Shown here: in pieces, positions 1 through 64,000 of the stretch | Numbering within the stretch: the first letter of the stretch is position 1 | How the letters are laid out: every line of letters begins with the position of its first letter | NCBI RefSeq assembly: GCF_041320595.1 | Contig: NZ_CP166625.1 | Location: forward strand, 2,664,001-2,728,000 | Direction: 5' to 3' | DNA: 64,000 nucleotides | DNA from: Pleomorphomonas sp. PLEO | GTDB lineage: Bacteria; Pseudomonadota; Alphaproteobacteria; Rhizobiales; Pleomorphomonadaceae | Position numbers and translations under genes: made by a program | The notes under the pieces: model-generated | What the model saw: the letters and a program-made list of their open reading frames with translations, nothing else | What the model was told of the DNA's origin: nothing | Database searches by the model: none

Positions 1-867
1 TTCGTCAACGATACGCTCGACGCTGAGGTGATCGCGGCGCTGGCAGCCGGTGGTACACGGATCGTGGCGCTTCGGGCGGCCGGCTTCAACAATGTGGCCC
101 TCGACGCGGCCGAGGAGAAGGGCGTCACCGTGCTCCGCGTGCCGGCCTATTCGCCGCATGCGGTCGCCGAATTCTCGGTCGGTCTGCTGCTTGCTCTTGA
201 CCGGCGCATTCACCGGGCGTGGGCGCGGGTGCGTGAAAACAACTTTGCACTGGAAGGCCTGCTTGGCCACGATCTCTACGGCCGCACGGTGGGCATCGTG
301 GGCACTGGCCGGATCGGCGCGCTGGTGGCGCGCGCCTATCGTCTCGGTTTTGGCTGCGAGGTGGTCGCCCATGACCGCTACGAAGTCGATGATCTCAAGG
401 CGATCGGCGTCACCTATGTCGGGCGTGACGAGTTGATCGAGCGTTCGGACATCATCAGCTTGCATTGCCCGCTGACGCCGGAGACGCACTATCTGATCGA
501 CGAGGCGGCGATCGCGCGCGCCAAGCTCGGTTTCGTCCTGATCAACACCTCGCGCGGCGCGCTGATCAATGCGGAGGCGGTGATCGGTGGCCTCAAGAGC
601 GGCCGGATCGGCGGTGTCGCACTCGACGTCTATGAGCAGGAAGCCGACCTGTTCTTTGAAGATCTCTCCAGCGAGATCATCCAGGACGACGTGTTCCAGC
701 GCCTGCTGACTTTCCCCAACGTGCTGATCACCGGCCACCAGGCCTTCTTCACCGAAGAGGCGCTTCTGGCCATTGCCGAGACCACCATGGGCAACATCGC
801 CGTCGAGGAGGCGGGCAAAGTGTCGCCCAACCGCGTGCTCAGCGAGAAGGTGGCCGGCAAGGGCTGA
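1..867 (+). CDS. ldhA: D-lactate dehydrogenase, 5'-truncated by window edge
   Basis: The reading frame is open from base 1, so the gene starts outside the window. About 288 residues are visible; comparison with E. coli LdhA (329 aa) suggests roughly 50 N-terminal residues are missing. The enzyme reduces pyruvate to D-lactate with NADH in the cytoplasm, regenerating NAD+ during fermentation. Visible family marks are the Rossmann glycine motif GIVGTGRIG, the catalytic arginine in NTSRGALIN, the DVYEQEADLFFED segment and the catalytic histidine in ITGHQAFF. The 'FNNVALDAA' and 'RVPAYSPHAVAE' segments are typical of LdhA rather than other 2-hydroxyacid dehydrogenases. It converges on the next gene with 6 bases between the stops. 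Confidence 0.9.
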   Translation, partial: FVNDTLDAEVIAALAAGGTRIVALRAAGFNNVALDAAEEKGVTVLRVPAYSPHAVAEFSVGLLLALDRRIHRAWARVRENNFALEGLLGHDLYGRTVGIVGTGRIGALVARAYRLGFGCEVVAHDRYEVDDLKAIGVTYVGRDELIERSDIISLHCPLTPETHYLIDEAAIARAKLGFVLINTSRGALINAEAVIGGLKSGRIGGVALDVYEQEADLFFEDLSSEIIQDDVFQRLLTFPNVLITGHQAFFTEEALLAIAETTMGNIAVEEAGKVSPNRVLSEKVAGKG

Positions 868-873
868 GGACTC

Positions 874-1977
874 TCAGCCCTTTGCCACAAGGATGTCGCG
901 GGGAAGACCGGACAGGATTTCCGGGCCGTCTTTCCTGAGAATGACGATCTCCTCAAGACGGCATCCGAAGCGGCCGGGCAGGTAGATGCCCGGCTCGATG
1001 GAAAACACCATGCCTTCCTCCAGCACGGTTTCCGAGGTGGCGGTGATATAGGGCGGCTCGTGGCCATCGATGCCCATGCCGTGGCCGGTGCGGTGGGTGA
1101 AGAACTTGCCGTAGCCGGCATCACTGATCACCGTGCGAGCGGCGGCATCGACATCCCGGGCCAGCACGCCGGGCTTTGCGACCGCGATGGCCGCTTGGAC
1201 GGCTCGCTCGACGACGGCGTGGAGTTCCGCAAAGCCTTCCGGCGGCTTTCCTACGACGGCAACGCGGGTGATGTCGCTCGGGAAGGCCGACTTGATGCCG
1301 CCGATGTCGATCACCACCGCGTCGCCCTCGACGATGTGACGGTCGGAGGCGGTGTGATGTGGGAAAGCCCCGTTCGAACCACTGCCGACGATCCAGAAGC
1401 TGGGCGCCGCGCCTTCCTTCAGGAAGTGATTGCGAATGATGGCGGCGAGTTCGTTTTCCGTCATGCCCGGTACGAGAGCGGCGACGGCCGCCTCGATCGC
1501 CCGGTCGGCAATCCCGGCGTTCATTTTGAGCAAGGCGTACTCGCGTTCGTCCTTCTTCATGCGCAGGCCGCCCAGCGTGTCGGCGGTGAAGGCGCGCAGT
1601 ACGTCGGACGGCAGAGTGTCGAGGACGAGCAGGGCAAAGTCGGCGCGCATGGTCTCATCGACGGCGACGCGGTCGGGGGCGCTGGCGCCGATGGCCGAAA
1701 GCGCATGGCAGAGCGCCACGTGTGGCCCCATTTCGTCGGTCCAGCGGAAAAGGTCGATGTCGGTGTGTTGGCTCACCTCGTCGGCGTTAAGGGCCGGTAT
1801 CAGCAAGGCAGTGCCACCCGGCGACACCAGCAACAGGCAGGGGCGCTCGTCGGAGACTGGCGTGAAGCCGAGCAGCCATTGCATATGCGAGCCCGGCGCG
1901 ACGGCGACGAGACCGGTTTCGGTGGCGACCATCCGCTCGCGCAAGGCGGCGAGGCGGGCTTGGGTCTCAGGGGTCAT
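874..1977 (-). CDS. M24-family metallopeptidase (Xaa-Pro aminopeptidase type)
   Basis: Cytoplasmic dinuclear-metal peptidase or related hydrolase with the creatinase/aminopeptidase P fold, about 367 aa. The N-terminal third is a creatinase-like domain. The C-terminal pita-bread domain shows VVIDIGG, SDITR, THRTGHGMGIDGHEPPY and FSIEPGIYLPG, which supply metal ligands (Asp, Asp, His, Glu). A longer open frame reaches 2052, but the ATG at 1977 has an AAGGA ribosome-binding site 8 bases upstream and begins the usual MTPETQARL N-terminus, so I chose it. Peptidases of this group often cleave Xaa-Pro dipeptides; the exact substrate is not shown by the sequence. Confidence 0.85.
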   Translation of the reverse strand: MTPETQARLAALRERMVATETGLVAVAPGSHMQWLLGFTPVSDERPCLLLVSPGGTALLIPALNADEVSQHTDIDLFRWTDEMGPHVALCHALSAIGASAPDRVAVDETMRADFALLVLDTLPSDVLRAFTADTLGGLRMKKDEREYALLKMNAGIADRAIEAAVAALVPGMTENELAAIIRNHFLKEGAAPSFWIVGSGSNGAFPHHTASDRHIVEGDAVVIDIGGIKSAFPSDITRVAVVGKPPEGFAELHAVVERAVQAAIAVAKPGVLARDVDAAARTVISDAGYGKFFTHRTGHGMGIDGHEPPYITATSETVLEEGMVFSIEPGIYLPGRFGCRLEEIVILRKDGPEILSGLPRDILVAKG

Positions 1978-2201
1978 TGTGCGGTCCTTAGAAGCATCCG
2001 CTTTTCCTAGGAAGCCGCTGACTTCTAGGGAAAAGCGGAGGCTGACAAACAAAAGGCTGGGGCGAGGCCGGGTAGCTCCCTAGCGTGCCGGCTCTTTGGG
2101 CCGGCTATCGGTTTTCAATTATAGACTTTCGGCGAAGATCTACCAACTGCATTGCCGCGTGGCTCCCTTGCGCGGCGGGCATTGGGTGCCAATAATCGGC
2201 A

Positions 2202-2873
2202 ATGACAGCGGAGAGCCGATTGGCCAACGATTTTATCCTATCCGACGCAGGGATTGGCGCCTTGCTTCTCGACGTCGCCTCCGGCGGTGCCTTCGACGAG
2301 GAGCGGCAGGCGCGGCTCCTGGCGCTTGCCGAAAGTCTCACCGGCAGCGATGGCGTGGACGATGTCGTGCCCGGCATGAACAACCTGATGGTGGCCTTCG
2401 ATCCGCTGACGATCGACGCAGGCGCGATGGAGCGACGCCTTGTCGACGGCTGGCGGAGCGCCGTTGCGCGCGTGGGAGATGGCCGGACGCATGACATCGC
2501 CGTGGTTTATGGCGGGCCGGATATCGAGGGTTTCGCGGCCGACCTCGGCCTGTCCGTCGACGAGGTGGCTGAGCGGCACGCCGGCGCCGTCTATCGGGTG
2601 GCGGCGATCGGCGCCATGCCCGGCTTTCCTTATCTTTCGGGCCTCGATCCGGCGCTGGCGATGCCGCGCCGGGCTGTGCCTCGCCAAGGCGTGCCAAAAG
2701 GGGCGGTGATCGTCGGCGGCGGACAGGCCGGCATCATGCCGATCACGGCTCCTTCGGGCTGGCACATTGTCGGCCACACTGATTTTGAACTGTTCGATCC
2801 GCATCGGGCGGCCCCGGCGACGCTGAAGCCGGGCGATACGGTGCGCTTCACCATTGCGGGAGTGAGGCGGTGA
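2202..2873 (+). CDS. pxpB: 5-oxoprolinase subunit B (KipI / allophanate hydrolase subunit 1 family)
   Basis: About 223 aa, the normal size for the KipI/PxpB family. With PxpA and PxpC it forms the ATP-dependent 5-oxoprolinase that opens pyroglutamate to glutamate. Characteristic segments are PGMNNLMVAFDP, HAGAVYRVAAIGAMPGFPYLSGLDP, PRRAVPRQGVPKGAVIVGGGQ and the C-terminal PSGWHIVGHTDFELFDP. Its last codon overlaps the GTG start of pxpC by 4 bases, so the two are translationally coupled. Unusually, pxpA lies on the opposite strand 740 bases downstream and converges on this pair. Confidence 0.9.
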   Translation: MTAESRLANDFILSDAGIGALLLDVASGGAFDEERQARLLALAESLTGSDGVDDVVPGMNNLMVAFDPLTIDAGAMERRLVDGWRSAVARVGDGRTHDIAVVYGGPDIEGFAADLGLSVDEVAERHAGAVYRVAAIGAMPGFPYLSGLDPALAMPRRAVPRQGVPKGAVIVGGGQAGIMPITAPSGWHIVGHTDFELFDPHRAAPATLKPGDTVRFTIAGVRR

Positions 2874-3826
2874 TCGAGATCCTCTCTTCGGGCGCGCTCA
2901 ACTCGGTGCAGGATCGCGGCCGCCTCGGGCTGTTGTCGAGCGGAGTGTCGCGTTCCGGCGCCATGGATCTTCAAGCGCTGGACGCCGCCAATGCGCTGCT
3001 TTGCAACGACCGGAACGCGGCGGCGATCGAGGTTGCCGCCTTCCCCTTTCGTTTGCGCTTTGAGATGGCAACGAAGGTGGCCATCGCTGGCGCGGTCGCC
3101 GAGGCGAGGCTGGCCGGCCGCCGCTTGCCGCCCTGGTGGGCGTTGGAAGCGCGGGCCGGCGATGAACTGACGATCGATCCACCGGTAACGGGGGCTCGGG
3201 TCTATGTCGCCCTGGGCGGCGGCGTCGATGTACCGCTGCTCCTGGGCGCCAGGGCAACGGACCTCAAAAGCGGCTACGGCGGCCATGAGGGTCGGGGGCT
3301 GATGCGCGGCGATCGTTTGCCGCTGGGGCGGCAACCGTCAGGACGGTTGCCCGAGGCAGGCATCGGCGCGCTGCCTCCGCCCGGGCGGGGCGATCCCAGC
3401 CGGCCGCTGTGCGTGTTGCCGACCGCCGAGTGGGCGGACTTTTCTGAGGATGCCCACCGGCTATTCGAGAGCGTGGGCTGGCGGACCACCGCCGAGGCCG
3501 ACCGGCAGGGCTGCCGGCTCGACGGGCCGGAACTCGTGCGTCAGCGGCGGCGCGAGCTTCTGTCGCATGGCATCGTGCCGGGTACGGTGCAGGTGCCGCC
3601 CTCGGGCCGGCCGATCGTACAGCTCGCCGAGGCCAATACCTGTGGCGGCTACCCGAAAATTGCGACGGTGATCGAGGCCGATCTCTGGCGGCTCGGGCAG
3701 GCGATGCCGGGCGATGAGCTGAGCTTTGCCGTCGTCGGGCGCAATGAAGCGCTGGCGGCGCTCCGCGAGACCGCCGATTGGCTGGCCCGGCTGCGAAGGG
3801 CGGCGGCGCTTTATCGCGTTTCGTAG
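2870..3826 (+). CDS. pxpC: 5-oxoprolinase subunit C (KipA, biotin-dependent carboxyltransferase family)
   Basis: About 318 aa. The N-terminus IEILSSGALNSVQDRGRLG and the SRSGAMDLQALDAANALL segment are hallmarks of the KipA/allophanate-hydrolase subunit 2 family; YVALGGGVDVPLLLGARATD and the C-terminal GRPIVQLAEANTCGGYPKIA follow in family order. It partners PxpB in pyroglutamate (5-oxoproline) hydrolysis. GTG start, overlapping the pxpB stop. Its 3' end overlaps the 3' end of the opposing small lipoyl-domain gene by 16 bases. A related lactam substrate is possible because kipIA-type subunits also occur in carboxylating lactamases. Confidence 0.9.
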   Translation: MIEILSSGALNSVQDRGRLGLLSSGVSRSGAMDLQALDAANALLCNDRNAAAIEVAAFPFRLRFEMATKVAIAGAVAEARLAGRRLPPWWALEARAGDELTIDPPVTGARVYVALGGGVDVPLLLGARATDLKSGYGGHEGRGLMRGDRLPLGRQPSGRLPEAGIGALPPPGRGDPSRPLCVLPTAEWADFSEDAHRLFESVGWRTTAEADRQGCRLDGPELVRQRRRELLSHGIVPGTVQVPPSGRPIVQLAEANTCGGYPKIATVIEADLWRLGQAMPGDELSFAVVGRNEALAALRETADWLARLRRAAALYRVS

Positions 3827-4188
3827 AGCGGTGTGCCCCAGCCGACGGTGTCGCCATCTTTGGCGAGCGCTCTGCCGAGCGTCAGGTCGGCGGCGGCGAT
3901 AACCGGCAGCAACAGGCCATTGGCTTCAACGAAGGCTATCGTCTCGCCCTTTGCGATCTGGTCGCCCTCGGAAAAACGCGGGGCGCCTTCGAGGGGATGC
4001 GCCGACCGGAAGCGGCCGGGCGAGCTCGCGGTGGCAAAGGTTGGCGGCGGTTCGGCCAGGACCGGCACGGACGCCTCTTCCGTCGCAAAGCGCAGCCTGA
4101 GATGCGCTGTGCCGGAGCGTATGTTGACGGTGGCGAGGCCTTGTCCATCGAGCCGGCGGACGACAGCTTCGATCTCTTCGAAGGTCAT
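3811..4188 (-). CDS. biotinyl-domain-like protein lacking the biotin lysine
   Basis: 125 aa, last gene of the minus-strand pxpA-BCCP-this run, overlapping the preceding BCCP stop by 4 bases (ATGA). The C-terminal half has the biotinyl/lipoyl-domain pattern (hydrophobic hammerhead: GDQIAKGETIAFVEA... followed by the mirrored half ending in GTPLYETR). At the place where a carrier has EAMKM this protein reads EANGL (residues 88-92), so no biotinylatable lysine is present at the hairpin tip. It resembles a degenerate second carboxyl-carrier subunit and probably has a structural or regulatory role with the oxoprolinase proteins; that role is inference from position. Confidence 0.7.
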   Translation of the reverse strand: MTFEEIEAVVRRLDGQGLATVNIRSGTAHLRLRFATEEASVPVLAEPPPTFATASSPGRFRSAHPLEGAPRFSEGDQIAKGETIAFVEANGLLLPVIAAADLTLGRALAKDGDTVGWGTPLYETR

Positions 4189-4613
4189 GACGGATCGTCC
4201 GGGGCAAGGCGGAACAGCGTCGAGCCACGCGTTACCAGGGCACCGTTCTCCGCCCCGACTGACACAACGCGGCCGGCCCGGTCGGCCTCGATGGGGTTCA
4301 GCATCTTCATGGCTTCAAGCAGGCCGATGGTCTGCCCCTCCTCGACACGGTCGCCGATCTCGACGAAGGGCGGGCTTTCTGGCGATGACGATCGATAGAA
4401 AGTACCGGTCAGACCGGAGACGATTGTGTGGGCTTCCGGCGAGGCCTGCTTTCGTGCGGAAGCGATCACCGGTGTGGCTGGTACGCGTGGCCGCGCGGCG
4501 GCGGCGCCATCCTTCACCAGATGAATGCGGACATCGCCCTCTTCGAACTCGATTTCCAGAAGGCCGGAGTCGTTGAGCAGCGCGCCGAGGCGATCGAGAA
4601 GCGTGTCGTCCAT
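4185..4613 (-). CDS. biotin carboxyl carrier protein (AccB-like)
   Basis: 142 aa. It has an N-terminal segment resembling AccB (LLNDSGLLEIEFEEGDVRIHL), a short Ala/Pro-rich linker and a C-terminal biotinyl domain with GLTGTFYRSSSPESPPFVEIGD and the canonical EAMKM, placing biotin on Lys103. A longer frame extends to 4790 but the ATG at 4613 overlaps the pxpA stop (TGATG), the usual coupled arrangement, and matches the AccB N-terminus. It would carry CO2 on biotin. There is no biotin carboxylase gene in the window, so it must borrow one encoded elsewhere or work in a non-carboxylating context. It could be a second accB dedicated to lactam or oxoproline metabolism. Confidence 0.85.
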   Translation of the reverse strand: MDDTLLDRLGALLNDSGLLEIEFEEGDVRIHLVKDGAAAARPRVPATPVIASARKQASPEAHTIVSGLTGTFYRSSSPESPPFVEIGDRVEEGQTIGLLEAMKMLNPIEADRAGRVVSVGAENGALVTRGSTLFRLAPDDPS

Positions 4614-5395
4614 CAGGGCTTGCTCGCGAAGGAGGCGAGCACGATGCCCTCGATGGCGAGACGTTCGCGCAAGAGCCGCGCCGTCACCACCGCCGTCGGG
4701 TTGTCGCCGTGGACGCAGATGGAGTCGACCGATGTCGGCAGCACCTTGCCGGTGACCGAGACGATCTCTCCGGTCTTGACCATGCGGCAAGCCCGTTCGA
4801 CCGCCTCGGCGGGGTCGTGGACGAAGGCGCCGGGCCGGGCGCGCGGCATCAGGCTGCCGTCGTCCTGATAGCCGCGATCGGCGTAGACCTCCGAGTAAGT
4901 GCGAAGGCCGGCGTCGCGGGCGAGCCGCTCCTGCTGGCCGTGGGCGATGGCGAGGCAGGCAAGCGAGGCGTCAACGCCCTTGATCGCCCTGATACTGGCC
5001 GCGGCGATATCGGGATCGGCAACCGCGAGGTTGGCGAGCGCGCCGTGCAGCTTCACATAGGCAATCGGATGGTTGGCCAGCGTCGACAGGGCCGACGCCG
5101 CGCCGATCTGGTAGGCGATCAGCCGCTCGATTTCGCCGGCCGAGTAGGGCAGGGCGCGCCGGCCGAAGCCCCAGAGATCGGGAAAGCCGGGGTGGGCACC
5201 GACGGTGACGCCGCCGGCCTTGGCGAGACGGAAGGTCTCGACCATGATTTCCGGGTCGCCGGCATGAAAGCCGCAGGCGACGTTGGCCGACGTGACCACA
5301 TCAAGCAGCGCAGCATCGTCGCCGATGCGGTAGGCGCCGAAGCCCTCGCCGAGATCGGCGTTGAGATCGACGGCACGAGAGAGGACGGCTGTCAT
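4613..5395 (-). CDS. pxpA: 5-oxoprolinase subunit A (LamB/YcsF family)
   Basis: About 260 aa, the usual family length. The start AVDLNADLGEGFGAYRIGDD, the SANVACGFHAGDP segment, TVGAHPGFPDLWGFGRR, YVKLHGAL, AFVHDP and VDSICVHGDNP all match LamB/YcsF proteins. With PxpB and PxpC it hydrolyses 5-oxoproline using ATP. The open frame continues to 5566, but the ATG at 5395 gives the conserved N-terminus. First gene of a three-gene coupled run (pxpA, BCCP, BCCP-like), converging on pxpBC. Confidence 0.9.
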   Translation of the reverse strand: MTAVLSRAVDLNADLGEGFGAYRIGDDAALLDVVTSANVACGFHAGDPEIMVETFRLAKAGGVTVGAHPGFPDLWGFGRRALPYSAGEIERLIAYQIGAASALSTLANHPIAYVKLHGALANLAVADPDIAAASIRAIKGVDASLACLAIAHGQQERLARDAGLRTYSEVYADRGYQDDGSLMPRARPGAFVHDPAEAVERACRMVKTGEIVSVTGKVLPTSVDSICVHGDNPTAVVTARLLRERLAIEGIVLASFASKP

Positions 5396-5557
5396 CGCGG
5401 CGGTCTCCGGTTCATTCTGTCCAATATAGAGGCTCGGGCGGCGAACGGAAGCCGGCAAGCCGGCATTCACGAAGCTCTGAAATGCGCCGGAGCACCGCCG
5501 CTGGCTTTCGCGCCTGACAATGGATAGGGTGCGCCGCGCAACCCGCCGGACCAGACC

Positions 5558-7021
5558 ATGACCCATATTTCGCCGCCCGAACAGCCGGTTCTGAACGAAG
5601 ACGACAAGACCAAGATCGTTATCACTTCCCTGCTGTGCATGTTCCTGGCGGCGCTCGACCAGACCATCGTTACGCCAGCTCTGCCGGTGATGGGCGCCTC
5701 GCTCGGCGGCGGCCAGTGGGTATCGTGGATCGTCTCGGCCTATTTCCTGACGGCGACTGCGGTGACGCCGCTTTACGGCAAGCTTGCCGACCTCAAGGGA
5801 CGCCGGCCGGTGCTCTATGCCGGCGTCGGCATCTTCGTGGCGGGCTCGCTGATGTCGGCCTTGGCACCGTCGATGGCGGTACTAATTGCCGGACGCGCCT
5901 TGCAGGGCCTCGGCGGCGGCGGGCTGATGGCCCTTGTCCAGACCATCATCGGCGACGTGGCGCCGCCGCGCGAGCGCGGCAAATACATGGTCTATATCGC
6001 CGGTATCTGGGCGACCGCGAGCATCGCCGGACCGGTGCTGGGCGGCGTCCTCGCCGAGTATGTCCACTGGTCGGCCATCTTCTGGCTGAACCTGCCGCTT
6101 GGCGCGATTGCCGTCGGCCTGTCGCTGAAGCCGCTCTCCAAGCTGCCGAACATTCGTCGCGACCATAAGCTCGATATCCTCGGCGCGGTGATAATCATCG
6201 CGGCGACGCTGCTGTTTCTTCTGGCGCTGACGCTGGGCGGACATTCCTATCCCTGGAGCTCGCCGCCCATTCTGGGAATGCTGGTGGTCTCGGCCGCGGC
6301 CTTCATCCTGTTCGCCTGGTACCAGTTCCAGCCGGTCGAGCCGCTGCTGCCGCCGCGCATTTTCGGCAACAAGGTGATTGCACTCACCTCCGCCACGGCC
6401 TTCCTGGCGACGGCCGGCATGTTCGGACTGTCGGTCTACTACCCGGTTTATCTGCAGCTCATCGAAGGCTTCGGCGCCTCAGCGGCCGGTCTCGCCTTGC
6501 TCGGGCCGATGATCGGCGCGGTGGCCGGGTCGAGCATCTCGGCGCGCATTCTGCGCAAGGGCCGACATTACAAGCGGCTGCCGATGATCGGCAGCCTCAT
6601 ATCGCTGGTGTCGCTGACGGTGGTCGGCTTCCTGGTCGGCAATGTCTCCTTCTGGGTGATCGAGGTCCTGGCCCTTCTCACGTCCTTTGGCCAAGGCACG
6701 TTGTTTCCGGTCGGTATGGTCATGGTGCAAAACGCCGCCGACCCGCGCGACCTCGGTACGGCGACCGGTGCCTATACCTTCGTTCGCTCGCTGGGCTCGG
6801 TCGTCGCCATCGCCGTACTGGGGGCCATCGTCGGCAGCGCCGGCATTGGCGACCATATCAGTGTCGGCGGGCTTGATCCTGCGGCTCGGGAGAGTGTCGT
6901 TGCCGCCTTCCGGGCGCTGTTCCTTGCCGCCGCCGGGGCGCAGCTCTTGTCGCTGGTCCTGCTTGCCCGGATCGAGGAACGGCCGCTTCGTGGCCGTACG
7001 CCGCCGCCGGTCGAAGAGTAA
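5558..7021 (+). CDS. DHA2-family MFS drug:H+ antiporter (EmrB/QacA type)
   Basis: 487 aa inner-membrane protein with the length and hydrophobic pattern of 14-helix DHA2 transporters. The first helix carries FLAALDQTIVTPALPVMG (motif D1) and the loop after helix 2 carries GKLADLKGRRPVLYAG (motif A). GRALQGLGGGGLMALVQTIIGD and the motif C-like ATASIAGPVLGGVLAEY follow. It should export a hydrophobic compound in exchange for protons; the substrate is not evident. No adjacent TetR or MarR repressor and no membrane-fusion partner are present, so it probably acts alone in the inner membrane. Confidence 0.9.
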   Translation: MTHISPPEQPVLNEDDKTKIVITSLLCMFLAALDQTIVTPALPVMGASLGGGQWVSWIVSAYFLTATAVTPLYGKLADLKGRRPVLYAGVGIFVAGSLMSALAPSMAVLIAGRALQGLGGGGLMALVQTIIGDVAPPRERGKYMVYIAGIWATASIAGPVLGGVLAEYVHWSAIFWLNLPLGAIAVGLSLKPLSKLPNIRRDHKLDILGAVIIIAATLLFLLALTLGGHSYPWSSPPILGMLVVSAAAFILFAWYQFQPVEPLLPPRIFGNKVIALTSATAFLATAGMFGLSVYYPVYLQLIEGFGASAAGLALLGPMIGAVAGSSISARILRKGRHYKRLPMIGSLISLVSLTVVGFLVGNVSFWVIEVLALLTSFGQGTLFPVGMVMVQNAADPRDLGTATGAYTFVRSLGSVVAIAVLGAIVGSAGIGDHISVGGLDPAARESVVAAFRALFLAAAGAQLLSLVLLARIEERPLRGRTPPPVEE

Positions 7022-7063
7022 AGTTCTGGCCGACCACCTGGGTCGGTGGGGGGAGAAGTTTGA

Positions 7064-7372
7064 ATGATCCTGCATTGCGTGTTCATGAAGATGCCGGCCG
7101 CCACGTCGTCGGCCGACATCCTGAAGCTCTATGGCGCGGTCGCGGCGCTGAAGTCGTTCATTCCGGGCATGATCGACTTCAAGGCCGGTCCGAATGAGTC
7201 ACCTGAAGGTCTCGGTCATGGCTTCGAACACGGCTTTGTCGTCACCTTTACCGACGCAGCGGCGCGCGATGCCTATCTGATCCATCCCGAGCATGTGAAG
7301 GTCGGCGACAAGATCGTGGCGGCGACCGAAGGCGGGCTGGATGGCGTCCTCGTGTATGATTTCGAGGTTTGA
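7064..7372 (+). CDS. Dabb (stress-responsive A/B barrel) domain protein
   Basis: 102 aa, one Dabb domain. Typical marks are the N-terminal ILHCVFMKM strand, a central 'FIPGMIDFKAGPNESPEG' strand-loop, FEHGFVVTFTDAAARDAYLIHPEH, and a C-terminal VLVYDFEV strand. Members form ferredoxin-like dimeric barrels; most have no known substrate. A GGGGGAG ribosome-binding site lies 8 bases before the ATG. It follows the DHA2 exporter by 42 bases; that gap holds a 7-bp hairpin without a T-run, so co-transcription is possible. Confidence 0.8.
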   Translation: MILHCVFMKMPAATSSADILKLYGAVAALKSFIPGMIDFKAGPNESPEGLGHGFEHGFVVTFTDAAARDAYLIHPEHVKVGDKIVAATEGGLDGVLVYDFEV

Positions 7373-7523
7373 AGAGGCACTTTTTTAGCGTCTCTAAAGG
7401 CTTCCATATCGATTCAACCGCCAAGGCATTGTCGGCGGGCGGTGTTGGCTGTACATATGAGGAGTGTTGCGGACGATACTTTCGTCTGAGTGACCGCTCC
7501 TTTTCCGCCATCCATGTAGGCCC

Positions 7524-8300
7524 ATGTCTTTCACCGATCCGCACGACCTCGCCGCCCATTTGCCCGCGCCCGACCGCCTCGCTCTGTTCCTTGATGTCGA
7601 TGGCACGCTGATCGGCCCCACCTACGCCGACCGTGAGCGCGGCATTGCCGCCGATCGCATTGCCCTGATCGACCGGCTGTTCGATCTCCTGGGCGGTGCG
7701 CTGGCCATCGTCAGCGGCCGTTCGGTGGAGACCGTCGACCCGATGTTCAAGCCGCTGAAGCTGCCAGTGGCGGCGCTGCAAGGGGCCGACCGCCGCTTTG
7801 CCGACGGCCGCCGCTTCACCCCGGTACAGACGCCGGAAGAACGCAAGGCGCTCGATGAAATCGCCTTGGCGGTCAAGGCTGCCTATCCGACCATGGACAT
7901 TCAATGGAAGATCGGCGCGCTGGCCATCGTCTACAACGAGGGCGAACCGCTCGTCGCCGAGGTCACGGCGCTGGCCGCGCGCCATTCCGGCGGCCACGTC
8001 GAGGTGATCCCTGGGCGGGTCTCGATCGATGTGGTGCCGCGGGGTGCCAACAAGGGCTCGGGTATCGCCTTCCTGATGGAACACCAGCCTTTCCAAGGCC
8101 GGATTCCGGTGCATGTCGGCGACGACATTCCCGACGAGCCCGGTTTTGACAAGTCTCTCGATCTCGGCGGTTACGGCATCGCCATCGGCCGCAACGTGGC
8201 CGGTGTCGATCGTCGCCTGCCCGACCACGAGGCGACCTGGGCCATGCTCGCCGCTTATGAAGCGCGCTGGCTGGACGACGAACGCGCCGCCGCCCAATAA
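7524..8300 (+). CDS. otsB: trehalose-6-phosphate phosphatase
   Basis: 258 aa HAD-superfamily hydrolase. The nucleophile motif is FLDVDGTLIG (Asp residues near the N-terminus), followed by ALAIVSGRSVETVDPMF, the cap-region substrate lobe, and the late motif HVGDDIPDEPGF with the Mg-binding acidic pair. VSIDVVPRGANKGSGIAFL is typical of OtsB and places the conserved lysine. It removes phosphate from trehalose 6-phosphate, the last step in making trehalose as an osmoprotectant. The synthase otsA is not adjacent and is not in the window. A hairpin terminator follows immediately. Confidence 0.85.
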   Translation: MSFTDPHDLAAHLPAPDRLALFLDVDGTLIGPTYADRERGIAADRIALIDRLFDLLGGALAIVSGRSVETVDPMFKPLKLPVAALQGADRRFADGRRFTPVQTPEERKALDEIALAVKAAYPTMDIQWKIGALAIVYNEGEPLVAEVTALAARHSGGHVEVIPGRVSIDVVPRGANKGSGIAFLMEHQPFQGRIPVHVGDDIPDEPGFDKSLDLGGYGIAIGRNVAGVDRRLPDHEATWAMLAAYEARWLDDERAAAQ

Positions 8301-8328
8301 CATCCACAACTTTTCGGGCGGATGTTTT
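8299..8328 (+). terminator. hairpin after otsB
   Basis: The arms AACATCC and GGATGTT (7 bp, 14-base loop) are followed by TT, giving a TTTT end. It overlaps the otsB stop codon and reaches the 3' end of the opposing PP2C-like gene. Its loop plus right arm is nearly repeated at 9252-9272. Confidence 0.5.
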
Positions 8329-9154
8329 AACCAACAGCGATCCGCAGATACGTGGTGTCGTCGAAATAGTCGCGCCCTGGCATGAATGGGCGCGATCCCG
8401 TGACCAGCTCCACCATCAGCGGGTCGTTCTCCCGGATACGGGCGATCTCGGCGAGGCCTTCGGTGAGCGTTGCCGAAGGCTCGAGGAAGCCATCGGAGGC
8501 GAGCACGATCTCGCGGGCATCGGCCGCCGGAAACACCTCGATGAAGCGATCGGGCACGAAAGTGCCGGCTAGCGCGCCATAGGCGAGGGGATCCTCGCTG
8601 TCGAGGTTGAGGAAAGCGTGCTGCGCGAGCACGAGGGGCCGGAAGGGTTGCTCCATCGTCGGCACCCGCCGTTCGGCCTCAAGGTCGGTCAGGCCGAGTC
8701 GAAGGCGCGCCCGGATGACGGCGCAACGGAATTCGTAACCGATGTGGTCGATCTCCTTGCCGCCGACATAGTCCCGGCCGTCGATGCGGACGTGGCAATC
8801 GCCGACCCGCCAGACCTCGTTGCGCGCCCGTGACCAGACGGCGGCCACCGCGGAGGGGCGCATGATCGATTCATCCGGCCAGTTGCCGATCGCCTGGGCG
8901 ATATTCGCCGTGGCAAGATCGACGAAGTCACGAACGGTGGCGTCCGGAGGAAGGTCCTTGACCGTCTGTTCCACCGCTTCGGCCGCGACGATGCCACCGG
9001 GCCGGCCACCGATCGGGCCGGAGGAGGTGGCGCCGTCGATGATGGCGGCGAAGTCCTCGGTGACGATCAGCCGGTCTTCCTTTTTCGCCTCCGAGTCCTT
9101 GCCTGTGGCGCACAGGCTTTCGACCACCCGAAAGGGGCGATGGGCGGCAGTCAT
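8327..9154 (-). CDS. PP2C-like phosphatase domain protein
   Basis: About 275 aa cytoplasmic protein. It has the order of PP2C-type Ser/Thr phosphatase motifs: DFAAIIDGATSS near the N-terminus (metal-binding Asp plus small residues), SAVAAVWSRARNEVWRVGDCHV in the middle (compare the 'vGDSR' strand) and EIVLASDGFLEP (compare 'LASDGlwe'). It is diverged from classical PPM enzymes and the phosphatase activity is inference. The frame is open to 9205, but the ATG at 9154 has a GGAG box 7 bases upstream and starts MTAAHRPFRVVES. It stands alone between two hairpin terminators that share sequence. Confidence 0.7.
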   Translation of the reverse strand: MTAAHRPFRVVESLCATGKDSEAKKEDRLIVTEDFAAIIDGATSSGPIGGRPGGIVAAEAVEQTVKDLPPDATVRDFVDLATANIAQAIGNWPDESIMRPSAVAAVWSRARNEVWRVGDCHVRIDGRDYVGGKEIDHIGYEFRCAVIRARLRLGLTDLEAERRVPTMEQPFRPLVLAQHAFLNLDSEDPLAYGALAGTFVPDRFIEVFPAADAREIVLASDGFLEPSATLTEGLAEIARIRENDPLMVELVTGSRPFMPGRDYFDDTTYLRIAVG

Positions 9155-9240
9155 GAATGTCTCCATCAAATTATTTTTGGCTCGGGTTGAAGCTGCCCGA
9201 GCCAAACGATTGTGCTCAATATGATTTCACGCATTCGCTT

Positions 9241-9267
9241 ACCCAAAAATTCTACAACTTTTTGGGT
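9241..9267 (-). terminator. perfect 9-bp hairpin terminator
   Basis: ACCCAAAAA at 9241-9249 pairs with TTTTTGGGT at 9259-9267, with a 9-base loop. It lies directly downstream of the CbbR-like gene on the minus strand, and its A/T-rich arms give a T-run in either direction. It separates that gene from the PP2C-like gene. Confidence 0.65.
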
Positions 9268-9273
9268 GGATGC

Positions 9274-10200
9274 CTAGTCCGCGTGGCCAGTGATCTTGGG
9301 CAGGTAGTCGCCGCCATGCTCGACCCAGAAGCGGTACATCGCCTCGGCCGACGGCAACAGCCGCTTGTCGGTGCGGCGGACGACGTGCCAGGTCTTGATG
9401 AGCGGCAGGCCGATCACGTCCATGATGACGAGGCGGCCGGCTTCGACCTCGGCGGCGATGGTGTGCGACGAGATGAAGGAGATGCCGAGACCGGCCATCA
9501 CCGCTTGCTTGATGGTCTCGTTGGAGCCCATTTCGAACTCACGGACGTCGCGGCCGCCGTCATGCTGGGTCATCAGATGGGCGAAGGAATGGCGGGTGCC
9601 GGAGTTGGCCTCGCGGACCAGAAAGGTCTCGCCCATCAATGCTTCGATGGGAATGTTGCGCTCGCGGGCCAGCGGATGGTCGGGCGCGCAGATCATCACT
9701 TGCGGGTGCTTGCCGATCGCCTTGGCCTCGACGTCGAACTCAACCGGCGGCCGGCCCATGACGGCAAGATCGACCTCGTAGTTCCTGAGGCGCAGGATGG
9801 TCTCGTCGCGATTGCCGACGATGAAGTCGATATCGACCTTCGGCCGCTCCTTGCGGAAGGCGGCGAGCACCGTCGGTGCGAAATAGCGGGCAGTGGAGAC
9901 GACGCCGACGGCGACGCGGCCCGATCCGGCCTCGCGCATCTCGGCCAGTGCCCCGCCGCATTCGTTGAGCAGGGCCTCGATGCGATCGAGGGTGTTGGCG
10001 ATCTCCCTGCCGGCCGAGGTGGCGATGAAACGGTCGCCGACGCGCTCCACCAGCGGCAGGCCGACAAGGTCTTCCAGCGCCTTTACCTGGGCGGTGATGG
10101 CCGGCGGCGTGACGTTCATGACGGAGGATGCGGCGGTAACAGTGCCGGTCTTGATGACCGCCGACAGGAATCGCAGCTGCTTCAAAGTCGTGTGGCGCAT
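9274..10200 (-). CDS. LysR-family regulator, CbbR-like
   Basis: About 308 aa. The N-terminal winged helix-turn-helix reads LKQLRFLSAVIKTGTVTAAS followed by VTPPAITAQVKALEDLVGLPLVER. The effector domain contains GVVSTARYFAPTVLAAF, VGNRDETILRLRNYEVDLAVMGRPP and ICAPDHPLARER, which closely resemble CbbR, the Calvin-cycle regulator responding to NADPH or phosphorylated sugars. The ATG at 10200 gives the standard MRHTTLKQLRF start; 10221 is an alternative. Downstream genes on the plus strand are rpe, gph and cbbY homologues, but no RuBisCO or phosphoribulokinase gene is in the window, so a general carbon-metabolism role is equally possible. Confidence 0.8.
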   Translation of the reverse strand: MRHTTLKQLRFLSAVIKTGTVTAASSVMNVTPPAITAQVKALEDLVGLPLVERVGDRFIATSAGREIANTLDRIEALLNECGGALAEMREAGSGRVAVGVVSTARYFAPTVLAAFRKERPKVDIDFIVGNRDETILRLRNYEVDLAVMGRPPVEFDVEAKAIGKHPQVMICAPDHPLARERNIPIEALMGETFLVREANSGTRHSFAHLMTQHDGGRDVREFEMGSNETIKQAVMAGLGISFISSHTIAAEVEAGRLVIMDVIGLPLIKTWHVVRRTDKRLLPSAEAMYRFWVEHGGDYLPKITGHAD

Positions 10201-10657
10201 GCTCGGTTCCCGTCTCTCCATGTTTCGATGCCGGCGGTGCCTGGCGGTGGTGCCTGCTGCCGGAATCACAATGGTCTTCCGAAGCTTACCGCAAGCTGTG
10301 GTCTGACACCATTTGCCGGGTGTCGTTTCGACCATTGTCGCGGGGAAAACTGGACGACCAATCCTGCCCCGGCGGTCACCCTCTCGGTGATCGTCAAAAG
10401 CGACAGTATCGTGACCGGCGAGCCACAATCGTCAGGCGACCGGCAAAGCACCAGTTCTTCACCGTTGACGGCCCGTCGTGTGCCCGGCAGGATTGGGCCG
10501 TCAACAGGAGCGTGGATGTCACGTCAGTCTGAATCCCGGTGAGGGCCCGCCCCGGCATGGTGCCGGTCACGGGCCGATCCAAATGTCGCCCCGGAGGCCT
10601 TGAGGCTTCCGGAACGCTTTGGTGCGCCCAAGTGGCGCTTCTTCCGGACTTCAGACG
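10201..10657. other. intergenic region between divergent cbbR-like gene and yjhX
   Basis: 457 bases without a convincing gene. Several short open frames exist on both strands but none has a ribosome-binding site and family-like sequence. The divergent arrangement makes this the probable site of the LysR regulator's own promoter and operator; I could not single out a confident T-N11-A operator. Confidence 0.4.
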
Positions 10658-10915
10658 ATGGATATTTCACGTGCCGAGCAGCGCGTTCTGCACCTGCTCG
10701 CCCAGGGCGGACGCATTGAGATCGTCCGCGACGAACGCGGCGATATCGAAGAGCTCGCCTGCTACAGCCGCGACGGTTGGCTTTACACCGACTTTGGCCT
10801 CGTGCTGTTTCGTAAATTGAAGCATAGGCGAGCGATCGCCTCACGGGATAGCAAGCCCTACCGCATCACGCCGCGTGGGTTGGAGCTCGTGCGCTCGCAA
10901 CCCGACAACCGCTGA
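10658..10915 (+). CDS. yjhX: YjhX family protein (UPF0386, TopAI-type toxin)
   Basis: 85 aa, exactly the length of E. coli YjhX. The start MDISRAEQRVLHLLAQGGRI, the central CYSRDGWLYTDFGLVLFRKLK and the C-terminal PYRITPRGLELVRSQPDNR align along the whole family. E. coli YjhX (TopAI) inhibits topoisomerase I and is countered by the acetyltransferase-like antitoxin YjhQ. No yjhQ-like gene is adjacent here. The frame opens earlier (10619), but the ATG at 10658 fits the family length. In alphaproteobacteria the family is common as a solo gene, so toxicity is not established. Confidence 0.85.
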   Translation: MDISRAEQRVLHLLAQGGRIEIVRDERGDIEELACYSRDGWLYTDFGLVLFRKLKHRRAIASRDSKPYRITPRGLELVRSQPDNR

Positions 10916-11063
10916 GAGACCATTGGCAAATTCTACTCCGGCGGCCGTCTGACGCGACTTTCTGCGCTTCCGGTGCTCACGGACCTCAACGTCCGCTGCG
11001 CTTCGGTTCTCGAAAGCCGTGCCAGCCGGCTCACCGGAGCGAATTTCCAAAGGTCTCTGCCGT
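10914..11063. repeat. palindromic MITE-like intergenic element
   Basis: About 150 bases bounded by imperfect inverted arms: AGAGACCATTGGCAAATTC near 10914 and, reading the other strand from 11063, AGAGACCTTTGGAAATTC. Inner segments also pair (GGAC...GTCC around 10977-10993). Part of the core (TTTCTGCGCTTCCGGTGCTC) recurs with few changes near 49127, so this is a dispersed intergenic element, not a gene. Confidence 0.55.
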
Positions 11064-11079
11064 AAATGCTGACCGGATT

Positions 11080-11113
11080 CCGGCGGCGGCGCGTAACGCC
11101 GCCGCCGGTTTTT
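11080..11113 (+). terminator. strong Rho-independent terminator
   Basis: A 12-bp stem CCGGCGGCGGCG / CGCCGCCGCCGG with loop CGTAA is followed by TTTTT. It ends any transcript from yjhX and the palindromic element, and insulates the rpe operon. Confidence 0.85.
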
Positions 11114-11203
11114 GTGTTGGTCAGGGAATCCGTATTAGCGCTCGTCGGCGTCTTGCTTTATGAACTTCTGACCTCAGATCCCTTTCAACGGACACGTCTT
11201 TCC

Positions 11204-11860
11204 ATGACCGTCAAGATTGCCCCTTCCGTGTTGTCGTCGGATTTCTCGCGCCTCGGCGAAGAGCTTGCCGCCGTTGAAAGAGCCGGCGGCGACTGGGTCC
11301 ATATCGACATCATGGACGGCCATTTCGTGCCCAACATCACCTTCGGTCCGGCGGTGGTGAAGGCGATGCGCCCGCACACCAAGTTGCCGTTCGACGTGCA
11401 TCTGATGATCGAGCCGGCCGATCCGTTCATTGCCGCCTTCGCCGATGCCGGTGCCGACGTCATCAGCGTGCACATTGAGGGCGGGCCGCATATCCATCGC
11501 TCGCTGCAGGTGATCCGCTCGCTCGGCAAGAAGGCCGGCGTGGTGTTGAATCCCGGCACCGACGTCGGCGGCCTCGAATACATGCTCGATGAGATCGACC
11601 TGGTCCTGGTGATGACCGTCAACCCTGGCTTCGGTGGTCAGGCCTTCATTCCGGCCGTCGTCGACAAGGTGCGCAAGGTCAAGGCGCTCACCGGCGTTCG
11701 GCCCATCCATATCGAGATCGACGGCGGTGTTTCCACCGCCAACGCCGGTTTCCTGGCCCGCGCCGGCGCCGACGTGCTGGTGGCTGGCACTTCGGTGTTC
11801 AAAGGCGGTACCGAGACCGATTACCGCCGCAATATCCAAGCCCTGAGAGACAGCCTATGA
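11204..11860 (+). CDS. rpe: ribulose-phosphate 3-epimerase
   Basis: 218 aa TIM barrel converting ribulose 5-phosphate and xylulose 5-phosphate in the pentose-phosphate or Calvin pathways. Family motifs are IAPSVLSSDFSRLGEEL, VHIDIMDGHFVPNITFG, PFDVHLMIEPAD, LVLVMTVNPGFGGQAFIP and IEIDGGVSTANA, which contain the catalytic aspartates and metal-binding histidines. The frame continues upstream to 11066, but the ATG at 11204 matches the family start. It overlaps gph by 4 bases, and gph meets the cbbY-like gene in the same way, so the three form a coupled operon. Confidence 0.95.
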   Translation: MTVKIAPSVLSSDFSRLGEELAAVERAGGDWVHIDIMDGHFVPNITFGPAVVKAMRPHTKLPFDVHLMIEPADPFIAAFADAGADVISVHIEGGPHIHRSLQVIRSLGKKAGVVLNPGTDVGGLEYMLDEIDLVLVMTVNPGFGGQAFIPAVVDKVRKVKALTGVRPIHIEIDGGVSTANAGFLARAGADVLVAGTSVFKGGTETDYRRNIQALRDSL

Positions 11861-12528
11861 GCATTCGCGCCCTGATTTTCGACCTTGATGGAACGCTGGT
11901 CGACAGCCTGCCCGACCTTGCCGAGGCTGTGAACGATTTGATGGCCGCGAATGGTCTTGCCCCGCATGCAACGCGCGCTGTTTCGTCGATGGTCGGCAAA
12001 GGCGTGCCGGTGCTGGTGCAGAAGGCCTTTGCCGCCCATGGCATAACCATGGAGGGCGAGGCGCTGGCCGCGCAGGTGAAGACCTATCTCGGCTTCTACG
12101 AGCCGCGCGCTACTCGTCTGACGCGCCTGTTCCCGCATGCCGCCGAGATGGTCAAGGAACTGGCCAAGACCTATCGGCTCGCCGTCTGCACCAACAAGCC
12201 GACGGCGGTGTCGCGCGAGATCGTCGACAGCCTTGGCATCGGCGCGGAGATCTCGGTGGTGGTCGGCGGCGACAGCGGCGTCACGCCGAAGCCGGCGCCT
12301 GATATGATGTGGCTGGTGGCTCAGCGGCTCGGTCTTGCCAAGGACGAGGTGCTGATGGTTGGCGACAGTGCCAACGACGTCGCCTCGGCCAAGGCGGCGG
12401 GGGTCACGGTGGCGGTGGTGCGCTACGGCTACACCGACATACCCGCCGATGAGCTCAACGCCGATTTCGTGATGGACGACTTCCAGGGACTTCCGGCGGT
12501 TCTGGAGCAAATACTCGCGAGGGCGTGA
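11857..12528 (+). CDS. gph: phosphoglycolate phosphatase
   Basis: 223 aa HAD hydrolase that removes 2-phosphoglycolate, a by-product of RuBisCO oxygenation or DNA repair. Motif I is FDLDGTLVDSLPDLAEAVN, motif II CTNKPTAVSREI, motif III lysine in TPKPAPDMM, motif IV VGDSANDVASAKAAG. The ATGA overlap with rpe and the TGATG/GTGATG junction with the next HAD gene indicate one transcript. In CO2-fixing bacteria this gene is cbbZ; in others it sits in the same rpe-gph pair. Confidence 0.92.
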   Translation: MSIRALIFDLDGTLVDSLPDLAEAVNDLMAANGLAPHATRAVSSMVGKGVPVLVQKAFAAHGITMEGEALAAQVKTYLGFYEPRATRLTRLFPHAAEMVKELAKTYRLAVCTNKPTAVSREIVDSLGIGAEISVVVGGDSGVTPKPAPDMMWLVAQRLGLAKDEVLMVGDSANDVASAKAAGVTVAVVRYGYTDIPADELNADFVMDDFQGLPAVLEQILARA

Positions 12529-13337
12529 TGGCACCCCCGATCAAGGCGCTGATCTTCGACGTTGATGGCACGCTGGCGGAAACCGAGGAGGTTCACCGCC
12601 TGGCCTTCAATCGTGCCTTTGCCGAGGCCGGCTTGCCCTGGGTTTGGGAGTCCGACTTCTATGGTGAACTGCTCGCCGTGCATGGCGGCCGGGCGCGCCT
12701 CGTTCACTTCATCGAGCATTATGCGCCGCCGATGGCTGAAGAAGGCCGAAAGCAGATCGACGAGTTGCATGCCGCCAAGACGCGTCTGTTCGCCAAGCTG
12801 GTCGACCGGCGGCTCGCCCGGCCACGACCCGGCATCGAGCGACTGATCGACGACGCCCGTTCGCAAGGGCTCGCCGTGGTGCTGGCCACAACGTCGAGCG
12901 TCGAGAATGCCGAGGCGCTGATCCTCGCCAATTTCGGGCTGGATGGGCTGGAAAAGATCACTGCCATCGTCGGCGGTGCCGATGCCGTGCGGCCGAAGCC
13001 GGCGCCCGATGTCTACGAGCTGGCGCTGGCCCGGCTCGGCATTACGCCCCGCGCCGCGATTGTTTTCGAGGACAACGGCCCTGGCCTTGCCGCCGCAACG
13101 GCGGCCGGCATCCGCACCATCGTCACCCCCAGCCGCTATGCCGGGGACGACGACTTCAGCAGCGCCTTCGCCGTGCTGTCGCATCTGGGCGACACCTTCG
13201 AGCCCTACCATCATATCGCCGGCGTTGGCGACGAAGGGGGCACCGACATGGTGACGGTGGCCGCGTTGCAGCGCTGGGTGTCCGACGACGACGACATGCT
13301 GGGTCTGCTGACCATCGGCGGCCGGCCGGTGTACTGA
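12528..13337 (+). CDS. cbbY: CbbY-like HAD phosphatase
   Basis: About 270 aa HAD hydrolase with motif I FDVDGTLAETEEVHRLAFN, the 'TSSVENAEALI' segment, RPKPAPDVYELAL and FEDNGPGLAAATAAGIR. The TEEVHRLAFN stretch is typical of CbbY, which dephosphorylates the RuBisCO inhibitor xylulose-1,5-bisphosphate in phototrophs and autotrophs. The start could be the GTG at 12525 (overlapping gph by 4 bases) or the ATG at 12528, which shares one base with the gph stop. The C-terminal tail of about 60 residues after the HAD core looks family-typical. The substrate here is uncertain without a RuBisCO gene. Confidence 0.8.
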   Translation: MAPPIKALIFDVDGTLAETEEVHRLAFNRAFAEAGLPWVWESDFYGELLAVHGGRARLVHFIEHYAPPMAEEGRKQIDELHAAKTRLFAKLVDRRLARPRPGIERLIDDARSQGLAVVLATTSSVENAEALILANFGLDGLEKITAIVGGADAVRPKPAPDVYELALARLGITPRAAIVFEDNGPGLAAATAAGIRTIVTPSRYAGDDDFSSAFAVLSHLGDTFEPYHHIAGVGDEGGTDMVTVAALQRWVSDDDDMLGLLTIGGRPVY

Positions 13338-13345
13338 CCTCCGGG

Positions 13346-13822
13346 TCAGCCGAGCCCCACCGGGAATCCCTTGAACGGCTTGATCTCCTTCAGCACGAAG
13401 GTCGTCTGCATCTCCTTGATGCGCGGCAGGCGGCGGATCACCGTCATGGCAAAATCGGCATAGGTGTCGAGGTCGGGCGAGACGACCTGCAACAGGAAGT
13501 CGGCGTCGCCAGCGATCGAATAGCAGGCGATCACCTCGCGGAGGCGGGCGACGCTCCTGGAGAACTCCTCCGCTTCGGCCTCGCTGTGACTGTCGATCTT
13601 GACGCGAACGAAGGCCAGCACGCCGAGGCCGATCTTCTGGCGATCGAGCGCGGCGCTGTAGCCGCCGATGACGCGGCTATCCTCCAGTTGCTTCACGCGT
13701 CGCCAGCAGGGTGATGTCGATAAGCCGACCTCGGCCGCCAGCGCCTGGTTGGTCAGGCGACCATCACCCTGCAGCGCATCGAGAATTCTGACGTCGACCG
13801 GTTCGAGTGATGGAATTGGCAC
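13346..13822 (-). CDS. Lrp/AsnC-family transcriptional regulator
   Basis: 158 aa. It has an N-terminal helix-turn-helix (VDVRILDALQGDGRLTNQAL, then AEVGLSTSPCWRRVKQLEDS) and a C-terminal RAM ligand-binding domain (VLAFVRVKIDSHSEAEAEEF, CYSIAGDADFLLQVVSPD, TTFVLKEIKPFKGFPVG). Lrp/AsnC proteins bind amino acids as octamers or dimers and usually control neighbouring genes. It is divergent from a DUF2000 gene with 129 bases between starts, so that gene is the likely target. Confidence 0.9.
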   Translation of the reverse strand: MPIPSLEPVDVRILDALQGDGRLTNQALAAEVGLSTSPCWRRVKQLEDSRVIGGYSAALDRQKIGLGVLAFVRVKIDSHSEAEAEEFSRSVARLREVIACYSIAGDADFLLQVVSPDLDTYADFAMTVIRRLPRIKEMQTTFVLKEIKPFKGFPVGLG

Positions 13823-13951
13823 GATCTACCTCATGAAAGCTAAAGCTGGGTAGACTCTACCTCAATTTCCTCTCCGGTCGCAAATTCGGGAAAAAATTGC
13901 CCTGATGACACGGATATTCTGCCGGCATCGTTCATTTGTTCCGGAGTTATC

Positions 13952-14368
13952 ATGCCGCCTGACAGCCGCCTCGCCATCGTCGTCAATCCCGACCTGCCGC
14001 TGGGTCTTCTCGCCAACACGGTCGGTGCCATCGGCATCGGCCTTGGTGCCCGCCTGCCATGGCTCGGCAACCGGCCGCTGACCGACGCCGATGGCCAAAC
14101 CATCGACGACAGTTCCATCCTTCCCGTTCCCATTTTGGCTGCCACGCCCGAGGCCATCCGCGCACTCATGATCAAGGCGATGCCGCGCGATGACGATCGG
14201 GCGCTGGTGGTGTTTCCGGCCTTCTCGCGGTCGCTGCACGACTATCGCGAGTACGAGGCACTGCTGCCGGACAAACGCCTTGCCGACGAGGTGATCGACG
14301 GCCTTGGCTTATGCGGCCCGGCCAAGTGGGTGAAGTCGCTGACCGGCTCGCTACGATTATTGCGCTAA
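13952..14368 (+). CDS. DUF2000 family protein
   Basis: 138 aa. The sequence starts SRLAIVVNPDLPLGLLANTVGAIGIGLG, contains the VPILAATPEAIRAL helix and ends DGLGLCGPAKWVKSLTGSLRLL, matching DUF2000, a peptidyl-tRNA-hydrolase-2-like fold of unknown activity. It is transcribed divergently from an Lrp/AsnC regulator, a frequent pairing for this family. It ends 2 bases before the stop of the convergent glycosylase gene. Confidence 0.8.
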   Translation: MPPDSRLAIVVNPDLPLGLLANTVGAIGIGLGARLPWLGNRPLTDADGQTIDDSSILPVPILAATPEAIRALMIKAMPRDDDRALVVFPAFSRSLHDYREYEALLPDKRLADEVIDGLGLCGPAKWVKSLTGSLRLLR

Positions 14369-14370
14369 CC

Positions 14371-14925
14371 TCAGCGGAACGGCCGGCTCAGGAACTGCGA
14401 GCCACGAAGACCGAAGCGCCAGGGGCGCTCGGCCGCCTTGGTGATGCCGATGCGGGGACCGACGACGATGTCGGGCGTGTCATCGCGTGGCATCAACTGA
14501 AAGGGCGGCGCTTCGAGCGACAGGCCGTCGTGGGCGATGGTGATGCCGAGCGCCTCGGTCAGCCGGCCAGGACCGGAAGCGAGGAGGCGCGGCTCGGTCG
14601 TTCGCCGCCGCTCCGCCATCGTCGCGAGACCGGCGGTTGGTTCGATCGCCCGCAGCAGTACGGCGGCGCCGTGACCGATCGGGCCGGTGACGATGTTGAA
14701 GCACCAGTGAACGCCGTAGGAACGGTAGACATAGGCGGTGAGCGGCGGGCCGAACATCGCCTTGTTGCGCGGTCGCTCGCCGGCGAAGGCATGCGAGGCG
14801 GGATCATCGGGCTCGTAGGCTTCGGTCTCGGCGATGATGCCGCCGACGCCGTCGACCAGAAGCGTTGCGCCAATCAACATCGGCGCCAGCTCGAGCGCGG
14901 GCAGGGCAGAGAGGGCGGCGATCAT
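14371..14925 (-). CDS. 3-methyladenine DNA glycosylase (AAG/MPG family)
   Basis: 184 aa. It excises alkylated purines such as 3-methyladenine in base-excision repair. The AAG family signature is clear: [18 protein letters not shown] (with the catalytic Glu), [29 protein letters not shown] (YVY...YG...N), [24 protein letters not shown] and [11 protein letters not shown]. It is slightly short at the N-terminus compared with many family members but all active-site segments are present. Monocistronic on the minus strand. Confidence 0.9.
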
Positions 14926-15058
14926 GATGGCTTCCGGGCGGCGTGGCGGCTGGGTGCGACACTCTTGAGATAGGCGAGCCAGAGCAGCCGTGTAAAGCCA
15001 ATCTGTCGCGCGGCGAAGTGCTGCCAGTCCCTAGGGTTCGCGAACGCTGCTTATCCGA

Positions 15059-15089
15059 GCCTCACCGGCGAAATCAGATCGCCGATGAG
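15059..15089 (-). terminator. hairpin downstream of the quinone-oxidoreductase-like gene
   Basis: CCTCACCGGCGA and TCGCCGATGAGG form a 12-bp stem with one mismatch and a short loop, about 20 bases after the stop at 15110. There is no clear T-run, so it may be Rho-dependent or only an RNA 3' stabiliser. Confidence 0.35.
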
Positions 15090-15109
15090 GCCTTGTCTCC
15101 CTCTATTCC

Positions 15110-16135
15110 TTATTCCATCTCGACGACGATTTTGCCAAACGGACCCCGGTTGAGGTGGTCGAGCGCGGCCGGGAGGTTTTCGAGCGGATAGCGCTTGTCG
15201 ATCACGGGCTTGAGGCCGGTGCGATCCACCGCCGCGACGAGATCTTTCAACGCCCGCCGGTGGCCGACGCCAATCCCTTGCACCGTAACGTTCTTCAGCA
15301 TCAGCGGGCCGGCGGGGGCCGCGATGTCGAATCCCTCCAGCACGCCGATCTGGTAGATGCGGCCACCGATCGCCGCCGCCCGCACGGCCTTGCCGAGGTG
15401 TGCTCCCCCGACAAGTTCAAGGACGTGGTCGGCACCATGATCGGCGGTCAGGCGATAGACGGCTTCCACCCAGTCCTCCGACGAGCGATCGATGCCCTGG
15501 TCCGCACCGAGCGTTGCCGCGCGCTCCAGTTTCTCGGCACTGCCGGAGACGACGATCACGCGTGCGCCATATGCCTTGGCGATCTGCAAGCCGAACAGGG
15601 CAACGCCGCCTGTCCCTTCGACCAGCACGATCTCTCCAGCCAGGAGATGGCCCTTTTCGACCAGTGCGAACCAGGCCGTCAGTCCGGCGCAGGGCAGGGT
15701 GCTGGCCTGTCCATCGTCGAGAGAGACTGGCGCGCGCACGAACCAGTCCGCCGGGAAGGCGACATAGTCTGAGAGCACACCGGGATAGACGCCCCCGAGC
15801 GTCTGGTAGGGTGGAACACGGCCATTGCCGAGCGGTGCGCCGTCGATCCAGCCCGGCGCGAAAGTCGAGATGACCCGGTCGCCCACGGCAAAGCGCGTCA
15901 CCCCGTCCCCGATCGCCTGCACGGTTCCGGCGAGATCGGAACCTGGGGTGAAGGGGAAGGCGAGCGGCAGGCCCATGCCGCTTTCGATAACCAACTTGTC
16001 GCGGTAGTTGAGGGACACGGCCGCCACCTTCACCAGGACCTCGCCCGGCTTTGGCGCCGGGATAGGCGCATTCTTCAGCGCCAGCCTGTCGCGTCCGACC
16101 CCATCCATCTCCCAACGCTGCATTGTTCCTGTCAT
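15110..16135 (-). CDS. zinc-independent MDR alcohol dehydrogenase / quinone oxidoreductase
   Basis: 341 aa medium-chain dehydrogenase. N-terminal GroES-like fold includes APKPGEVLVKVAAVSLNYRDKLVIESG and FPFTPGSDLAGTVQAIG. The Rossmann fold shows VEGTGGVALFGLQIAKAYGARVIVVSGS. The catalytic-zinc cysteine ligands of classical ADHs are absent (NYRD in place of the Cys segment), so an NADPH-dependent quinone or enone reductase activity is likely. The start may be at 16135 or at the next ATG, four codons downstream. It is divergent from a LysR gene whose start is about 100 bases away, a common regulator-target arrangement. Confidence 0.85.
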   Translation of the reverse strand: MTGTMQRWEMDGVGRDRLALKNAPIPAPKPGEVLVKVAAVSLNYRDKLVIESGMGLPLAFPFTPGSDLAGTVQAIGDGVTRFAVGDRVISTFAPGWIDGAPLGNGRVPPYQTLGGVYPGVLSDYVAFPADWFVRAPVSLDDGQASTLPCAGLTAWFALVEKGHLLAGEIVLVEGTGGVALFGLQIAKAYGARVIVVSGSAEKLERAATLGADQGIDRSSEDWVEAVYRLTADHGADHVLELVGGAHLGKAVRAAAIGGRIYQIGVLEGFDIAAPAGPLMLKNVTVQGIGVGHRRALKDLVAAVDRTGLKPVIDKRYPLENLPAALDHLNRGPFGKIVVEME

Positions 16136-16238
16136 CGCATGTTCCTTGTCACGGATTTACAAGGAGCAGCATATCGTTGAAGATGAGGAGCCAGTGGTGA
16201 CGTATGTTCCGCCTATTGGTTCCTATGGAATGACAATT

Positions 16239-17144
16239 ATGGGCGAAATGCTGAACGGCGTGGATGTGTTCGTGGCGGCGGTGGAGACGGGAAGCTTCGC
16301 CTCGGCGGCCGAGCGCCTGCATCTGACCCGCTCGGCGGTGGCCAAGACGATCGCGCGCATGGAGGCGCGGCTCGATGTCCGCCTGCTTCATCGCACCACG
16401 CGCAGCCTGGCGCTCACCGAGGACGGACAGGGATATTACGAGCACTGCATGCGCGCCCTGGAGGAGCTGCGCGCCGGCGAGACGGCTCTGGACTCGGGCC
16501 GAAGCGAGGCGGCGGGGCGGCTCAGGGTGTCCGTGCCGGTGCTGTTCGGCAGGCGCTGTGTGGCGCCGGTGCTGGCGCGGCTGGCGGCGGAGCATCCCCG
16601 GCTCGAACTCGACCTATCCTTCTGCGATCGTCCGGTGGACCTGATCGAAGACGGCTTCGATCTGGCGATCCGCAATGGCGAGATCGGTGACGGCAGCGGC
16701 CTGATGACCAGGACCGTGGGCCTGCAACGCATGACGGTTTGTGCCTCGCCGGCTTATCTCGACAGTCATGGACGCCCAGAGAGCGTCGACGATCTGCTGA
16801 CCCATCATGCGATCACCTATGGCCGCGCCGGTCGCATCAAGGCGTGGCAATTTCCGATCGGAGACCGTGCGCTGCGCGACCTGACGCCGCCGAGCCGAAT
16901 GCGGTTCGACGATCTTGAGGCGATTGCCGACGCGGCGGAAGCTGGCCATGGCCTCGCCTGGCTGCCCTGTTGGCTGATCCGCGACAAGGCGCGTGCCGGC
17001 GCTCTCGTTCCACTGCTCGAAAGCGTCCCTCGCCTCGTGTTCAGGACCCACGCTCTGTGGCCTGAAACGCCACATCTGCCGCTGCGCGTCAGGTTTGCCA
17101 TCGACGCGCTCGCGACGGCGCTTCCAGGCAGCGCCGAGCTATGA
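16239..17144 (+). CDS. LysR-family transcriptional regulator
   Basis: About 301 aa. Helix-turn-helix MLNGVDVFVAAVETGSFASA followed by LTRSAVAKTIARMEARLDVRLLHRTTR; the effector domain has GRLRVSVPVLFGRRCVAPVL and DLAIRNGEIGDGSGLMTRTVG, a CrgA/DmlR-like subgroup. Candidate ATG starts are at 16230, 16239 and 16248; 16239 has a GGAA box at a suitable distance. The long open frame reaching back to 16008 overlaps the divergent oxidoreductase and is not real. The likely target is that oxidoreductase gene. Confidence 0.85.
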   Translation: MGEMLNGVDVFVAAVETGSFASAAERLHLTRSAVAKTIARMEARLDVRLLHRTTRSLALTEDGQGYYEHCMRALEELRAGETALDSGRSEAAGRLRVSVPVLFGRRCVAPVLARLAAEHPRLELDLSFCDRPVDLIEDGFDLAIRNGEIGDGSGLMTRTVGLQRMTVCASPAYLDSHGRPESVDDLLTHHAITYGRAGRIKAWQFPIGDRALRDLTPPSRMRFDDLEAIADAAEAGHGLAWLPCWLIRDKARAGALVPLLESVPRLVFRTHALWPETPHLPLRVRFAIDALATALPGSAEL

Positions 17145-17149
17145 CCCTA

Positions 17150-17186
17150 CAAAAAGGACGCGGCCCGGATCAACCGTCCCGCGTCC
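17150..17186 (-). terminator. terminator of the dpp operon
   Basis: On the minus strand the stem GGACGCGG / CCGCGTCC (17186-17179 and 17163-17156) is followed by TTTTTGTA. It lies 32 bases after the dppF stop and also backs onto the LysR stop from the other side. Confidence 0.75.
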
Positions 17187-17217
17187 CATCCGTGTCTTGC
17201 GCGCCGGGCCGGCCCGC

Positions 17218-18206
<989 letters not shown>

Positions 18207-18210
<4 letters not shown>

Positions 18211-19223
18211 GCCGAAAGCCTCCGGTCGAGAATGGCGGCCGGGCCGGGGTGGCCGACCGGCTTGCCCTGGTTGAGCGGATAATGGCAGAGCGCGTAGCCG
18301 GCGGCCTGGCCCTGGGTGACCGGCGCCTTCTCGACGCAACGCTCGGTGACGAACGAGCAGCGTGGGCTGAACAGGCAGCCCGTCGGGCGGTCATATTGGC
18401 CGGGCACCACGCCGGGGATCGACGGCAGGCGGCGTGTGGTCGCCCGTTCCGGCAGCGCCGACAGCAAAGCCGCCGTATAGGGGTGATGTGGGTCGGCGAA
18501 CAGCTGGCTGACCGGCTGTTCCTCCACCTTCTGACCGGCATACTGCACCGAAACGCGGTTGGCGGTTTCGGCAACGACGCCCATGTCGTGGGTGATCAGC
18601 ACCAGGGCCATGCCGGTCTCGCGCTGCAGCTTGGCGAGGAGATCGAGGATCTGCGCCTGGATGGTCACGTCGAGGGCGGTGGTCGGCTCGTCGGCGATCA
18701 GGAGCTTGGGGTTGCAGGCGATCGCCATGGCGATCATCACGCGCTGGTTCATGCCGCCCGACATCTGGTGCGGGTAGGTGTCGAGGCGCTCGGAGGCCGA
18801 GGGGATGCCGACCAGTTCAAGCAGTTCGACCGTGCGGTCGCGCCGGGCGCGCTTGTTGAGGCCGAGATGGGCTTCCAGCACTTCGCTGATCTGCCAGCCA
18901 ACGGTGTAGCACGGATTGAGCGAGCTCATCGGCTCCTGGAAGATCATCGCCAGGTCCTTGCCGATGATGCGGCGGCGCTCGCGCGGCGAAATGGTCAGGA
19001 GATCCTTGCCGTCGAACATCAAGCGGTCGGCGGTAATGGTCGCCGTCCAGGGCAGGAGGCCCATCAGCGCCAGCATGGACACCGACTTGCCCGAGCCGCT
19101 CTCGCCGACGATCGAGACGATCTCGCCGGGGTCGACGGTCATGGAGACGCTGTCGACGGCGCGGAACTGGCCGCCCACCGTGCGGAAGTCGACCGAGAGG
19201 TTGCTGATTTCGAGAATGGGCAT
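18207..19223 (-). CDS. dppD: dipeptide ABC transporter ATP-binding protein
   Basis: About 338 aa. Walker [11 protein letters not shown]-loop [16 protein letters not shown], signature [15 protein letters not shown], Walker [13 protein letters not shown], switch [14 protein letters not shown], and the C-terminal [17 protein letters not shown] cysteine motif. It pairs with DppF to power DppBC. The start at 19223 shares its first base with the dppC stop (TGATG), and its end overlaps dppF by 4 bases. Confidence 0.93.
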
Positions 19224-20107
19224 CACGACCTCTTCAGCTTCGGATCGAGGGCATCGCGCAGGCCGTCGCCCATCAGGTTGATGGCCAGAACGGTGATCAG
19301 GATGGCAAGACCGGGGAAGGTCACCACCCACCAGGCGCGCGTGATGAACTCACGCGCCTCGGCCAGCATGGTACCCCATTCCGGTGTCGGCGGCTGGGCG
19401 CCCATGCCGAGGAAGCCAAGAGCGGCGGCGTCGAGAATGGCACCCGAGAAGGAGAGGGCGGCCTGGACGATCAGCGGCGCCATGCAGTTAGGTAGGATAG
19501 TGACGAACATCAGCCACAGCGGTCCGGCGCCGGAGACGCGAGCGGCCGTTACGTAGTCGCGGTTGCGCTCGCTGAACACGGCGGCGCGCGTCAAGCGAAC
19601 GTAGTGCGGCTGCGCCACGATGGCGATGGCAATCATCGCGTTGGTGAGGCCGGGGCCGAGGATGGCGACCAGAGTCAGCGCCAACAGCAGAGACGGGAAG
19701 GCGAGGATGACGTCCATGACGCGCATGATCACCGTGTCGACCCAGCCGCGGAAGAAGCCGGCGAACATGCCGATGATGACGCCGCCGATCAGCGACACCG
19801 AGACGACGACGACGCCGATGAACAGCGAGAAACGAGAGCCGAAGATCAGGCGCGACAGCATGTCACGACCGAGCGCGTCGGTGCCCAGCAGGAAGATGCC
19901 TTCGCTGCCATGGGTGAGCGGCGGCATCAGCAAGGAGTCGCGGAATTGCTGGTCGGGGTCGAATGGGGCGAAGAGCGGCGCGGCAATCGCGACGACCACC
20001 AGCACCACGAACAGCACGAGGCCAGCGACGGCACCGTGGTTTTCCGAGAAGTAGCGCCAGAATTCCTTGAGGCGCCCTGGACGGACGGAAGCGGAGACGG
20101 CGGTCAT
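19223..20107 (-). CDS. dppC: dipeptide ABC transporter permease
   Basis: 294 aa inner-membrane permease. An N-terminal cytoplasmic stretch and first helix (AVAGLVLFVVLVVVAIAAPLFA) are followed by the OppC-like LLGTDALGRDMLSRLIFGSRFSL and the EAA loop YVTAARVSGAGPLWLMFVTILPN. It ends PGLAILITVLAINLMGDGLRDALDPKLK, the standard DppC tail. It starts 4 bases after the dppB stop. Confidence 0.93.
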   Translation of the reverse strand: MTAVSASVRPGRLKEFWRYFSENHGAVAGLVLFVVLVVVAIAAPLFAPFDPDQQFRDSLLMPPLTHGSEGIFLLGTDALGRDMLSRLIFGSRFSLFIGVVVVSVSLIGGVIIGMFAGFFRGWVDTVIMRVMDVILAFPSLLLALTLVAILGPGLTNAMIAIAIVAQPHYVRLTRAAVFSERNRDYVTAARVSGAGPLWLMFVTILPNCMAPLIVQAALSFSGAILDAAALGFLGMGAQPPTPEWGTMLAEAREFITRAWWVVTFPGLAILITVLAINLMGDGLRDALDPKLKRS

Positions 20108-20111
20108 CGGA

Positions 20112-21122
20112 TTACCTCTGGTGCCGGATCTTGGGATTGACGAGGCCGTAGAGCATGTCGACGATCAGGTTGACGGCCATGACGATAAGGGCGATCAGCA
20201 CGAGGCCACCCTGCACGGCCGGATAGTCGCGGCGGAAGATCGAATCGACCATCCACTTGCCGATACCGGGCCAGGAGAAGATCGTCTCGGTCAGGATGGC
20301 ACCGGCCATCAGCACGCCGATTTGCAGGCCGATGGTGGTAATCACCGGGATCAGCGCGTTGCGCAGCGCATGCACGGCGACCACACGGTAGGGGCTGAGG
20401 CCCTTGGCGCGGGCGGTGCGGATATAGTCCTCGCCGAGCACTTCCAGCATGGCCGAGCGCGTCTGGCGGGCGATGACGGCGAGCGGAATGGTGCCAAGCA
20501 CGATGGTCGGCAGGATCAGGTGGCTGGCCGCTGACTGGAAGGCGCCCGCCTTGCCGGACAGGAAGCTGTCGATCAGCATGAAGCCGGTCACCTTGGGGAA
20601 GAAGAACATCAGCGAGATGCGGCCTGACACCGGCGTCCAGCCGAGCATGCCGGAGAAGACGATGATCAGCAGCAGCGCCCACCAAAAGATCGGCATGGAA
20701 TAGCCGACCAGGGCAGTGGCCATCGCCGTATGATCGAACCAGGAATTGCGCTTGACGGCGGCGATGACACCGGCCGGCACGCCGAGCGCCACGGCGAAGA
20801 TCACCGCGCAGATCGACAGCTCCAGCGTCGCCGGGAACAGCGTGAAGAATTCGGTGAAGATTGGCTTCTTGGTCGAAATCGAGGTGCCGAAGTCGCCGTG
20901 CATCAGGCCGGTGAAATAGGAGATGAACTGCTGCCAGAGCGGCAGGTCGAAGCCGTAGCGGTGCATAAGCTCGGCGTAGCGCTCGGGCGATATGCCTCGC
21001 TCACCGGCGAGCAGCAGCACCGGGTCGCCCGGCAATGCGCGGATGAAGAAGAAAGCGACCAGACTGACGCCGATGAAGGTCGGGATCAACAGGCTGAGGC
21101 GTCGGAGGATGAAACCGAACAT
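20112..21122 (-). CDS. dppB: dipeptide ABC transporter permease
   Basis: 336 aa. N-terminal FILRRLSLLIPTFIGVSLVAFFFIRALPGDPV and the LMHRYGFDLPLWQQFISYFTGL segment are characteristic of DppB/OppB. The EAA loop is YIRTARAKGLSPYRVVAVHALRNALIPV and the C-terminus PAVQGGLVLIALIVMAVNLIVDMLYGLVNPKIR. It forms the pore with DppC. It lies 9 bases downstream of an unrelated GNAT gene inserted between dppA and dppB. Confidence 0.93.
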   Translation of the reverse strand: MFGFILRRLSLLIPTFIGVSLVAFFFIRALPGDPVLLLAGERGISPERYAELMHRYGFDLPLWQQFISYFTGLMHGDFGTSISTKKPIFTEFFTLFPATLELSICAVIFAVALGVPAGVIAAVKRNSWFDHTAMATALVGYSMPIFWWALLLIIVFSGMLGWTPVSGRISLMFFFPKVTGFMLIDSFLSGKAGAFQSAASHLILPTIVLGTIPLAVIARQTRSAMLEVLGEDYIRTARAKGLSPYRVVAVHALRNALIPVITTIGLQIGVLMAGAILTETIFSWPGIGKWMVDSIFRRDYPAVQGGLVLIALIVMAVNLIVDMLYGLVNPKIRHQR

Positions 21123-21131
21123 GATGCAGGG

Positions 21132-21629
21132 TCAGTCCAGGCTCGAGAGTTGCTTGACGAAGATGTGGGTCGGATGTGTTTCATGGCGTCCGTCGGGAGT
21201 CCAGATCGCGGCCTGCCGGGCGCCACTGTCGCGCCAGCCGGATCGTGCGTAGAAGCGATGGGCACGCTCGTTGCCTTGCGAACATTGGATCACCGCGTCG
21301 CGCACGCCGCGCCGGGCGAGTTCCGCCTCGGTGGCGGCCAGAAGTGCGCTAGCAAGGCCGGTGCCACGCGCCTCTGCGGCGACATAGAGCTGATCGATCT
21401 CGCTGCCTTCGATAGCGGCAAACCCGAGGATGCGGCCACCAACCTCGGCGACGATGCAGCCGGCCTCGAGCGGCCCGAGGCGAAGATCGAAGCTTTCCAC
21501 CGTCCGCTCGGCAACCGCGTGCGCCGGCAGGATCGATCCATGGCCGTCATGCCAGGCATCGTGCCACAGCCGAACGACCGCGGCGCGGTCGTCGGAACGG
21601 AAGGAACGGAAGGCGGTTGCGATGGACAT
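21132..21629 (-). CDS. GNAT-family N-acetyltransferase
   Basis: 165 aa. The acetyl-CoA-binding core is visible as IDQLYVAAEARGTGLASALLAATEAEL (the R/Q-x-x-G-x-G/A loop) and the last strand region as NERAHRFYARSGWR. The open frame extends to 22013, inside dppA, but the ATG at 21629 (MSIATAFRSFR) is the sensible start. It sits inside the dipeptide importer operon between the dppA terminator and dppB, so it may acetylate an imported peptide, amino acid or toxic analogue; that is inference. The substrate is unknown. Confidence 0.8.
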   Translation of the reverse strand: MSIATAFRSFRSDDRAAVVRLWHDAWHDGHGSILPAHAVAERTVESFDLRLGPLEAGCIVAEVGGRILGFAAIEGSEIDQLYVAAEARGTGLASALLAATEAELARRGVRDAVIQCSQGNERAHRFYARSGWRDSGARQAAIWTPDGRHETHPTHIFVKQLSSLD

Positions 21630-21780
21630 GGGGCTTCCAGTAGCCGCCGGAAACCCGGCCTGCAAGCGACAAGGTCGCGATTTGACCATTATGGCGGCAC
21701 GAAAATGCCGAGATTTCCGCCACTCTACATGATTATCCGCATGCTCGCGGCAAGCTTGGCGTGTCCAGCCTTGCTTGTGC

Positions 21781-21815
21781 AAGCAAAACGGTTCCGGAGA
21801 TCGCTCCCCGGAACC
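21781..21815 (-). terminator. intra-operon terminator/attenuator after dppA
   Basis: On the minus strand GGTTCCGG (21815-21808) pairs with CCGGAACC (21797-21790), followed by GTTTTGCTT. It lies 22 bases after the dppA stop, so most transcripts would end here, giving more binding protein than membrane subunits, as is usual for ABC importers. Confidence 0.7.
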
Positions 21816-21837
21816 GCGTCTGTCGTAATGGCTTGGC

Positions 21838-23433
21838 TTACTCGGTGATGTCGACCTGTTCGAACCAGTGCAGCCCAAGCGGATCAACCTTATAGCCGGT
21901 GACGCCCTTAGCCAGCGGCATATAGGTGGTCGAGTGGGCGATGGTCGCCCACGGGGCTTCCTTCTTGAAGACGACCTGGGCATCTTCATAGAGCTTGGTG
22001 CGCTCGGCCACATCGGACACCGTCGCAGCCTTGGTCACGAGATCGGTGAAGTCCTTGTTGCACCAGAACGCGCGGTTTGAGCCGCTGTCGACCGCGGCGC
22101 AGCTCAGAAGGGCGAACAGGAAGTTGTCCGGGTCGCCGTTGTCGCCGGTCCAGCCCTGCAGAAGCGCGCCGTCACGGGTTTTTTCCTTGCCGCGCTTCAG
22201 GTATTCGGCCCATTCGAAGGAAACGATCTCGACCTTGACGCCAACGTTGGCGAAGTCGGCCTGGATCAGCTCGGCCATGCGGCGGGCATTCGGGTTGTAG
22301 GGACGCGACACCGGCATCGCCCACACCTTCATGGAAAGATCCTTGACGCCAGCCTCGGCGAGCAGCTTCTTGGCCGCTTCCGGATCATAGGGGTCGTCCT
22401 GAACGCTGTCGTTATAGGACCACATGGTCGGCGGGATCGGGTTCTTGGCGATCTGGCCAGTGCCTTGATAGACGGCGTCGATGATCGCCTTCTTATTGAT
22501 CGCCATGTTGAGAGCCTTGCGGACGCGGACGTCGTCGAAAGGCTTCTGCAAGGTGTTGTAGGCGAGGTAGCCGATGTTGAGGCCGGCCTGATCCAGCAAC
22601 TGAATATTGCTGTCGGCCTTGAGGGCGTCGATGTCGGCAGGATTCGGGTAAGGAGCTGCCTGACATTCGCCGGCCTTCAGCTTCTGAACGCGAACCGATG
22701 CATCAGGGGTAATGGCGAAGACGAGGTCGTCGATCTTCGGCTTGGCACCCCAGTAGCCGGCGAAGGCCTGATAGCGGATGACCGCGTCCTTTTCATAGGC
22801 GACGAACTGGAACGGACCGGTGCCGATCGGCAACTGGTTGAGGTCGGCCTGCTTGCCTTCAGCGGCCAGCTTGTCGGCATATTCTTTCGACATGATCGAG
22901 GCGAACGCCATCGCGAGGTTGGCGAGCATCGGGGCGTTTGGCGAGGTCAGGGTGAGTTTGACGGTATAGTCGTCAACCTTGTCGAGTGACTTGACGAGCT
23001 TGGGCATGTCCATGCCCTCCCAATACTCCCAAGAGCCGCCGGCATAGGAGTACCAAGGACTGTTCTTGTCGTTCTGACGCGTGAGCGAGAAGATCACGTC
23101 ATCGGCGTTGAAGTCGCGGGTCGGCGTGAAATACTCGGTGGTGTGGAACTTGACGCCATGGCGGAGGTGGAAGGTGTAGACGGTGCCGTCTTCGGAAATG
23201 TCCCAGCTCTCGGCGAGGCCGGGGATGATGGAGGTCGTGCCATGCTCGAACTCGGTCAAGCGGCTGTAGACCGTAACCGAGGAAGCGTCATGCGTTGTGC
23301 CAGAGGCATAAGGCGCCGGATCAAAGCCTTCCGGGCTGCCTTCGGAGCAGTAGACGAACGTCTTGGCGTGGGCGGCACTGGCAAGGCCAGCGACGAGCAT
23401 GGTGGCCGCCAGAAGGCGGGACATCGTTTTCAT
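21838..23433 (-). CDS. dppA: periplasmic dipeptide-binding protein
   Basis: 531 aa SBP-family 5 protein. Sec signal peptide: MKTMSRLLAATMLVAGLASA then AHA, with cleavage after AHA. The mature start KTFVYCSEGSPEGFDPAPYASGTTHDASS is typical of DppA. Also visible are FHLRHGVKFHTTEYFTPTRDFNADDVIFSL and the C-terminal TTYMPLAKGVTGYKVDPLGLHWFEQVDI. It delivers di- or short peptides to DppBCDF. First gene of the operon, divergent from the CYTH-CHAD gene with a 292-base spacer that should hold both promoters. No promoter in that spacer was clear enough to call. Confidence 0.95.
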   Translation of the reverse strand: MKTMSRLLAATMLVAGLASAAHAKTFVYCSEGSPEGFDPAPYASGTTHDASSVTVYSRLTEFEHGTTSIIPGLAESWDISEDGTVYTFHLRHGVKFHTTEYFTPTRDFNADDVIFSLTRQNDKNSPWYSYAGGSWEYWEGMDMPKLVKSLDKVDDYTVKLTLTSPNAPMLANLAMAFASIMSKEYADKLAAEGKQADLNQLPIGTGPFQFVAYEKDAVIRYQAFAGYWGAKPKIDDLVFAITPDASVRVQKLKAGECQAAPYPNPADIDALKADSNIQLLDQAGLNIGYLAYNTLQKPFDDVRVRKALNMAINKKAIIDAVYQGTGQIAKNPIPPTMWSYNDSVQDDPYDPEAAKKLLAEAGVKDLSMKVWAMPVSRPYNPNARRMAELIQADFANVGVKVEIVSFEWAEYLKRGKEKTRDGALLQGWTGDNGDPDNFLFALLSCAAVDSGSNRAFWCNKDFTDLVTKAATVSDVAERTKLYEDAQVVFKKEAPWATIAHSTTYMPLAKGVTGYKVDPLGLHWFEQVDITE

Positions 23434-23725
23434 ACGGTATACTCCCCTGTTGCCGAGCGACGTCGGCTAACCCCGAGCCTGGTCAGACGGTGTTTTTTTG
23501 ACTTATGCCCGTCAGCCGGCGAGCCCTTATCCGAACCGACAATTGATCGGTTGGCAAGCATTTTTTCCCAGACGGTCAGAAAACGGGCATCCTGCCTCCC
23601 GTCTGTGGACCCCTTGCTCGTTTCGGCAACGGCAGATTGTCATGAGGAATCCGAATCGTTCCGGAGGGTGGCTCGTCAAACCCGTGCCGTGGCGATAGGA
23701 TTGAACGCAAACGGAGGACGCGAGC

Positions 23726-25240
23726 ATGGCTGACGGGGTCGAGGCGGAATTGAAGGTGGCCGTGGACGCGGCCGGCGCCTCGCGTGTTGCGCGTCTCGTC
23801 GCCTTGCCGGGGCTGGAGGTCACTGCCAAGGGTGACAAGCGTCTCGTCAGCACCTATTTCGACACGCCCGATCTCGCCTTGCGCGCGAAAGGTATCAGCC
23901 TGCGCCTGCGCCGGTCTGGGCGGAGCGGCGAGCAAACGGTGAAATTCTCCGGCACCTTCTCGCTCGGTCTGGCCGAACGGCCGGAATTCAACGTGCCCTA
24001 CACCGGCCGGGTGCCGGATCTTTCGCGCCTGCCGGAGGAGGCGGCGGCCGAGTTGACCAAGCTGGTCGATGGTCGGCCGCTGGTGCCATTGTTTTCCATG
24101 CGCGTAACGCGGCGGCGTTGGGACATTGCCACGCCCGGCGGCGATCGCATCGAGATGGCGCTCGACCGGGGCACGGCAACGGCCGGCAGCCGGCGCGCCG
24201 ACATCCGGGAGGTTGAATTCGAGCTTCAGTCCGGCGACCGACGGGCGCTGTTCGAGGTGGCGCGACCAGCATTGGCCGGCATCGCCTTCCACTTCTCCAC
24301 AGAAGCCAAATCCGACCTCGGTTATGCGCTGCTCGAAGGCGAGATCGGCGCGGCCGAACCGACGACGGCGGTGGATGCCGATCTCGACGACGATATGTCC
24401 GTCGAGATGGCGCTGCAATTGGTGCTCAGATCCTGCGCTGGTCAGATTTCCGCCAACGTCGCCGCTCTCAGGGTCGGGGACGATCCCGAAGGCGCACATC
24501 AATTGAGGGTTGGACTGCGTCGGCTCAGGACGGCGCTCAAGATTTTCGCTTCCGTCATGGCGCCGGGAGCCGCGGATTCGCTTGCCGCAGAGGCGCAGCG
24601 CTTTTCGTCCGAGGTGGCAGCCACTCGGGATATGGATGTGCTAATCGACGAACTCGTCATGCCGCTTGGTGATGGTGGCGACATGACAGCCCTGATCGAG
24701 CTTCTTGAGAAGCGTCGCCGGTTGGCGCGGGTGCGGCTTGCGGCGGTCCTTGCCGACGCAAGCATGGGCGATTTCCTGATCGACCTTCTGGCCTTTACCG
24801 AGGCGCGCGGCTGGCTATCGACGGACGACATCGGTCAGAGTCTGGGATTGGCCGCGCCAGTCGAGCCATTTGCCGAGCACATCATTGGCCGTCTCAGGCG
24901 CAAGGTTGAAAAGCTTGGACGCGATCCTGAAGCACTTTCTCCCGACGAGCGGCACGAACTCAGGAAAAGATTCAAACGGCTACGCTATGCCTATGATTTC
25001 TTTGAGCCTTTGACGCCGAAGTCGGTGCGGCGCAAGTTGCTACCTAGAGTCAAGGCGGCCCAGGATGTGCTTGGCGTGCTCAACGACATTCACATGGCAC
25101 ACCTGATGCTGGATGACGTGCGCGCCGTTGGCCCAAAGGCGAACGCGGTGGAGCGCGCCATCGGTTATTGCCTCGGCTGGCATAGCGCGCGAGCCAAGGT
25201 CATCTGGGAGCGGCGCTCCGATGACCTGTCGCTGGACTAA
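23726..25240 (+). CDS. CYTH and CHAD domain protein (inorganic triphosphatase type)
   Basis: 504 aa. The N-terminal CYTH domain (about residues 3-200) opens with the EAELK form of the ExExK motif and has the tunnel-lining charged strands (LVSTYFDTP, GISLRLRRSG, EQTVKFSG, EVEFELQSGD). The C-terminal CHAD helical domain (about 220-500) has conserved histidines in GAHQLRVGLRRLRTALKIF and DERHELRKRFKRLRYAYDFF. CYTH-CHAD proteins hydrolyse tripolyphosphate and CHAD binds polyphosphate granules. ATG at 23726 follows a GGAGG-like box (CGGAGGACGCGAGC). Confidence 0.88.
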   Translation: MADGVEAELKVAVDAAGASRVARLVALPGLEVTAKGDKRLVSTYFDTPDLALRAKGISLRLRRSGRSGEQTVKFSGTFSLGLAERPEFNVPYTGRVPDLSRLPEEAAAELTKLVDGRPLVPLFSMRVTRRRWDIATPGGDRIEMALDRGTATAGSRRADIREVEFELQSGDRRALFEVARPALAGIAFHFSTEAKSDLGYALLEGEIGAAEPTTAVDADLDDDMSVEMALQLVLRSCAGQISANVAALRVGDDPEGAHQLRVGLRRLRTALKIFASVMAPGAADSLAAEAQRFSSEVAATRDMDVLIDELVMPLGDGGDMTALIELLEKRRRLARVRLAAVLADASMGDFLIDLLAFTEARGWLSTDDIGQSLGLAAPVEPFAEHIIGRLRRKVEKLGRDPEALSPDERHELRKRFKRLRYAYDFFEPLTPKSVRRKLLPRVKAAQDVLGVLNDIHMAHLMLDDVRAVGPKANAVERAIGYCLGWHSARAKVIWERRSDDLSLD

Positions 25241-25489
25241 TATCCGCGATGACGGAAATATGCGGTTTACATATCAGTAGAAATACGTGACTGTCTGCTG
25301 GGGCGCCTCGTTGCCGGCGGAGCTGAATTCAGCTTTCGAGACTCATCTTAAGGAAGAGATTCATCGGATCCTGAACCTAAAAGCACCGTTAGAGCACCAA
25401 ATCATAAGTGGTTCGTTTTGCTCTGATATTTGCTTCGGAAGTCATGCCGGACGAGTGCCTGTGCTGGAACGGATCCCAGGAGCATCGAC

Positions 25490-26368
25490 ATGAGCGAACG
25501 CATCGTCATCACGCAGGACATGATCCGTCTTTATGACGAGTACACCCACCTGACGCTGGACCGCCGTGGCTTCATGGAGAAGCTCGCCAAACTGGCCGGT
25601 TCGAGTGCCGCGGCTGTGGCGATCGTGCCGTTGATCGAGGCGGGGAAGGCCCAGGCCGCCGTCGTTGCCGCCACCGATGACCGAGTCGATGCCTCGACGA
25701 TCGAGTTTCCCGGCGATGGCGGGACGCTGAAGGGGTATCTCGTCCGTCCCAAGGCGGTGTCCGGCCCGCTGCCGGCGGTGATGGTCATCCACGAGAACCG
25801 GGGGCTCAACGGCCATATCGAGGATGTGGCCCGGCGCCTCGCGCTGGAAGGCTTTCTCACGCTGGCGCCGGACTTCCTGTCGCCGGCCGGAGGTACGCCC
25901 GCCGACGAGGACAAGGCGCGCGACCTGATTGCCGCGCTCGACAGGGTGAAGGCCGTCAACAACGCCGTGGCCGCCGCCAGTTTCCTGCGTGGCCACGAGG
26001 GCGGCAATGGCAAGTCCGGCAGTGTCGGCTTCTGCTGGGGCGGTGGGCTGTCGCTCCAGACGGCGGTGGCCGATGCGGGGCTCGGAGCAGCGGTGTCCTA
26101 TTATGGCGCCCAGCCGACGGCCGAACAGGTGGCCGCCATCAAGGCGCCGCTGCTGTTGCACTATGCCGGTCTCGACGATCGCATCAACGCCGGTATCCCG
26201 GTGTTCGAGGCAGCGCTGAAGGCAGCCGGCAAGACCTATGAACTTCACATGTATCCCGGCGTCAACCACGCCTTCAACAACGACACCTCGGCGGCGCGCT
26301 ACGACAAGGCGGCGGCCGACCTCGCTTGGACGAGAACGGTCGGCTTCCTGAAATCCAATCTGGCCTGA
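25490..26368 (+). CDS. dienelactone hydrolase family protein with N-terminal Tat-like segment
   Basis: 292 aa alpha/beta hydrolase similar to E. coli YghX. Nucleophile Cys is in VGFCWGGGLSLQTA, the Asp in AGLDDRINAGIP and the His in YPGVNHAFNND, matching the Cys-Asp-His triad of dienelactone hydrolases. Ahead of the domain is a roughly 30-residue helix followed by DRRGFMEKLAKLAG, a twin-arginine-like motif with a short hydrophobic stretch ending AQA, so export via Tat is possible. AGGAG lies 7 bases before the ATG. The 249-base gap upstream holds no convincing gene. Confidence 0.85.
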   Translation: MSERIVITQDMIRLYDEYTHLTLDRRGFMEKLAKLAGSSAAAVAIVPLIEAGKAQAAVVAATDDRVDASTIEFPGDGGTLKGYLVRPKAVSGPLPAVMVIHENRGLNGHIEDVARRLALEGFLTLAPDFLSPAGGTPADEDKARDLIAALDRVKAVNNAVAAASFLRGHEGGNGKSGSVGFCWGGGLSLQTAVADAGLGAAVSYYGAQPTAEQVAAIKAPLLLHYAGLDDRINAGIPVFEAALKAAGKTYELHMYPGVNHAFNNDTSAARYDKAAADLAWTRTVGFLKSNLA

Positions 26369-26469
26369 GGCTGGACCGGTGCGCGGGCAGGCTCAAAAAT
26401 ATGATAAATTGGATCTTGGTCCCGCGCCAAATCGCTATATAAGCGGCTGAGCAAGGAGCTGCTTTTTCC

Positions 26470-27396
26470 ATGTCGCCGACCGCCGCGGGCGTTCTTTTCA
26501 AGCTCGCCTCGACCATCGCCTTCGCCTTCATGCTGACGCTGATCAAGCTGGTGTCGGGCCGCGTGCCCCCAGGGGAAGTGCTGTTCGCCCGCTCTTTCTT
26601 CGGCATCGTCCCGGTGATCGTCTATCTCGCGGCGCTCGGCGTCTTTCCTGCCTCGCTCAGGACTGCAAGGCCGCTCGGCCACGTGCGCCGGTCGCTGGTT
26701 GGTACCGCCTCGATGTTCTGTTGGTTCACGGCGGTCAGCTATCTGCCGCTGCCCGACGCTACCGCCATCAGCTACTCGGGGCCGCTGTTCGGCGTGTGTC
26801 TCGCGGCGCTGGTATTGCACGAGCGCGTCAGGGCGTTTCGCTGGGGGGCGGTGGGTATCGGCTTTCTCGGCGTGCTGATCGTTCTCTCGGGGCAGCTCAA
26901 CGGCTTCGAAATGGGATTCCAAGGTAGCCGGGCGACGGGCGCGATCTGCGCGCTCGCCTCGGCGGTATTGGGCGCATTCGCCGCCGTCACCGTGCGCGAG
27001 CTGACGGCGACCGAGACCACCGGCGCCATCGTCTTCTATTTCCTGGCCTGTGGCTCGGCTTTCTCCTTCGTGACGATACCCTTCGGCTGGGTGGTGCCCA
27101 GCTTCTCCGACGCTGCCATGCTGATCGTTGCCGGCCTGTTCGGCGGTATCGGCCAGGTGTTGATGACGCAGTCCTATCGTCTCGCCGAGGCGTCGGTGAT
27201 CGCCCCGCTCGACTACATCAACATGATCTGGATCGTCATTCTGTCTTACCTGATCTTCGGCGACGTGCCGACGGCGGTCGTGCTTGCCGGCTCGTTGGTG
27301 GTCATCGCCTCCGGCGTGTTCGTGGTCTGGCGGGAACGCCGCCTCGGCATCCTCGAAGCCAAGGCCAAGGCACGCAGCGCCGACACGCCAACTTAG
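26470..27396 (+). CDS. EamA/DMT-superfamily membrane transporter
   Basis: 308 aa with about ten transmembrane helices in two EamA repeats. The first repeat begins GVLFKLASTIAFAFMLTLIKL and includes GEVLFARSFFGIVPV and PDATAISYSGPLFGVCLAALVLHERV. The second includes GGIGQVLMTQSYRLAEASVIAPLDYINMIWIV. It resembles the RhaT/S-adenosylmethionine-uptake-like branch of drug/metabolite exporters; substrate unknown. AAGGAG lies 11 bases before the ATG, and a possible promoter (TTGGTC, 16 bases, TATAAG) sits about 40 bases upstream of the start. Confidence 0.85.
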   Translation: MSPTAAGVLFKLASTIAFAFMLTLIKLVSGRVPPGEVLFARSFFGIVPVIVYLAALGVFPASLRTARPLGHVRRSLVGTASMFCWFTAVSYLPLPDATAISYSGPLFGVCLAALVLHERVRAFRWGAVGIGFLGVLIVLSGQLNGFEMGFQGSRATGAICALASAVLGAFAAVTVRELTATETTGAIVFYFLACGSAFSFVTIPFGWVVPSFSDAAMLIVAGLFGGIGQVLMTQSYRLAEASVIAPLDYINMIWIVILSYLIFGDVPTAVVLAGSLVVIASGVFVVWRERRLGILEAKAKARSADTPT

Positions 27397-27450
27397 TTTT
27401 CTGCCTCAGGCGCCGGCGGGCCTCTGATCTATGGCTTCCGTTCCGTTGCG

Positions 27451-27476
27451 GAAGCCGCCAAGGCGGCTTCGGTTTT
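27451..27476 (+). terminator. terminator 1 after the EamA gene
   Basis: Perfect 9-bp stem GAAGCCGCC / GGCGGCTTC with loop AA, followed by GGTTTT. A second hairpin (GGCTTCCG...CGGAAGCC) overlaps its left arm and may compete with it. Confidence 0.75.
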
Positions 27477-27590
27477 AATCCTGCCTCAGGCGCCGGCGGC
27501 GACATCCGTCGCCTTGGCTTCCGCTCCGCTTCCGTCTTCGCGACGCTTCGTGTCTCGAAGACTCGCTTCACGCGGCGCCTCTTGGCGCCG

Positions 27591-27620
27591 GAAACCGCTG
27601 GGCGGTTTCGGTTTTATTTT
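27591..27620 (+). terminator. terminator 2 upstream of thiO
   Basis: 8-bp stem GAAACCGC / GCGGTTTC with loop TGG, followed by GGTTTTATTTTT. It has the same layout as terminator 1 and would act on any read-through into the thi genes. Confidence 0.7.
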
Positions 27621-27752
27621 TCGACCTCAGACGCCGACGGGCAGTTCAGGTGATTGCTCTCGGACAGGGTTGGTTGGCGTTGACACTCTCTCGGGAGCGG
27701 GCCAAAAGGTCATGCAGAGCGTGTGAGACCACGTGGGCGCGAGAGATATCCG

Positions 27753-28778
27753 ATGAGCGAAATTGCGAGCGGCAAGCGCGAGATGGTCGATGTGGCGATC
27801 GTCGGTGCCGGTCCCATGGGACTCGTCACAGCCCTGATGTGCGCCCGCGCCGGCCTCAGGGTGGCGATCTACGAGCGGCAAAGCGATTTTTCCGGCTCGC
27901 CGGCCTGGAATGGCACCGGCGTCCTCGCTCCCGACTGCGAGGCTGATGGCGCCGACGCCACCATCGTGGATCTTGGACGTCGCTCGGTCGAACTGTGGCC
28001 GACGCTGATCCCCGGTCTCACGATCAACGGCGCGCTGGTGCTCGGCAATCGGCGCCAGCCGTCGGCGCTTGACGATTATTCCAGTTTCGTCCTCAACTAT
28101 GAATGGGTCGACGAGGAGCGCATTGCCTCTCTCGAGCCGTCGCTCGCCGGCGTCTACAGCCGGGGCATGTATTTCTCGCAAGCCGCGCATGCCGATCCGC
28201 GTGTCTTGTTCACTGGGCTCAAAGATGTGCTCGAGGCTGGAGGCGTCCGGATTCGCTTCGATTGGATCGGCACGTTGGATAGCCTGCAAGCCGAGCGCAT
28301 CATCGATACGCGTGGCCTCGGTGCGCGGGACCGCTTTCCCGAACTCAGAGCCGTCACGGCGGAGATGATCCAGGTGCGCAGCCATAAGGTCGAGCTCAAC
28401 CGGCCGATCCGGCTTCTGCACAACCGTCATTCGCTCTATGTCACGCCGCGCGGCCAGGGGATGTACGTGATCGGCGCCACCACAGTCGACGACGATCGAA
28501 GCGGCGTTTCGGTTCGCTCGGCCGGCGAACTGATGATGCACGCCATATCGCTTTTGCCCGCCTTCGCCGATGCCGAAGTTCTGGAACTGCGCTCCGGCCT
28601 GATGCCGGTTCTGATGAACGGCGTGCCGAAGGTGCAGGTCGGGGAGCGCATCATCGCCATCAACGGTCTTTTCCGCTATGGCTGGATGGTGGCGCCGGCC
28701 ATCGCCGAGGATCTCCTGCGCGTCATCTACACGCAGGCGACCAAGGTCATCCATGCCAGCAGGCCGATGCGCGGCTGA
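27753..28778 (+). CDS. thiO: FAD-dependent oxidoreductase, ThiO-like (glycine oxidase family)
   Basis: About 341 aa DAO-fold flavoprotein. The N-terminal dinucleotide-binding motif VDVAIVGAGPMGLVTALMCARAG binds FAD; TRGLGARDRFPELRAVTAEMIQV and the C-terminal 'INGLFRYGWMVAPAIAEDLL' are typical of ThiO. ThiO oxidises glycine to iminoacetate (dehydroglycine) for the thiazole half of thiamine. It is followed by thiE and thiD. thiS and thiG, normally between thiO and thiE in alphaproteobacterial operons, are missing. The frame opens at 27723 but the ATG at 27753 is preferred. Confidence 0.8.
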   Translation: MSEIASGKREMVDVAIVGAGPMGLVTALMCARAGLRVAIYERQSDFSGSPAWNGTGVLAPDCEADGADATIVDLGRRSVELWPTLIPGLTINGALVLGNRRQPSALDDYSSFVLNYEWVDEERIASLEPSLAGVYSRGMYFSQAAHADPRVLFTGLKDVLEAGGVRIRFDWIGTLDSLQAERIIDTRGLGARDRFPELRAVTAEMIQVRSHKVELNRPIRLLHNRHSLYVTPRGQGMYVIGATTVDDDRSGVSVRSAGELMMHAISLLPAFADAEVLELRSGLMPVLMNGVPKVQVGERIIAINGLFRYGWMVAPAIAEDLLRVIYTQATKVIHASRPMRG

Positions 28779-28812
28779 TCTTCTCCTCCTTCTGCCTTCA
28801 AACGGAAAGCCG

Positions 28813-29421
28813 ATGCTCGACCGCTTCTATCTCATCATCGACCGTGCTGCCTGGCTGCCGCGCCTGTTGCCGCTCGGATTGAAGTTGGTACAGATCCGCA
28901 CCAAAGCGCCGGATATCGAGACGCGGCGGCGGGAAATCGCCGACTCGCTTGCTCTCTGCAAGGCGGCTGGTGCCGTGTGCGTGGTCAACGATCACTGGCG
29001 GGAAGCGATCGAGTTCGGCGCCGAGTGGCTACATCTCGGCCAGGAAGATCTCGATACGGCCGACCTCAAGGCTATCAGGGCGGCCGGCATCCGTTTCGGC
29101 GTCTCCACCGCCAACAGAGAGGAACTCGACCGGGCGCTCGCCGTCGATCCGCATCACATTGCGTTGGGACCGATCTGGTCGACCATCTCCAAGGACGACG
29201 CGGCGCCGGCCAGCGGCCCGGAGCTGCTCACCGAATGGAAGCGTATCGCGAAAAGGCCGCTGGTGGCGATCGGCGGCATCTCGCTCGACCGGGCGCCGAT
29301 CTGCTGGGGCGCCGGCGCCGACAGCGTGGCCGTGATCTCCGATGTGTTGTCGGCAGCCAGTCCCGAGGCGCGCCTCACCGAGTGGCTCGATACGGCGAAA
29401 GCCTGGGAGGCGCGGGCATGA
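28813..29421 (+). CDS. thiE: thiamine-phosphate synthase
   Basis: 202 aa TIM barrel joining HMP-PP and thiazole phosphate to thiamine phosphate. Visible elements are [60 protein letters not shown], the phosphate-binding GPIWSTISK and [29 protein letters not shown]. It starts 34 bases after thiO and overlaps thiD by 4 bases (ATGA). It is slightly diverged from ThiE at the pyrophosphate loop (GPIWST instead of GPIFPT), so a TenI-like role is a lesser possibility. Confidence 0.85.
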
Positions 29422-30215
29422 CGGCGATCGCGGTGACCATCGCAGGCTCGGATTCCGGCGGTGGCGCCGGAATCCAGGCCGACCTCAAGACATTCTCGGC
29501 GCTTGGCGTTTATGGCGCGTCGGTCATCACGGCGCTGACGGCGCAGAACACCCGTGGCGTGACGGCGATCCACGAGGCGCCGGCCGACTTCGTCCGCGCT
29601 GAGATCGATGCCGTCTTCTCCGATCTCGCGGTCGATGCGGTGAAGATCGGTATGCTGGCGAGCCCGGAGCTGATCCGCATCGTTGCGGCCGGGCTCCGCG
29701 ACTATGGCCAAAGCCGCGTCGTCCTCGATCCGGTGATGGTGGCGACCTCGGGCGACAGCCTCTTGAAGGCCGAGGCGGTGGCGACGCTACGCGAGGAGCT
29801 GTTCCCGCTGGCGAGCCTCATCACACCCAACCTGCCGGAAGCCGGCAAGCTTCTGGGACGAGACGTGGGCGAGACAGCCGACGATATGCTGGCGGCGGCG
29901 CGCGAGCTCAAGTCGCTTGGCCCGAAGGCGGTGCTCGTCAAGGGCGGCCATGGGACAGGCGCCGAAAGCACTGATCTCTTTCTCGACGAGCAGGGCGCCC
30001 GCTGGCTGACGGCGCCGCGCCATGCGACGCGCAACACCCACGGTACCGGTTGCACGCTGTCGTCGGCCATTGCCGCCGGTCTCGCCAAGGGGCTTGATCT
30101 TGTTGCCGCCGTCAGCGAGGGCAAGGCCTATGTCACCGCGGCCATCGTCGCCGCCGATCGGTTGGAGATCGGCCACGGCCACGGCCCGGTGCACCATTTC
30201 CACGCCTGGTGGTGA
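29418..30215 (+). CDS. thiD: hydroxymethylpyrimidine / phosphomethylpyrimidine kinase
   Basis: 265 aa ribokinase-fold enzyme that phosphorylates HMP and HMP-P. Motifs: [21 protein letters not shown] at the N-terminus, the GVTAIHEAP loop, [39 protein letters not shown] and the C-terminal anion-hole/catalytic [20 protein letters not shown]. It overlaps thiE by 4 bases. Last gene of thiO-thiE-thiD. Confidence 0.93.
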
Positions 30216-30222
30216 GGCCACC

Positions 30223-31077
30223 TTATCTTTCAAGCCGGCGGCTCACCTCCGCGTCGATCCAGCGGGCGACGGCGCGCACCGCCGGTGCCTTGCCGCGTTC
30301 CGGGTGAGCAAGACGATAGACGTCGCGGAAAGCGGTGCCGCGTGTGCCTTCAACTTCGGAAAAGCGTTCGTCAGCGTCGCCCATCAGCGTTGGTAGCATG
30401 ACCTCCGCGCCGACGGACGCCGCCGCCTCGACCAGAATGTCGAGGTGGTTGGAGCGGGCGGCGACACGGGCGCCCGGCCGAAGTGCGGACAGCGCGATCG
30501 CCTCAGGCATCTCGGCATATTCGCGACCGTAGGCGACGATGGCGTCGGAGTTGGCGCCTGCCTTTGGCCGATAGAGCGCGAAGGCGAGGCGGCCCAACCG
30601 CCGGATGGTCGCGTTGTCTTCCGGACCCCGCCCCAACCGCACGGCAAGGTCGGCTTCTCGTCCTTCAAAACTGACACTGCGGTCCTCGTTCATCAGGTCG
30701 ATTTCGATATCGGGATTGGCGGCGGCAAGGCTGCCGAGCGCTGGACCCAAGATCACCTGGTGAACGAGCCCGACGCTGGAAACCCGCACGCTGCCGGCAG
30801 CCTCTTCCCGTAACCGGCGCAGATGGTTGTCGGTCTCCTCGGCGACAGCGGCCATGGCCGTCAGCCGCGGTAGGATCGTTCTGAGAAGCGGGGTCGGCCG
30901 CAGCCGGCGGTCGATCCGATCGAATAGGGCTGCTTCGAGCCGGGCCTCGATGCGGCCGAGACGGCGAGCGGCCGTGGTCTGATCGACGCCCAGGCGGCGG
31001 GCCGCCTCGCTCAGGGTGCCACCAGCGACAATCTCACTGATCAGCTCCAGGTCGTCCCAACGGATAACGGCGTTCAT
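30223..31077 (-). CDS. LysR-family transcriptional regulator
   Basis: 284 aa. HTH: WDDLELISEIVAGGTLSEAA followed by LGVDQTTAARRLGRIEARLEAALFDR; effector domain with GSVRVSSVGLVHQVILGPAL and EADLAVRLGRGPED. It lacks close resemblance to a named regulator. It is divergent from an isochorismatase-family gene (84 bases between starts), which is its probable target. Confidence 0.85.
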   Translation of the reverse strand: MNAVIRWDDLELISEIVAGGTLSEAARRLGVDQTTAARRLGRIEARLEAALFDRIDRRLRPTPLLRTILPRLTAMAAVAEETDNHLRRLREEAAGSVRVSSVGLVHQVILGPALGSLAAANPDIEIDLMNEDRSVSFEGREADLAVRLGRGPEDNATIRRLGRLAFALYRPKAGANSDAIVAYGREYAEMPEAIALSALRPGARVAARSNHLDILVEAAASVGAEVMLPTLMGDADERFSEVEGTRGTAFRDVYRLAHPERGKAPAVRAVARWIDAEVSRRLER

Positions 31078-31161
31078 GCAGGTTCATTCCCGTAAATCGC
31101 GGATTTCCTGCTTTAACGCAGAGCCTATTCTCGTGCGCAGGTCAAGCAGAAGGGAAACACA

Positions 31162-31749
31162 ATGCCAGTCACACTCAATGAACTCTTCGGTCGCGTTGCC
31201 AAGCCCGCTCGTCTCGGCGCGACGCCGCTGGTGCTGATTGATTGCCAGAATGACTATCTCGCCGGTCCCCTTGGTCTCTCAGATATTGAGGCCGCAGTGG
31301 AAGCAACCGGCCGGCTACTTGATGCTGCGAGGATGCGTGGTTCCAAGGTGATCCACGTTGTCCAGCGCGGGGTAGCCGGCGGGCTGTTCGATCTTGAGGG
31401 GTGGGGAGGCGCCATCATCGATCGGCTGGCGCCGCGGGCTGGTGAAAGCATCGTGGTCAAGACGCGTCCGAATGGCTTTTCCGACACCACGCTGCTTGCC
31501 GAACTGGGAGACACGGGCGGCGAATTGATCATCGCCGGCTTCATGACGCACAACTGCGTTTCATCGACGGCGCGCGCGGCTCTCGATCTCGGTATCCTGC
31601 CGACCGTGGCGTCAGACGCCACCGCGACGCGCGACCTGCCATTGTCCGGGGGAATCGTGGCGGCCGCCGATCTGCAGCGAGCGGAACTCGCGGCTCTCGC
31701 CGACCGGCATGCCGTGATTGTTACCGTCGCGGAACTCCTGGAGGGCTAG
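31162..31749 (+). CDS. isochorismatase-family cysteine hydrolase
   Basis: 195 aa. Catalytic triad segments are all present: Asp in LVLIDCQNDYL, Lys in IVVKTRPNGFSDT and Cys in GFMTHNCVSSTARAALDLG. The family includes nicotinamidases, N-carbamoyl hydrolases and isochorismatases; the substrate is not clear. An AAGGGAAAC box precedes the ATG. The divergent LysR gene suggests induction by its substrate. Confidence 0.85.
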   Translation: MPVTLNELFGRVAKPARLGATPLVLIDCQNDYLAGPLGLSDIEAAVEATGRLLDAARMRGSKVIHVVQRGVAGGLFDLEGWGGAIIDRLAPRAGESIVVKTRPNGFSDTTLLAELGDTGGELIIAGFMTHNCVSSTARAALDLGILPTVASDATATRDLPLSGGIVAAADLQRAELAALADRHAVIVTVAELLEG

Positions 31750-31924
31750 GGCGGTTCGCCGCGCGATTTCAGCGGCTTGTTACATCAAGTTGTCTGGGCC
31801 TTCGCGCCGAATTCGCAATCAAACCTAGACGAAGGTACTAGCCTTGCTCCCATCCTCTCCGTAATATCCCGGGCCAATTGGCGCAATATAAGCGGGCAAC
31901 AGCCCTGCATGGGAGTGCGTGAAC

Positions 31925-33568
31925 ATGGTCGCTGAGCTGGATCCTATCTTCAAGCGTCTGGAAGCCAAGAAGGCCGAGCTGGCCGATCGCCCGATGCGCA
32001 AGCTGTTTGCCGAGGACGCCGGTCGGTTCGACCGCTTCAGCGTGCACCTCGACGACCTTCTGCTCGACTTCTCGAAGAACCGTCTCGACGCGGACGCCTT
32101 CGCCCTGCTGCTCGAGCTCGCCAAGACGGCCGGTGTGGCGGAGCGCCGCGACGCCATGTTCGCCGGTGCCGTCATCAACACCACCGAGAAGCGTTCGGTG
32201 CTGCATACGGCGCTGCGCAATCGTTCCAACACGCCGGTCATCGTTGACGGCAAGGACGTCATGCCCGACGTCAACGAGGTGCTCGGCCGCATCCGCGATT
32301 TCGCTGAGGGCGTGCGCTCGGGCAAGATCGCCTCGTCGACCGGCGCCAAGTTCACTGACGTCGTCAACATCGGCATCGGCGGCTCCGACCTTGGTCCTGC
32401 CATGGCGACGCTGGCGCTGACGCCCTATCGCGGCAATGGTCCGCGTCTCCATTACGTCTCCAACGTCGACGGCGCTCACATCTCCGACACGCTGGCCGAG
32501 CTCGATCCCAAGACGACGCTGTTCGTCATCGCGTCGAAGACCTTCACCACCTCCGAGACCATGACCAACGCCGGCACCGCCCGCGACTGGATCAAGAAGC
32601 ATCTCGGCGAGGCGGCTGTTGGCGCCCACTTCTGTGCCGTATCCACGGCGCTCGACAAGGTGGCCGCCTTCGGCATGGACGTGAAGCGCGCCTTCGGCTT
32701 CTGGGACTGGGTCGGCGGTCGCTATTCGGTGTGGTCGGCCATCGGTCTGCCGGTGGCCATCGCCGTCGGTTACGATAACTTCGTGGCCTTCCTGGCCGGC
32801 GCCCATGAGGTGGACAACCACTTCCGCAGCGCGCCGCTCGAGAAGAATATTCCGGTGATCCTCGGCCTGCTCGGCGTCTGGTACCGTAACGTCTGGGGCT
32901 TCTCGACGCATGCCGTGCTGCCCTACGATCAGCGTCTCAGCCGTTTTGCCGCCTATCTCCAGCAGCTCGATATGGAATCGAACGGCAAGGGCGTGCGCAC
33001 CGATGGCACGCCGGTGCCGCGTGCCTCGGGTCCCATCGTCTGGGGCGAGCCGGGCACCAATGGCCAGCACGCTTTCTACCAGCTGATCCATCAGGGCACC
33101 GACGTCATTCCGGCCGACTTCCTGGCCGCCGCCGTGCCGCACGAGCACGTAAGCGACCACCACGCCAAGCTGCTCTCCAACGTGCTGGCCCAGACCGAGG
33201 CGCTCATGCTCGGCAAGACCGCCGAGGAAGCCGCCGCCGAGCTGAAGAAGGCCGGCAAGTCGGATGCCGACATCGCCGCGTTGGCGCCGCACAAGGCCTT
33301 CCCGGGTAACCGGCCGACCAACACCATCCTCTACCGGACGCTTGATCCGAGGACGCTTGGCCGCCTGATCGCCATCTACGAGCACAAGGTGTTCGTGCAG
33401 GGCACCATCTGGGGCGTCAATTCCTACGACCAGTGGGGCGTCGAGCTTGGCAAGGAACTCGCCAACCGTCTTCTGCCAGTCCTCAAGGGCGAGGCCGAGC
33501 CGGCGGCGAGCCAGGACGTCTCGACCAAGGGACTGGTTGCGGCCCTCAAGGCGCTGCAGAAGGATTGA
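31925..33568 (+). CDS. pgi: glucose-6-phosphate isomerase
   Basis: 547 aa, full length. Phosphosugar-binding and catalytic segments: [77 protein letters not shown] and [15 protein letters not shown]; the QWGVELGK C-terminal motif contains the catalytic lysine. It interconverts glucose 6-phosphate and fructose 6-phosphate. A GTG two codons upstream (31919) is possible, but the GGGAG box at 31911-31915 suits the ATG at 31925 better. The 175-base gap upstream has no gene. Confidence 0.95.
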
Positions 33569-33808
33569 TCTTCCGTTATGGTCGGCGGCGGTCCGCTGCC
33601 GACCTTTTTCCCGTGCTGGTTTACCGCTCAGGTGGTTGACACGGTTTGATAGGGATTGCGGAAAGTCGGCCGGTGCCAACGCCGGCCGATTGTGTATATT
33701 TGACTAAGGGGAAACTGGCCGCGACGGTCTTGTCCGAGGTGCCGGCCGACCCGCCGCCAAGCCGACAAAAGCTGGCGGCGCCAAGGGATCGCCGATCTGG
33801 AGGAACGG

Positions 33809-34501
33809 ATGTACGAGTTTCAGGAGTTCGAAAATGGGGCAGCGCTCGCCGATGCGTTGACCGTCGAGGTTGCAGGCGCGCTCGCCCACGCCATCCGCCT
33901 GCATGGCAAGGCAGCGCTGGCGTTGTCGGGGGGCAAGACGCCGGTGCGCTTCCTCGAGGCGATGTCGCGCTATCGCATGCCTTGGAACGACGTTGTCGTG
34001 ACGCTGGTCGACGAGCGCTGGGTGCCGGAGACGAACGAACGCTCCAATGCCGGCCTTGCTCGCCGCCACCTTTTGAAGGGGCCGCTCAGCAACATCGAAT
34101 TCGTCCCGCTCTATCGGCCGGTGCCGACGCCGGAAGAGGCTGTTGCCGAAGTGGGCAAGGCGATCGACGACCTGCCGCTGCCGTTTGCCGCCGTCGTGCT
34201 CGGCATGGGTGATGATGGCCATACGGCCTCGTTCTATCCGGGGGCCGACAATCTTGCCGCTGCCAACTCGCCGGACTGTAAGGCGAAGGTGATGGCGATC
34301 AACGCCGCGGGGGCGGGCGAGCCGCGTATTACGCTGACGCTGCCGCTGCTGCTCGCCGCCGATGAGATCCTTCTGCACATCGAGGGCGCCGAAAAGCGCG
34401 CCGCCTTCGAGAAGGCAGTGGCTGGCGACGACGTGCTGGAGATGCCGGTGCGCAGTCTCCTGAAGTCGGAAAAGCTGGTGAAGGTTCTTTGGTGCCCGTA
34501 A
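33809..34501 (+). CDS. pgl: 6-phosphogluconolactonase
   Basis: 230 aa, DevB/SOL family. It hydrolyses 6-phosphogluconolactone in the oxidative pentose-phosphate and Entner-Doudoroff pathways. Motifs: AALALSGGKTPVRFLEAM, VVVTLVDERWVPETNERSN, VVLGMGDDGHTASFYPGAD and RITLTLPLLLAADEILLHIEG. The usual partners zwf and edd are not in the window. GGAGGAACGG precedes the ATG. The 240-base gap after pgi contains an 8-bp hairpin (33666-33689, TCGGCCGG/CCGGCCGA) without a T-run. Confidence 0.93.
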   Translation: MYEFQEFENGAALADALTVEVAGALAHAIRLHGKAALALSGGKTPVRFLEAMSRYRMPWNDVVVTLVDERWVPETNERSNAGLARRHLLKGPLSNIEFVPLYRPVPTPEEAVAEVGKAIDDLPLPFAAVVLGMGDDGHTASFYPGADNLAAANSPDCKAKVMAINAAGAGEPRITLTLPLLLAADEILLHIEGAEKRAAFEKAVAGDDVLEMPVRSLLKSEKLVKVLWCP

Positions 34502-34527
34502 GCGCACCGGTTGTTTTTTCGATCGCG

Positions 34528-34559
34528 CGGCCCGGTCTTGACCGGGCCGTTTTGCTTTT
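34528..34559 (+). terminator. Rho-independent terminator after pgl
   Basis: Perfect 10-bp stem CGGCCCGGTC / GACCGGGCCG with a 2-base TT loop followed by TTTTGCTTTT, 26 bases after the pgl stop. Confidence 0.9.
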
Positions 34560-34716
34560 AAAAGCCGCGGAGTGGTGCCACTGGCCGCCGTTTGGAGGCC
34601 AATAGGCGTTTCTGTCATAAAACTGAGAAGCTGCCGGGACAAAAGGAGGTATCGGGATTGGCGCGTTGCCATCGATTCCCGCCTCGGAGAAGATGCTGCA
34701 TGCATCTTTGTTTGCC

Positions 34717-35520
34717 ATGACGGACGCAAATACTACCCGAAGCCTCAGAACGTTGTTCCTGTCCGACATTCATCTCGGTACGCGCGATTGCCAAGCCGAT
34801 CTTCTGCTGGATTTTATGCGCGTCCACGAGGCGGAGACGATCTATCTCGTTGGTGATGTCATCGACGGATGGCGGATGCGTCGGTCCTGGTTCTGGACGC
34901 AGAGCCACAATGACGTCGTCCAGAAGCTGCTGCGCAAGGCCCGAAAAGGCGCGCGCGTCGTCTACATTCCCGGCAACCACGACGAATTCCTGCGAGACTA
35001 CCTCGGCACGCATTTCGGCGGCGTCGAGGTGATGGATCGCTGCTTGCACGAGGCGGCCGACGGCCGGCGATATCTGGTCATCCACGGCGACCAGTTCGAC
35101 GTGGTGGTGCGGCATGCCCGCTGGCTCGCCTATCTTGGCGACTGGGCCTATGAAATGGCGCTGTGGACCAACACCTGGGTCAACAAATTCAGGCGCTTCG
35201 TCGGGCTGCCCTATTGGTCGTTGTCGGCCTGGGCCAAGCTCAAGGTGAAGAACGCCGTCAACTTCATCGGCGCCTTCGAGGATGCGTTGGCCCATGAGGC
35301 GCGGCGCGTCGGCGCCGACGGCGTCATCTGTGGGCACATCCATCATGCGACCATGCGCGACATGAACGGCATCGCTTACATCAATACCGGCGACTGGGTG
35401 GAAAGCTGCACCGCCATCGCCGAGAACCACGACGGCAGCCTCGAGATCATTCGCTGGACGCGTCTTGAACATGAGCGCCAGTCGCCGCTGATGCTGTCGC
35501 ACGCCGAGGCGGCGGAATGA
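34717..35520 (+). CDS. metallophosphoesterase, UDP-2,3-diacylglucosamine diphosphatase-like
   Basis: About 267 aa calcineurin-like phosphoesterase. Metal-binding motifs run in order: FLSDIHLGTRDCQADLLLDF, IYLVGDVIDGW, VVYIPGNHDEFLRDYLG, LVIHGDQFD and VICGHIHHAT. Often annotated LpxH-like, but many alphaproteobacteria use LpxI for lipid A, so the role may be in another glycolipid. Its stop overlaps the start of a GT4 glycosyltransferase, so the two probably act together. The ATG at 34717 fits the family; upstream ATG (34693) and TTG (34666) starts exist. A strong AAGGAGGT box at 34643-34650 is too far upstream for this ATG and suits a TTG at 34658 in another frame. Confidence 0.82.
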   Translation: MTDANTTRSLRTLFLSDIHLGTRDCQADLLLDFMRVHEAETIYLVGDVIDGWRMRRSWFWTQSHNDVVQKLLRKARKGARVVYIPGNHDEFLRDYLGTHFGGVEVMDRCLHEAADGRRYLVIHGDQFDVVVRHARWLAYLGDWAYEMALWTNTWVNKFRRFVGLPYWSLSAWAKLKVKNAVNFIGAFEDALAHEARRVGADGVICGHIHHATMRDMNGIAYINTGDWVESCTAIAENHDGSLEIIRWTRLEHERQSPLMLSHAEAAE

Positions 35521-36569
35521 CCCGCATCACCGTCGTCACCGACGCCTGGCATCCGCAAGTCAATGGCGTGGTCCGGTCGATCGAGCGCACCAATGCCGAG
35601 CTGATCGCCATGGGCGCCGAGGTCACCATGGTGACGCCCGACCTGTTCCGGACGCTGCCGCTGCCGAGTTATCCCGAAATTCGCGTCGCCATTTCGACCT
35701 ACCGGCGGGTGGCTCGCGAGATCGAGCGCGGCCAGCCGGCCTATGTTCATATCGCGACGGAAGGGCCGCTTGGTCTCAAGGCCCGGAAGTGGTGCCGCCG
35801 CCACGGCATGCCCTATACGACCAGCTACCACACCCGCTTTCCCGAATATGTGGCGGCCCGGCTGCCGGTGCCCCAATCCTGGCTCTACGCCTTCGTTCGT
35901 CGCTTTCACAACGGTGGCGCTGGCTGCATGGTGGCCACCGATACGCTGGCAGCGGAACTGACGGCCCGCGGCTTCCGCAACCTGATGCGCTGGGGACGCG
36001 GCATCGACGCCGACCTGTTCCGGCCGCGACCGGACGAAGAGGGCCTGTTCGACCTGCCGCGTCCGATCTTCATCAACGTGGGACGCCTTGCCGTCGAAAA
36101 GAACCTCGAGGCCTTTCTGGCACTCGACCTGCCCGGATCCAAGGTGGTTGTCGGCGACGGTCCGCAGCGGGCAAGTCTCGAAAGACGCTATCCCGACGTC
36201 CACTTCGCCGGCGTGATGATCGGCGAGGAGCTCGCTCGCGCCTATGCCTCGGCCGACGTGTTCGTGTTTCCCTCGCGCACCGACACCTTCGGCAACGTGG
36301 TTCTGGAGGCGCTGGCTTCCGGCTTGCCAGTCGCCGCCTATCCGGTGATGGGACCGCTCGACATCCTCGGCGACAGCGACGCCGGCATTCTGGACGAAGA
36401 TCTCCGGGCTGCCTGTCTTGGAGCTCTGGTCATCGACCCGGCAGCTGCGCGCGAGCTGGCGCTTTCGTTCACTTGGCGGCGGTCGGCGATGCAGTTCCTC
36501 GACAACATCCGTCTCGCCAACGGTGAGACGCTGGATGAGCCTCCTGTGCTCGTGCCAGTGACGGTCTGA
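35517..36569 (+). CDS. GT4-family glycosyltransferase
   Basis: 350 aa GT-B fold enzyme. The N-terminal domain begins ITVVTDAWHPQVNGVVRSIERT and includes HIATEGPLGLKARKWCRRHG and YTTSYHTRFPEY. The C-terminal donor domain has NVGRLAVEKNLEAFLAL, VVGDGPQRASLERRYPDV and the E-x7-E region VFPSRTDTFGNVVLEALASG. It resembles GDP-mannose- or UDP-sugar-dependent glycolipid transferases (MgtA-like). ATGA overlap with the metallophosphoesterase suggests a shared pathway in envelope glycolipid synthesis; donor and acceptor are unknown. Confidence 0.85.
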   Translation: MTRITVVTDAWHPQVNGVVRSIERTNAELIAMGAEVTMVTPDLFRTLPLPSYPEIRVAISTYRRVAREIERGQPAYVHIATEGPLGLKARKWCRRHGMPYTTSYHTRFPEYVAARLPVPQSWLYAFVRRFHNGGAGCMVATDTLAAELTARGFRNLMRWGRGIDADLFRPRPDEEGLFDLPRPIFINVGRLAVEKNLEAFLALDLPGSKVVVGDGPQRASLERRYPDVHFAGVMIGEELARAYASADVFVFPSRTDTFGNVVLEALASGLPVAAYPVMGPLDILGDSDAGILDEDLRAACLGALVIDPAAARELALSFTWRRSAMQFLDNIRLANGETLDEPPVLVPVTV

Positions 36570-36582
36570 GTTCGGCGGATAT

Positions 36583-36629
36583 CGCAAAAAAAAGCAAAGC
36601 CGCCGATGACAGGTTTCTCGGCGGCTTTC
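36583..36629 (-). terminator. terminator between convergent GT4 and motility-peptide genes
   Basis: An 11-bp perfect stem (AAAGCCGCCGA 36597-36607, TCGGCGGCTTT 36619-36629) has an 11-base loop. On the minus strand it is followed by GCTTTTTTTT, a strong T-run, so it serves the small minus-strand gene; its T-ended arm may also stop the plus-strand transcript. Confidence 0.85.
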
Positions 36630-36687
36630 GCGTCTCTGAAGTGGTGCACATTCAGGCGTGATTAAACATCTAGGCAAAGAGCTACGG

Positions 36688-36876
36688 TCAGACGGTCAAG
36701 TCCACATAGCTCCCCATGCCCGCCGGTGGAGGGGCAGAGGCTGCCTGCTCGACGGCTTTGCTCATAAGGTCGGCTGCCGATTGGTCCGACTTGAGCGCCA
36801 TCTTCAACACCGCCGTGCCGATGTCGTTGCCGGTGTTGCCCTGCTGCATGGTAGCGACGGTCGCTGCAACGTCCAT
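36688..36876 (-). CDS. putative motility protein (YjfB family)
   Basis: 62 aa. The sequence MDVAATVATMQQGNTGNDIG, then AVLKMALKSDQSAADLMSKAVEQA, ending YVDLTV, matches the small YjfB-like putative motility family (residues run helix, Ala-rich helix, and the 'G-x-x-V-D-x-x' tail). Function is unknown; members usually lie near flagellar or chemotaxis genes. Here cheZ is the next gene upstream on the same strand (213 bases away), supporting the call. It has its own strong terminator. The ribosome-binding site is weak. Confidence 0.7.
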   Translation of the reverse strand: MDVAATVATMQQGNTGNDIGTAVLKMALKSDQSAADLMSKAVEQAASAPPPAGMGSYVDLTV

Positions 36877-37089
36877 TTTCGGTACTCGCGTCTGGTAGGT
36901 GGCCCAGCCAGTTGATTGAGCGCCTGAAAGATTGACAAGCTATTATTGAAGCGGCGCGGTTAGGCCGCAAGGCCACAGCGGCGTTGCCGGTCACAGCGGT
37001 AGGACCAGGTGCACCCGGAGCGAGTAACACCTAGACGAACGTGTCAAACCGATACCGGGCCACTCTGCGGAAAACTCACGCGATCACAT

Positions 37090-38355
37090 TCAGGAGAATA
37101 GCGCCTGCCGCTCGGCCTTGGTCATCCGGGCGAAGGGATCATCGACGTCCTGACCCTTTCGAACGGTGTCCGAAACTTCCTTGAGCGCCTCGATGGCGGT
37201 GTCGACGGCTTCCGAGGCGATGGCGAGCGCCTCGTCGGTCGGCTCTCCGGCTGCATCCGACTCCTCGGGAGCGGTCTCGATGGCGTCGAAGCTGATGCTG
37301 TCGGCAAGCTCAGCCGCCGTTTCCGGCGTATCCTCGGTGGTCTCGATGGCGTCGAAGCTGATGCTATCGGCAAGCTCGGCCGCCGTTTCCTGCGTGTCGT
37401 CAGCAGTCTCGATCGTGTCGAAGTCGATGCTGTCGGCAAGCGCGGCGCCGTCCGCCGATGTATCTTCCTCAAATGGAATGGAGTCGAAGTCGATCTGGCC
37501 GTCGGCACCCACCATGGATGGGGCAGGGGGCTGATCGAGACCGGCCATGGCCTCGATGCGGGCGAAATCCATCTCGTCGAGAGCATGGTTCGCCACGACA
37601 TCAAGGGCCGCCTGATCGGCGTCGGCATCCTCGACCAACAGATTGTCGACCAGATTTTGCTCGATGCCCTCGCCAGCCAGCGCCGGGCCGTTCAGCAGAT
37701 GGGCGTCGGGACGATGGTCGTGGGCGTTGACGGCGACACGCCGATCAACGGACGACTTTTGCATCTCTTCCTCGTCCATGCCCCAGATCTCGATCATCGC
37801 GTTGATGCGGTTCTCAAGATAGCGGAGCACCTGCACGACCTTCTGGGTCCGCTGGCCGGTGAGGTCCTGGAACGAGCAGGCCATGTAGATGTTGGTGGTG
37901 AGGTTTTCGACCTCATCGCAGAAGGCGTTATCAACGCCAGCCTCGCGCATCGTCCAGGCAAGCTCCTGGATCTTCTCGGCTGAACCGAGGATCTCGGAGG
38001 TTGCCCCCTCGGTCTGTTCGACGATGGCGTCGAGTTCGTTGGAAGCGCGGTCGAAGCGGCTGAGCGGCGAGCGGCCGTCACTCTTGATCTGGGCGATCTC
38101 GAGCTTGGTGCGCTCGATGGCGTCCTTCATCTCGCCGATATCGAGACGAATGCGATCGGCGTCTGGGCGACGCTCGCGCTTCATAATGGTCTCTAGCCGG
38201 CTGATGGCGTCGATGACCAGACCAGTGTCAGCCGAACGATGACGCCGGGCATACTCGGAAAGGAACCAGCGCCCCTTCTCGGTTTCCATCACGGCGGCTT
38301 CGATGGCCTCGAAATCAGATTCGCGCAGTGGCGATAGGGCTCGCGAATTTTCCAT
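37090..38355 (-). CDS. cheZ: CheZ-family chemotaxis phosphatase with acidic repeat linker
   Basis: 421 aa. The helical CheZ core (about residues 60-200) ends in the active-site sequence SFQDLTGQRTQKVV, with Asp164 and Gln168 matching the catalytic Asp/Gln of E. coli CheZ that dephosphorylate CheY-P. The C-terminal half is an acidic, probably disordered linker containing three 22-residue repeats (residues 307-372; core ADSISFDAIET) plus a partial fourth at 287-306. The C-terminus DVDDPFARMTKAERQALF may be the CheY-binding tail. It is about twice the E. coli length because of the linker. No other che or flagellar gene is in the window. Confidence 0.82.
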   Translation of the reverse strand: MENSRALSPLRESDFEAIEAAVMETEKGRWFLSEYARRHRSADTGLVIDAISRLETIMKRERRPDADRIRLDIGEMKDAIERTKLEIAQIKSDGRSPLSRFDRASNELDAIVEQTEGATSEILGSAEKIQELAWTMREAGVDNAFCDEVENLTTNIYMACSFQDLTGQRTQKVVQVLRYLENRINAMIEIWGMDEEEMQKSSVDRRVAVNAHDHRPDAHLLNGPALAGEGIEQNLVDNLLVEDADADQAALDVVANHALDEMDFARIEAMAGLDQPPAPSMVGADGQIDFDSIPFEEDTSADGAALADSIDFDTIETADDTQETAAELADSISFDAIETTEDTPETAAELADSISFDAIETAPEESDAAGEPTDEALAIASEAVDTAIEALKEVSDTVRKGQDVDDPFARMTKAERQALFS

Positions 38356-38507
38356 ATTTTCGCCGCAGACCCCTTTGTAGACTAAACCAGATAAAGCTAC
38401 AGCTAGAGCGCCAGCCTGTAACAGGCAAGCGATTCAGATCAGCGAGCCGCAATCATCGGCGCGAATCCTTCATAAGCAGTTTATTCCGAGTTGCTTCGTT
38501 GACAAGA

Positions 38508-39686
38508 ATGATCGGGCGCTTTGCCCCCGCCTATTTGATGAGCGCCTTCTACGCCATCGCTTTTTTCGTCAACGGGGTGCTGACTCCGTTCTTTCCTGTC
38601 CTGTTGCAGGTCAAAGGGCTCAGCGGCGAACAGATCGCCTTTGTGCTGGCGACGCCGCAGGTCATGCGCATGTTTACCATGCCGGTGGTCAGCGGGCTGT
38701 CGGATCGGGCGCGCGACCGACGCTTCGTGATGGCCGGCCTGATCGGCCTGACGCTCGGCTTTTCCATGCTCTTCGGCATTGCGAAGGGCGATCTCGCCGT
38801 GATGGCCGTGGGCTCCATCCTTCTGGTGCTGTCCTACTGCGTCGGTCCGCTGGCCGACGCCTTCGCCATGATCATGGATCGCCACGGGCTCGGTGAGTAC
38901 GGCAAGATGCGGCTGTGGGGCTCGGCATCCTTCATCCTCGGCAATATCGTCGGTGGCTATGCCATGGAGCACTCGGGGTCGACGGCGGTCTATTTCCTGG
39001 TGCTGTTCGGCTTTGCCATTGCCATGTCGTCAACGGTTGCCATCCCGCCGGCACCACCGACCACCACACACGCTTCCGCGGCGGCGCTGACCGTGCTGCG
39101 AAAGCCGGCCTTTCTGGCCGTGCTGCTCGGCCACGCCGTCAATCAGGCGGGGCATGCCGCGCTCTACAGCTTCGGCACGATCCTGTGGCGGGCCAATGGC
39201 TTCTCGGATTTCACCATCGGCATCTTCTGGGCCGTCGGCGTCATCGCCGAAATCATCCTGTTCTCGCAGGCCGGACGGATGTTCCGGGTGGTCTCGCCAC
39301 TGAAGCTGATGGCCGGCGGCGCGGTGATCGGTTGCCTGCGCTGGCTGTTGTTCTCGCTGGACCTGCCGCTGTTGCCGACGCTGATGCTCCAGATGATGCA
39401 CGCCGGCTCCTTTGCGCTCGCCCATATCGGCCTGATGCGCTTTCTGCGAGAGGTGGTGCCGACTGAGCGCGCCGCCTCGGCGCAGGGTACTTTCGTCATC
39501 TTCAACGGTCTTGCCATGGCGCTCGGCACGGCGCTGGCCGGCCGGCTGGTGCCGACGCTTGGCTCGGATACCTATGTGGTGATGTCAGTTTTCCCGATCC
39601 TCGGCCTGATCATCCTGACGGCGGCCGGCGGCGGCGCACGGCGCTTGCCGGCCCACGATGCGACGACGACTGTTACGCCGGCTTGA
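38508..39686 (+). CDS. MFS transporter (HcaT/PPP-like family)
   Basis: 392 aa with about 12 transmembrane helices. N-terminal APAYLMSAFYAIAFFVNGVLTPFFPVLL, followed by VSGLSDRARDRRFVMAG (motif A-like) and LADAFAMIMDRHGLGEYGKMRLWGSASFILGNIVGG, which is characteristic of the HcaT/nucleoside-symporter-like MFS subgroup (GxxRLWGSxxF). The ATG at 38508 is chosen because it begins the first helix; the frame opens upstream at 38328, antisense to the cheZ start. It converges on a dipeptide epimerase gene with 5 bases between stops. Substrate unknown; a peptidoglycan-derived peptide is a guess from context only. Confidence 0.83.
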   Translation: MIGRFAPAYLMSAFYAIAFFVNGVLTPFFPVLLQVKGLSGEQIAFVLATPQVMRMFTMPVVSGLSDRARDRRFVMAGLIGLTLGFSMLFGIAKGDLAVMAVGSILLVLSYCVGPLADAFAMIMDRHGLGEYGKMRLWGSASFILGNIVGGYAMEHSGSTAVYFLVLFGFAIAMSSTVAIPPAPPTTTHASAAALTVLRKPAFLAVLLGHAVNQAGHAALYSFGTILWRANGFSDFTIGIFWAVGVIAEIILFSQAGRMFRVVSPLKLMAGGAVIGCLRWLLFSLDLPLLPTLMLQMMHAGSFALAHIGLMRFLREVVPTERAASAQGTFVIFNGLAMALGTALAGRLVPTLGSDTYVVMSVFPILGLIILTAAGGGARRLPAHDATTTVTPA

Positions 39687-39691
39687 GCGGA

Positions 39692-40672
39692 TCAGCCCCA
39701 GAGATCGGGGTAGGGCGGGTGGACGATCGAGCCTGAGAACATCAGGCCTGGCTGGCGATCGCGGGCGAGAAGCAGCGGCCCGTCGATATCGGCGTACTGG
39801 GCGCGTTGCGCGGCGACAAAGGCAGGCGCCATGGCAAGAGAACTCGATACCATGCAGCCGACCATGACGATCAGCCCTTCCTCTTCGGCGGCGGCGATCA
39901 TATCCAGCGCCTCGGTGAGGCCGCCGGTCTTGTCGAGCTTGACGTTGACGGCGTCGTAGCGGCCGACCAGTCGCTTGATATCGGCCGTGGTATGGGCACT
40001 CTCGTCGGCACAGACCGGCACCGGCCGCTTGGCCTCGATGAGATAGTCGTCGGCATTGGCGGGCAGCGGCTGTTCGATCATGGCGACGCCGAGCTCGATG
40101 CACGCCTCCATCATGTCCGGGAACATCTCGGGTGTCCAACCCTCGTTGGCATCGACGATGATGCGGCTCCTCGGTGCTGCCCGGCGGATGGCGACGAGGC
40201 GTTCGCGGCCGCCGTCGCCGCCGAGCTTCACCTTCAGCGTCGGCCGATCGCTGGCCGATTTGGCGGCGGCGGCCATGGCATCGACGCTGGCGAGCGAAAT
40301 GGTGAAGGCGGTGTTCACCGGCTCGAGCGGTGGCAGGCCGAGCAGGTGGGCTACACCGCGATGGGTTGCCTTGGCCTCAAGGTCGATCAGCGCGCAGTCG
40401 AGTGCGTTGCGGGCGGCGCCGGGCGTCATGGTATCCCGCAGGGCAAAGCGATCGCCGCCCTTCTCGATAAAGGAGCGGGCGCTTTCGATCTGGGCGACGA
40501 CGCTTTCAACCGATTCGCCGTAGTGCGCATAAGGAACGCCTTCGCCCCGCCCCGACACAGCACCTTCGCTGATGGTCGCCACCACCACGACCGCTTCCGT
40601 CTTGGAACCGCGTGAGATGGTGAAGGTGCCGGCGATGGGAAAGCTGTCGACGGTTATGCTGAGCTTACGCAA
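39692..40672 (-). CDS. dipeptide epimerase (L-Ala-D/L-Glu epimerase type, enolase superfamily)
   Basis: About 326 aa. Enolase-superfamily active-site residues are in place: catalytic lysine pair LKVKLGG, metal ligands Asp in IIVDANEGW, Glu in MIEQPLPA, Asp in PVCADESAH, and the distal lysine in VNVKLDKTGGL. This set matches the Ala-Glu epimerase (YcjG/YkfB, DgcA) subgroup used in murein-peptide recycling. No ATG fits; the TTG at 40672 preceded by TGAGG begins RKLSITVDSFPIAGTF, the expected first strand. The longer frame to 40783 lacks a plausible start. Confidence 0.85.
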   Translation of the reverse strand: MRKLSITVDSFPIAGTFTISRGSKTEAVVVVATISEGAVSGRGEGVPYAHYGESVESVVAQIESARSFIEKGGDRFALRDTMTPGAARNALDCALIDLEAKATHRGVAHLLGLPPLEPVNTAFTISLASVDAMAAAAKSASDRPTLKVKLGGDGGRERLVAIRRAAPRSRIIVDANEGWTPEMFPDMMEACIELGVAMIEQPLPANADDYLIEAKRPVPVCADESAHTTADIKRLVGRYDAVNVKLDKTGGLTEALDMIAAAEEEGLIVMVGCMVSSSLAMAPAFVAAQRAQYADIDGPLLLARDRQPGLMFSGSIVHPPYPDLWG

Positions 40673-41114
40673 GGCGACCTCACATTGATTTCCGCGCGAA
40701 TAAGGCGGCTTCGGCCGATGCCGCCGGCGATACGCCGGAAAACGCCACATCAAGGGGACGGAACAACTGTCTGTTTCGGTCAACGTTGTCCATCAGTTGC
40801 TCCACGGACGCTCTCATCGCGCCGCCCGATCCGCTGACAGAGTAAAGATATCAAGACCGAATGGGAATCCTTAAAGGGGGAGCGCTATGTCGAAACCCTT
40901 ATCTTTGGTCTAGTGGAGCAAATTTGCCATTTGAAAGCGGTGGGCATGAGACTTCAGATCAAATGTCAAAATCGCCCGTTCCATTCGAACCGAGGCTCAC
41001 GGTTTCGGGAACGAGCGATTGCCGTTCAAGGCTGGCGCTCGAAGGCGCGGCTGATGTATCGTGCATAAGGACGCAGCGCTTCCGGCGCGGCGCGGATCCT
41101 CGAGGAGTGATGGC
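40673..41114. other. intergenic region between dipeptide epimerase and mla operon
   Basis: 442 bases carrying the divergent promoters of the epimerase and mla genes. It contains a minimal open frame of 8 codons (40887-40913) preceded by AAAGGGGGAG, which could be a leader peptide, and otherwise no supported gene. Longer open frames here (for example from 40861) lack family-like sequence. Confidence 0.4.
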
Positions 41115-42230
41115 GTGGGGTCGGCTGACGGGGCGCGGGATGATGTGACGGTGCTCGGCATTGCCGGCGACTGGACGGTGGAAACCGTCGTCGCGGTGTT
41201 GCCGACTGTCGCGGAGAAAGTGACACCCGGCAAGCATCTGGTGTTCGACGGCAGCGAGCTCGGGCGCTTAGACACTGCCGGCGCCTGGGCGCTGGTTGGC
41301 CTGATGCGGCATCAGGAAGAGGCTGGCGGATCCACCGAACTCAAAGACTTCCCAAAGTCGGCGGCGGGCCTGATCGCCGAGATCGAACCGCTTGGCCGCG
41401 AGCCGTTGCCGGAGCCGAAGCGCCCCAACCCCATTACATGGACGCTCGAGGAGGTCGGCCGCGGGGCAGCGGGTCTTGTTGATGACGGTTACCTGGTGCT
41501 GGCGATGCTTGGCGAGGCGGTGGTGGCTTTCGTCGATGTCCTGCTACTGCGTCGGCGGATGCGTTGGGCGGCGTTCTTCAACCACATCAGTCGTGCTTCC
41601 ATTCAGGCGGTGCCGATCATCGCTCTGATGAGTTTCCTGGTCGGCATGATCATCGCGCAGCAGGGGAGCTTCTATCTTTCCAGCTATGGAGCCAACTTCC
41701 TGGTGGTAGATCTCGTCGGCGTGTTGACCTGCCGCGAGCTCGGCGTGCTGCTGACCGCCATCATGATCGCTGGCCGTTCGGGCGCAGCCTATACCGCCGA
41801 ACTCGGCTCTATGAAGATGCGCGAGGAGGTCGATGCGCTGAAAGTGCTCGGTCTGTCGCCGGTAGAAGTGCTGGTGTTGCCGCGTCTCATGGCTCTGATC
41901 ATCGCGCTGCCGATCTTGACGCTGGTCTCCGATCTGGCGGCATTGGCCGGTGCCTGGGTGGTGGGTCTGTATTATATCGGCATACCCACAGATGTGTTTC
42001 TCAATCGCCTCAAGGCGGCATTGACCATCACCTACGTGCTGATCGGCCTCGCCAAAGCGCCATTCATGGCGGCCATCATCGGCCTTATTGCCGGTATTGA
42101 GGGTATGAAGGTGAAAGGGTCTGCCGAGTCGCTCGGTGAGCACACCACCGTAGCGGTTGTGAAAGCCATCTTCATGGTGGTGGTTACCGACGGCGTTTTC
42201 GCCATGATCTTCGCGACGATCGGAATCTGA
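41115..42230 (+). CDS. mlaE: MlaE-family lipid ABC transporter permease with N-terminal STAS domain
   Basis: 371 aa. Residues about 10-95 form a STAS-like domain (VTVLGIAGDW, HLVFDGSELGRLDTAGAWAL) corresponding to MlaB, fused to an MlaE permease (FFNHISRASIQAVPIIALMSFLVGMIIAQQ, CRELGVLLTAIMIAGRSGAAYTAELGSMKMREEVDAL). It moves phospholipids across the inner membrane with MlaF and MlaD. I chose the GTG at 41115 because GAGGAG lies 7 bases upstream; the GTG at 41061 lacks such a box. First gene of mlaE-mlaF-mlaD-auxiliary lipoprotein. Confidence 0.88.
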   Translation: MGSADGARDDVTVLGIAGDWTVETVVAVLPTVAEKVTPGKHLVFDGSELGRLDTAGAWALVGLMRHQEEAGGSTELKDFPKSAAGLIAEIEPLGREPLPEPKRPNPITWTLEEVGRGAAGLVDDGYLVLAMLGEAVVAFVDVLLLRRRMRWAAFFNHISRASIQAVPIIALMSFLVGMIIAQQGSFYLSSYGANFLVVDLVGVLTCRELGVLLTAIMIAGRSGAAYTAELGSMKMREEVDALKVLGLSPVEVLVLPRLMALIIALPILTLVSDLAALAGAWVVGLYYIGIPTDVFLNRLKAALTITYVLIGLAKAPFMAAIIGLIAGIEGMKVKGSAESLGEHTTVAVVKAIFMVVVTDGVFAMIFATIGI

Positions 42231-42233
42231 CGG

Positions 42234-43028
42234 ATGACTGGCGAGACGGCGCGGCGGGATGGGCAAGAGCGGGAGGCGGTGATCACCGCCCGCGGTCTCG
42301 TCGTGGGTTTTTCCGGAGAGCCGGTTCTCGATGGGCTCGATATCGACGTCTGGCGTGGCGAGGTTCTGGGCATTGTCGGCGGCTCTGGTACCGGCAAGTC
42401 GGTGCTGCTCAGGACGATCATCGGCCTCAACGCCCGCTCGGCCGGTAGCATCAAAGTGTTCGGCAAGGATTTCGACGACATGTCGGGCCAGGAGCGGCAG
42501 AATATCGGCCGCCGCTGGGGTGTTCTGTTCCAGCAGGGCGCGCTGTTTTCCTCGCTCACCGTGCTTCAGAACGTGGCGGTGCCGCTACGCGAGCATATGC
42601 GGCTGCCCGATGATCTCGCCGACGAACTCGCCCGACTGAAGATCGAGCTGGCCGGCTTGCCGGCTGATGCCTGCGGCAAATATCCGGCGGAGCTTTCGGG
42701 CGGCATGATCAAGCGAGCGGCGTTGGCGCGGGCCTTGGTGCTCGACCCCGACATCGTGTTCCTCGACGAACCCACTGCCGGGCTGGACCCGATCGGCGCG
42801 GCCGAATTCGATCAGTTGATCCTTAAACTGCGGGATACGCTTGGCCTGACCGTGTTCATGGTGACACACGACCTCGACAGCCTCGTCACCATCACCGACC
42901 GCATCGCCGTGCTGGGCAACCGCCGCGTCCTCGTTGATGGTACATTCGCCGAACTCAAATCCTTTGACCACCCGTGGGTGCGCGCCTACTTCAACGGCCC
43001 GCGTGCCGCGCACTTCACCTTCGGATAG
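42234..43028 (+). CDS. mlaF: MlaF-type ABC transporter ATP-binding protein
   Basis: 264 aa. Walker A VGGSGTGKSVLLRTI, Q-loop LFQQGALFSSLTV, signature LSGGMIKRAALARAL, Walker B IVFLDEPTAGLDPIGAAEFD and switch His FMVTHDLDSLVTI. LFQQGALFSSLTVLQNV is diagnostic of MCE-associated ATPases. It starts 3 bases after mlaE and 8 bases before mlaD. Confidence 0.93.
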   Translation: MTGETARRDGQEREAVITARGLVVGFSGEPVLDGLDIDVWRGEVLGIVGGSGTGKSVLLRTIIGLNARSAGSIKVFGKDFDDMSGQERQNIGRRWGVLFQQGALFSSLTVLQNVAVPLREHMRLPDDLADELARLKIELAGLPADACGKYPAELSGGMIKRAALARALVLDPDIVFLDEPTAGLDPIGAAEFDQLILKLRDTLGLTVFMVTHDLDSLVTITDRIAVLGNRRVLVDGTFAELKSFDHPWVRAYFNGPRAAHFTFG

Positions 43029-43036
43029 GAAACGCC

Positions 43037-44689
43037 ATGGAATCTCGGGCCAACTATGCGGTGATCGGCGGCTTCGTCCTGGTCATGCTGATGATCGGCC
43101 TCGCGTTCCTCGGCTGGCTGAGCAATGCCGGCCAGACCCAGAGGCAGGCCGAGGTGCGCGTGATATTCTCGGGCGCGGTGACCGGCCTTTCGACCGGCTC
43201 GGCCGTGCTGTTCAACGGCATCAAGATCGGTGAAGTGCGCGATCTTCGGCTTGACGAGAAAGACCCGCGTACGGTTATCGCCATTATCCGCATCAGTCGC
43301 GATGTTCCGCTTAAAACCGATACTCGCGCAACTCTGTCCTATCAGGGGCTCACCGGCGCGGCGACGCTGCAGCTGGAAGGCGGCTCGCGCAACGCGCCGG
43401 GGCTGTTCGACGCATCGACCGATGGCATGCCGACCATGCCGGCGGAGATTTCGCCCTTCCAGGACATCCTGGAAAGCGCCCGCAACGTGCTGACGCGCGC
43501 CGATAGCGCCATGGCGGCGATCGACGACTTCATCACGGAGAACGGTCCGGCCTTCAATCGCACAGTGAACAACGTCGAGAAGTTCTCGGCGGCGCTGGCG
43601 GATAATTCCGACGGTATTTCGAAGGCGATGGGGTCGATCTCGTCGGCCGCCGATGCCATCGCGGACATCTCTCGCGATCTCAAGGGAGCGGCGGCGCAAG
43701 TGACGCGCCTCCTCAACGCTGTGGATCCGAAACGGGTGACGGAGATCGCCGAGCGGCTCTCGGATTCTTCGGATCGGCTTAACGCGGTACTGGAACGCGC
43801 CGATGTCATTGCCAACGGCATTGATCCGGAGGCTGTGAACGGCGTCGTCAAGAATGTGGCCGACGCGGCGCGGACGCTCGACGAAACGGTGGCCCAGGCG
43901 AAGGCCATTTTGGGCGCCGTCGATCCGAAGGCGGTCGATCGCTTGGTGACCAGCGTCACCGCCACGTCCGACGAACTGCGCGCGACAGCCAACCGAGCCG
44001 ACACGGTTCTGGCTTCGGTCGATACAGAGAAGCTACGGTCGGTGGTTGCCGCTGTGGATACCGCCTCGCAGAACATCGCGGCGGCGTCCGGCTCCCTGGG
44101 TATGGTGGTGGACGACGCTCGCCAGACGATCGGCGCGGCGCGTGGCGTTGTCGAGGCGGTCGACCCCGCCAAGGTGCGCTCGACGGTGACCGACGTCAGC
44201 GACTTCGCGGCGATGCTCAAGGGCTACAAGCCGCAACTCGACTCCATCATGGCCGATGTCAAGCGCGCGTCGACCAGTCTCGCCAATCTCGGAAATACCA
44301 TCGATGCCCGCACGCCGGATATTGATCGTATCGTCAGCGATACGCGGACATTGGCCGAGCAGTTGAACGGCATCGCGGCGCGCGCCGATGGTGTGCTTCA
44401 GAAGGTCGATGGCTACGTGACCGGCGACGGGAAGGGCCTTGTCGCGGAAGCGACGGAGGCAGCGAAGTCGATCCGCCAAGTGGCAGACAAGCTCAACCAG
44501 CAGGTCGGGCCCGTTGCCGACAACATCTCGAAATTCTCAAGCCGGGGGCTCGACAGCGTCGTGGCGTTGACAGAGCAGGGGCGACAGGCCCTGGCTCGGC
44601 TTGACCGCGTGCTGCAAGGCGTTGAAAAGAATCCTCAGCAGTTCATCTTCGGCGGGCAGGGCGTGCTCGAATACGCGCCGCGCAGATAG
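43037..44689 (+). CDS. mlaD: MCE-domain protein (MlaD-like) with long repetitive helical tail
   Basis: 550 aa. One N-terminal transmembrane helix (AVIGGFVLVMLMIGLAFLGWL), then an MCE domain (about 39-115: AEVRVIFSGAVTGLSTGSAVLFNGIKIGEV, LSYQGLTGAATLQLEGG). The rest is predicted periplasmic helix. Residues 227-325 are three exact-length 33-residue repeats opening NAVDP, NGIDP and GAVDP, with a fourth diverged unit after them. Such tails form the coiled barrel or needle of MCE lipid bridges such as LetB/PqiB-type and Mce proteins. Much longer than E. coli MlaD (183 aa). Lipid-binding hexamer role is from the family. Confidence 0.88.
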   Translation: MESRANYAVIGGFVLVMLMIGLAFLGWLSNAGQTQRQAEVRVIFSGAVTGLSTGSAVLFNGIKIGEVRDLRLDEKDPRTVIAIIRISRDVPLKTDTRATLSYQGLTGAATLQLEGGSRNAPGLFDASTDGMPTMPAEISPFQDILESARNVLTRADSAMAAIDDFITENGPAFNRTVNNVEKFSAALADNSDGISKAMGSISSAADAIADISRDLKGAAAQVTRLLNAVDPKRVTEIAERLSDSSDRLNAVLERADVIANGIDPEAVNGVVKNVADAARTLDETVAQAKAILGAVDPKAVDRLVTSVTATSDELRATANRADTVLASVDTEKLRSVVAAVDTASQNIAAASGSLGMVVDDARQTIGAARGVVEAVDPAKVRSTVTDVSDFAAMLKGYKPQLDSIMADVKRASTSLANLGNTIDARTPDIDRIVSDTRTLAEQLNGIAARADGVLQKVDGYVTGDGKGLVAEATEAAKSIRQVADKLNQQVGPVADNISKFSSRGLDSVVALTEQGRQALARLDRVLQGVEKNPQQFIFGGQGVLEYAPRR

Positions 44690-44695
44690 GAGGCG

Positions 44696-45319
44696 ATGTT
44701 GGTTGCTGTTCATCCGAGTCGGCGGATGGTTCCTGCCGCGGCGCTTTCTATCGCGTTTGCCCTCGCTGGCTGTTCGGCGCTCGGCCTTGGGGCCACGCCC
44801 AAGCCGGACGCCATCTTTGATCTCAGTGTGCCGACGGCTTTCGAAGGTGTCGTCAAGCGCTCTTCGTCACAGCTGCTCGTGCCGCTACCGAACGCCAGCG
44901 ATGCGCTATCGACAGGGCGGATAGCAGTGCGCGCCGCCGGCGGCTCGATATCCTACATGCCGGGCGTTTCCTGGTCCGACCAGTTGCCGCCGTTGATGCA
45001 GACGGTCATGGTGCGGGCCTTCGAGAATTCTGGCCGGGTGCGCGCGGTCGGCAAGCCGGGCGAGAGCCTTGCCATCGACGATCAGGTGATCGTCGATATC
45101 CGAGCGTTCGAGCTGGATGTCACCGGCTCGCCCGCCGCACACGTCACGCTCGGCGTCAAGCTGCTCGACGAACGTACTGGCAAGGTGCGGGCCACCCGCG
45201 TGGTCGATGTCAGCCGCCCCTCGGCGTCCGACAGGCCGAAGGATGCCATCTCGGCGATCAATCAGGCGGCTTCAGCGGCTGTAGCCGAAGTGGTGACCTG
45301 GACGGCGTCCGCGCTATAG
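44696..45319 (+). CDS. ABC-type transport auxiliary lipoprotein (PqiC/LptE-like family)
   Basis: 207 aa. It has a signal peptide with lipobox LAGC (IAFALAGCSALGL), so it is a lipoprotein, probably at the outer membrane. The body matches the ABC-transport auxiliary family: DLSVPTAFEGV, GRIAVRAAGGSISYMPGVSWSDQLPPLMQTVMVRAFENSGR, IDDQVIVDIRAFELDV and AINQAASAAVAEVVTW. GGAGG directly precedes the ATG. It closes the mla operon and likely anchors the MCE bridge to the outer membrane, as PqiC does for PqiB. Confidence 0.85.
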   Translation: MLVAVHPSRRMVPAAALSIAFALAGCSALGLGATPKPDAIFDLSVPTAFEGVVKRSSSQLLVPLPNASDALSTGRIAVRAAGGSISYMPGVSWSDQLPPLMQTVMVRAFENSGRVRAVGKPGESLAIDDQVIVDIRAFELDVTGSPAAHVTLGVKLLDERTGKVRATRVVDVSRPSASDRPKDAISAINQAASAAVAEVVTWTASAL

Positions 45320-45434
45320 GCGATGGGGGGAGGGAGCCTGCTCGGCAGCTAAGATGGCCTGTTTAGCCTTCGCCATTGTCGTACGATGATGATGAAGGCT
45401 GTAAATCTGAGGCCGTCTGCTTATTCGAGGTGGT

Positions 45435-47282
45435 TCACGACGGCTCTAGCGTTGTTCCACCGTGTTGCAGGGCCCAGTAGCCGCCCTTGAGCGCCATCAA
45501 TGCGTCGTGGGTGCCCGCTTCGCGGACGTTACCTGCCTCCATATAGACGATCAGGTCCGCGTCGCGGATGGTCGAGAGCCGGTGGGCGATGACAAAGCTC
45601 GTTCGGCCGCGGCGCAGCTCGGACATGGCTTTTTGGATCAGCATCTCCGTGCGGGTGTCGACCGAGCTCGTCGCTTCGTCGAGAATGAGGATGGGCGTGT
45701 CCAGAAGGAAGGCGCGGGCAATGGTCATCAGCTGGCGCTGACCCTGTGACAGCGCCGCTCCGGCATTCTCCAGCACCGTGTCGTACCCCAAGGGCAGGGT
45801 GCGGACAAAATCATCGACGTGGCAGCGTTGCGCGGCAGCGATCACGTCTTGGCGGGGGCTCTCGGGGCGGCCATAGGCAATGTTGTCGTGGATCGTGCCG
45901 GTGAAAAGCCAAGCGTCCTGCAGCACCATGGCGATCACGCCACGCAATTCCGAGCGCGTGAGATCCCGGATGTCGATGCCGTCGAGACGGATCGCGCCAT
46001 GGTCGATTTCGTAAAACCGCATCAAGAGATTGACCAGCGTGGTCTTTCCAGCTCCGGTCGGGCCGACGATGGCAATCATCTGGCCAGGCTGCGCTTCAAG
46101 GCTCACATCCTCGAACAAGGGTTGATCGGGCTGATAGCGGAAGCGGACATGCTCGAAGGCGACGTGGCCGGAAACCGGCTGTTCCAGCCGCCCTTCGCCG
46201 GCTTTCTCCGACGACATTTCCGGCGCGTCGAGCAGCTCGAATACCCGCTCGGCCGACGCCAGCGCCGACTGGACCTGTGCCACCATGCTCCCCAACTGCG
46301 AGACCGGCTGGCCGATTTGCCGGATATACTGGATGAAGGCCTGCAATTCGCCCAGCGACAGCCCGCCGGCCAGCACGCGGAAGGCGCCCGCGACGACCAC
46401 CGCGACATAGGCGAGGTTGGTCACCACCATGGTTGCGGGCTGAATCAGGCTGGCCAGGACCTGCGCGGTCCGGCTGGCCTTGGTCAGCGCTTCGTTCTGA
46501 TCGGAAAAGCGCGCCTCGATCCGGCCGCGCGCGCCGAACACGCGGATCAGGGTCTGGCCGGTGAAGCTTTCCTCCACCGTTGCGTTCAAATTTCCCGTTT
46601 CGCGCCATTGGGCGGTGAACTGCGGCCCGGAGGCGCGCGTGAGAAGCCGCGTCAGGGCCAGGGAGACAGCAATGGCCGTGACTGCGACGATCGCCAGCGG
46701 CAGGGAGAGGACGACCATCATCGAGAGAACGCCGACGACCGTCAGCAGCATCATGAGGACCTGGCTGGCGATCTGCTGCAGATTCTGGATCACATTGTCG
46801 ATGTCGTTGGTGAACCGCGACAACACCTCGCCACGCGGCCGCGCGTCGAACCAGCTGAGCGGCACACGCGACAGCTTGGCCTGAGACCGGCCGCGTAAAT
46901 CACTGCCGAGCTTCTGCACCACCTCGTTGATCAGCCGGGCCTGCGCCAGATTGAGCAAGGAGGCGACCAGATAGATCAGCGCGACGATCATCAGTTGTCG
47001 GACGAGCGCGGCGTTGCTGAAGCCGTCGCTGACCAGAAGATCCGTGGCCTTGCCGAGCTGCCATGGCCCGACCGTGCTGGCTGTCACGCTGCCGATGGTC
47101 AGGAGCACGGTACCGATGAGGACGCGTCGACTGTTGCCGAGAGCACGCCAGAGGGCCAGCGCCGCGTTGCGGGTGTCTTTGGGCTTGCCTCCGCCAAGCG
47201 CCGCGCCAGGCCCCCTATGCCCGCGCATTCCGGGGATCGGCTGTGAGGCGACAGCCGGGCGAGAGTCATCCATCTTGGTCAT
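45435..47282 (-). CDS. ABC exporter half-transporter, catalytically canonical subunit
   Basis: 615 aa with an N-terminal six-helix exporter domain and C-terminal ATPase. Walker A VGPTGAGKTTLVNL, signature ALSQGQRQLMTIARAF (LSQGQ instead of LSGGQ), Walker B ILILDEATSSVD with the catalytic Glu, and switch VIAHRLSTIRDAD. It overlaps the partner gene upstream by 4 bases, and together they form a heterodimer of the YheH/TM288-type. LSQGQ is usual for this subunit. Substrates of such exporters are drugs or lipids. Confidence 0.9.
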   Translation of the reverse strand: MTKMDDSRPAVASQPIPGMRGHRGPGAALGGGKPKDTRNAALALWRALGNSRRVLIGTVLLTIGSVTASTVGPWQLGKATDLLVSDGFSNAALVRQLMIVALIYLVASLLNLAQARLINEVVQKLGSDLRGRSQAKLSRVPLSWFDARPRGEVLSRFTNDIDNVIQNLQQIASQVLMMLLTVVGVLSMMVVLSLPLAIVAVTAIAVSLALTRLLTRASGPQFTAQWRETGNLNATVEESFTGQTLIRVFGARGRIEARFSDQNEALTKASRTAQVLASLIQPATMVVTNLAYVAVVVAGAFRVLAGGLSLGELQAFIQYIRQIGQPVSQLGSMVAQVQSALASAERVFELLDAPEMSSEKAGEGRLEQPVSGHVAFEHVRFRYQPDQPLFEDVSLEAQPGQMIAIVGPTGAGKTTLVNLLMRFYEIDHGAIRLDGIDIRDLTRSELRGVIAMVLQDAWLFTGTIHDNIAYGRPESPRQDVIAAAQRCHVDDFVRTLPLGYDTVLENAGAALSQGQRQLMTIARAFLLDTPILILDEATSSVDTRTEMLIQKAMSELRRGRTSFVIAHRLSTIRDADLIVYMEAGNVREAGTHDALMALKGGYWALQHGGTTLEPS

Positions 47283-49063
47283 GCGGCATCCTCTGCCACG
47301 GCCCGCTGTGACCGCACGATATCGGCATAAACAGCGCAGTCCTCGATCAGCGCCGCATGCGGCCCGAAGCCGACGGTCTTGCCGCGATCGAGCACGAGGA
47401 TGCGGTCGGCGTCCTGGATCGATGCGACACGCTGGCTGACGATGACTGTCACCGCGTGAGCGGTGGCGCGCCGAAGTTCCGCCCGCAACCGCGCATCGGT
47501 GGCCTGATCGAGCGCCGAGAAGCTGTCATCGAACAGGTAGAGATCGGCGTCGCAGACCAGCGCTCTGGCGATGGCGAGCCGCTGTCGCTGTCCGCCGGAA
47601 AAATTGGTCCCGCCCTGGGCGACGGGCGCCGCCAGTTTGCCGGGCAGCGCGCGGATGAAATCGGCGGCCTGCGCGATCTCAAGGGCCTGCCAGAGCTTCG
47701 CTTCATCGGCCAGGGGATTGCCGAGCCGCAAGCTGTCGGCGACGGTGCCCGAGAAGAGATAGGTTTTTTGCGGAACGTAGCCGATCCGTCCGTTCAGCGC
47801 CTCGGGCGCGATCGCCCGCAGATCGACACCGCCGAGCAAAACGCGTCCGGTGTTCGGATCGTCCAGCCGCGCGATCAGATTGACGATGGTCGACTTGCCT
47901 GAACCGGTGGCTCCGATGATGCCGAGGGTCTCACCGGGGGCAACCTCGAAGTCGATGTTTTCGAGCACCATGGCTTCCGCGTGTGGGTAACCAAAGCTGA
48001 CCGCCTCGAAGCGCAAGGGCAGCCCGGTGCCTTTTTCTGCCAGAGCTTTCGGATGAGCCGGCGGACCCACCATGGCCGGGCTCCGCAGGAGGTCGCTGAT
48101 GCGCCGTGCACTGACCAGGGCCCGCGGCAGCAGCACCACCAGCATGCCCATCATCATCACGGAGATCAGGATCAGCGAGACATAGGACAGGAAGGAGATC
48201 AGCGCGCCGATCTGTAGATCGCCGCTGATGATCCGGCTCGAACCCGCCCATATCAGGGCGACGGAGGCAAGCTGCATCACGGCGGTCAGCGTGGGGCTGA
48301 TCGCCGTCATCAGCCGCCCGGCTCGGAGCGCGGTGTCGGTCAGGTCCGTGTTGGCCGCCCCAAACCGCCGGCTCTCGCTGCCTTCTTGCAAAAACGCGCG
48401 AATGACCCGAATGCCCTCGATCTGCTCGCGCAGGATCGTATTGACCCCATCGAGCTGCTTCTGCATGCGCTGGAACAGCGGTGTGGCGCGAAACGTCAGA
48501 AAGCCGATGATCAGCGCCAGGATCGGCACCACGATCAGCAACAGCCTCGACAACTGCGCATCTTGGCGCAGCGCCATGATGGCACCGCCAATCCCCATGA
48601 TCGGCGCGATGACGATCATGGTCAGCGTCATGGTCAGCATGGTCTGTACTTGCAGCACGTCATTGGTGCAGCGGGTGATGAGGGAGCCGACACTGAAGCT
48701 CTGGACCTGTGCCAGGGCGAGGTTGTGGACCTTGGCAAAGACGTCGGCCCGCAGGGTCTGGCCAACCCGGAAGGCGATCCGCGCGCCGAGGGTGACGGCA
48801 GCGACGCTGAGCACGAGTTGCACCAGCGAGGCGGCCATCATCAATCCGCCATAGCTCAGGATCGCGCCGGTGGACTTGGCGACAATGCCTTTGTCGATGA
48901 TATCGGCGCTAAACCCCGGCAGCAGCAGGGCCGCCGAAACCTGCCCCAATTGGCACGCCAGCAGGCCAAGGAGGGCCCAGCCATGCAAGCGAAGCCGGGC
49001 GATCCAACCTGTCGCGGGCGCGGCCGGGGCGGCGTGGACGATCGAGGATTGGGTTGCGGTCAT
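47279..49063 (-). CDS. ABC exporter half-transporter, degenerate-site subunit
   Basis: 594 aa. Six-helix exporter domain, then an ATPase with Walker A IGATGSGKSTIVNL and a canonical signature NFSGGQRQRLAIARAL. Walker B reads LYLFDDSFSALD, with Asp where the catalytic Glu should be, and the switch region reads VIVSQRVASIQDAD, with Gln in place of His. This is the degenerate subunit typical of asymmetric bacterial exporters (YheI/TM287, BmrC). It pairs with the downstream half-transporter, which contributes the competent site. First gene of the two-gene operon. Confidence 0.9.
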   Translation of the reverse strand: MTATQSSIVHAAPAAPATGWIARLRLHGWALLGLLACQLGQVSAALLLPGFSADIIDKGIVAKSTGAILSYGGLMMAASLVQLVLSVAAVTLGARIAFRVGQTLRADVFAKVHNLALAQVQSFSVGSLITRCTNDVLQVQTMLTMTLTMIVIAPIMGIGGAIMALRQDAQLSRLLLIVVPILALIIGFLTFRATPLFQRMQKQLDGVNTILREQIEGIRVIRAFLQEGSESRRFGAANTDLTDTALRAGRLMTAISPTLTAVMQLASVALIWAGSSRIISGDLQIGALISFLSYVSLILISVMMMGMLVVLLPRALVSARRISDLLRSPAMVGPPAHPKALAEKGTGLPLRFEAVSFGYPHAEAMVLENIDFEVAPGETLGIIGATGSGKSTIVNLIARLDDPNTGRVLLGGVDLRAIAPEALNGRIGYVPQKTYLFSGTVADSLRLGNPLADEAKLWQALEIAQAADFIRALPGKLAAPVAQGGTNFSGGQRQRLAIARALVCDADLYLFDDSFSALDQATDARLRAELRRATAHAVTVIVSQRVASIQDADRILVLDRGKTVGFGPHAALIEDCAVYADIVRSQRAVAEDAA

Positions 49064-49124
49064 CGTTCGCCTTTTTGCTCAGTGCCCGACCGGAGACTCT
49101 GCCTGGGCGGGTATCTGGCTTCGA

Positions 49125-49215
49125 TTTCTGCGCTTGCCGTGCTCACGAACTGCTTTTGAAAATGCACTTTTGCTGGAGTTGCTCGAAGTTCGCTCCGCTC
49201 CGGTTCTCGTGCCTC
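49125..49215. repeat. dispersed palindromic intergenic element, second copy
   Basis: TTTCTGCGCTTGCCGTGCTC near 49127 and GCTCCGCTCCGGTTCTCG near 49190 correspond to the two arms of the element at 10914-11063 (TTTCTGCGCTTCCGGTGCTC, GCTGCGCTTCGGTTCTCG). The core between the arms differs. It lies in the 364-base gap between the ABC exporter and nrsF, which otherwise holds only the decayed GPR tail. Confidence 0.5.
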
Positions 49216-49333
49216 TCGACAGTTCCCATCCAGGACATCGGTTCGCGCCAATTTTCCCCATGTTAGGTTACCATCAGCGCTTGGAAAGTGCCGCTGAATT
49301 CGACGGTTGCCGCTCAAAGCTGAGTGTTGTCCG

Positions 49334-49424
49334 TCAGGCTCGGCCGAGCTTGCCGCTGGCGTGGGCCAGAAGCGCGTAGACCTTGCCGGTATCGGAGTGC
49401 AGGGCGCTCTTGGCGAGGATAGGG
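49334..49424 (-). pseudogene. relic copy of the 3' end of the growth-pole-ring gene
   Basis: Bases 49335-49396 match 53578-53639, the last codons of the giant GPR gene, with about 5 differences in 62; similarity fades after that. In the same reading sense it encodes SDTGKVYALLAHASGKLG, compared with SDTGKVYTLLAHASGKLG in the intact gene. The original stop TGA has become CGA and a new stop follows two codons later. No start codon precedes it, so it is a non-functional fragment left by duplication or rearrangement. Confidence 0.7.
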
Positions 49425-49427
49425 CAA

Positions 49428-50063
49428 TTACCAGCGAAGGACGCGTCGGCCCAGGAGAAAGCCGGCGGCGGTTACCACCAGTATGCCGAGCGCGTACCAG
49501 GTTGCCAGAAAGAGCGGGCTGTCGTCCGGGCAGTGCCAGGCATAGATGGCGGCTGCGATGCCGCTGGCGGCAAGGCCTGCCACTGCGCCGGCTTTGCCGG
49601 GGCTTTCCGGGGCTCCCTGACGGACGGAATAGAGGATGGCGGCGAGCGGGGCGATTGACAGCATGGGGACGAAGACGAGGCAGAAGCTCGAAAAATGTCC
49701 CTCAAGGCTGGTTCCCCAAGCCGCCCGCGGCACGACGAACAGTTCGGCCGCGATGCCAATGAGCAGGGCTGTGAGCGGCAGGAGAAGCGCCAGTGCCGCC
49801 GCGCGCAACGACACGCCCGGCTTGCCGATCAGGAAGGCGAGGCGTGTGGAGGTGATCGCCAAGAGCAGGGTGAGGCCGAGCTTGAACATGACGCGCGGCG
49901 TCTCGATCGCTTCGACCATGTTCTTGCGGATGCCGAGGGTGGAGAGCAACAGCAAGGCCGAGATCACCACTCCGATCACCAGCGCGATCAGGAAAACGTG
50001 GCCAAAGCGAACGCTCGTGCGCGCATCCTTTGCCAAGAGGTTGATCAGGTCATCCGTTTGCAC
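49428..50063 (-). CDS. nrsF: NrsF-type anti-sigma factor (DUF1109)
   Basis: 211 aa integral membrane protein with about six helices. N-terminal cytoplasmic MQTDDLINLLAKDART is the DUF1109 start. Cys128 (FSSFCLVF) and Cys178 (AWHCPDD) are 50 residues apart, the same spacing as the two cysteines (131 and 181) reported as needed for metal sensing in Caulobacter NrsF. It should hold SigF inactive until metals such as copper, chromium or cadmium disturb these cysteines. It overlaps the sigF end by 14 bases and is the last gene of the buf operon. Confidence 0.88.
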   Translation of the reverse strand: MQTDDLINLLAKDARTSVRFGHVFLIALVIGVVISALLLLSTLGIRKNMVEAIETPRVMFKLGLTLLLAITSTRLAFLIGKPGVSLRAAALALLLPLTALLIGIAAELFVVPRAAWGTSLEGHFSSFCLVFVPMLSIAPLAAILYSVRQGAPESPGKAGAVAGLAASGIAAAIYAWHCPDDSPLFLATWYALGILVVTAAGFLLGRRVLRW

Positions 50064-50616
50064 GTCTGTCGCTCCGATAGAGGGCCGCCAATCCTTTGAG
50101 CGCCCTGTGTAGCGCCACCCGTACGGCGCCTTCCGTCATTTGCAGCCGCTCGGCCGTTTCGCGGATACCGGCACCACCGAGCGAGATGGAGCGCACGATG
50201 TCGCGCTGTGGATCGCGCAAGCCTTCCAGCAGGCGGTCGACATCGACGCGGTCGGCGCCCTCGTCGTGAGGGACGGCTTCCAGCGTCTCCATGACATCCT
50301 CGATCGGGACGCTGACGTGGCGGCCTCGCCGACGCAGGCTGTCGACCAGCTTGTTGCGCACGATGGACGACAGCCATGGGCCGACCGGCCGGGAGGTGTC
50401 CCAGGTGCCGCGCTTCAAGTGAACCGCCAGCAAAACTTCCTGTACCACGTCCTCCGCTTCGCTCGGTGAAGCTCCGAACTGGTCGCAGCGCCGGCGGGCG
50501 ATCGATCTGAGATAGGGCGTTATGGCCTTCAGAAAGCGTTGATAGGCTAGCGTGTCGCCGGCCATCGCCGCGCACATCCAGGCCGCCCATTCGTCTTCCC
50601 GGGCCGAATGGCTCAT
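50050..50616 (-). CDS. sigF: ECF sigma factor, SigF type
   Basis: 188 aa. Sigma region 2 spans about residues 20-95 (SEAEDVVQEVLLAVHLKRGT, WLSSIVRNKLVDSLRR) and region 4 about 125-180 (LRDPQRDIVRSISLGGAGIRETAERLQMTEGAVRVALHRALKGL). This is the NrsF-linked SigF group. The ATG at 50616 (MSHSAREDEWAAW) is chosen; the frame open to 51072 runs antisense through DoxX sequence. It lies between doxX and nrsF on the buf strand, so it is probably made from its own target operon. Confidence 0.9.
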   Translation of the reverse strand: MSHSAREDEWAAWMCAAMAGDTLAYQRFLKAITPYLRSIARRRCDQFGASPSEAEDVVQEVLLAVHLKRGTWDTSRPVGPWLSSIVRNKLVDSLRRRGRHVSVPIEDVMETLEAVPHDEGADRVDVDRLLEGLRDPQRDIVRSISLGGAGIRETAERLQMTEGAVRVALHRALKGLAALYRSDRRANG

Positions 50617-50717
50617 CCGCCAGCACCCTCTCAGCGGGGATCCAGGTTCTGAACGCATTGGCGGGTAAACGGCAAGAGAACGCAAGCGCCACCTTTTCCT
50701 TGTCCAAACGACGTCCG

Positions 50718-51239
50718 TCACGCTCGAGCAGAGCCAAGGCCGGAGCCCCTGACGATCAGATAGTCGAGCGAGGCCCGACCAGGCCCATGGCGCATGATGG
50801 CAAGCGCCATCGCCGCCCAGGTGATGTGGATCGGCCAGCCATCGGGCACGGTCAGCTCGACGACGGCTGTCATCAGGAGCAGGCCGAGGCCGGCAAAACG
50901 CGTCGCAAGACCAAGGACAAGAAGCGTCGGGAAGACGATCTCGCCGCATCCGGAGAGGAAAGCCATCACCGCCGGCGCGGGGAAGGGGTAGGGGCCGCCC
51001 GGCAGGTGCAGCATGAATTCCTGGCTGAAAAGATCGATCGCCGTATCGTTGAGTTGCAGGAAGCCATCCCATTTCAAGATGCCCGACCGCCAGAAGGGAA
51101 CGGCGAGCGCCAGGCGAAGAGCTGCCTGGACAAAGTCCGGCGGGGCCACGGCGCGGACAAGGCTATCGGCCGTGGTAACGAGCCGCGCCAGTGAAGAAAG
51201 AACGCCCCGATGGGGCACGGACCTAGACATGCTCGACAT
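50718..51239 (-). CDS. DoxX family membrane protein of the bufferin operon
   Basis: 173 aa with four predicted helices. The DoxX marks are LRLALAVPFWRSGILKWDGF, YPFPAPAVMAFLSGCGEIVFPTLLVLGLATRFAG and IHITWAAMALAIMRHGPG. GGAGAG lies 7 bases before the ATG at 51239, which overlaps the bufC end by 17 bases. DoxX proteins accompany DUF692/DUF2063 loci very often; the role (redox or membrane partner of the peptide pathway) is not established. Confidence 0.88.
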   Translation of the reverse strand: MSSMSRSVPHRGVLSSLARLVTTADSLVRAVAPPDFVQAALRLALAVPFWRSGILKWDGFLQLNDTAIDLFSQEFMLHLPGGPYPFPAPAVMAFLSGCGEIVFPTLLVLGLATRFAGLGLLLMTAVVELTVPDGWPIHITWAAMALAIMRHGPGRASLDYLIVRGSGLGSARA

Positions 51240-52035
51240 GGCAGCTCTCCGTCTCGATGTGGGAGAAGGCGCCGGCGGCGATCATCTCGCCGATAGCACC
51301 GGAAAGGTCGAAGTCGGGTTCGGCCTCGAAGGCCGTCGCGACGGCCACCGCCAGGCATTGTCCGCCGAGTAGCGCGCGAAGAAAGATGGCGGTGCCCGGC
51401 GCCAGAAGGCGCACGGTCACCTCATCCTCGATCCGCGTTATCAGCCCGTCTTCCGGCCGGTCGTCGACGCGGCCAATCGGGTCAGCGCTCCGGTTCATGG
51501 CGAAGATGGTGACAGCCGGATGCGCTGATGAGATCAGCCGCGTGGCGGGATGCGGCTTGAAGGTCAGGGTGCCCAGATCTTCCGGCGGCACAGCCGAAAG
51601 GGCTTTGGCCATGAGGGCCGGTGCGTCGGCGGCGTGATAGCTGTCGAGCCATAAACGTTCGATGCGGGCCACGTCCGATAGCCATGGCATATCCGCGGCG
51701 TAGTCGTAGCGATCGATGAAGTCGGGGAAGCTTCGTCCATATTCGAACAGCAGCGGCGAGGTGGGCGGTGTCTCACGCACATGGAAACGGGCCATGGCGC
51801 GAAAGAAATCGGTGCCCGTGATGCGCTCCACTGCCGGGTAGACCGAGGCGAGCGCCGCGATCAAGCTGACCGTGACGTTGTTGCGGTAGACATTGTAGCG
51901 CTTGTCCGCCCGCTTGCCGCGCGGGCCTGTTACCAGCGCCGGTGTCGCGGCGTCGGGAGCGAGCAGGGCGGCCGAGAACTGACCGGCAAAATCCGTTGCT
52001 TGTGGCCTGAGCGGCAGGATGTCAGCCGAGTGCAT
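51223..52035 (-). CDS. bufC: DUF2063 protein, BufC-type partner of the MNIO enzyme
   Basis: 270 aa. The N-terminal DUF2063 domain reads [75 protein letters not shown] and [19 protein letters not shown]-terminal winged segment follows ([27 protein letters not shown]). In bufferin and related pathways this protein binds the precursor leader and forms a complex with the DUF692 enzyme. ATG at 52035 with GGGAG upstream overlaps the bufB end by 14 bases; a TTG start at 52068 is less likely. Confidence 0.9.
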
Positions 52036-52948
52036 GGATTGGCTCCCTGGTCTTGGCGTTTCGATCAAGGATCGCTTGCGCCGCCAAAGCCTCTGCCCGC
52101 AGGACCGGCCATTGGGGAATCTGGCTGTCCCACTCGATCAGCGTGGGGATCGGCCCGCGGTGGGCAATCACATTCTCATAGAGCCGCCAGACGGCATCGG
52201 TGACCGGTCCATCATGGCTGTCGATCAGCAACGGTTCGCCTTCATCATCTTCCTGCTCGGCGTGACCGGCGAGGTGGATCTCGCCGACCTTCGAAAGCGG
52301 AAAGTCGGTGAGATAGTCCAGCGCCGAAAAGCCGTGGTTGGTGGCCGAGACGAAGACGTTGTTGACGTCGAGCAACAGACCGCAGCCGGTTCGACGGGAG
52401 ACCTCGCCGATGAACGCTGTCTCGCTCATCGAGGAGGCGGCAAACAGGACGTAGGTCGAGGGGTTCTCCAACAGGATCGGCCGTCCGATCGCGTTTTGCA
52501 TCTCATCGACATGGTCGCAGACATGGGACAGCGTCGCGGCCGTGTAGGGCAGGGGCAACAAGTCGTTCAGGTAAGTGTTCACATGGGTCGACCAAGCGAG
52601 ATGCTCGGACACCAGCGCCGGCTCGTAGCGATCGACCAGGCTTTTGAAACGGCTCAGGTGGTCTCTGTCGAGCGGCTGCGGGCCGCCGAGCGACATGCAG
52701 ACACCGTGCAGGGAGATCGGATAGTCGCGGCGCACGCGTTCGAGCGCCCGATGCGGCGGGCCGCCGGCGCCCATGTAGTTTTCGGCGTGAACCTCGAAGA
52801 AACCCTGCCGGTCGGCTTCGGCAAATATCGCCGCGAGGTGTTCCGGCTTGAAGCTGGTGCCGGTTTGGCCGGACATGGAGATCGTCGGAAAGCGGAGCGT
52901 CGTTTCCGTCTTCATGGGGATGTTGGATGTCACGTCGACTTTGGCCAT
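52022..52948 (-). CDS. bufB: DUF692 multinuclear non-heme iron oxidative enzyme (MNIO), BufB-type
   Basis: 308 aa TIM barrel. The metal-binding and catalytic segments of the family run in order: [95 protein letters not shown] and [14 protein letters not shown] enzymes use two or three iron ions and O2 to modify cysteines of precursor peptides; bufferin-type members make 5-thiooxazoles. It lies 77 bases after bufA, which encodes the predicted substrate, and overlaps bufC. Confidence 0.93.
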
Positions 52949-53026
52949 CGTCGCCTCCGCTTTCCGGGATCTTTTGCTGGAGCGGGTGGGTTCCGATCAG
53001 GCTCAACCAACCTGATCGGCCGATCA

Positions 53027-53341
53027 TCAGATGTCGCGATCCAGAGGCATCAGCGAACCATGGCGGCCGCCTGGAAGTTCCAGCGAGGCGCAGGTGCCGC
53101 CCTGGGTGAACTTCCATGAGTTGCCCTGGAAATCCTTGACTGAGGTTCCCTGGCAAGTCGTCCCCGGCCCGGCGGCGCAATCATTCTGGCCCTTGAGAGC
53201 CACGCCGTAACACTTCTCCTTGTGGGCGGCGATCGCGGCATTGGCCTCCGCCTTGGTCAGCGGCGCGGCGCTGGCAAAGGTTGCGAGGGCCGAAGTGATT
53301 GCGCCGGCGAGAAGGACGGTGGTGACGGAAGTCCTCAGCAT
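53027..53341 (-). CDS. bufA: bufferin precursor peptide (DUF2282, BufA1-type)
   Basis: 104 aa. A Sec signal peptide ([20 protein letters not shown] then TFASAA, cleavage near residue 25-26) is followed by a basic segment and a core with exactly four cysteines: Cys44 (EKCYGVA), Cys55 (NDCAAG), Cys63 (TTCQGTS) and Cys84 (GTCASLE). This spacing is that of DUF2282 proteins, the precursors modified by DUF692 enzymes. The product is expected to be an exported, copper-binding modified peptide. A CGGAG box is 8 bases before the ATG. It has a C-terminal tail (about residues 90-104) beyond the core. First gene of the six-gene operon. Confidence 0.9.
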
Positions 53342-53393
53342 TGATGTTCTCCGTGTTTCAAGACGCGCCCTTTTCTATTGGGCACGCAAGGTA

Positions 53394-53419
53394 CTCGGAG
53401 GCTGGGGGGCGTTTGTTAC
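53394..53419 (-). promoter_or_regulatory. SigF-type promoter upstream of bufA
   Basis: On the minus strand GTAACA (53419-53414), a 16-base spacer and CGAG (53397-53394). The Caulobacter SigF consensus is GTAACC, 16 bases, CGAA, so 8 of 10 defined bases match and the spacing is exact. It lies 53 bases upstream of the bufA start, giving an expected leader of about 45 bases. No similar element is seen upstream of sigF itself. Confidence 0.75.
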
Positions 53420-53528
53420 AGCGAGCGCGATAACGAACGCGTGATCGGATGAAATGCAAGTGTCCTGCGTTGGGACCAACTTGCCCGCGCCTCTCGCCGG
53501 AACGCGCGAAAAGCGCTGAATCCGGCCA

Positions 53529-53558
53529 AAGAAAAAGGGCGCCGTGCGGGCGCCCTTT
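53529..53558 (-). terminator. terminator of the growth-pole-ring gene
   Basis: Perfect 10-bp stem AAAGGGCGCC / GGCGCCCTTT with a 5-base loop. On the minus strand it continues TTCTTTGG after the arm, giving a run of T. It lies 24 bases after the stop and separates the giant gene from the bufA promoter downstream. Confidence 0.85.
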
Positions 53559-53582
53559 CAATGTCGGTTATGTCCTGCAGGC

Positions 53583-56500
53583 TCAGCCGAGCTTGCCGCT
53601 GGCATGAGCCAGAAGCGTATAGACCTTGCCGGTATCGGAATTCAGATAGTTCTCGGCAAGGCGGCCGTTCGGGTCCTTCTGGACCGCTTCCTCGTAGAGA
53701 GCGCTGAAGTGGTCGATATAGCGGTCGACAGCCTCGCGGAAGTCGGTCTCGCGACCGTAGCGGCGGCGTACCTCGTCAAAGGTCTGCTGGCCCTGAAGCG
53801 TGTAGGCGCGACGTGTGAACACGTTGCCTTCACCGCGCCGGTAACGGTCCCAGAGATCGGCATAGGCCTCCGGGTCAATCGACCGGGCGATGTCGGAGGT
53901 CAGCGATCCCAGACCGTCGAGCGGGTTACCGCTCTTGGCGCCACGATCAGATGACGGCAGGCGCGGCGTCGCACCGTCCTCGTCGTTGACGCGGCGCAAG
54001 AGGTCGGAGATCCAGCCGCTCGCCCGATCACCGCGCTCGTCGGTGGCAGGCTGCTGCCGTGGCTCCGGACGGCGTTCTGCGACGGCGGGGCGGGGCGGCT
54101 GGTTGGCCGGTTGACGCGGGAAGGCGCGCGGGGTCTCGGCCACCGTCGGCTGCGACGGCTTCTGGGCCGGTAGGCTGCGGGTGACCGACGTCTGAGCTGA
54201 CGCCTGCGCACGCATCGGCACGTCCGCGACCTTTTCACCGGGCAGCTGGCGCGAGACGATCTCGGAGAGCTCGTTCAGGGCGCGGATCTGCTCGCTGACC
54301 ACGCGGCGCATGGCGGCGGTGTGCTGGCTGGTCTCTTCCGGCAGGTCGAGGACGCCACGGCTCAGATCCTCGCGGATCTGTTCCAGCTCCCGGCCGACGG
54401 CGCGGGTGGCCTTGCGCATTTCCTCGGTGGCACCGGCGAAACGGTCGACAGCCGAGCCGATGGCAGCGTTGATCTCGGAGATCAGCTCGCCACGTACCCG
54501 CTCGATGGTCACCTTCGCCTTGACGCCTTCTTCCTCGGCGCTGACCGACAGCTGCTCAAGCTGCTGGGTGACGCCGTTCATGGCCGTCTCAGCGTTGCGG
54601 GCCAACTGATAGCCGACGTCGCGGGCGCGGCGCTCGGCGTTGGACAGCGTGTCCTGGATCTGGCCGGAGATGTTCTGCAGGCTTTCGGACATCGTCTCGG
54701 TCCGCTCCTGCAGCGTGGAGACCACGCTGTCGAGCGCCACGAGGCGATCGCCGATGACGCCCTGGAGGGTGCCGCCCACCGACGACAACGCGCGGGCCGA
54801 CGACTGGAGATCGCCGGTCTGCTCGGAGAGCGATGTGGCGATGGTGCCGATGTCGGCCAGTACCGTGCGCGAGACCTCGCGCAGGACTTCGGTCGTCTCG
54901 GCGACGGTGGTGCTGGAAGCGGTCGTGTCGGCAACGACGCGATCGAGGGCGAGGCGAAGGTCGCCGGTCTGCTGCTCGAGGCCACGTTCGATGCGGGCCA
55001 GGTTGCCGGCCGCCTGATCGACGACGGAACGGAGGCCGCGGTTGGCGTCGTCCACCTGTGCCAGCACGGCGACCACGTCGGTCTTGACGCGCGTCGTGGT
55101 TTCGTCGAGCGACTGCAGGACGTCGCGGCCCTGTTCGTCGAAGGTGGCCATCAGCGACAGCGTCGCCTGCTTCAGGGCATCCGACGCATCGTTGCCGCGC
55201 TGGGTAATGGCACGGCTGACGCCTTCGCCACCCTTGGCCAGCGCCGCCAGCACATCGTTGGCGGCATTGCGGACCAGGCCAGCCACTTCCTCGCCACGGC
55301 TGCCAACGGCGTCGTCGAGGGCGCGGGTGCCCGAGAGGAAGGCATTGGCGAGATCGCCGCCACGGCCATCCACCAGATCGGCCAGCTCGGCCATGCGCCG
55401 GGTGACCACATCGACCACCTTCTCGGCACGGGTGTCCATGGCGCTCGCCGCGGCCTCGGTGCGGGCGTTGAGCACCCTCTCGAGATCGCGTGTCGCGTCG
55501 GCGAGGCGTTCGGTGGCCGACGCGATGGCGGCCGCCAGGATCTCGCTAGACCGCTCGGTTTCGCCGGCGATGCGGCCAGTGACCGCCTCGGCCGAGCCGA
55601 TGAGGTTGGAGCGGGCACGGGCAGTCTCTTCCGAGAGACGGTCGGTAACCTCGTCGATGGCGCCGATCAGGCCGGCGCGCGCCTTTTCGCTTTCGGCTGC
55701 CATCCGGCCGGTGACGTCGTCGACCGAACCGATGATGGTGTCGCGGACGCGCTCACTCTCGCCGACGAGGCGGCCTTCGACGGCGGTGATCGCCTCGTAG
55801 ACGTTCTCGCGGGCCTTCTGGCTCTCGGTGGAGAGCACGTCGGACAGGGTGGTGATGAGTTCGTTGAGCGTGCCATGCGTTTCGTCACGCAGGCTGGCGA
55901 GACGATCCTCGGCGCCCGACAACGACTGGCTGACGGCAAGCGAGGTGTTCTCGCCCTCGACCGCCAGGCGCGAGGCGGCGCCGTCGATGGCGGCGACCAC
56001 GGAGCTGCGAACCAGCTCGCTCTCGCCGGCGAGGCGCTCGGACATGCCTTCCAGCACGCTTGAGACGACGTCACGCGCCCGGACCGAACCGGTTTCCATC
56101 TCGTTGGCGATGTCGGTCATGGCCTCGGTGACGATCGTCTTGGCCCGGTCGGCCTCGAAGCGCAGCTTATCGGTGGCCGCTTCCACCGAACCAGTGAGGT
56201 CGTCGCGGACGCGGGCACTTTCCTTCTGCAGCACGGCGGCGGCGTTGATGAGAGCGCGGGCGAGTTCCTCACGGGCGTTCTCGGTCTGGCTGCCGAGCAT
56301 ATCGACGATGGAAGCGAGGCGCTGGGTGAGCGACACTTCCAGCGAGCTGGCGCGGCTGTCCAGCGTCTCGGCGACCTCGAACACCTTGGAGCCGAGCGAC
56401 ACGTTGATTTCGGCCACCTTGTCGGCCAGCGTCTCGGTGAACTCCTCGGTCTTGCGCTGCAGCGAGCGGCCGACCGCGTCGAGACGGCCCTCGATGGCAT

Positions 56501-59500
56501 CGACCATTTCAGACTGGCCGGCCGAGAAGGCCTGCGCCAGATCGCGGGTGCGGGCCATCAGCGTTTCGGTGATCTGGCGAGCACGGCCGTCGAGCGCGTG
56601 GTCGATCAGTTCGATGCGGTTGTCGAGGGTGCCAGTCAGCGAATCCGCCTTGTCGGCGAAGGTGCGCGTGGCGTCCTCGAGACGCTTGCCGACGTTGCCG
56701 TCGAAAGCGGCGAGCTGGCCTTCCAGCGAAGCGCCGAAGCTGCCAGCGCGGCCTTCCAGCGAGGTGAGGACTGCCTGGGTACGGCCGTCCAATATCTCCA
56801 CCAGCGTGCCGGAGCGCTTGTCGAATTCGACGCCCAGCCGCTCGACGCGCTCGTCGATGAGGCTGGTGATGTTGCCAGAGCGGCCCGTGAGGGTCTCTTC
56901 GAGCACATGGGTACCATCGGCAAGGGCGTTCTGGATGGTGAGGGTGCGCTCGGCAAGCGCTGCCTCGATGCGGGCGATCTGCTCTTCAAGCGAGCCGTCG
57001 AGCATCGACGTGCGACTGACCAGATTTTCCACCAGTTCGGCGGCGCGGCCGTTGATGATTTCGTCGAGCACGCGGATGCGCTCGGCAAAGCTCACCGACA
57101 TGCTGTCGGAGCGGTCGTCGAGCAGGTTGGCGATCTGGCTGCCGGCGGCGAGAATGGTCTCGGCGACGCGTTCGCCACGGGCGTTGACGGCGCGGGCGAT
57201 CTCGGCGCCGATGGTCGACAGGCGCTCGGAGAACAGGCTGCCGCTGTCGGCGAGCAACGTCTCCACCGACAGCGTGGCGCCGTCGATGATGCCGCGGATC
57301 GACGTGGTGCGGTCGTCCATCATGCGGGCGACTTCCTGGCCCGAGGCGGCGATCCGATCGGCCAGTTCGACGCCGTTGACGTTGATCGCCGTGTGCATCG
57401 CCTCGCCGGTGACGGCCAACTTGTTGACGAGATCGGTACCGCGTTCGGTGATCGTCGAGCTGATGAGGCTACCGGTCTGGTCGAGGCGATCGGTGATCTC
57501 GCTGCCACGGATCGACAGATCGAGCAGCACGCCCTCGGAGGTGGAGCGCAGCGTCTCGTTGATGGTGTCGATCTTCTCGGCCATCGCCTTCGAGGCTTCG
57601 TCGGTCGTGCGGGCAACTTGCTCGCTGACCGCGAAGGCGCGCTGCGAGATGTCCTCGGCGAAAGTCTGGCCGGAGCGGGCCAGCGTCTCGTCGATCTCGC
57701 GGGTGCGCAGCGTGAGGTTTTCCTCAAGGGCGGCGACGGTGGTATCGATGGAGAAAATGATGGCGTCGCTACGGTCGCGCAGCAGCGTCTCGAGCGAACC
57801 GGTGCGGCTATCGAGGGTGGAGGAGATCTCCTGCGACCGCTCGGTGAGCACCCTGTCGAGGTTGTCGGTGCGGGTGAGAAGCTGCGTCTCCATGACCGAC
57901 GTCGAGGTGGCGATGGTGGAGACCAGTTCGTTGACGCGGTGACCGATGGTCCGGTCGAAGTTGGCCGACTGCTCGGCGAGGGTGGCGCCGAACAACTCGG
58001 CGCGGGTCGACAGCGTCTCGGCCAGTTCGTTGGTACGGCCGGAGATCGTCTGATCGATGAGCTGGGTCTTGTCAGTCAGCTCGGCGCTAAGTTCGTTGGT
58101 GCGCGCCTCGATGGTGCTGGCAAGCTGGGCCGAGCGCAGGGCAAGCGTGCTCTCGAGGGCCTCGCTCTTCTCTGTGAGCGCGGCGGAGAATTCGTTGGTG
58201 CGAGTGGACAGCGTTGTGCCGATCTCTTCGGCCTTTTCACCGAGAGTCTTGCCGAGCTCGAAGGTGCGGACCGACAGGGTCGACGACAGCTCGTCGGAGC
58301 GAGCGGCGATCGTCGAGACGATCTCTTCTGTGCGGGCGGACAGAGTGAAGGCGATATCGGCGGTGCGATCGGTGAGCGTCGACGACAGCTCCTCCGAACG
58401 GGCGTTCAGCGTAGAGACCAGTTCCTCGGTGCGCGAGGCCAGCGTGAAGGCCAGTTCGCCGGTGCCGTCGCTAAGGGCTGACGACAGGTCGGCGGCGCGG
58501 GTGGCGATCGTCGACACCAGTTCGTCCGAGCGCCTGGCGAGTTCGCTGCCGAGCTGTTCGGTTTCCTTGCCGATGGCGCCGACCAGACGGCCGCCTTCCT
58601 CGGTAATGGTGCGCGTCAGCGCATCGCTGCGGGTGGCGATCGCCTCGTTGATGGCGGTGCCGGTCTCGGCGAGGCCGCCGATCAGGCTTTCACGCTCGGC
58701 GCCCAGTGTCGACAGGAAGTCGGCGCCGCGCTTGGCCACCGTCTCGGTGACGGAGTTGCCGGCGGCCTCGAAGGCCAGTGCCAGTTCCTCGGCCTTGGAA
58801 CCGAAGGTACGGGTGACGTTGCGGCCGGTTTCGTCGATGCGGTTGGTCAGCAGGTCGCCGGCGGTGCGCAGCTCTTCCGACAGGTTCTGGTGGGCACCGG
58901 AGATGGCGCTCCGCGCCTTCTCGGCATTGGCGATCACGCTTTCCCGCTGGTTGACGAGTTCCTCGACCAAGCCGCGGATGCGCAGCTCGTTTTCGGCATA
59001 GGAACGCTCGAGCGAGGAAACTTCGTTGTGGACCAGCACTTCGAGCTCGCTGGCTCGGGCGAGCGCCCGCTCGATGCCGTCGCCCATGGCGGCGACTTCG
59101 CGGCGGATGGCCTGGCCGACGGTGACGACGTTCTCCTTAGCCGACAGCTCGGGCTCGGCGAGCTTGATCGCCACTTCGGTGAGGGAACGAGCTGCGAGCC
59201 GCAGATCCTGGGCGCGCCAGATCATGGTGGCGATGGCGAAGAACAGCACGACCGGGGCAATGATGCCACCGACCAGCGCGAAGCCGTCGGGACGCGCGAA
59301 CAGGGTGGCCGGCTGGGCCAAGACCGAAAAGTCGCCAAAAGCGATGCGAGCAACATAGAAGCCGCCGGCAACCCAGATCACCGAGGCGAGAAGCGCGACC
59401 CAGAAGGGAGCAGCGGAAGGCCGGCGCTGCATCTGGTAAAGCAGAGTTGCAACGGACCGACGGTCGTCATTGGCTGGGGCGCGGCCCGGACGAGCCGTCG

Positions 59501-59684
59501 TGCGCGGTGCATCGGCGGTGTCGACGTGCGGCTGCCTTTGAGTGGCATCGGGGCTATCGGCGAAGGTATCCTGGTCGGGTGATCTCGGCGTATCGGCCGA
59601 GACACCGAAGTCGATCTTCAGGGCCTCCTCGACGGCGGAGAGTGCGGCCTCCGCCGGATCCGATGCCTTGGTGCTTTTTACCAT
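53583..59684 (-). CDS. gpr: giant growth-pole-ring protein (GPR/RgsE-like), apolipoprotein-type repeats
   Basis: About 2033 aa. A short cytoplasmic N-terminus is followed by two membrane helices (about residues 93-113 and 134-156). Then comes a very long helical region: from about residue 352 to 1539 I count 108 consecutive 11-residue units with no break in register (consensus RTxELxxTLxx, later paired as 22-mers such as ESERVRDTIIG + SVDDVTGRMAA). A Pro/Gln-rich disordered segment (about 1770-1870) precedes a globular C-terminus ending YTLLAHASGKLG. Size, topology and apolipoprotein-like repeats match Agrobacterium GPR and Sinorhizobium RgsE, which form a ring at the growing pole. The ATG at 59684 has AGAGGG upstream; the frame extends to 59834. 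Hpt and ferredoxin genes lie divergently. Confidence 0.85.
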   Translation of the reverse strand: MVKSTKASDPAEAALSAVEEALKIDFGVSADTPRSPDQDTFADSPDATQRQPHVDTADAPRTTARPGRAPANDDRRSVATLLYQMQRRPSAAPFWVALLASVIWVAGGFYVARIAFGDFSVLAQPATLFARPDGFALVGGIIAPVVLFFAIATMIWRAQDLRLAARSLTEVAIKLAEPELSAKENVVTVGQAIRREVAAMGDGIERALARASELEVLVHNEVSSLERSYAENELRIRGLVEELVNQRESVIANAEKARSAISGAHQNLSEELRTAGDLLTNRIDETGRNVTRTFGSKAEELALAFEAAGNSVTETVAKRGADFLSTLGAERESLIGGLAETGTAINEAIATRSDALTRTITEEGGRLVGAIGKETEQLGSELARRSDELVSTIATRAADLSSALSDGTGELAFTLASRTEELVSTLNARSEELSSTLTDRTADIAFTLSARTEEIVSTIAARSDELSSTLSVRTFELGKTLGEKAEEIGTTLSTRTNEFSAALTEKSEALESTLALRSAQLASTIEARTNELSAELTDKTQLIDQTISGRTNELAETLSTRAELFGATLAEQSANFDRTIGHRVNELVSTIATSTSVMETQLLTRTDNLDRVLTERSQEISSTLDSRTGSLETLLRDRSDAIIFSIDTTVAALEENLTLRTREIDETLARSGQTFAEDISQRAFAVSEQVARTTDEASKAMAEKIDTINETLRSTSEGVLLDLSIRGSEITDRLDQTGSLISSTITERGTDLVNKLAVTGEAMHTAINVNGVELADRIAASGQEVARMMDDRTTSIRGIIDGATLSVETLLADSGSLFSERLSTIGAEIARAVNARGERVAETILAAGSQIANLLDDRSDSMSVSFAERIRVLDEIINGRAAELVENLVSRTSMLDGSLEEQIARIEAALAERTLTIQNALADGTHVLEETLTGRSGNITSLIDERVERLGVEFDKRSGTLVEILDGRTQAVLTSLEGRAGSFGASLEGQLAAFDGNVGKRLEDATRTFADKADSLTGTLDNRIELIDHALDGRARQITETLMARTRDLAQAFSAGQSEMVDAIEGRLDAVGRSLQRKTEEFTETLADKVAEINVSLGSKVFEVAETLDSRASSLEVSLTQRLASIVDMLGSQTENAREELARALINAAAVLQKESARVRDDLTGSVEAATDKLRFEADRAKTIVTEAMTDIANEMETGSVRARDVVSSVLEGMSERLAGESELVRSSVVAAIDGAASRLAVEGENTSLAVSQSLSGAEDRLASLRDETHGTLNELITTLSDVLSTESQKARENVYEAITAVEGRLVGESERVRDTIIGSVDDVTGRMAAESEKARAGLIGAIDEVTDRLSEETARARSNLIGSAEAVTGRIAGETERSSEILAAAIASATERLADATRDLERVLNARTEAAASAMDTRAEKVVDVVTRRMAELADLVDGRGGDLANAFLSGTRALDDAVGSRGEEVAGLVRNAANDVLAALAKGGEGVSRAITQRGNDASDALKQATLSLMATFDEQGRDVLQSLDETTTRVKTDVVAVLAQVDDANRGLRSVVDQAAGNLARIERGLEQQTGDLRLALDRVVADTTASSTTVAETTEVLREVSRTVLADIGTIATSLSEQTGDLQSSARALSSVGGTLQGVIGDRLVALDSVVSTLQERTETMSESLQNISGQIQDTLSNAERRARDVGYQLARNAETAMNGVTQQLEQLSVSAEEEGVKAKVTIERVRGELISEINAAIGSAVDRFAGATEEMRKATRAVGRELEQIREDLSRGVLDLPEETSQHTAAMRRVVSEQIRALNELSEIVSRQLPGEKVADVPMRAQASAQTSVTRSLPAQKPSQPTVAETPRAFPRQPANQPPRPAVAERRPEPRQQPATDERGDRASGWISDLLRRVNDEDGATPRLPSSDRGAKSGNPLDGLGSLTSDIARSIDPEAYADLWDRYRRGEGNVFTRRAYTLQGQQTFDEVRRRYGRETDFREAVDRYIDHFSALYEEAVQKDPNGRLAENYLNSDTGKVYTLLAHASGKLG

Positions 59685-60362
59685 GGTACCCTCTTGTCCG
59701 CATACTTGCTGCTGAACAACTCCGGAAGCGAACCCCCGGTTGCCGTCCCGCTCGAACCGTGCCCCCGCCTGGCCTAGGCGAGCGACACGAACTCGGGCTT
59801 TCCTGACCGCCATGTGCCCTTGAAGAGGCGGCAATGGCTACGCTGGCCGAGGAAAGCCTATTAAAATGTAATGGCACAACAGGGCGTTCCGGACAAGGAA
59901 AGCTCCCCCGGCGCCCCGTATTGTTAACAAGCCACTAATAAGCGCCGCACATTGTTATTCATCTTCCGGTTGTTATTTTTGGATCCGAAGACGGATGTTT
60001 AGGGTGGCCGCCATGCTCTCGCCGATCGGCGCACGCGCCGGGCATGAGGCTGCTAGAGGCAGGACAGACACAGTCAAGACGTTAGGCTTTCGACTTGAAT
60101 ATTGGCTTAAAACATATGGTTACCGACCTGCTTGCGGGGTGGCGTCCTCTTGGCCACCGATGGTATGGATCTCGTGGGTGAGGTTCCGAAACGTGAGGGC
60201 CATACTTAACGGCGGCAACAGGCTTGGATTGCAGCCGGCGAATTAACCATATCTTCAGAATTCCGATCGCTCCTCGGAGCCGGTAGGACGTTATCGGGAC
60301 CTGTTCAGCCTCCGCGAGGCGGGTGTGGATGGCCTTCCGAAAAGCATGGAAGGGGAGAACCG
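59685..60362. promoter_or_regulatory. long divergent regulatory region between gpr and the Hpt gene
   Basis: 678 bases, more A/T-rich than its surroundings (notably 59860-59990). It holds the divergent promoters. Two CtrA-like sites are visible: TTAA-7 bases-CTAA at 59924-59938 and TTAACCAT with TTAA-7 bases-TTCA at 60243-60257. A short open frame at 59995-60246 has no ribosome-binding site or family-like sequence and I do not call it. Confidence 0.4.
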
Positions 60363-60704
60363 ATGAGCAATGGCGAGCGAAACACTGGCGCTCCCATCGA
60401 TCTGCGGCATTTGGCCGAGCAGACCTTCGGCAACGCCGACCTTGAGGCTGAAGTGCTGCGTCTGTTCCTCAAGCAAAGCCGTGACTGCCTGGACCGGCTG
60501 CGGGCGAGGCCCGATGCCGCGACGGCTCATCTGCTGCTCGGCTCGGCGCGCGGCATTGGAGCAACCGTGGTAGCCAGCGTGGCGGCGGCGCTCGAAGCCA
60601 ATCTCTTGCGCGGTTCTGAGGCCGGGTCCGAACTCACCCAGCTCGGGAGGGCCGTTGCCGCCGCCAATGCCTTTATCGAGGCTCGTCTCGGTGACAGGGG
60701 TTGA
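60363..60704 (+). CDS. Hpt-domain phosphotransfer protein
   Basis: 113 aa single-domain protein. The phosphorylatable histidine is His56 in ATAHLLLGSARGIGA (canonical AHxLKGSAxxIGA; the Lys after His is Leu here). The four-helix pattern (LRHLAEQTFGNADLEAEVLRLFLKQSRDCLDRL, then the His helix, VAAALEANL, and a last helix) fits an Hpt bundle. A strong AAGGGGAG box precedes the ATG. No histidine kinase or response regulator is adjacent. It is divergent from gpr, suggesting a link to polar growth or cell-cycle phosphorelays; this is inference. Confidence 0.82.
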   Translation: MSNGERNTGAPIDLRHLAEQTFGNADLEAEVLRLFLKQSRDCLDRLRARPDAATAHLLLGSARGIGATVVASVAAALEANLLRGSEAGSELTQLGRAVAAANAFIEARLGDRG

Positions 60705-60778
60705 CGACGGCGGACGCTGCTATATTTGCAATTGGCTCATGTGGGGCGAATTTGCATCTGAATCTCGGGAGACGCTAA

Positions 60779-61252
<474 letters not shown>

Positions 61253-61417
61253 AGCGGGCCGGACGGCGCCGTTATCCTTAATTATCAGTTTAGATTGCTT
61301 CCAGCCGACACCCGGATTTAAAGTTGAGCTCTCCCCCAGACTTTTGTCGTGGGGTTTTTGTCGCCGCGGCGTGGCCGGACCGGTTCCGGCATGCCATCAG
61401 CGAATTGGAGCGATGCC

Positions 61418-62563
61418 ATGCGCATGAAGGCACTCGACGGCTGGAGAGGGATTGGGGCGCTCGCCGTCTGCTTTATCCATCTGCAGCTCAACGGCTACTT
61501 GACCTCGGTGCCATCGCTGGACTCCTGGACGCTGGCGGTCGACTTCTTCTTCGTGCTCTCCGGCTTCGTCATCGCCCGCGTCTACGCCGACGAACTGGCC
61601 GACGGCGAGCGGGTCGCCATATTCGCGGTGCGGCGTCTTGGTCGCTTGTGGCCGCTGCATCTGTCCATGCTGGCGCTGTTTATCGTCGTCGAGCTGGCGA
61701 AGCTGGCGCTGCAGCGCGAGACGGGGTTCTCCTCGGAACACGCCGCTTTCGCCGCCGCCCGCAATCCGTCCGACATTCTGCCGATCGCCCTGTTCCTGCA
61801 AACGGTCCGTCTCGGCCCCGAACTCACCTGGAATTTCCCGAGCTGGAGCATTTCGGCCGAAATCTGGACCTACGCGGTCTTTGCGCTGGTTGCCGTCCGG
61901 ACGGCGGGCCGCCCTGACCGACGTATGGTGGTGGCCGGCGTCATCGCGCTGGCGGCTTGGCTCATCCTCGTCGTGGACATCACCGGTCGCGGCATGATCA
62001 GTACCGACGTATTCGGCATCGTCCGCTGTCTCCTGGGCTTCTTCTCCGGTGTTCTCGCGGAGTGTCTGCATCGCCGGGGATCGTTCCGGTCACTCGCCGA
62101 CGGTCGGGCGGAGATCCCAATGGCGCTAGCGGGTATTGGCCTCGTCTGGGCAACTGCCTCGCTGCCGGAAGCTCGCTACTTTGCGCCTCTGGTGTTCCTC
62201 GCCTTGGTATTCGCCCATGCCGACGATCGCGGCCTGCTATCGCGCTTCATGGCAACCTGGCCCGTGCAGTGGCTGGGCCGGCTCTCCTACTCGATCTACC
62301 TGACCCACCTGTTCCTGGTCGCCTATGTCGTGCCGCGCCTGTCGCAGACCATCGACCGGCTGATGCCGGATGCGGTGGCGACACGCGAGGGCCTTGTGGC
62401 GGCGATCTACATTGCCTTGGTGATGGCCTTCTCGTTGGCCACATGGCGGTTCATCGAGCTGCCGGGGCAGCGTCTCGCGGCGGCAATCGCCGGCCGCATC
62501 CGCCAGTCTCAGACGTTGAGCAGCAAGTACTCGCGTTCCCAGCTCGAGATAACGCGGTTGTAG
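61418..62563 (+). CDS. acyltransferase-3 family membrane protein
   Basis: 381 aa with about ten helices. Family marks are MKALDGWRGIGALAVCFIHLQ (conserved His of the active site), VDFFFVLSGFVIARVYADEL (FFVLSGF motif), FAVRRLGRLWPLHLSML (RRxxRLxP) and WLGRLSYSIYLTHLF. It O-acylates envelope polysaccharides or lipids. ATG at 61418 has GGAG 8 bases upstream. Its last 55 bases overlap the end of the convergent glutamine-synthetase-like gene, and the terminal 15 or so residues, which lie antisense to the final codons of that gene, look unlike the family. Confidence 0.88.
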   Translation: MRMKALDGWRGIGALAVCFIHLQLNGYLTSVPSLDSWTLAVDFFFVLSGFVIARVYADELADGERVAIFAVRRLGRLWPLHLSMLALFIVVELAKLALQRETGFSSEHAAFAAARNPSDILPIALFLQTVRLGPELTWNFPSWSISAEIWTYAVFALVAVRTAGRPDRRMVVAGVIALAAWLILVVDITGRGMISTDVFGIVRCLLGFFSGVLAECLHRRGSFRSLADGRAEIPMALAGIGLVWATASLPEARYFAPLVFLALVFAHADDRGLLSRFMATWPVQWLGRLSYSIYLTHLFLVAYVVPRLSQTIDRLMPDAVATREGLVAAIYIALVMAFSLATWRFIELPGQRLAAAIAGRIRQSQTLSSKYSRSQLEITRL

Positions 62564-63888
62564 AGCCTGAGTTCAAGCTGCTTGACGTCGATGTAGGCCT
62601 CGACGAAGCGGGCGCCCAGCACGGTTTTCAGGCGTTCGCAGTCGCCAAGTTCGATCAGCGCATCCGACAGATGGATGGGCAGCGTCACGCCGAGCGTCTT
62701 GGCGTCGACCGTCACCGCTTCGTCCGGCTCAATCTTGTCCTCAAGACCGATCAGACCGCAGGCCAGCGTTGTCGCCGTGGCAATGTAGGGATTGCTGTCG
62801 GCACCGATCACCCGGTTCTCGACGCGGCGCGATTCCGGTCCCGAATCCGGCACGCGCAGGCCACAGGTGCGATTGTCGCGCCCCCAGTGGACGTTGATCG
62901 GCGCGTCGCTTTCGAGACGAATGCGGCGGTAGCTGTTCACGTTGGGGCAGAACAGGCTCATCGACATCGGAACATAGCGCTGCAGGCCGCCGATATAGTG
63001 GTGCAGCTCTTCAGTGTCGCTGCCGTCGGGATTGGCGAAGATGTTGCGACCGTCGGCGACGCCGACCACTGACTGGTGGATATGGGTGGCCGAGCCCGGC
63101 ATTTCCTGATGCGGCATGGCCATGAACGTGGCGACCATGCCGTACTTGCGGGCGGCGAGGCGGGCGGTGCGCTTGAACAGGAATGTCTGGTCGGCAAGCT
63201 CGATCGGGTCGCCGTGGCGGAAATTCATCTCAAGCTGAGCCGGGCCGGCCTCGTGCGCCATGGTGGCGATCTCGATGCGCGAGGCCTCGCAATAGTCATA
63301 CATCTGGTTGACGACGTGGTCGTAGTCGTTGGCGTGCTCGATGCCGTAGGCTTGGCTGCCGCTTTCCTTGCGGCCGGATAGACCAATCGGCACTTCCAGC
63401 GGCAGATCTGGGTCGTCGTTCTGGCCGGTCAGGTAGAATTCCACCTCAGGGGCCACCACCGGGCGGATGCCGCGATCGGCGTAGAGTTCGATGACGCGAC
63501 GCAGAACCGAGCGGGGCGCGAAGTCGACGAGGCGGCCATCGGCGAAATGGCAGTCGCAAATCACCTGCGCCGTCGGCTCGTCATACCAGGGCACGAGGCG
63601 CAGCGTGGCAAGATCGGGGATGCAGCGGATGTCGCGGTCGAGTGGGTTGACGATCTTGCTCTCGACGGCACTGTCACCGGTCACTGCCTGGAAGAATACG
63701 AATTCCGGAAGCCGGATGCCGGCGTCGATGATGCGGATAAAATCTTCGCGCGGCACGATCTTGCCGCGCATGATGCCGTTCATGTCCGGAATGATGCACT
63801 CGACCTCGTTGATACGACGATCGCGAAGCCAGTGGATGGCGTCAGCCTGGTTGGAAAAGCGCGGCGCGACGTCCGAAGCGGTAGGCAT
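62509..63888 (-). CDS. glutamine synthetase family protein (PuuA / gamma-glutamylpolyamine synthetase-like)
   Basis: 459 aa. The GS fold is evident: N-terminal beta-grasp (NEVECIIPDMNGIMRGKIVP), metal ligands in VAPEVEFYLTG and EAGPAQLEMNFRHGDP, MPHQEMPGSATHIHQSV, ATP and glutamate loop NSYRRIRLESDAPINVHWGRDNRT, and ENRVIGADSNPYIATA. The form resembles PuuA or GlnA-III-type enzymes that glutamylate putrescine or other amines rather than GlnA-I (the adenylylated tyrosine segment is missing). AAGGA lies 7 bases before the ATG at 63888. Convergent with the acyltransferase, overlapping by 55 bases. Confidence 0.88.
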   Translation of the reverse strand: MPTASDVAPRFSNQADAIHWLRDRRINEVECIIPDMNGIMRGKIVPREDFIRIIDAGIRLPEFVFFQAVTGDSAVESKIVNPLDRDIRCIPDLATLRLVPWYDEPTAQVICDCHFADGRLVDFAPRSVLRRVIELYADRGIRPVVAPEVEFYLTGQNDDPDLPLEVPIGLSGRKESGSQAYGIEHANDYDHVVNQMYDYCEASRIEIATMAHEAGPAQLEMNFRHGDPIELADQTFLFKRTARLAARKYGMVATFMAMPHQEMPGSATHIHQSVVGVADGRNIFANPDGSDTEELHHYIGGLQRYVPMSMSLFCPNVNSYRRIRLESDAPINVHWGRDNRTCGLRVPDSGPESRRVENRVIGADSNPYIATATTLACGLIGLEDKIEPDEAVTVDAKTLGVTLPIHLSDALIELGDCERLKTVLGARFVEAYIDVKQLELRLYNRVISSWEREYLLLNV

Positions 63889-64000
63889 GAAATAATCCTT
63901 GGCGGCCCTGACCGACGGAGTTTGCGAGCCCGATAGGACGGCAGATCGTCGGGGGGCCGCGTCGGCAGCCCGGAATCAGGTTAGAATGAGTGGACATTAC
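63889..64000. other. upstream region of the GS-like gene, cut by window end
   Basis: 112 bases carrying the ribosome-binding site of the glutamine-synthetase-like gene and probably its promoter. No other gene is visible before the window edge. Confidence 0.4.

Follow-up and report, generated by a model that had tools for sequence, protein, structure and literature searches.

The closest described systems all join a four-gene operon of bufferin type to an ECF sigma/anti-sigma pair. In Caulobacter crescentus, SigF-NrsF and CC3254-CC3257 comprise the same six families as the locus reported here, with a two-cysteine NrsF and a GTAAC-type promoter before the DUF2282 gene (PMC3511200; PMC8224329). 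Copper induces this cluster, sigF and nrsF rise together with it, and mutation of sigF makes the cells copper-sensitive (PMC8224329). The preliminary description of the present DNA had placed the Caulobacter sigma pair apart from the peptide operon, which turned out to be wrong: the pair is adjacent to it, and the numbering (CC3253-CC3252 versus CC3254-CC3257), together with its own SigF-type promoter, implies a divergent arrangement (PMC3511200). In Sinorhizobium meliloti, RpoE7-EcfR7 and SMb20527-20530 likewise combine an ECF16 sigma factor, an anti-sigma factor, TGTAAC-type promoters and four target genes, DUF692 and DUF2063 members among them (PMC6180224). In Cupriavidus metallidurans, the gigPABT operon, of the same four-gene kind, is induced by copper and gold and adjoins the rpoQ-rsqA pair (PMC10304878).

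The window analysed here is the whole stretch of 64,000 nucleotides from Pleomorphomonas sp. PLEO. It contains a confirmed Buf1 bufferin locus that includes a SigF-NrsF pair of ECF16 type; the six genes all lie on the minus strand, from 53341 to 49428:

53027..53341, minus strand: bufA, DUF2282 bufferin precursor, 104 aa (PF10048, 72.1 bits, 3.7e-20)
52022..52948, minus strand: bufB, MNIO (DUF692) bufferin maturase, 308 aa (PF05114, 350 bits, 8.3e-105)
51223..52035, minus strand: bufC, DUF2063 partner protein (PF09836, 2e-24)
50718..51239, minus strand: doxX, DoxX-family membrane protein (PF07681, 6.2e-15)
50050..50616, minus strand: sigF, ECF16-type sigma factor, 188 aa (sigma-70 regions 2 and 4)
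49428..50063, minus strand: nrsF (DUF1109), anti-sigma factor, GTG start (PF06532, 7.4e-52)

The six gene identities, the single strand and the order given in the preliminary description are confirmed, and its three overlaps are found at bufB/bufC (14 nt), bufC/doxX (17 nt) and sigF/nrsF (14 nt). The two gaps are of 78 nt (bufA/bufB) and 101 nt (doxX/sigF). BufA carries the four cysteines expected of a DUF2282 precursor (PMC12452194) at residues 44, 55, 63 and 84, as counted in the sequence, and its N-terminus resembles by eye a Sec signal peptide; it exceeds its PF10048 cut-off and, with 24.6 bits, falls short of the 60 set for NCBIfam BufA2. The conversion of the central cysteines to thiooxazoles and the binding of copper, which also define Buf1, are predictions for this BufA. 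BufB is a BufB-type MNIO maturase, over the NCBIfam MNIO_BufB equivalog cut-off (383.8 versus 310), and is similar to the solved DUF692 protein 3bww and to MbnB chains. The DUF2063 and DoxX genes of Buf1 are both present, PF09836 and PF07681 exceeding their cut-offs, and BufC and DoxX fall under those of the nearest NCBIfam models, HvfC and HvfX. SigF exceeds the NCBIfam PRK12512 cut-off (278 bits versus 198). The NrsF gene adjoins the sigma gene and reaches 176.6 bits against a PF06532 cut-off of 26.8, and its 99.9 bits stay short of the 300 demanded by the stricter NCBIfam NrsF equivalog. Its only cysteines, 128 and 178, are invariant in 10 Pleomorphomonas sequences and correspond, by position and not by alignment, to the two key cysteines C131/C181 of Caulobacter NrsF (PMC3511200) and to C129/C179 of Brucella (PMC8315932). 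The genome contains one BufB match and one NrsF match.

A class survey, in which up to seven candidates were scored per genome, shows how this layout is distributed. Among the 32 NrsF loci with BufB nearby, 24 are divergent and 5 are collinear as here, with sigF-nrsF downstream of bufABC-doxX, which supports the earlier suspicion that the fused layout is the less common one. Within Pleomorphomonas, the culturable P. oryzae and P. diazotrophica are collinear too. The collinear order is not unique, being also found in Rhizobium and in the genomes G060, G457, G253 and G349. The congener G007 is divergent, and so are the other family members with a linked BufB (G017, G018 and G019). No description of the collinear order was found in the literature listings searched or in the text passages of PMC12452194 that were covered.

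The control of this operon can be approached through the region ahead of bufA, where two elements lie side by side:

53393..53420, minus strand: SigF/ECF16-type promoter motif of bufA, TGTAAC-N17-CGAGT
53430..53445, no strand assigned: imperfect palindrome ATCACGCGTTCGTTAT, candidate operator just upstream of the bufA -35 box

The target promoter of ECF16 factors is [TC]GTAAC-N17-CGAA (PMC8315932), and the bufA motif TGTAAC-N17-CGAG is such a target to within one base of the -10 box. TGTAAC-N17-CGAGT has a single exact match in the 5.48-Mb genome and the reversed pattern has none. When up to two mismatches are allowed, the motif is not enriched (380 matches versus 1118 for the control), so that a genome-wide motif search on its own proves nothing, and the delineation of a SigF regulon by motif across the genome was rejected. 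The evidence for this putative promoter is its conservation: an ECF16-type motif is found ahead of bufA in 10 of 10 collinear Pleomorphomonas loci, with CTGTAACAAA and TCCGAGT unchanged across 10 genomes. The looser pattern GTAAC-N16..18-CG precedes bufA in 13/14 collinear loci (0.75 expected) and 29/32 divergent ones (1.40 expected), where loci are not independent events and the shuffles, here as for the palindrome, preserve base composition only. In the fourteenth collinear locus, L146, the pattern occurs only within the bufA gene.

Ahead of sigF, the same pattern is found in 0/14 collinear loci (0.69 expected in shuffles) and 18/32 divergent ones (1.48 expected), and in none of the 10 collinear Pleomorphomonas loci. 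At the level of motifs, the proposal that a SigF-like promoter stands only ahead of bufA is thus sustained, and with it the single-promoter loop. The motif is likewise missing ahead of sigF in 14/32 divergent loci, so that collinear loci are not alone in lacking it. In collinear Rhizobium, GTAAC-N17-CGTA lies about 40 nt ahead of sigF in 14 of 18 loci; among the others, BK418 is one base off, the R. oryzicola match is placed elsewhere and two have no match.

The preferred reading, to which a probability of roughly 0.64 is given, is that of a copper-inducible Buf1 operon with SigF and NrsF as its last two genes, driven by SigF through the bufA promoter and carried by a cassette that came from outside. 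It draws on the genes, their order, the motifs and their conservation, and the limits of the cassette alignment. NrsF would hold SigF at the membrane by way of its two conserved cysteines; metal stress would release SigF, which would then read the TGTAAC-N17-CGAG promoter before bufA. The peptide, the maturation proteins, which would modify BufA, and DoxX would then be produced, along with more SigF and NrsF by read-through. As no SigF-type motif precedes sigF, any feedback by SigF would have to run through the peptide operon, and a weak promoter within the doxX-sigF gap would probably supply basal SigF. A conserved pattern is found in this gap:

50649..50678, minus strand: block A, CTCTTGCCGTTTACCCGCCAATGCGTTCAG, possible basal promoter of sigF-nrsF

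If block A were a separate basal promoter, as is possible, the pure-loop reading would lose force. A rival account, possible though rated less probable, is that sigF-nrsF is in effect a separate unit, block A being a housekeeping promoter that supplies constant SigF and NrsF, so that collinearity has little regulatory meaning. Block A is indeed kept across two genera (8/10 Pleomorphomonas and 15/17 Rhizobium collinear loci) within an otherwise variable gap, although the pattern was not found in G001 and G012. It appears to resemble CTTGAC, the -35 element of alphaproteobacteria; block A and the gap contain no match to the sigma-70 consensus, and a clear sigma-70 promoter was rejected there. 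At 101 nt in this genome, and reaching about 180 nt elsewhere in Pleomorphomonas (once the 21 nt separating start codon from model start are subtracted), the gap is long for obligate read-through. No terminator-like site was found between doxX and sigF. Such sites are scored within the operon genes, with 6 across 49300-53700 versus 3.2 expected, which counts against the preferred reading. The linkage can be broken, as illustrated by Rhizobium sp. BK316 (L233), in which doxX and sigF are about 5.5 kb apart and sigF has its own SigF-type motif. Precedents point both ways: Cupriavidus rpoQ-rsqA is RpoD-dependent (PMC10304878), and sigF of Caulobacter receives a second input, of unknown nature, and shows no strong autoregulation under chromium or cadmium (PMC3511200), whereas under copper the Caulobacter pair follows its cluster, as mentioned above.

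The palindrome raises the possibility, considered unlikely, that a second and dominant regulator acts on the operon, SigF being one of two inputs. CACG-N4-CGTG is present with at most one mismatch in 25/27 Pleomorphomonas and Rhizobium collinear loci (0.43 expected) and exactly in 9/30 divergent survey loci (0.03 expected), far above shuffles, and so conserved an element suggests that this copper system has a second regulator. The palindrome was nevertheless not found in the three other collinear loci tested, nor in 27/29 divergent loci of the named set (the best 80 of at least 548 confirmed stretches); one arm is degenerate in this genome. The idea that the palindrome is what remains of a former divergent sigF promoter was rejected, a GTTAC/GTAAC pair within 40 nt occurring in only 5/65 divergent loci; the exact palindromes of the divergent survey loci also contradict it.

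The outside origin assumed in the preferred reading can be followed at the borders of the locus:

49428..53445, minus strand: presumed transferred cassette, alignable with Rhizobium collinear loci
53571..53661, minus strand: 3' end of the neighbouring gene X (2083-aa ORF), direct-repeat copy
49328..49418, minus strand: duplicated fossil of the gene X 3' end beyond nrsF, 84% identical to 53571-53661

In 13/17 Rhizobium loci the blastn alignment stops at 49427-49430 on one side and at 53444-53451 on the other. The flanking repeat is the duplicated 91-nt end of gene X, a gene present in 14/14 genomes of the genus; the same remnant adjoins nrsF in G001, G011 and G012, and partly in G010, and four congeners have no cassette at the gene X site. 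Being common to Rhizobium, flanked by this duplication and missing at that site in four congeners, the cassette was probably gained horizontally and moved between soil bacteria; its point of entry into Pleomorphomonas would be the gene X 3' end. The donor was probably a Rhizobiaceae lineage, as far as the direction of transfer can be inferred. Among the congeners, G004 branches before the carriers and G003 falls among them in a poorly resolved tree, which allows either a loss of the cassette in G003 or its never having been present. A search of plasmids for NrsF returned 146 records, with at most 57.3% identity among the 30 matches listed and one record at 60-80% among the other 116.

In a careful tree, the Pleomorphomonas loci are sister to the Rhizobium loci with an internal promoter, with modest support (83/89, 91/86), and three outer collinear Rhizobium loci, which have no internal promoter at that place, branch outside both groups; either a loss in Pleomorphomonas or a re-gain in Rhizobium can thus be read from it. 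That the collinear locus was formed within Pleomorphomonas and then passed to Rhizobium is improbable, for although the careful tree gives sister and not nested groups, those three loci branch outside both, a quick tree nests Pleomorphomonas within Rhizobium, and the four divergent family members and the four congeners without the cassette at the gene X site argue against it.

A more ambitious proposal, put forward tentatively and rated on the unlikely side, is that the sigma pair moved from a divergent, separately autoregulated unit to the tail of its target operon and lost its own SigF promoter, the circuit being rewired in a mobile cassette with the CACG-N4-CGTG operator of a second regulator as its remaining external input. 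The polymerase would then have to traverse the entire peptide operon before any regulator is made, which would lock peptide output and regulator supply together. Related loci show at least three motif states (two SigF-type promoters in divergent order, and either two or one in collinear order), which makes the contribution of an ECF sigma factor's own promoter directly testable using closely related proteins. With its clean alignment edges, the presumed cassette would also illustrate the transfer of a self-regulated unit from one genus to another.

Bufferin loci of this kind are already known, and the collinear tail position of the sigma pair is a variant of them. DUF2282, MNIO, DUF2063, DoxX, sigma factor and NrsF are established parts of Buf1 clusters, and the passages of the Buf1 survey covered here give no order or strand for the sigma pair (PMC12452194). 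In Caulobacter, sigF-nrsF forms a separate transcription unit under a SigF-type promoter of its own, and two bufferin operons and YedY belong to the regulon (PMC3511200; PMC8224329); here, by contrast, the pair is not divergent from bufA and no SigF-type motif lies directly before sigF. The S. meliloti system is stated to be divergent, with a target-type promoter for rpoE7 itself (PMC6180224). That of Cupriavidus is also stated to be divergent and, unlike what is proposed for Pleomorphomonas, combines an RpoD-dependent sigma pair with a gig operon for which control by RpoQ was not shown (PMC10304878).

The six same-strand genes and the three overlaps between them (14, 17 and 14 nt) match the preliminary description: all lie on the minus strand, and all six are identified by Pfam above the cut-offs. 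BufB also exceeds the NCBIfam cut-off for the bufferin maturase and the sigma factor that for PRK12512 (NCBIfam), while NrsF, DoxX, BufC and BufA matched their nearest NCBIfam models with scores below the cut-offs. The genome contains a single BufB match and a single NrsF match. The features considered below are the following:

53341 to 49428, minus strand: bufA, bufB, bufC, doxX, sigF and nrsF, in that order (Pfam)
53571-53661: 3' end of gene X (the neighbouring 2083-aa ORF), upstream of the cassette, one copy of a 91-nt direct repeat flanking the operon
49328-49418: second copy of the gene X 3' end, just beyond nrsF (91 nt, 84% identity)
53430-53445: palindrome CACG-N4-CGTG, preceding the -35 box of bufA by about 10 nt, conserved across loci
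50649-50678: block in the doxX-sigF gap, CTCTTGCC...ATGCG.TCA, common to Rhizobium and Pleomorphomonas in the alignment

The distribution of this layout was surveyed at three scales. Among 385 genomes sampled from the class, 80 have an NrsF match (above the family cut-off in 77), at 90 places, of which 78 loci were examined (76 fetched, the window and G060, one fragment and the 11 weakest being omitted). BufB was nearby in 32 of these and not within the stretch in 46. Among the 32 BufB-linked loci, five are collinear as in the window and 24, L149 included, carry BufB upstream on the other strand, so that the fused layout is less common than the divergent one, as the preliminary description had suggested it might be. 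The remaining three (L140, L142 and L147) show a third layout, in which sigF-nrsF immediately precedes bufA and shares its strand. The order in L149 is mixed, with bufB and bufC on one strand and bufA, doxX, sigF and nrsF on the other. In the sample of relatives (80 searched for BufB and NrsF, 20 stretches fetched), BufB is present in 11 of 14 genus genomes, ten collinear, the window's included, and one, G007, divergent. In a named set, the best 80 of at least 548 confirmed stretches found with the genus NrsF, BufB is upstream on the same strand in 26, on the other strand in 33 and out of reach in 21; the 26 consist of 8 Pleomorphomonas loci already counted and 18 titled Rhizobium or Rhizobiales. 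Nearly 7 kb separate bufA from sigF in L257, one of the 33 other-strand loci.

The promoter pattern GTAAC-N16..18-CG was scored against expectations from base-composition shuffles, L149 being left out of the divergent loci. Before bufA it occurs in 14/14 collinear loci (0.75 expected), 13 of them credible since the L146 match falls inside bufA itself, and in 29/32 divergent loci (1.40 expected). Before sigF it occurs in 18/32 divergent loci (1.48 expected) and 0/14 collinear loci (0.69 expected). With a 200-nt search of the deduplicated set, it precedes sigF in 48/65 divergent and 14/31 collinear loci, the latter all from Rhizobium or Rhizobiales. In 14 of 18 collinear Rhizobium loci the sigF start codon is preceded at about 40 nt by GTAAC-N17-CGTA, the R. 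oryzicola locus matches at another place, and three have no match, among them BK418, with GTAAT at that place. One of the 14 is L233 (Rhizobium sp. BK316, 1589-7984), otherwise collinear, where sigF retains its own SigF-type motif with about 5.5 kb between doxX and sigF. None of the ten Pleomorphomonas collinear loci has such a motif before sigF. Their pre-sigF sequence aligns partly and loosely with the Rhizobium promoter, downstream of the -35 box, which is suggestive of a decayed Rhizobium-type sigF promoter. The proposed circuit, in which a single SigF-type promoter at bufA would drive sigF and nrsF in a loop, thus agrees in Pleomorphomonas with the evidence at the level of motifs.

Two further elements were counted across the loci. 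Allowing at most one mismatch, the palindrome is found in 25 of 27 collinear loci from Pleomorphomonas and Rhizobium (0.43 expected) and in 0/3 other collinear loci; among divergent loci, 13/30 from the survey have it (0.54 expected), 9/30 in exact form (0.03 expected), as do 2/29 from the named set (0.56 expected). The gap-block pattern is present in 8/10 Pleomorphomonas, 15/17 Rhizobium and 0/4 other collinear loci, and may represent a basal promoter.

Most likely the cassette was acquired once, at the end of gene X, from a Rhizobiaceae lineage. For 13 of 17 Rhizobium collinear loci the alignment breaks off at 49427-49430 and 53444-53451; it ends earlier at the nrsF side in three and at the promoter side in two, one of these at both. 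The gene X remnant beside nrsF is also found in G001, G011, G012 and partly G010, and is absent from the other five collinear genus members. G003, G004 and G008 have neither a BufB nor an NrsF match; in these and in G007, whose divergent locus sits elsewhere, the next conserved gene follows gene X within about 1 kb with no cassette between. A quick tree (99 rows) gathers the 27 collinear loci of Pleomorphomonas and Rhizobium into a single clade (SH-aLRT 100) in which Pleomorphomonas nests among the Rhizobium loci, and requires four collinear/divergent changes overall; a careful tree (32 rows) places Pleomorphomonas sister to 14 Rhizobium loci, three collinear Rhizobium loci falling outside. 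No integrase is encoded among the six cassette genes. At the DNA level bufA (53027-53341) shares 93% identity with its G001 counterpart, the other five genes 77-81%, and bufA may have recombined separately. The region beyond nrsF (45419-49329), which carries an ABC transporter pair, occupies that position in none of the other genomes fetched; G011 has it at 94% identity, on a different contig.

Four points go further than the preliminary description: promoter states that form a graded series, the cassette with its presumed mobility, the palindrome, and the block in the doxX-sigF gap. The system itself was already known from relatives in Caulobacter, S. meliloti and Cupriavidus and from a 2025 catalogue. 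In Caulobacter, CC3254-3257 (DUF2282, DUF692, DUF2063 and DoxX) adjoin sigF-nrsF (CC3253-3252), with GTAAC-type promoters on both (PMC3511200); the entire cluster is copper-induced and the sigF mutant is copper-sensitive (PMC8224329). RpoE7 of S. meliloti (PMC6180224) and RpoQ of Cupriavidus (PMC10304878) are encoded divergently from a four-gene set of this type, and the catalogue includes bufferin clusters that carry genes for sigma and NrsF (PMC12452194). The operon of the window is a variant of this known kind of system.
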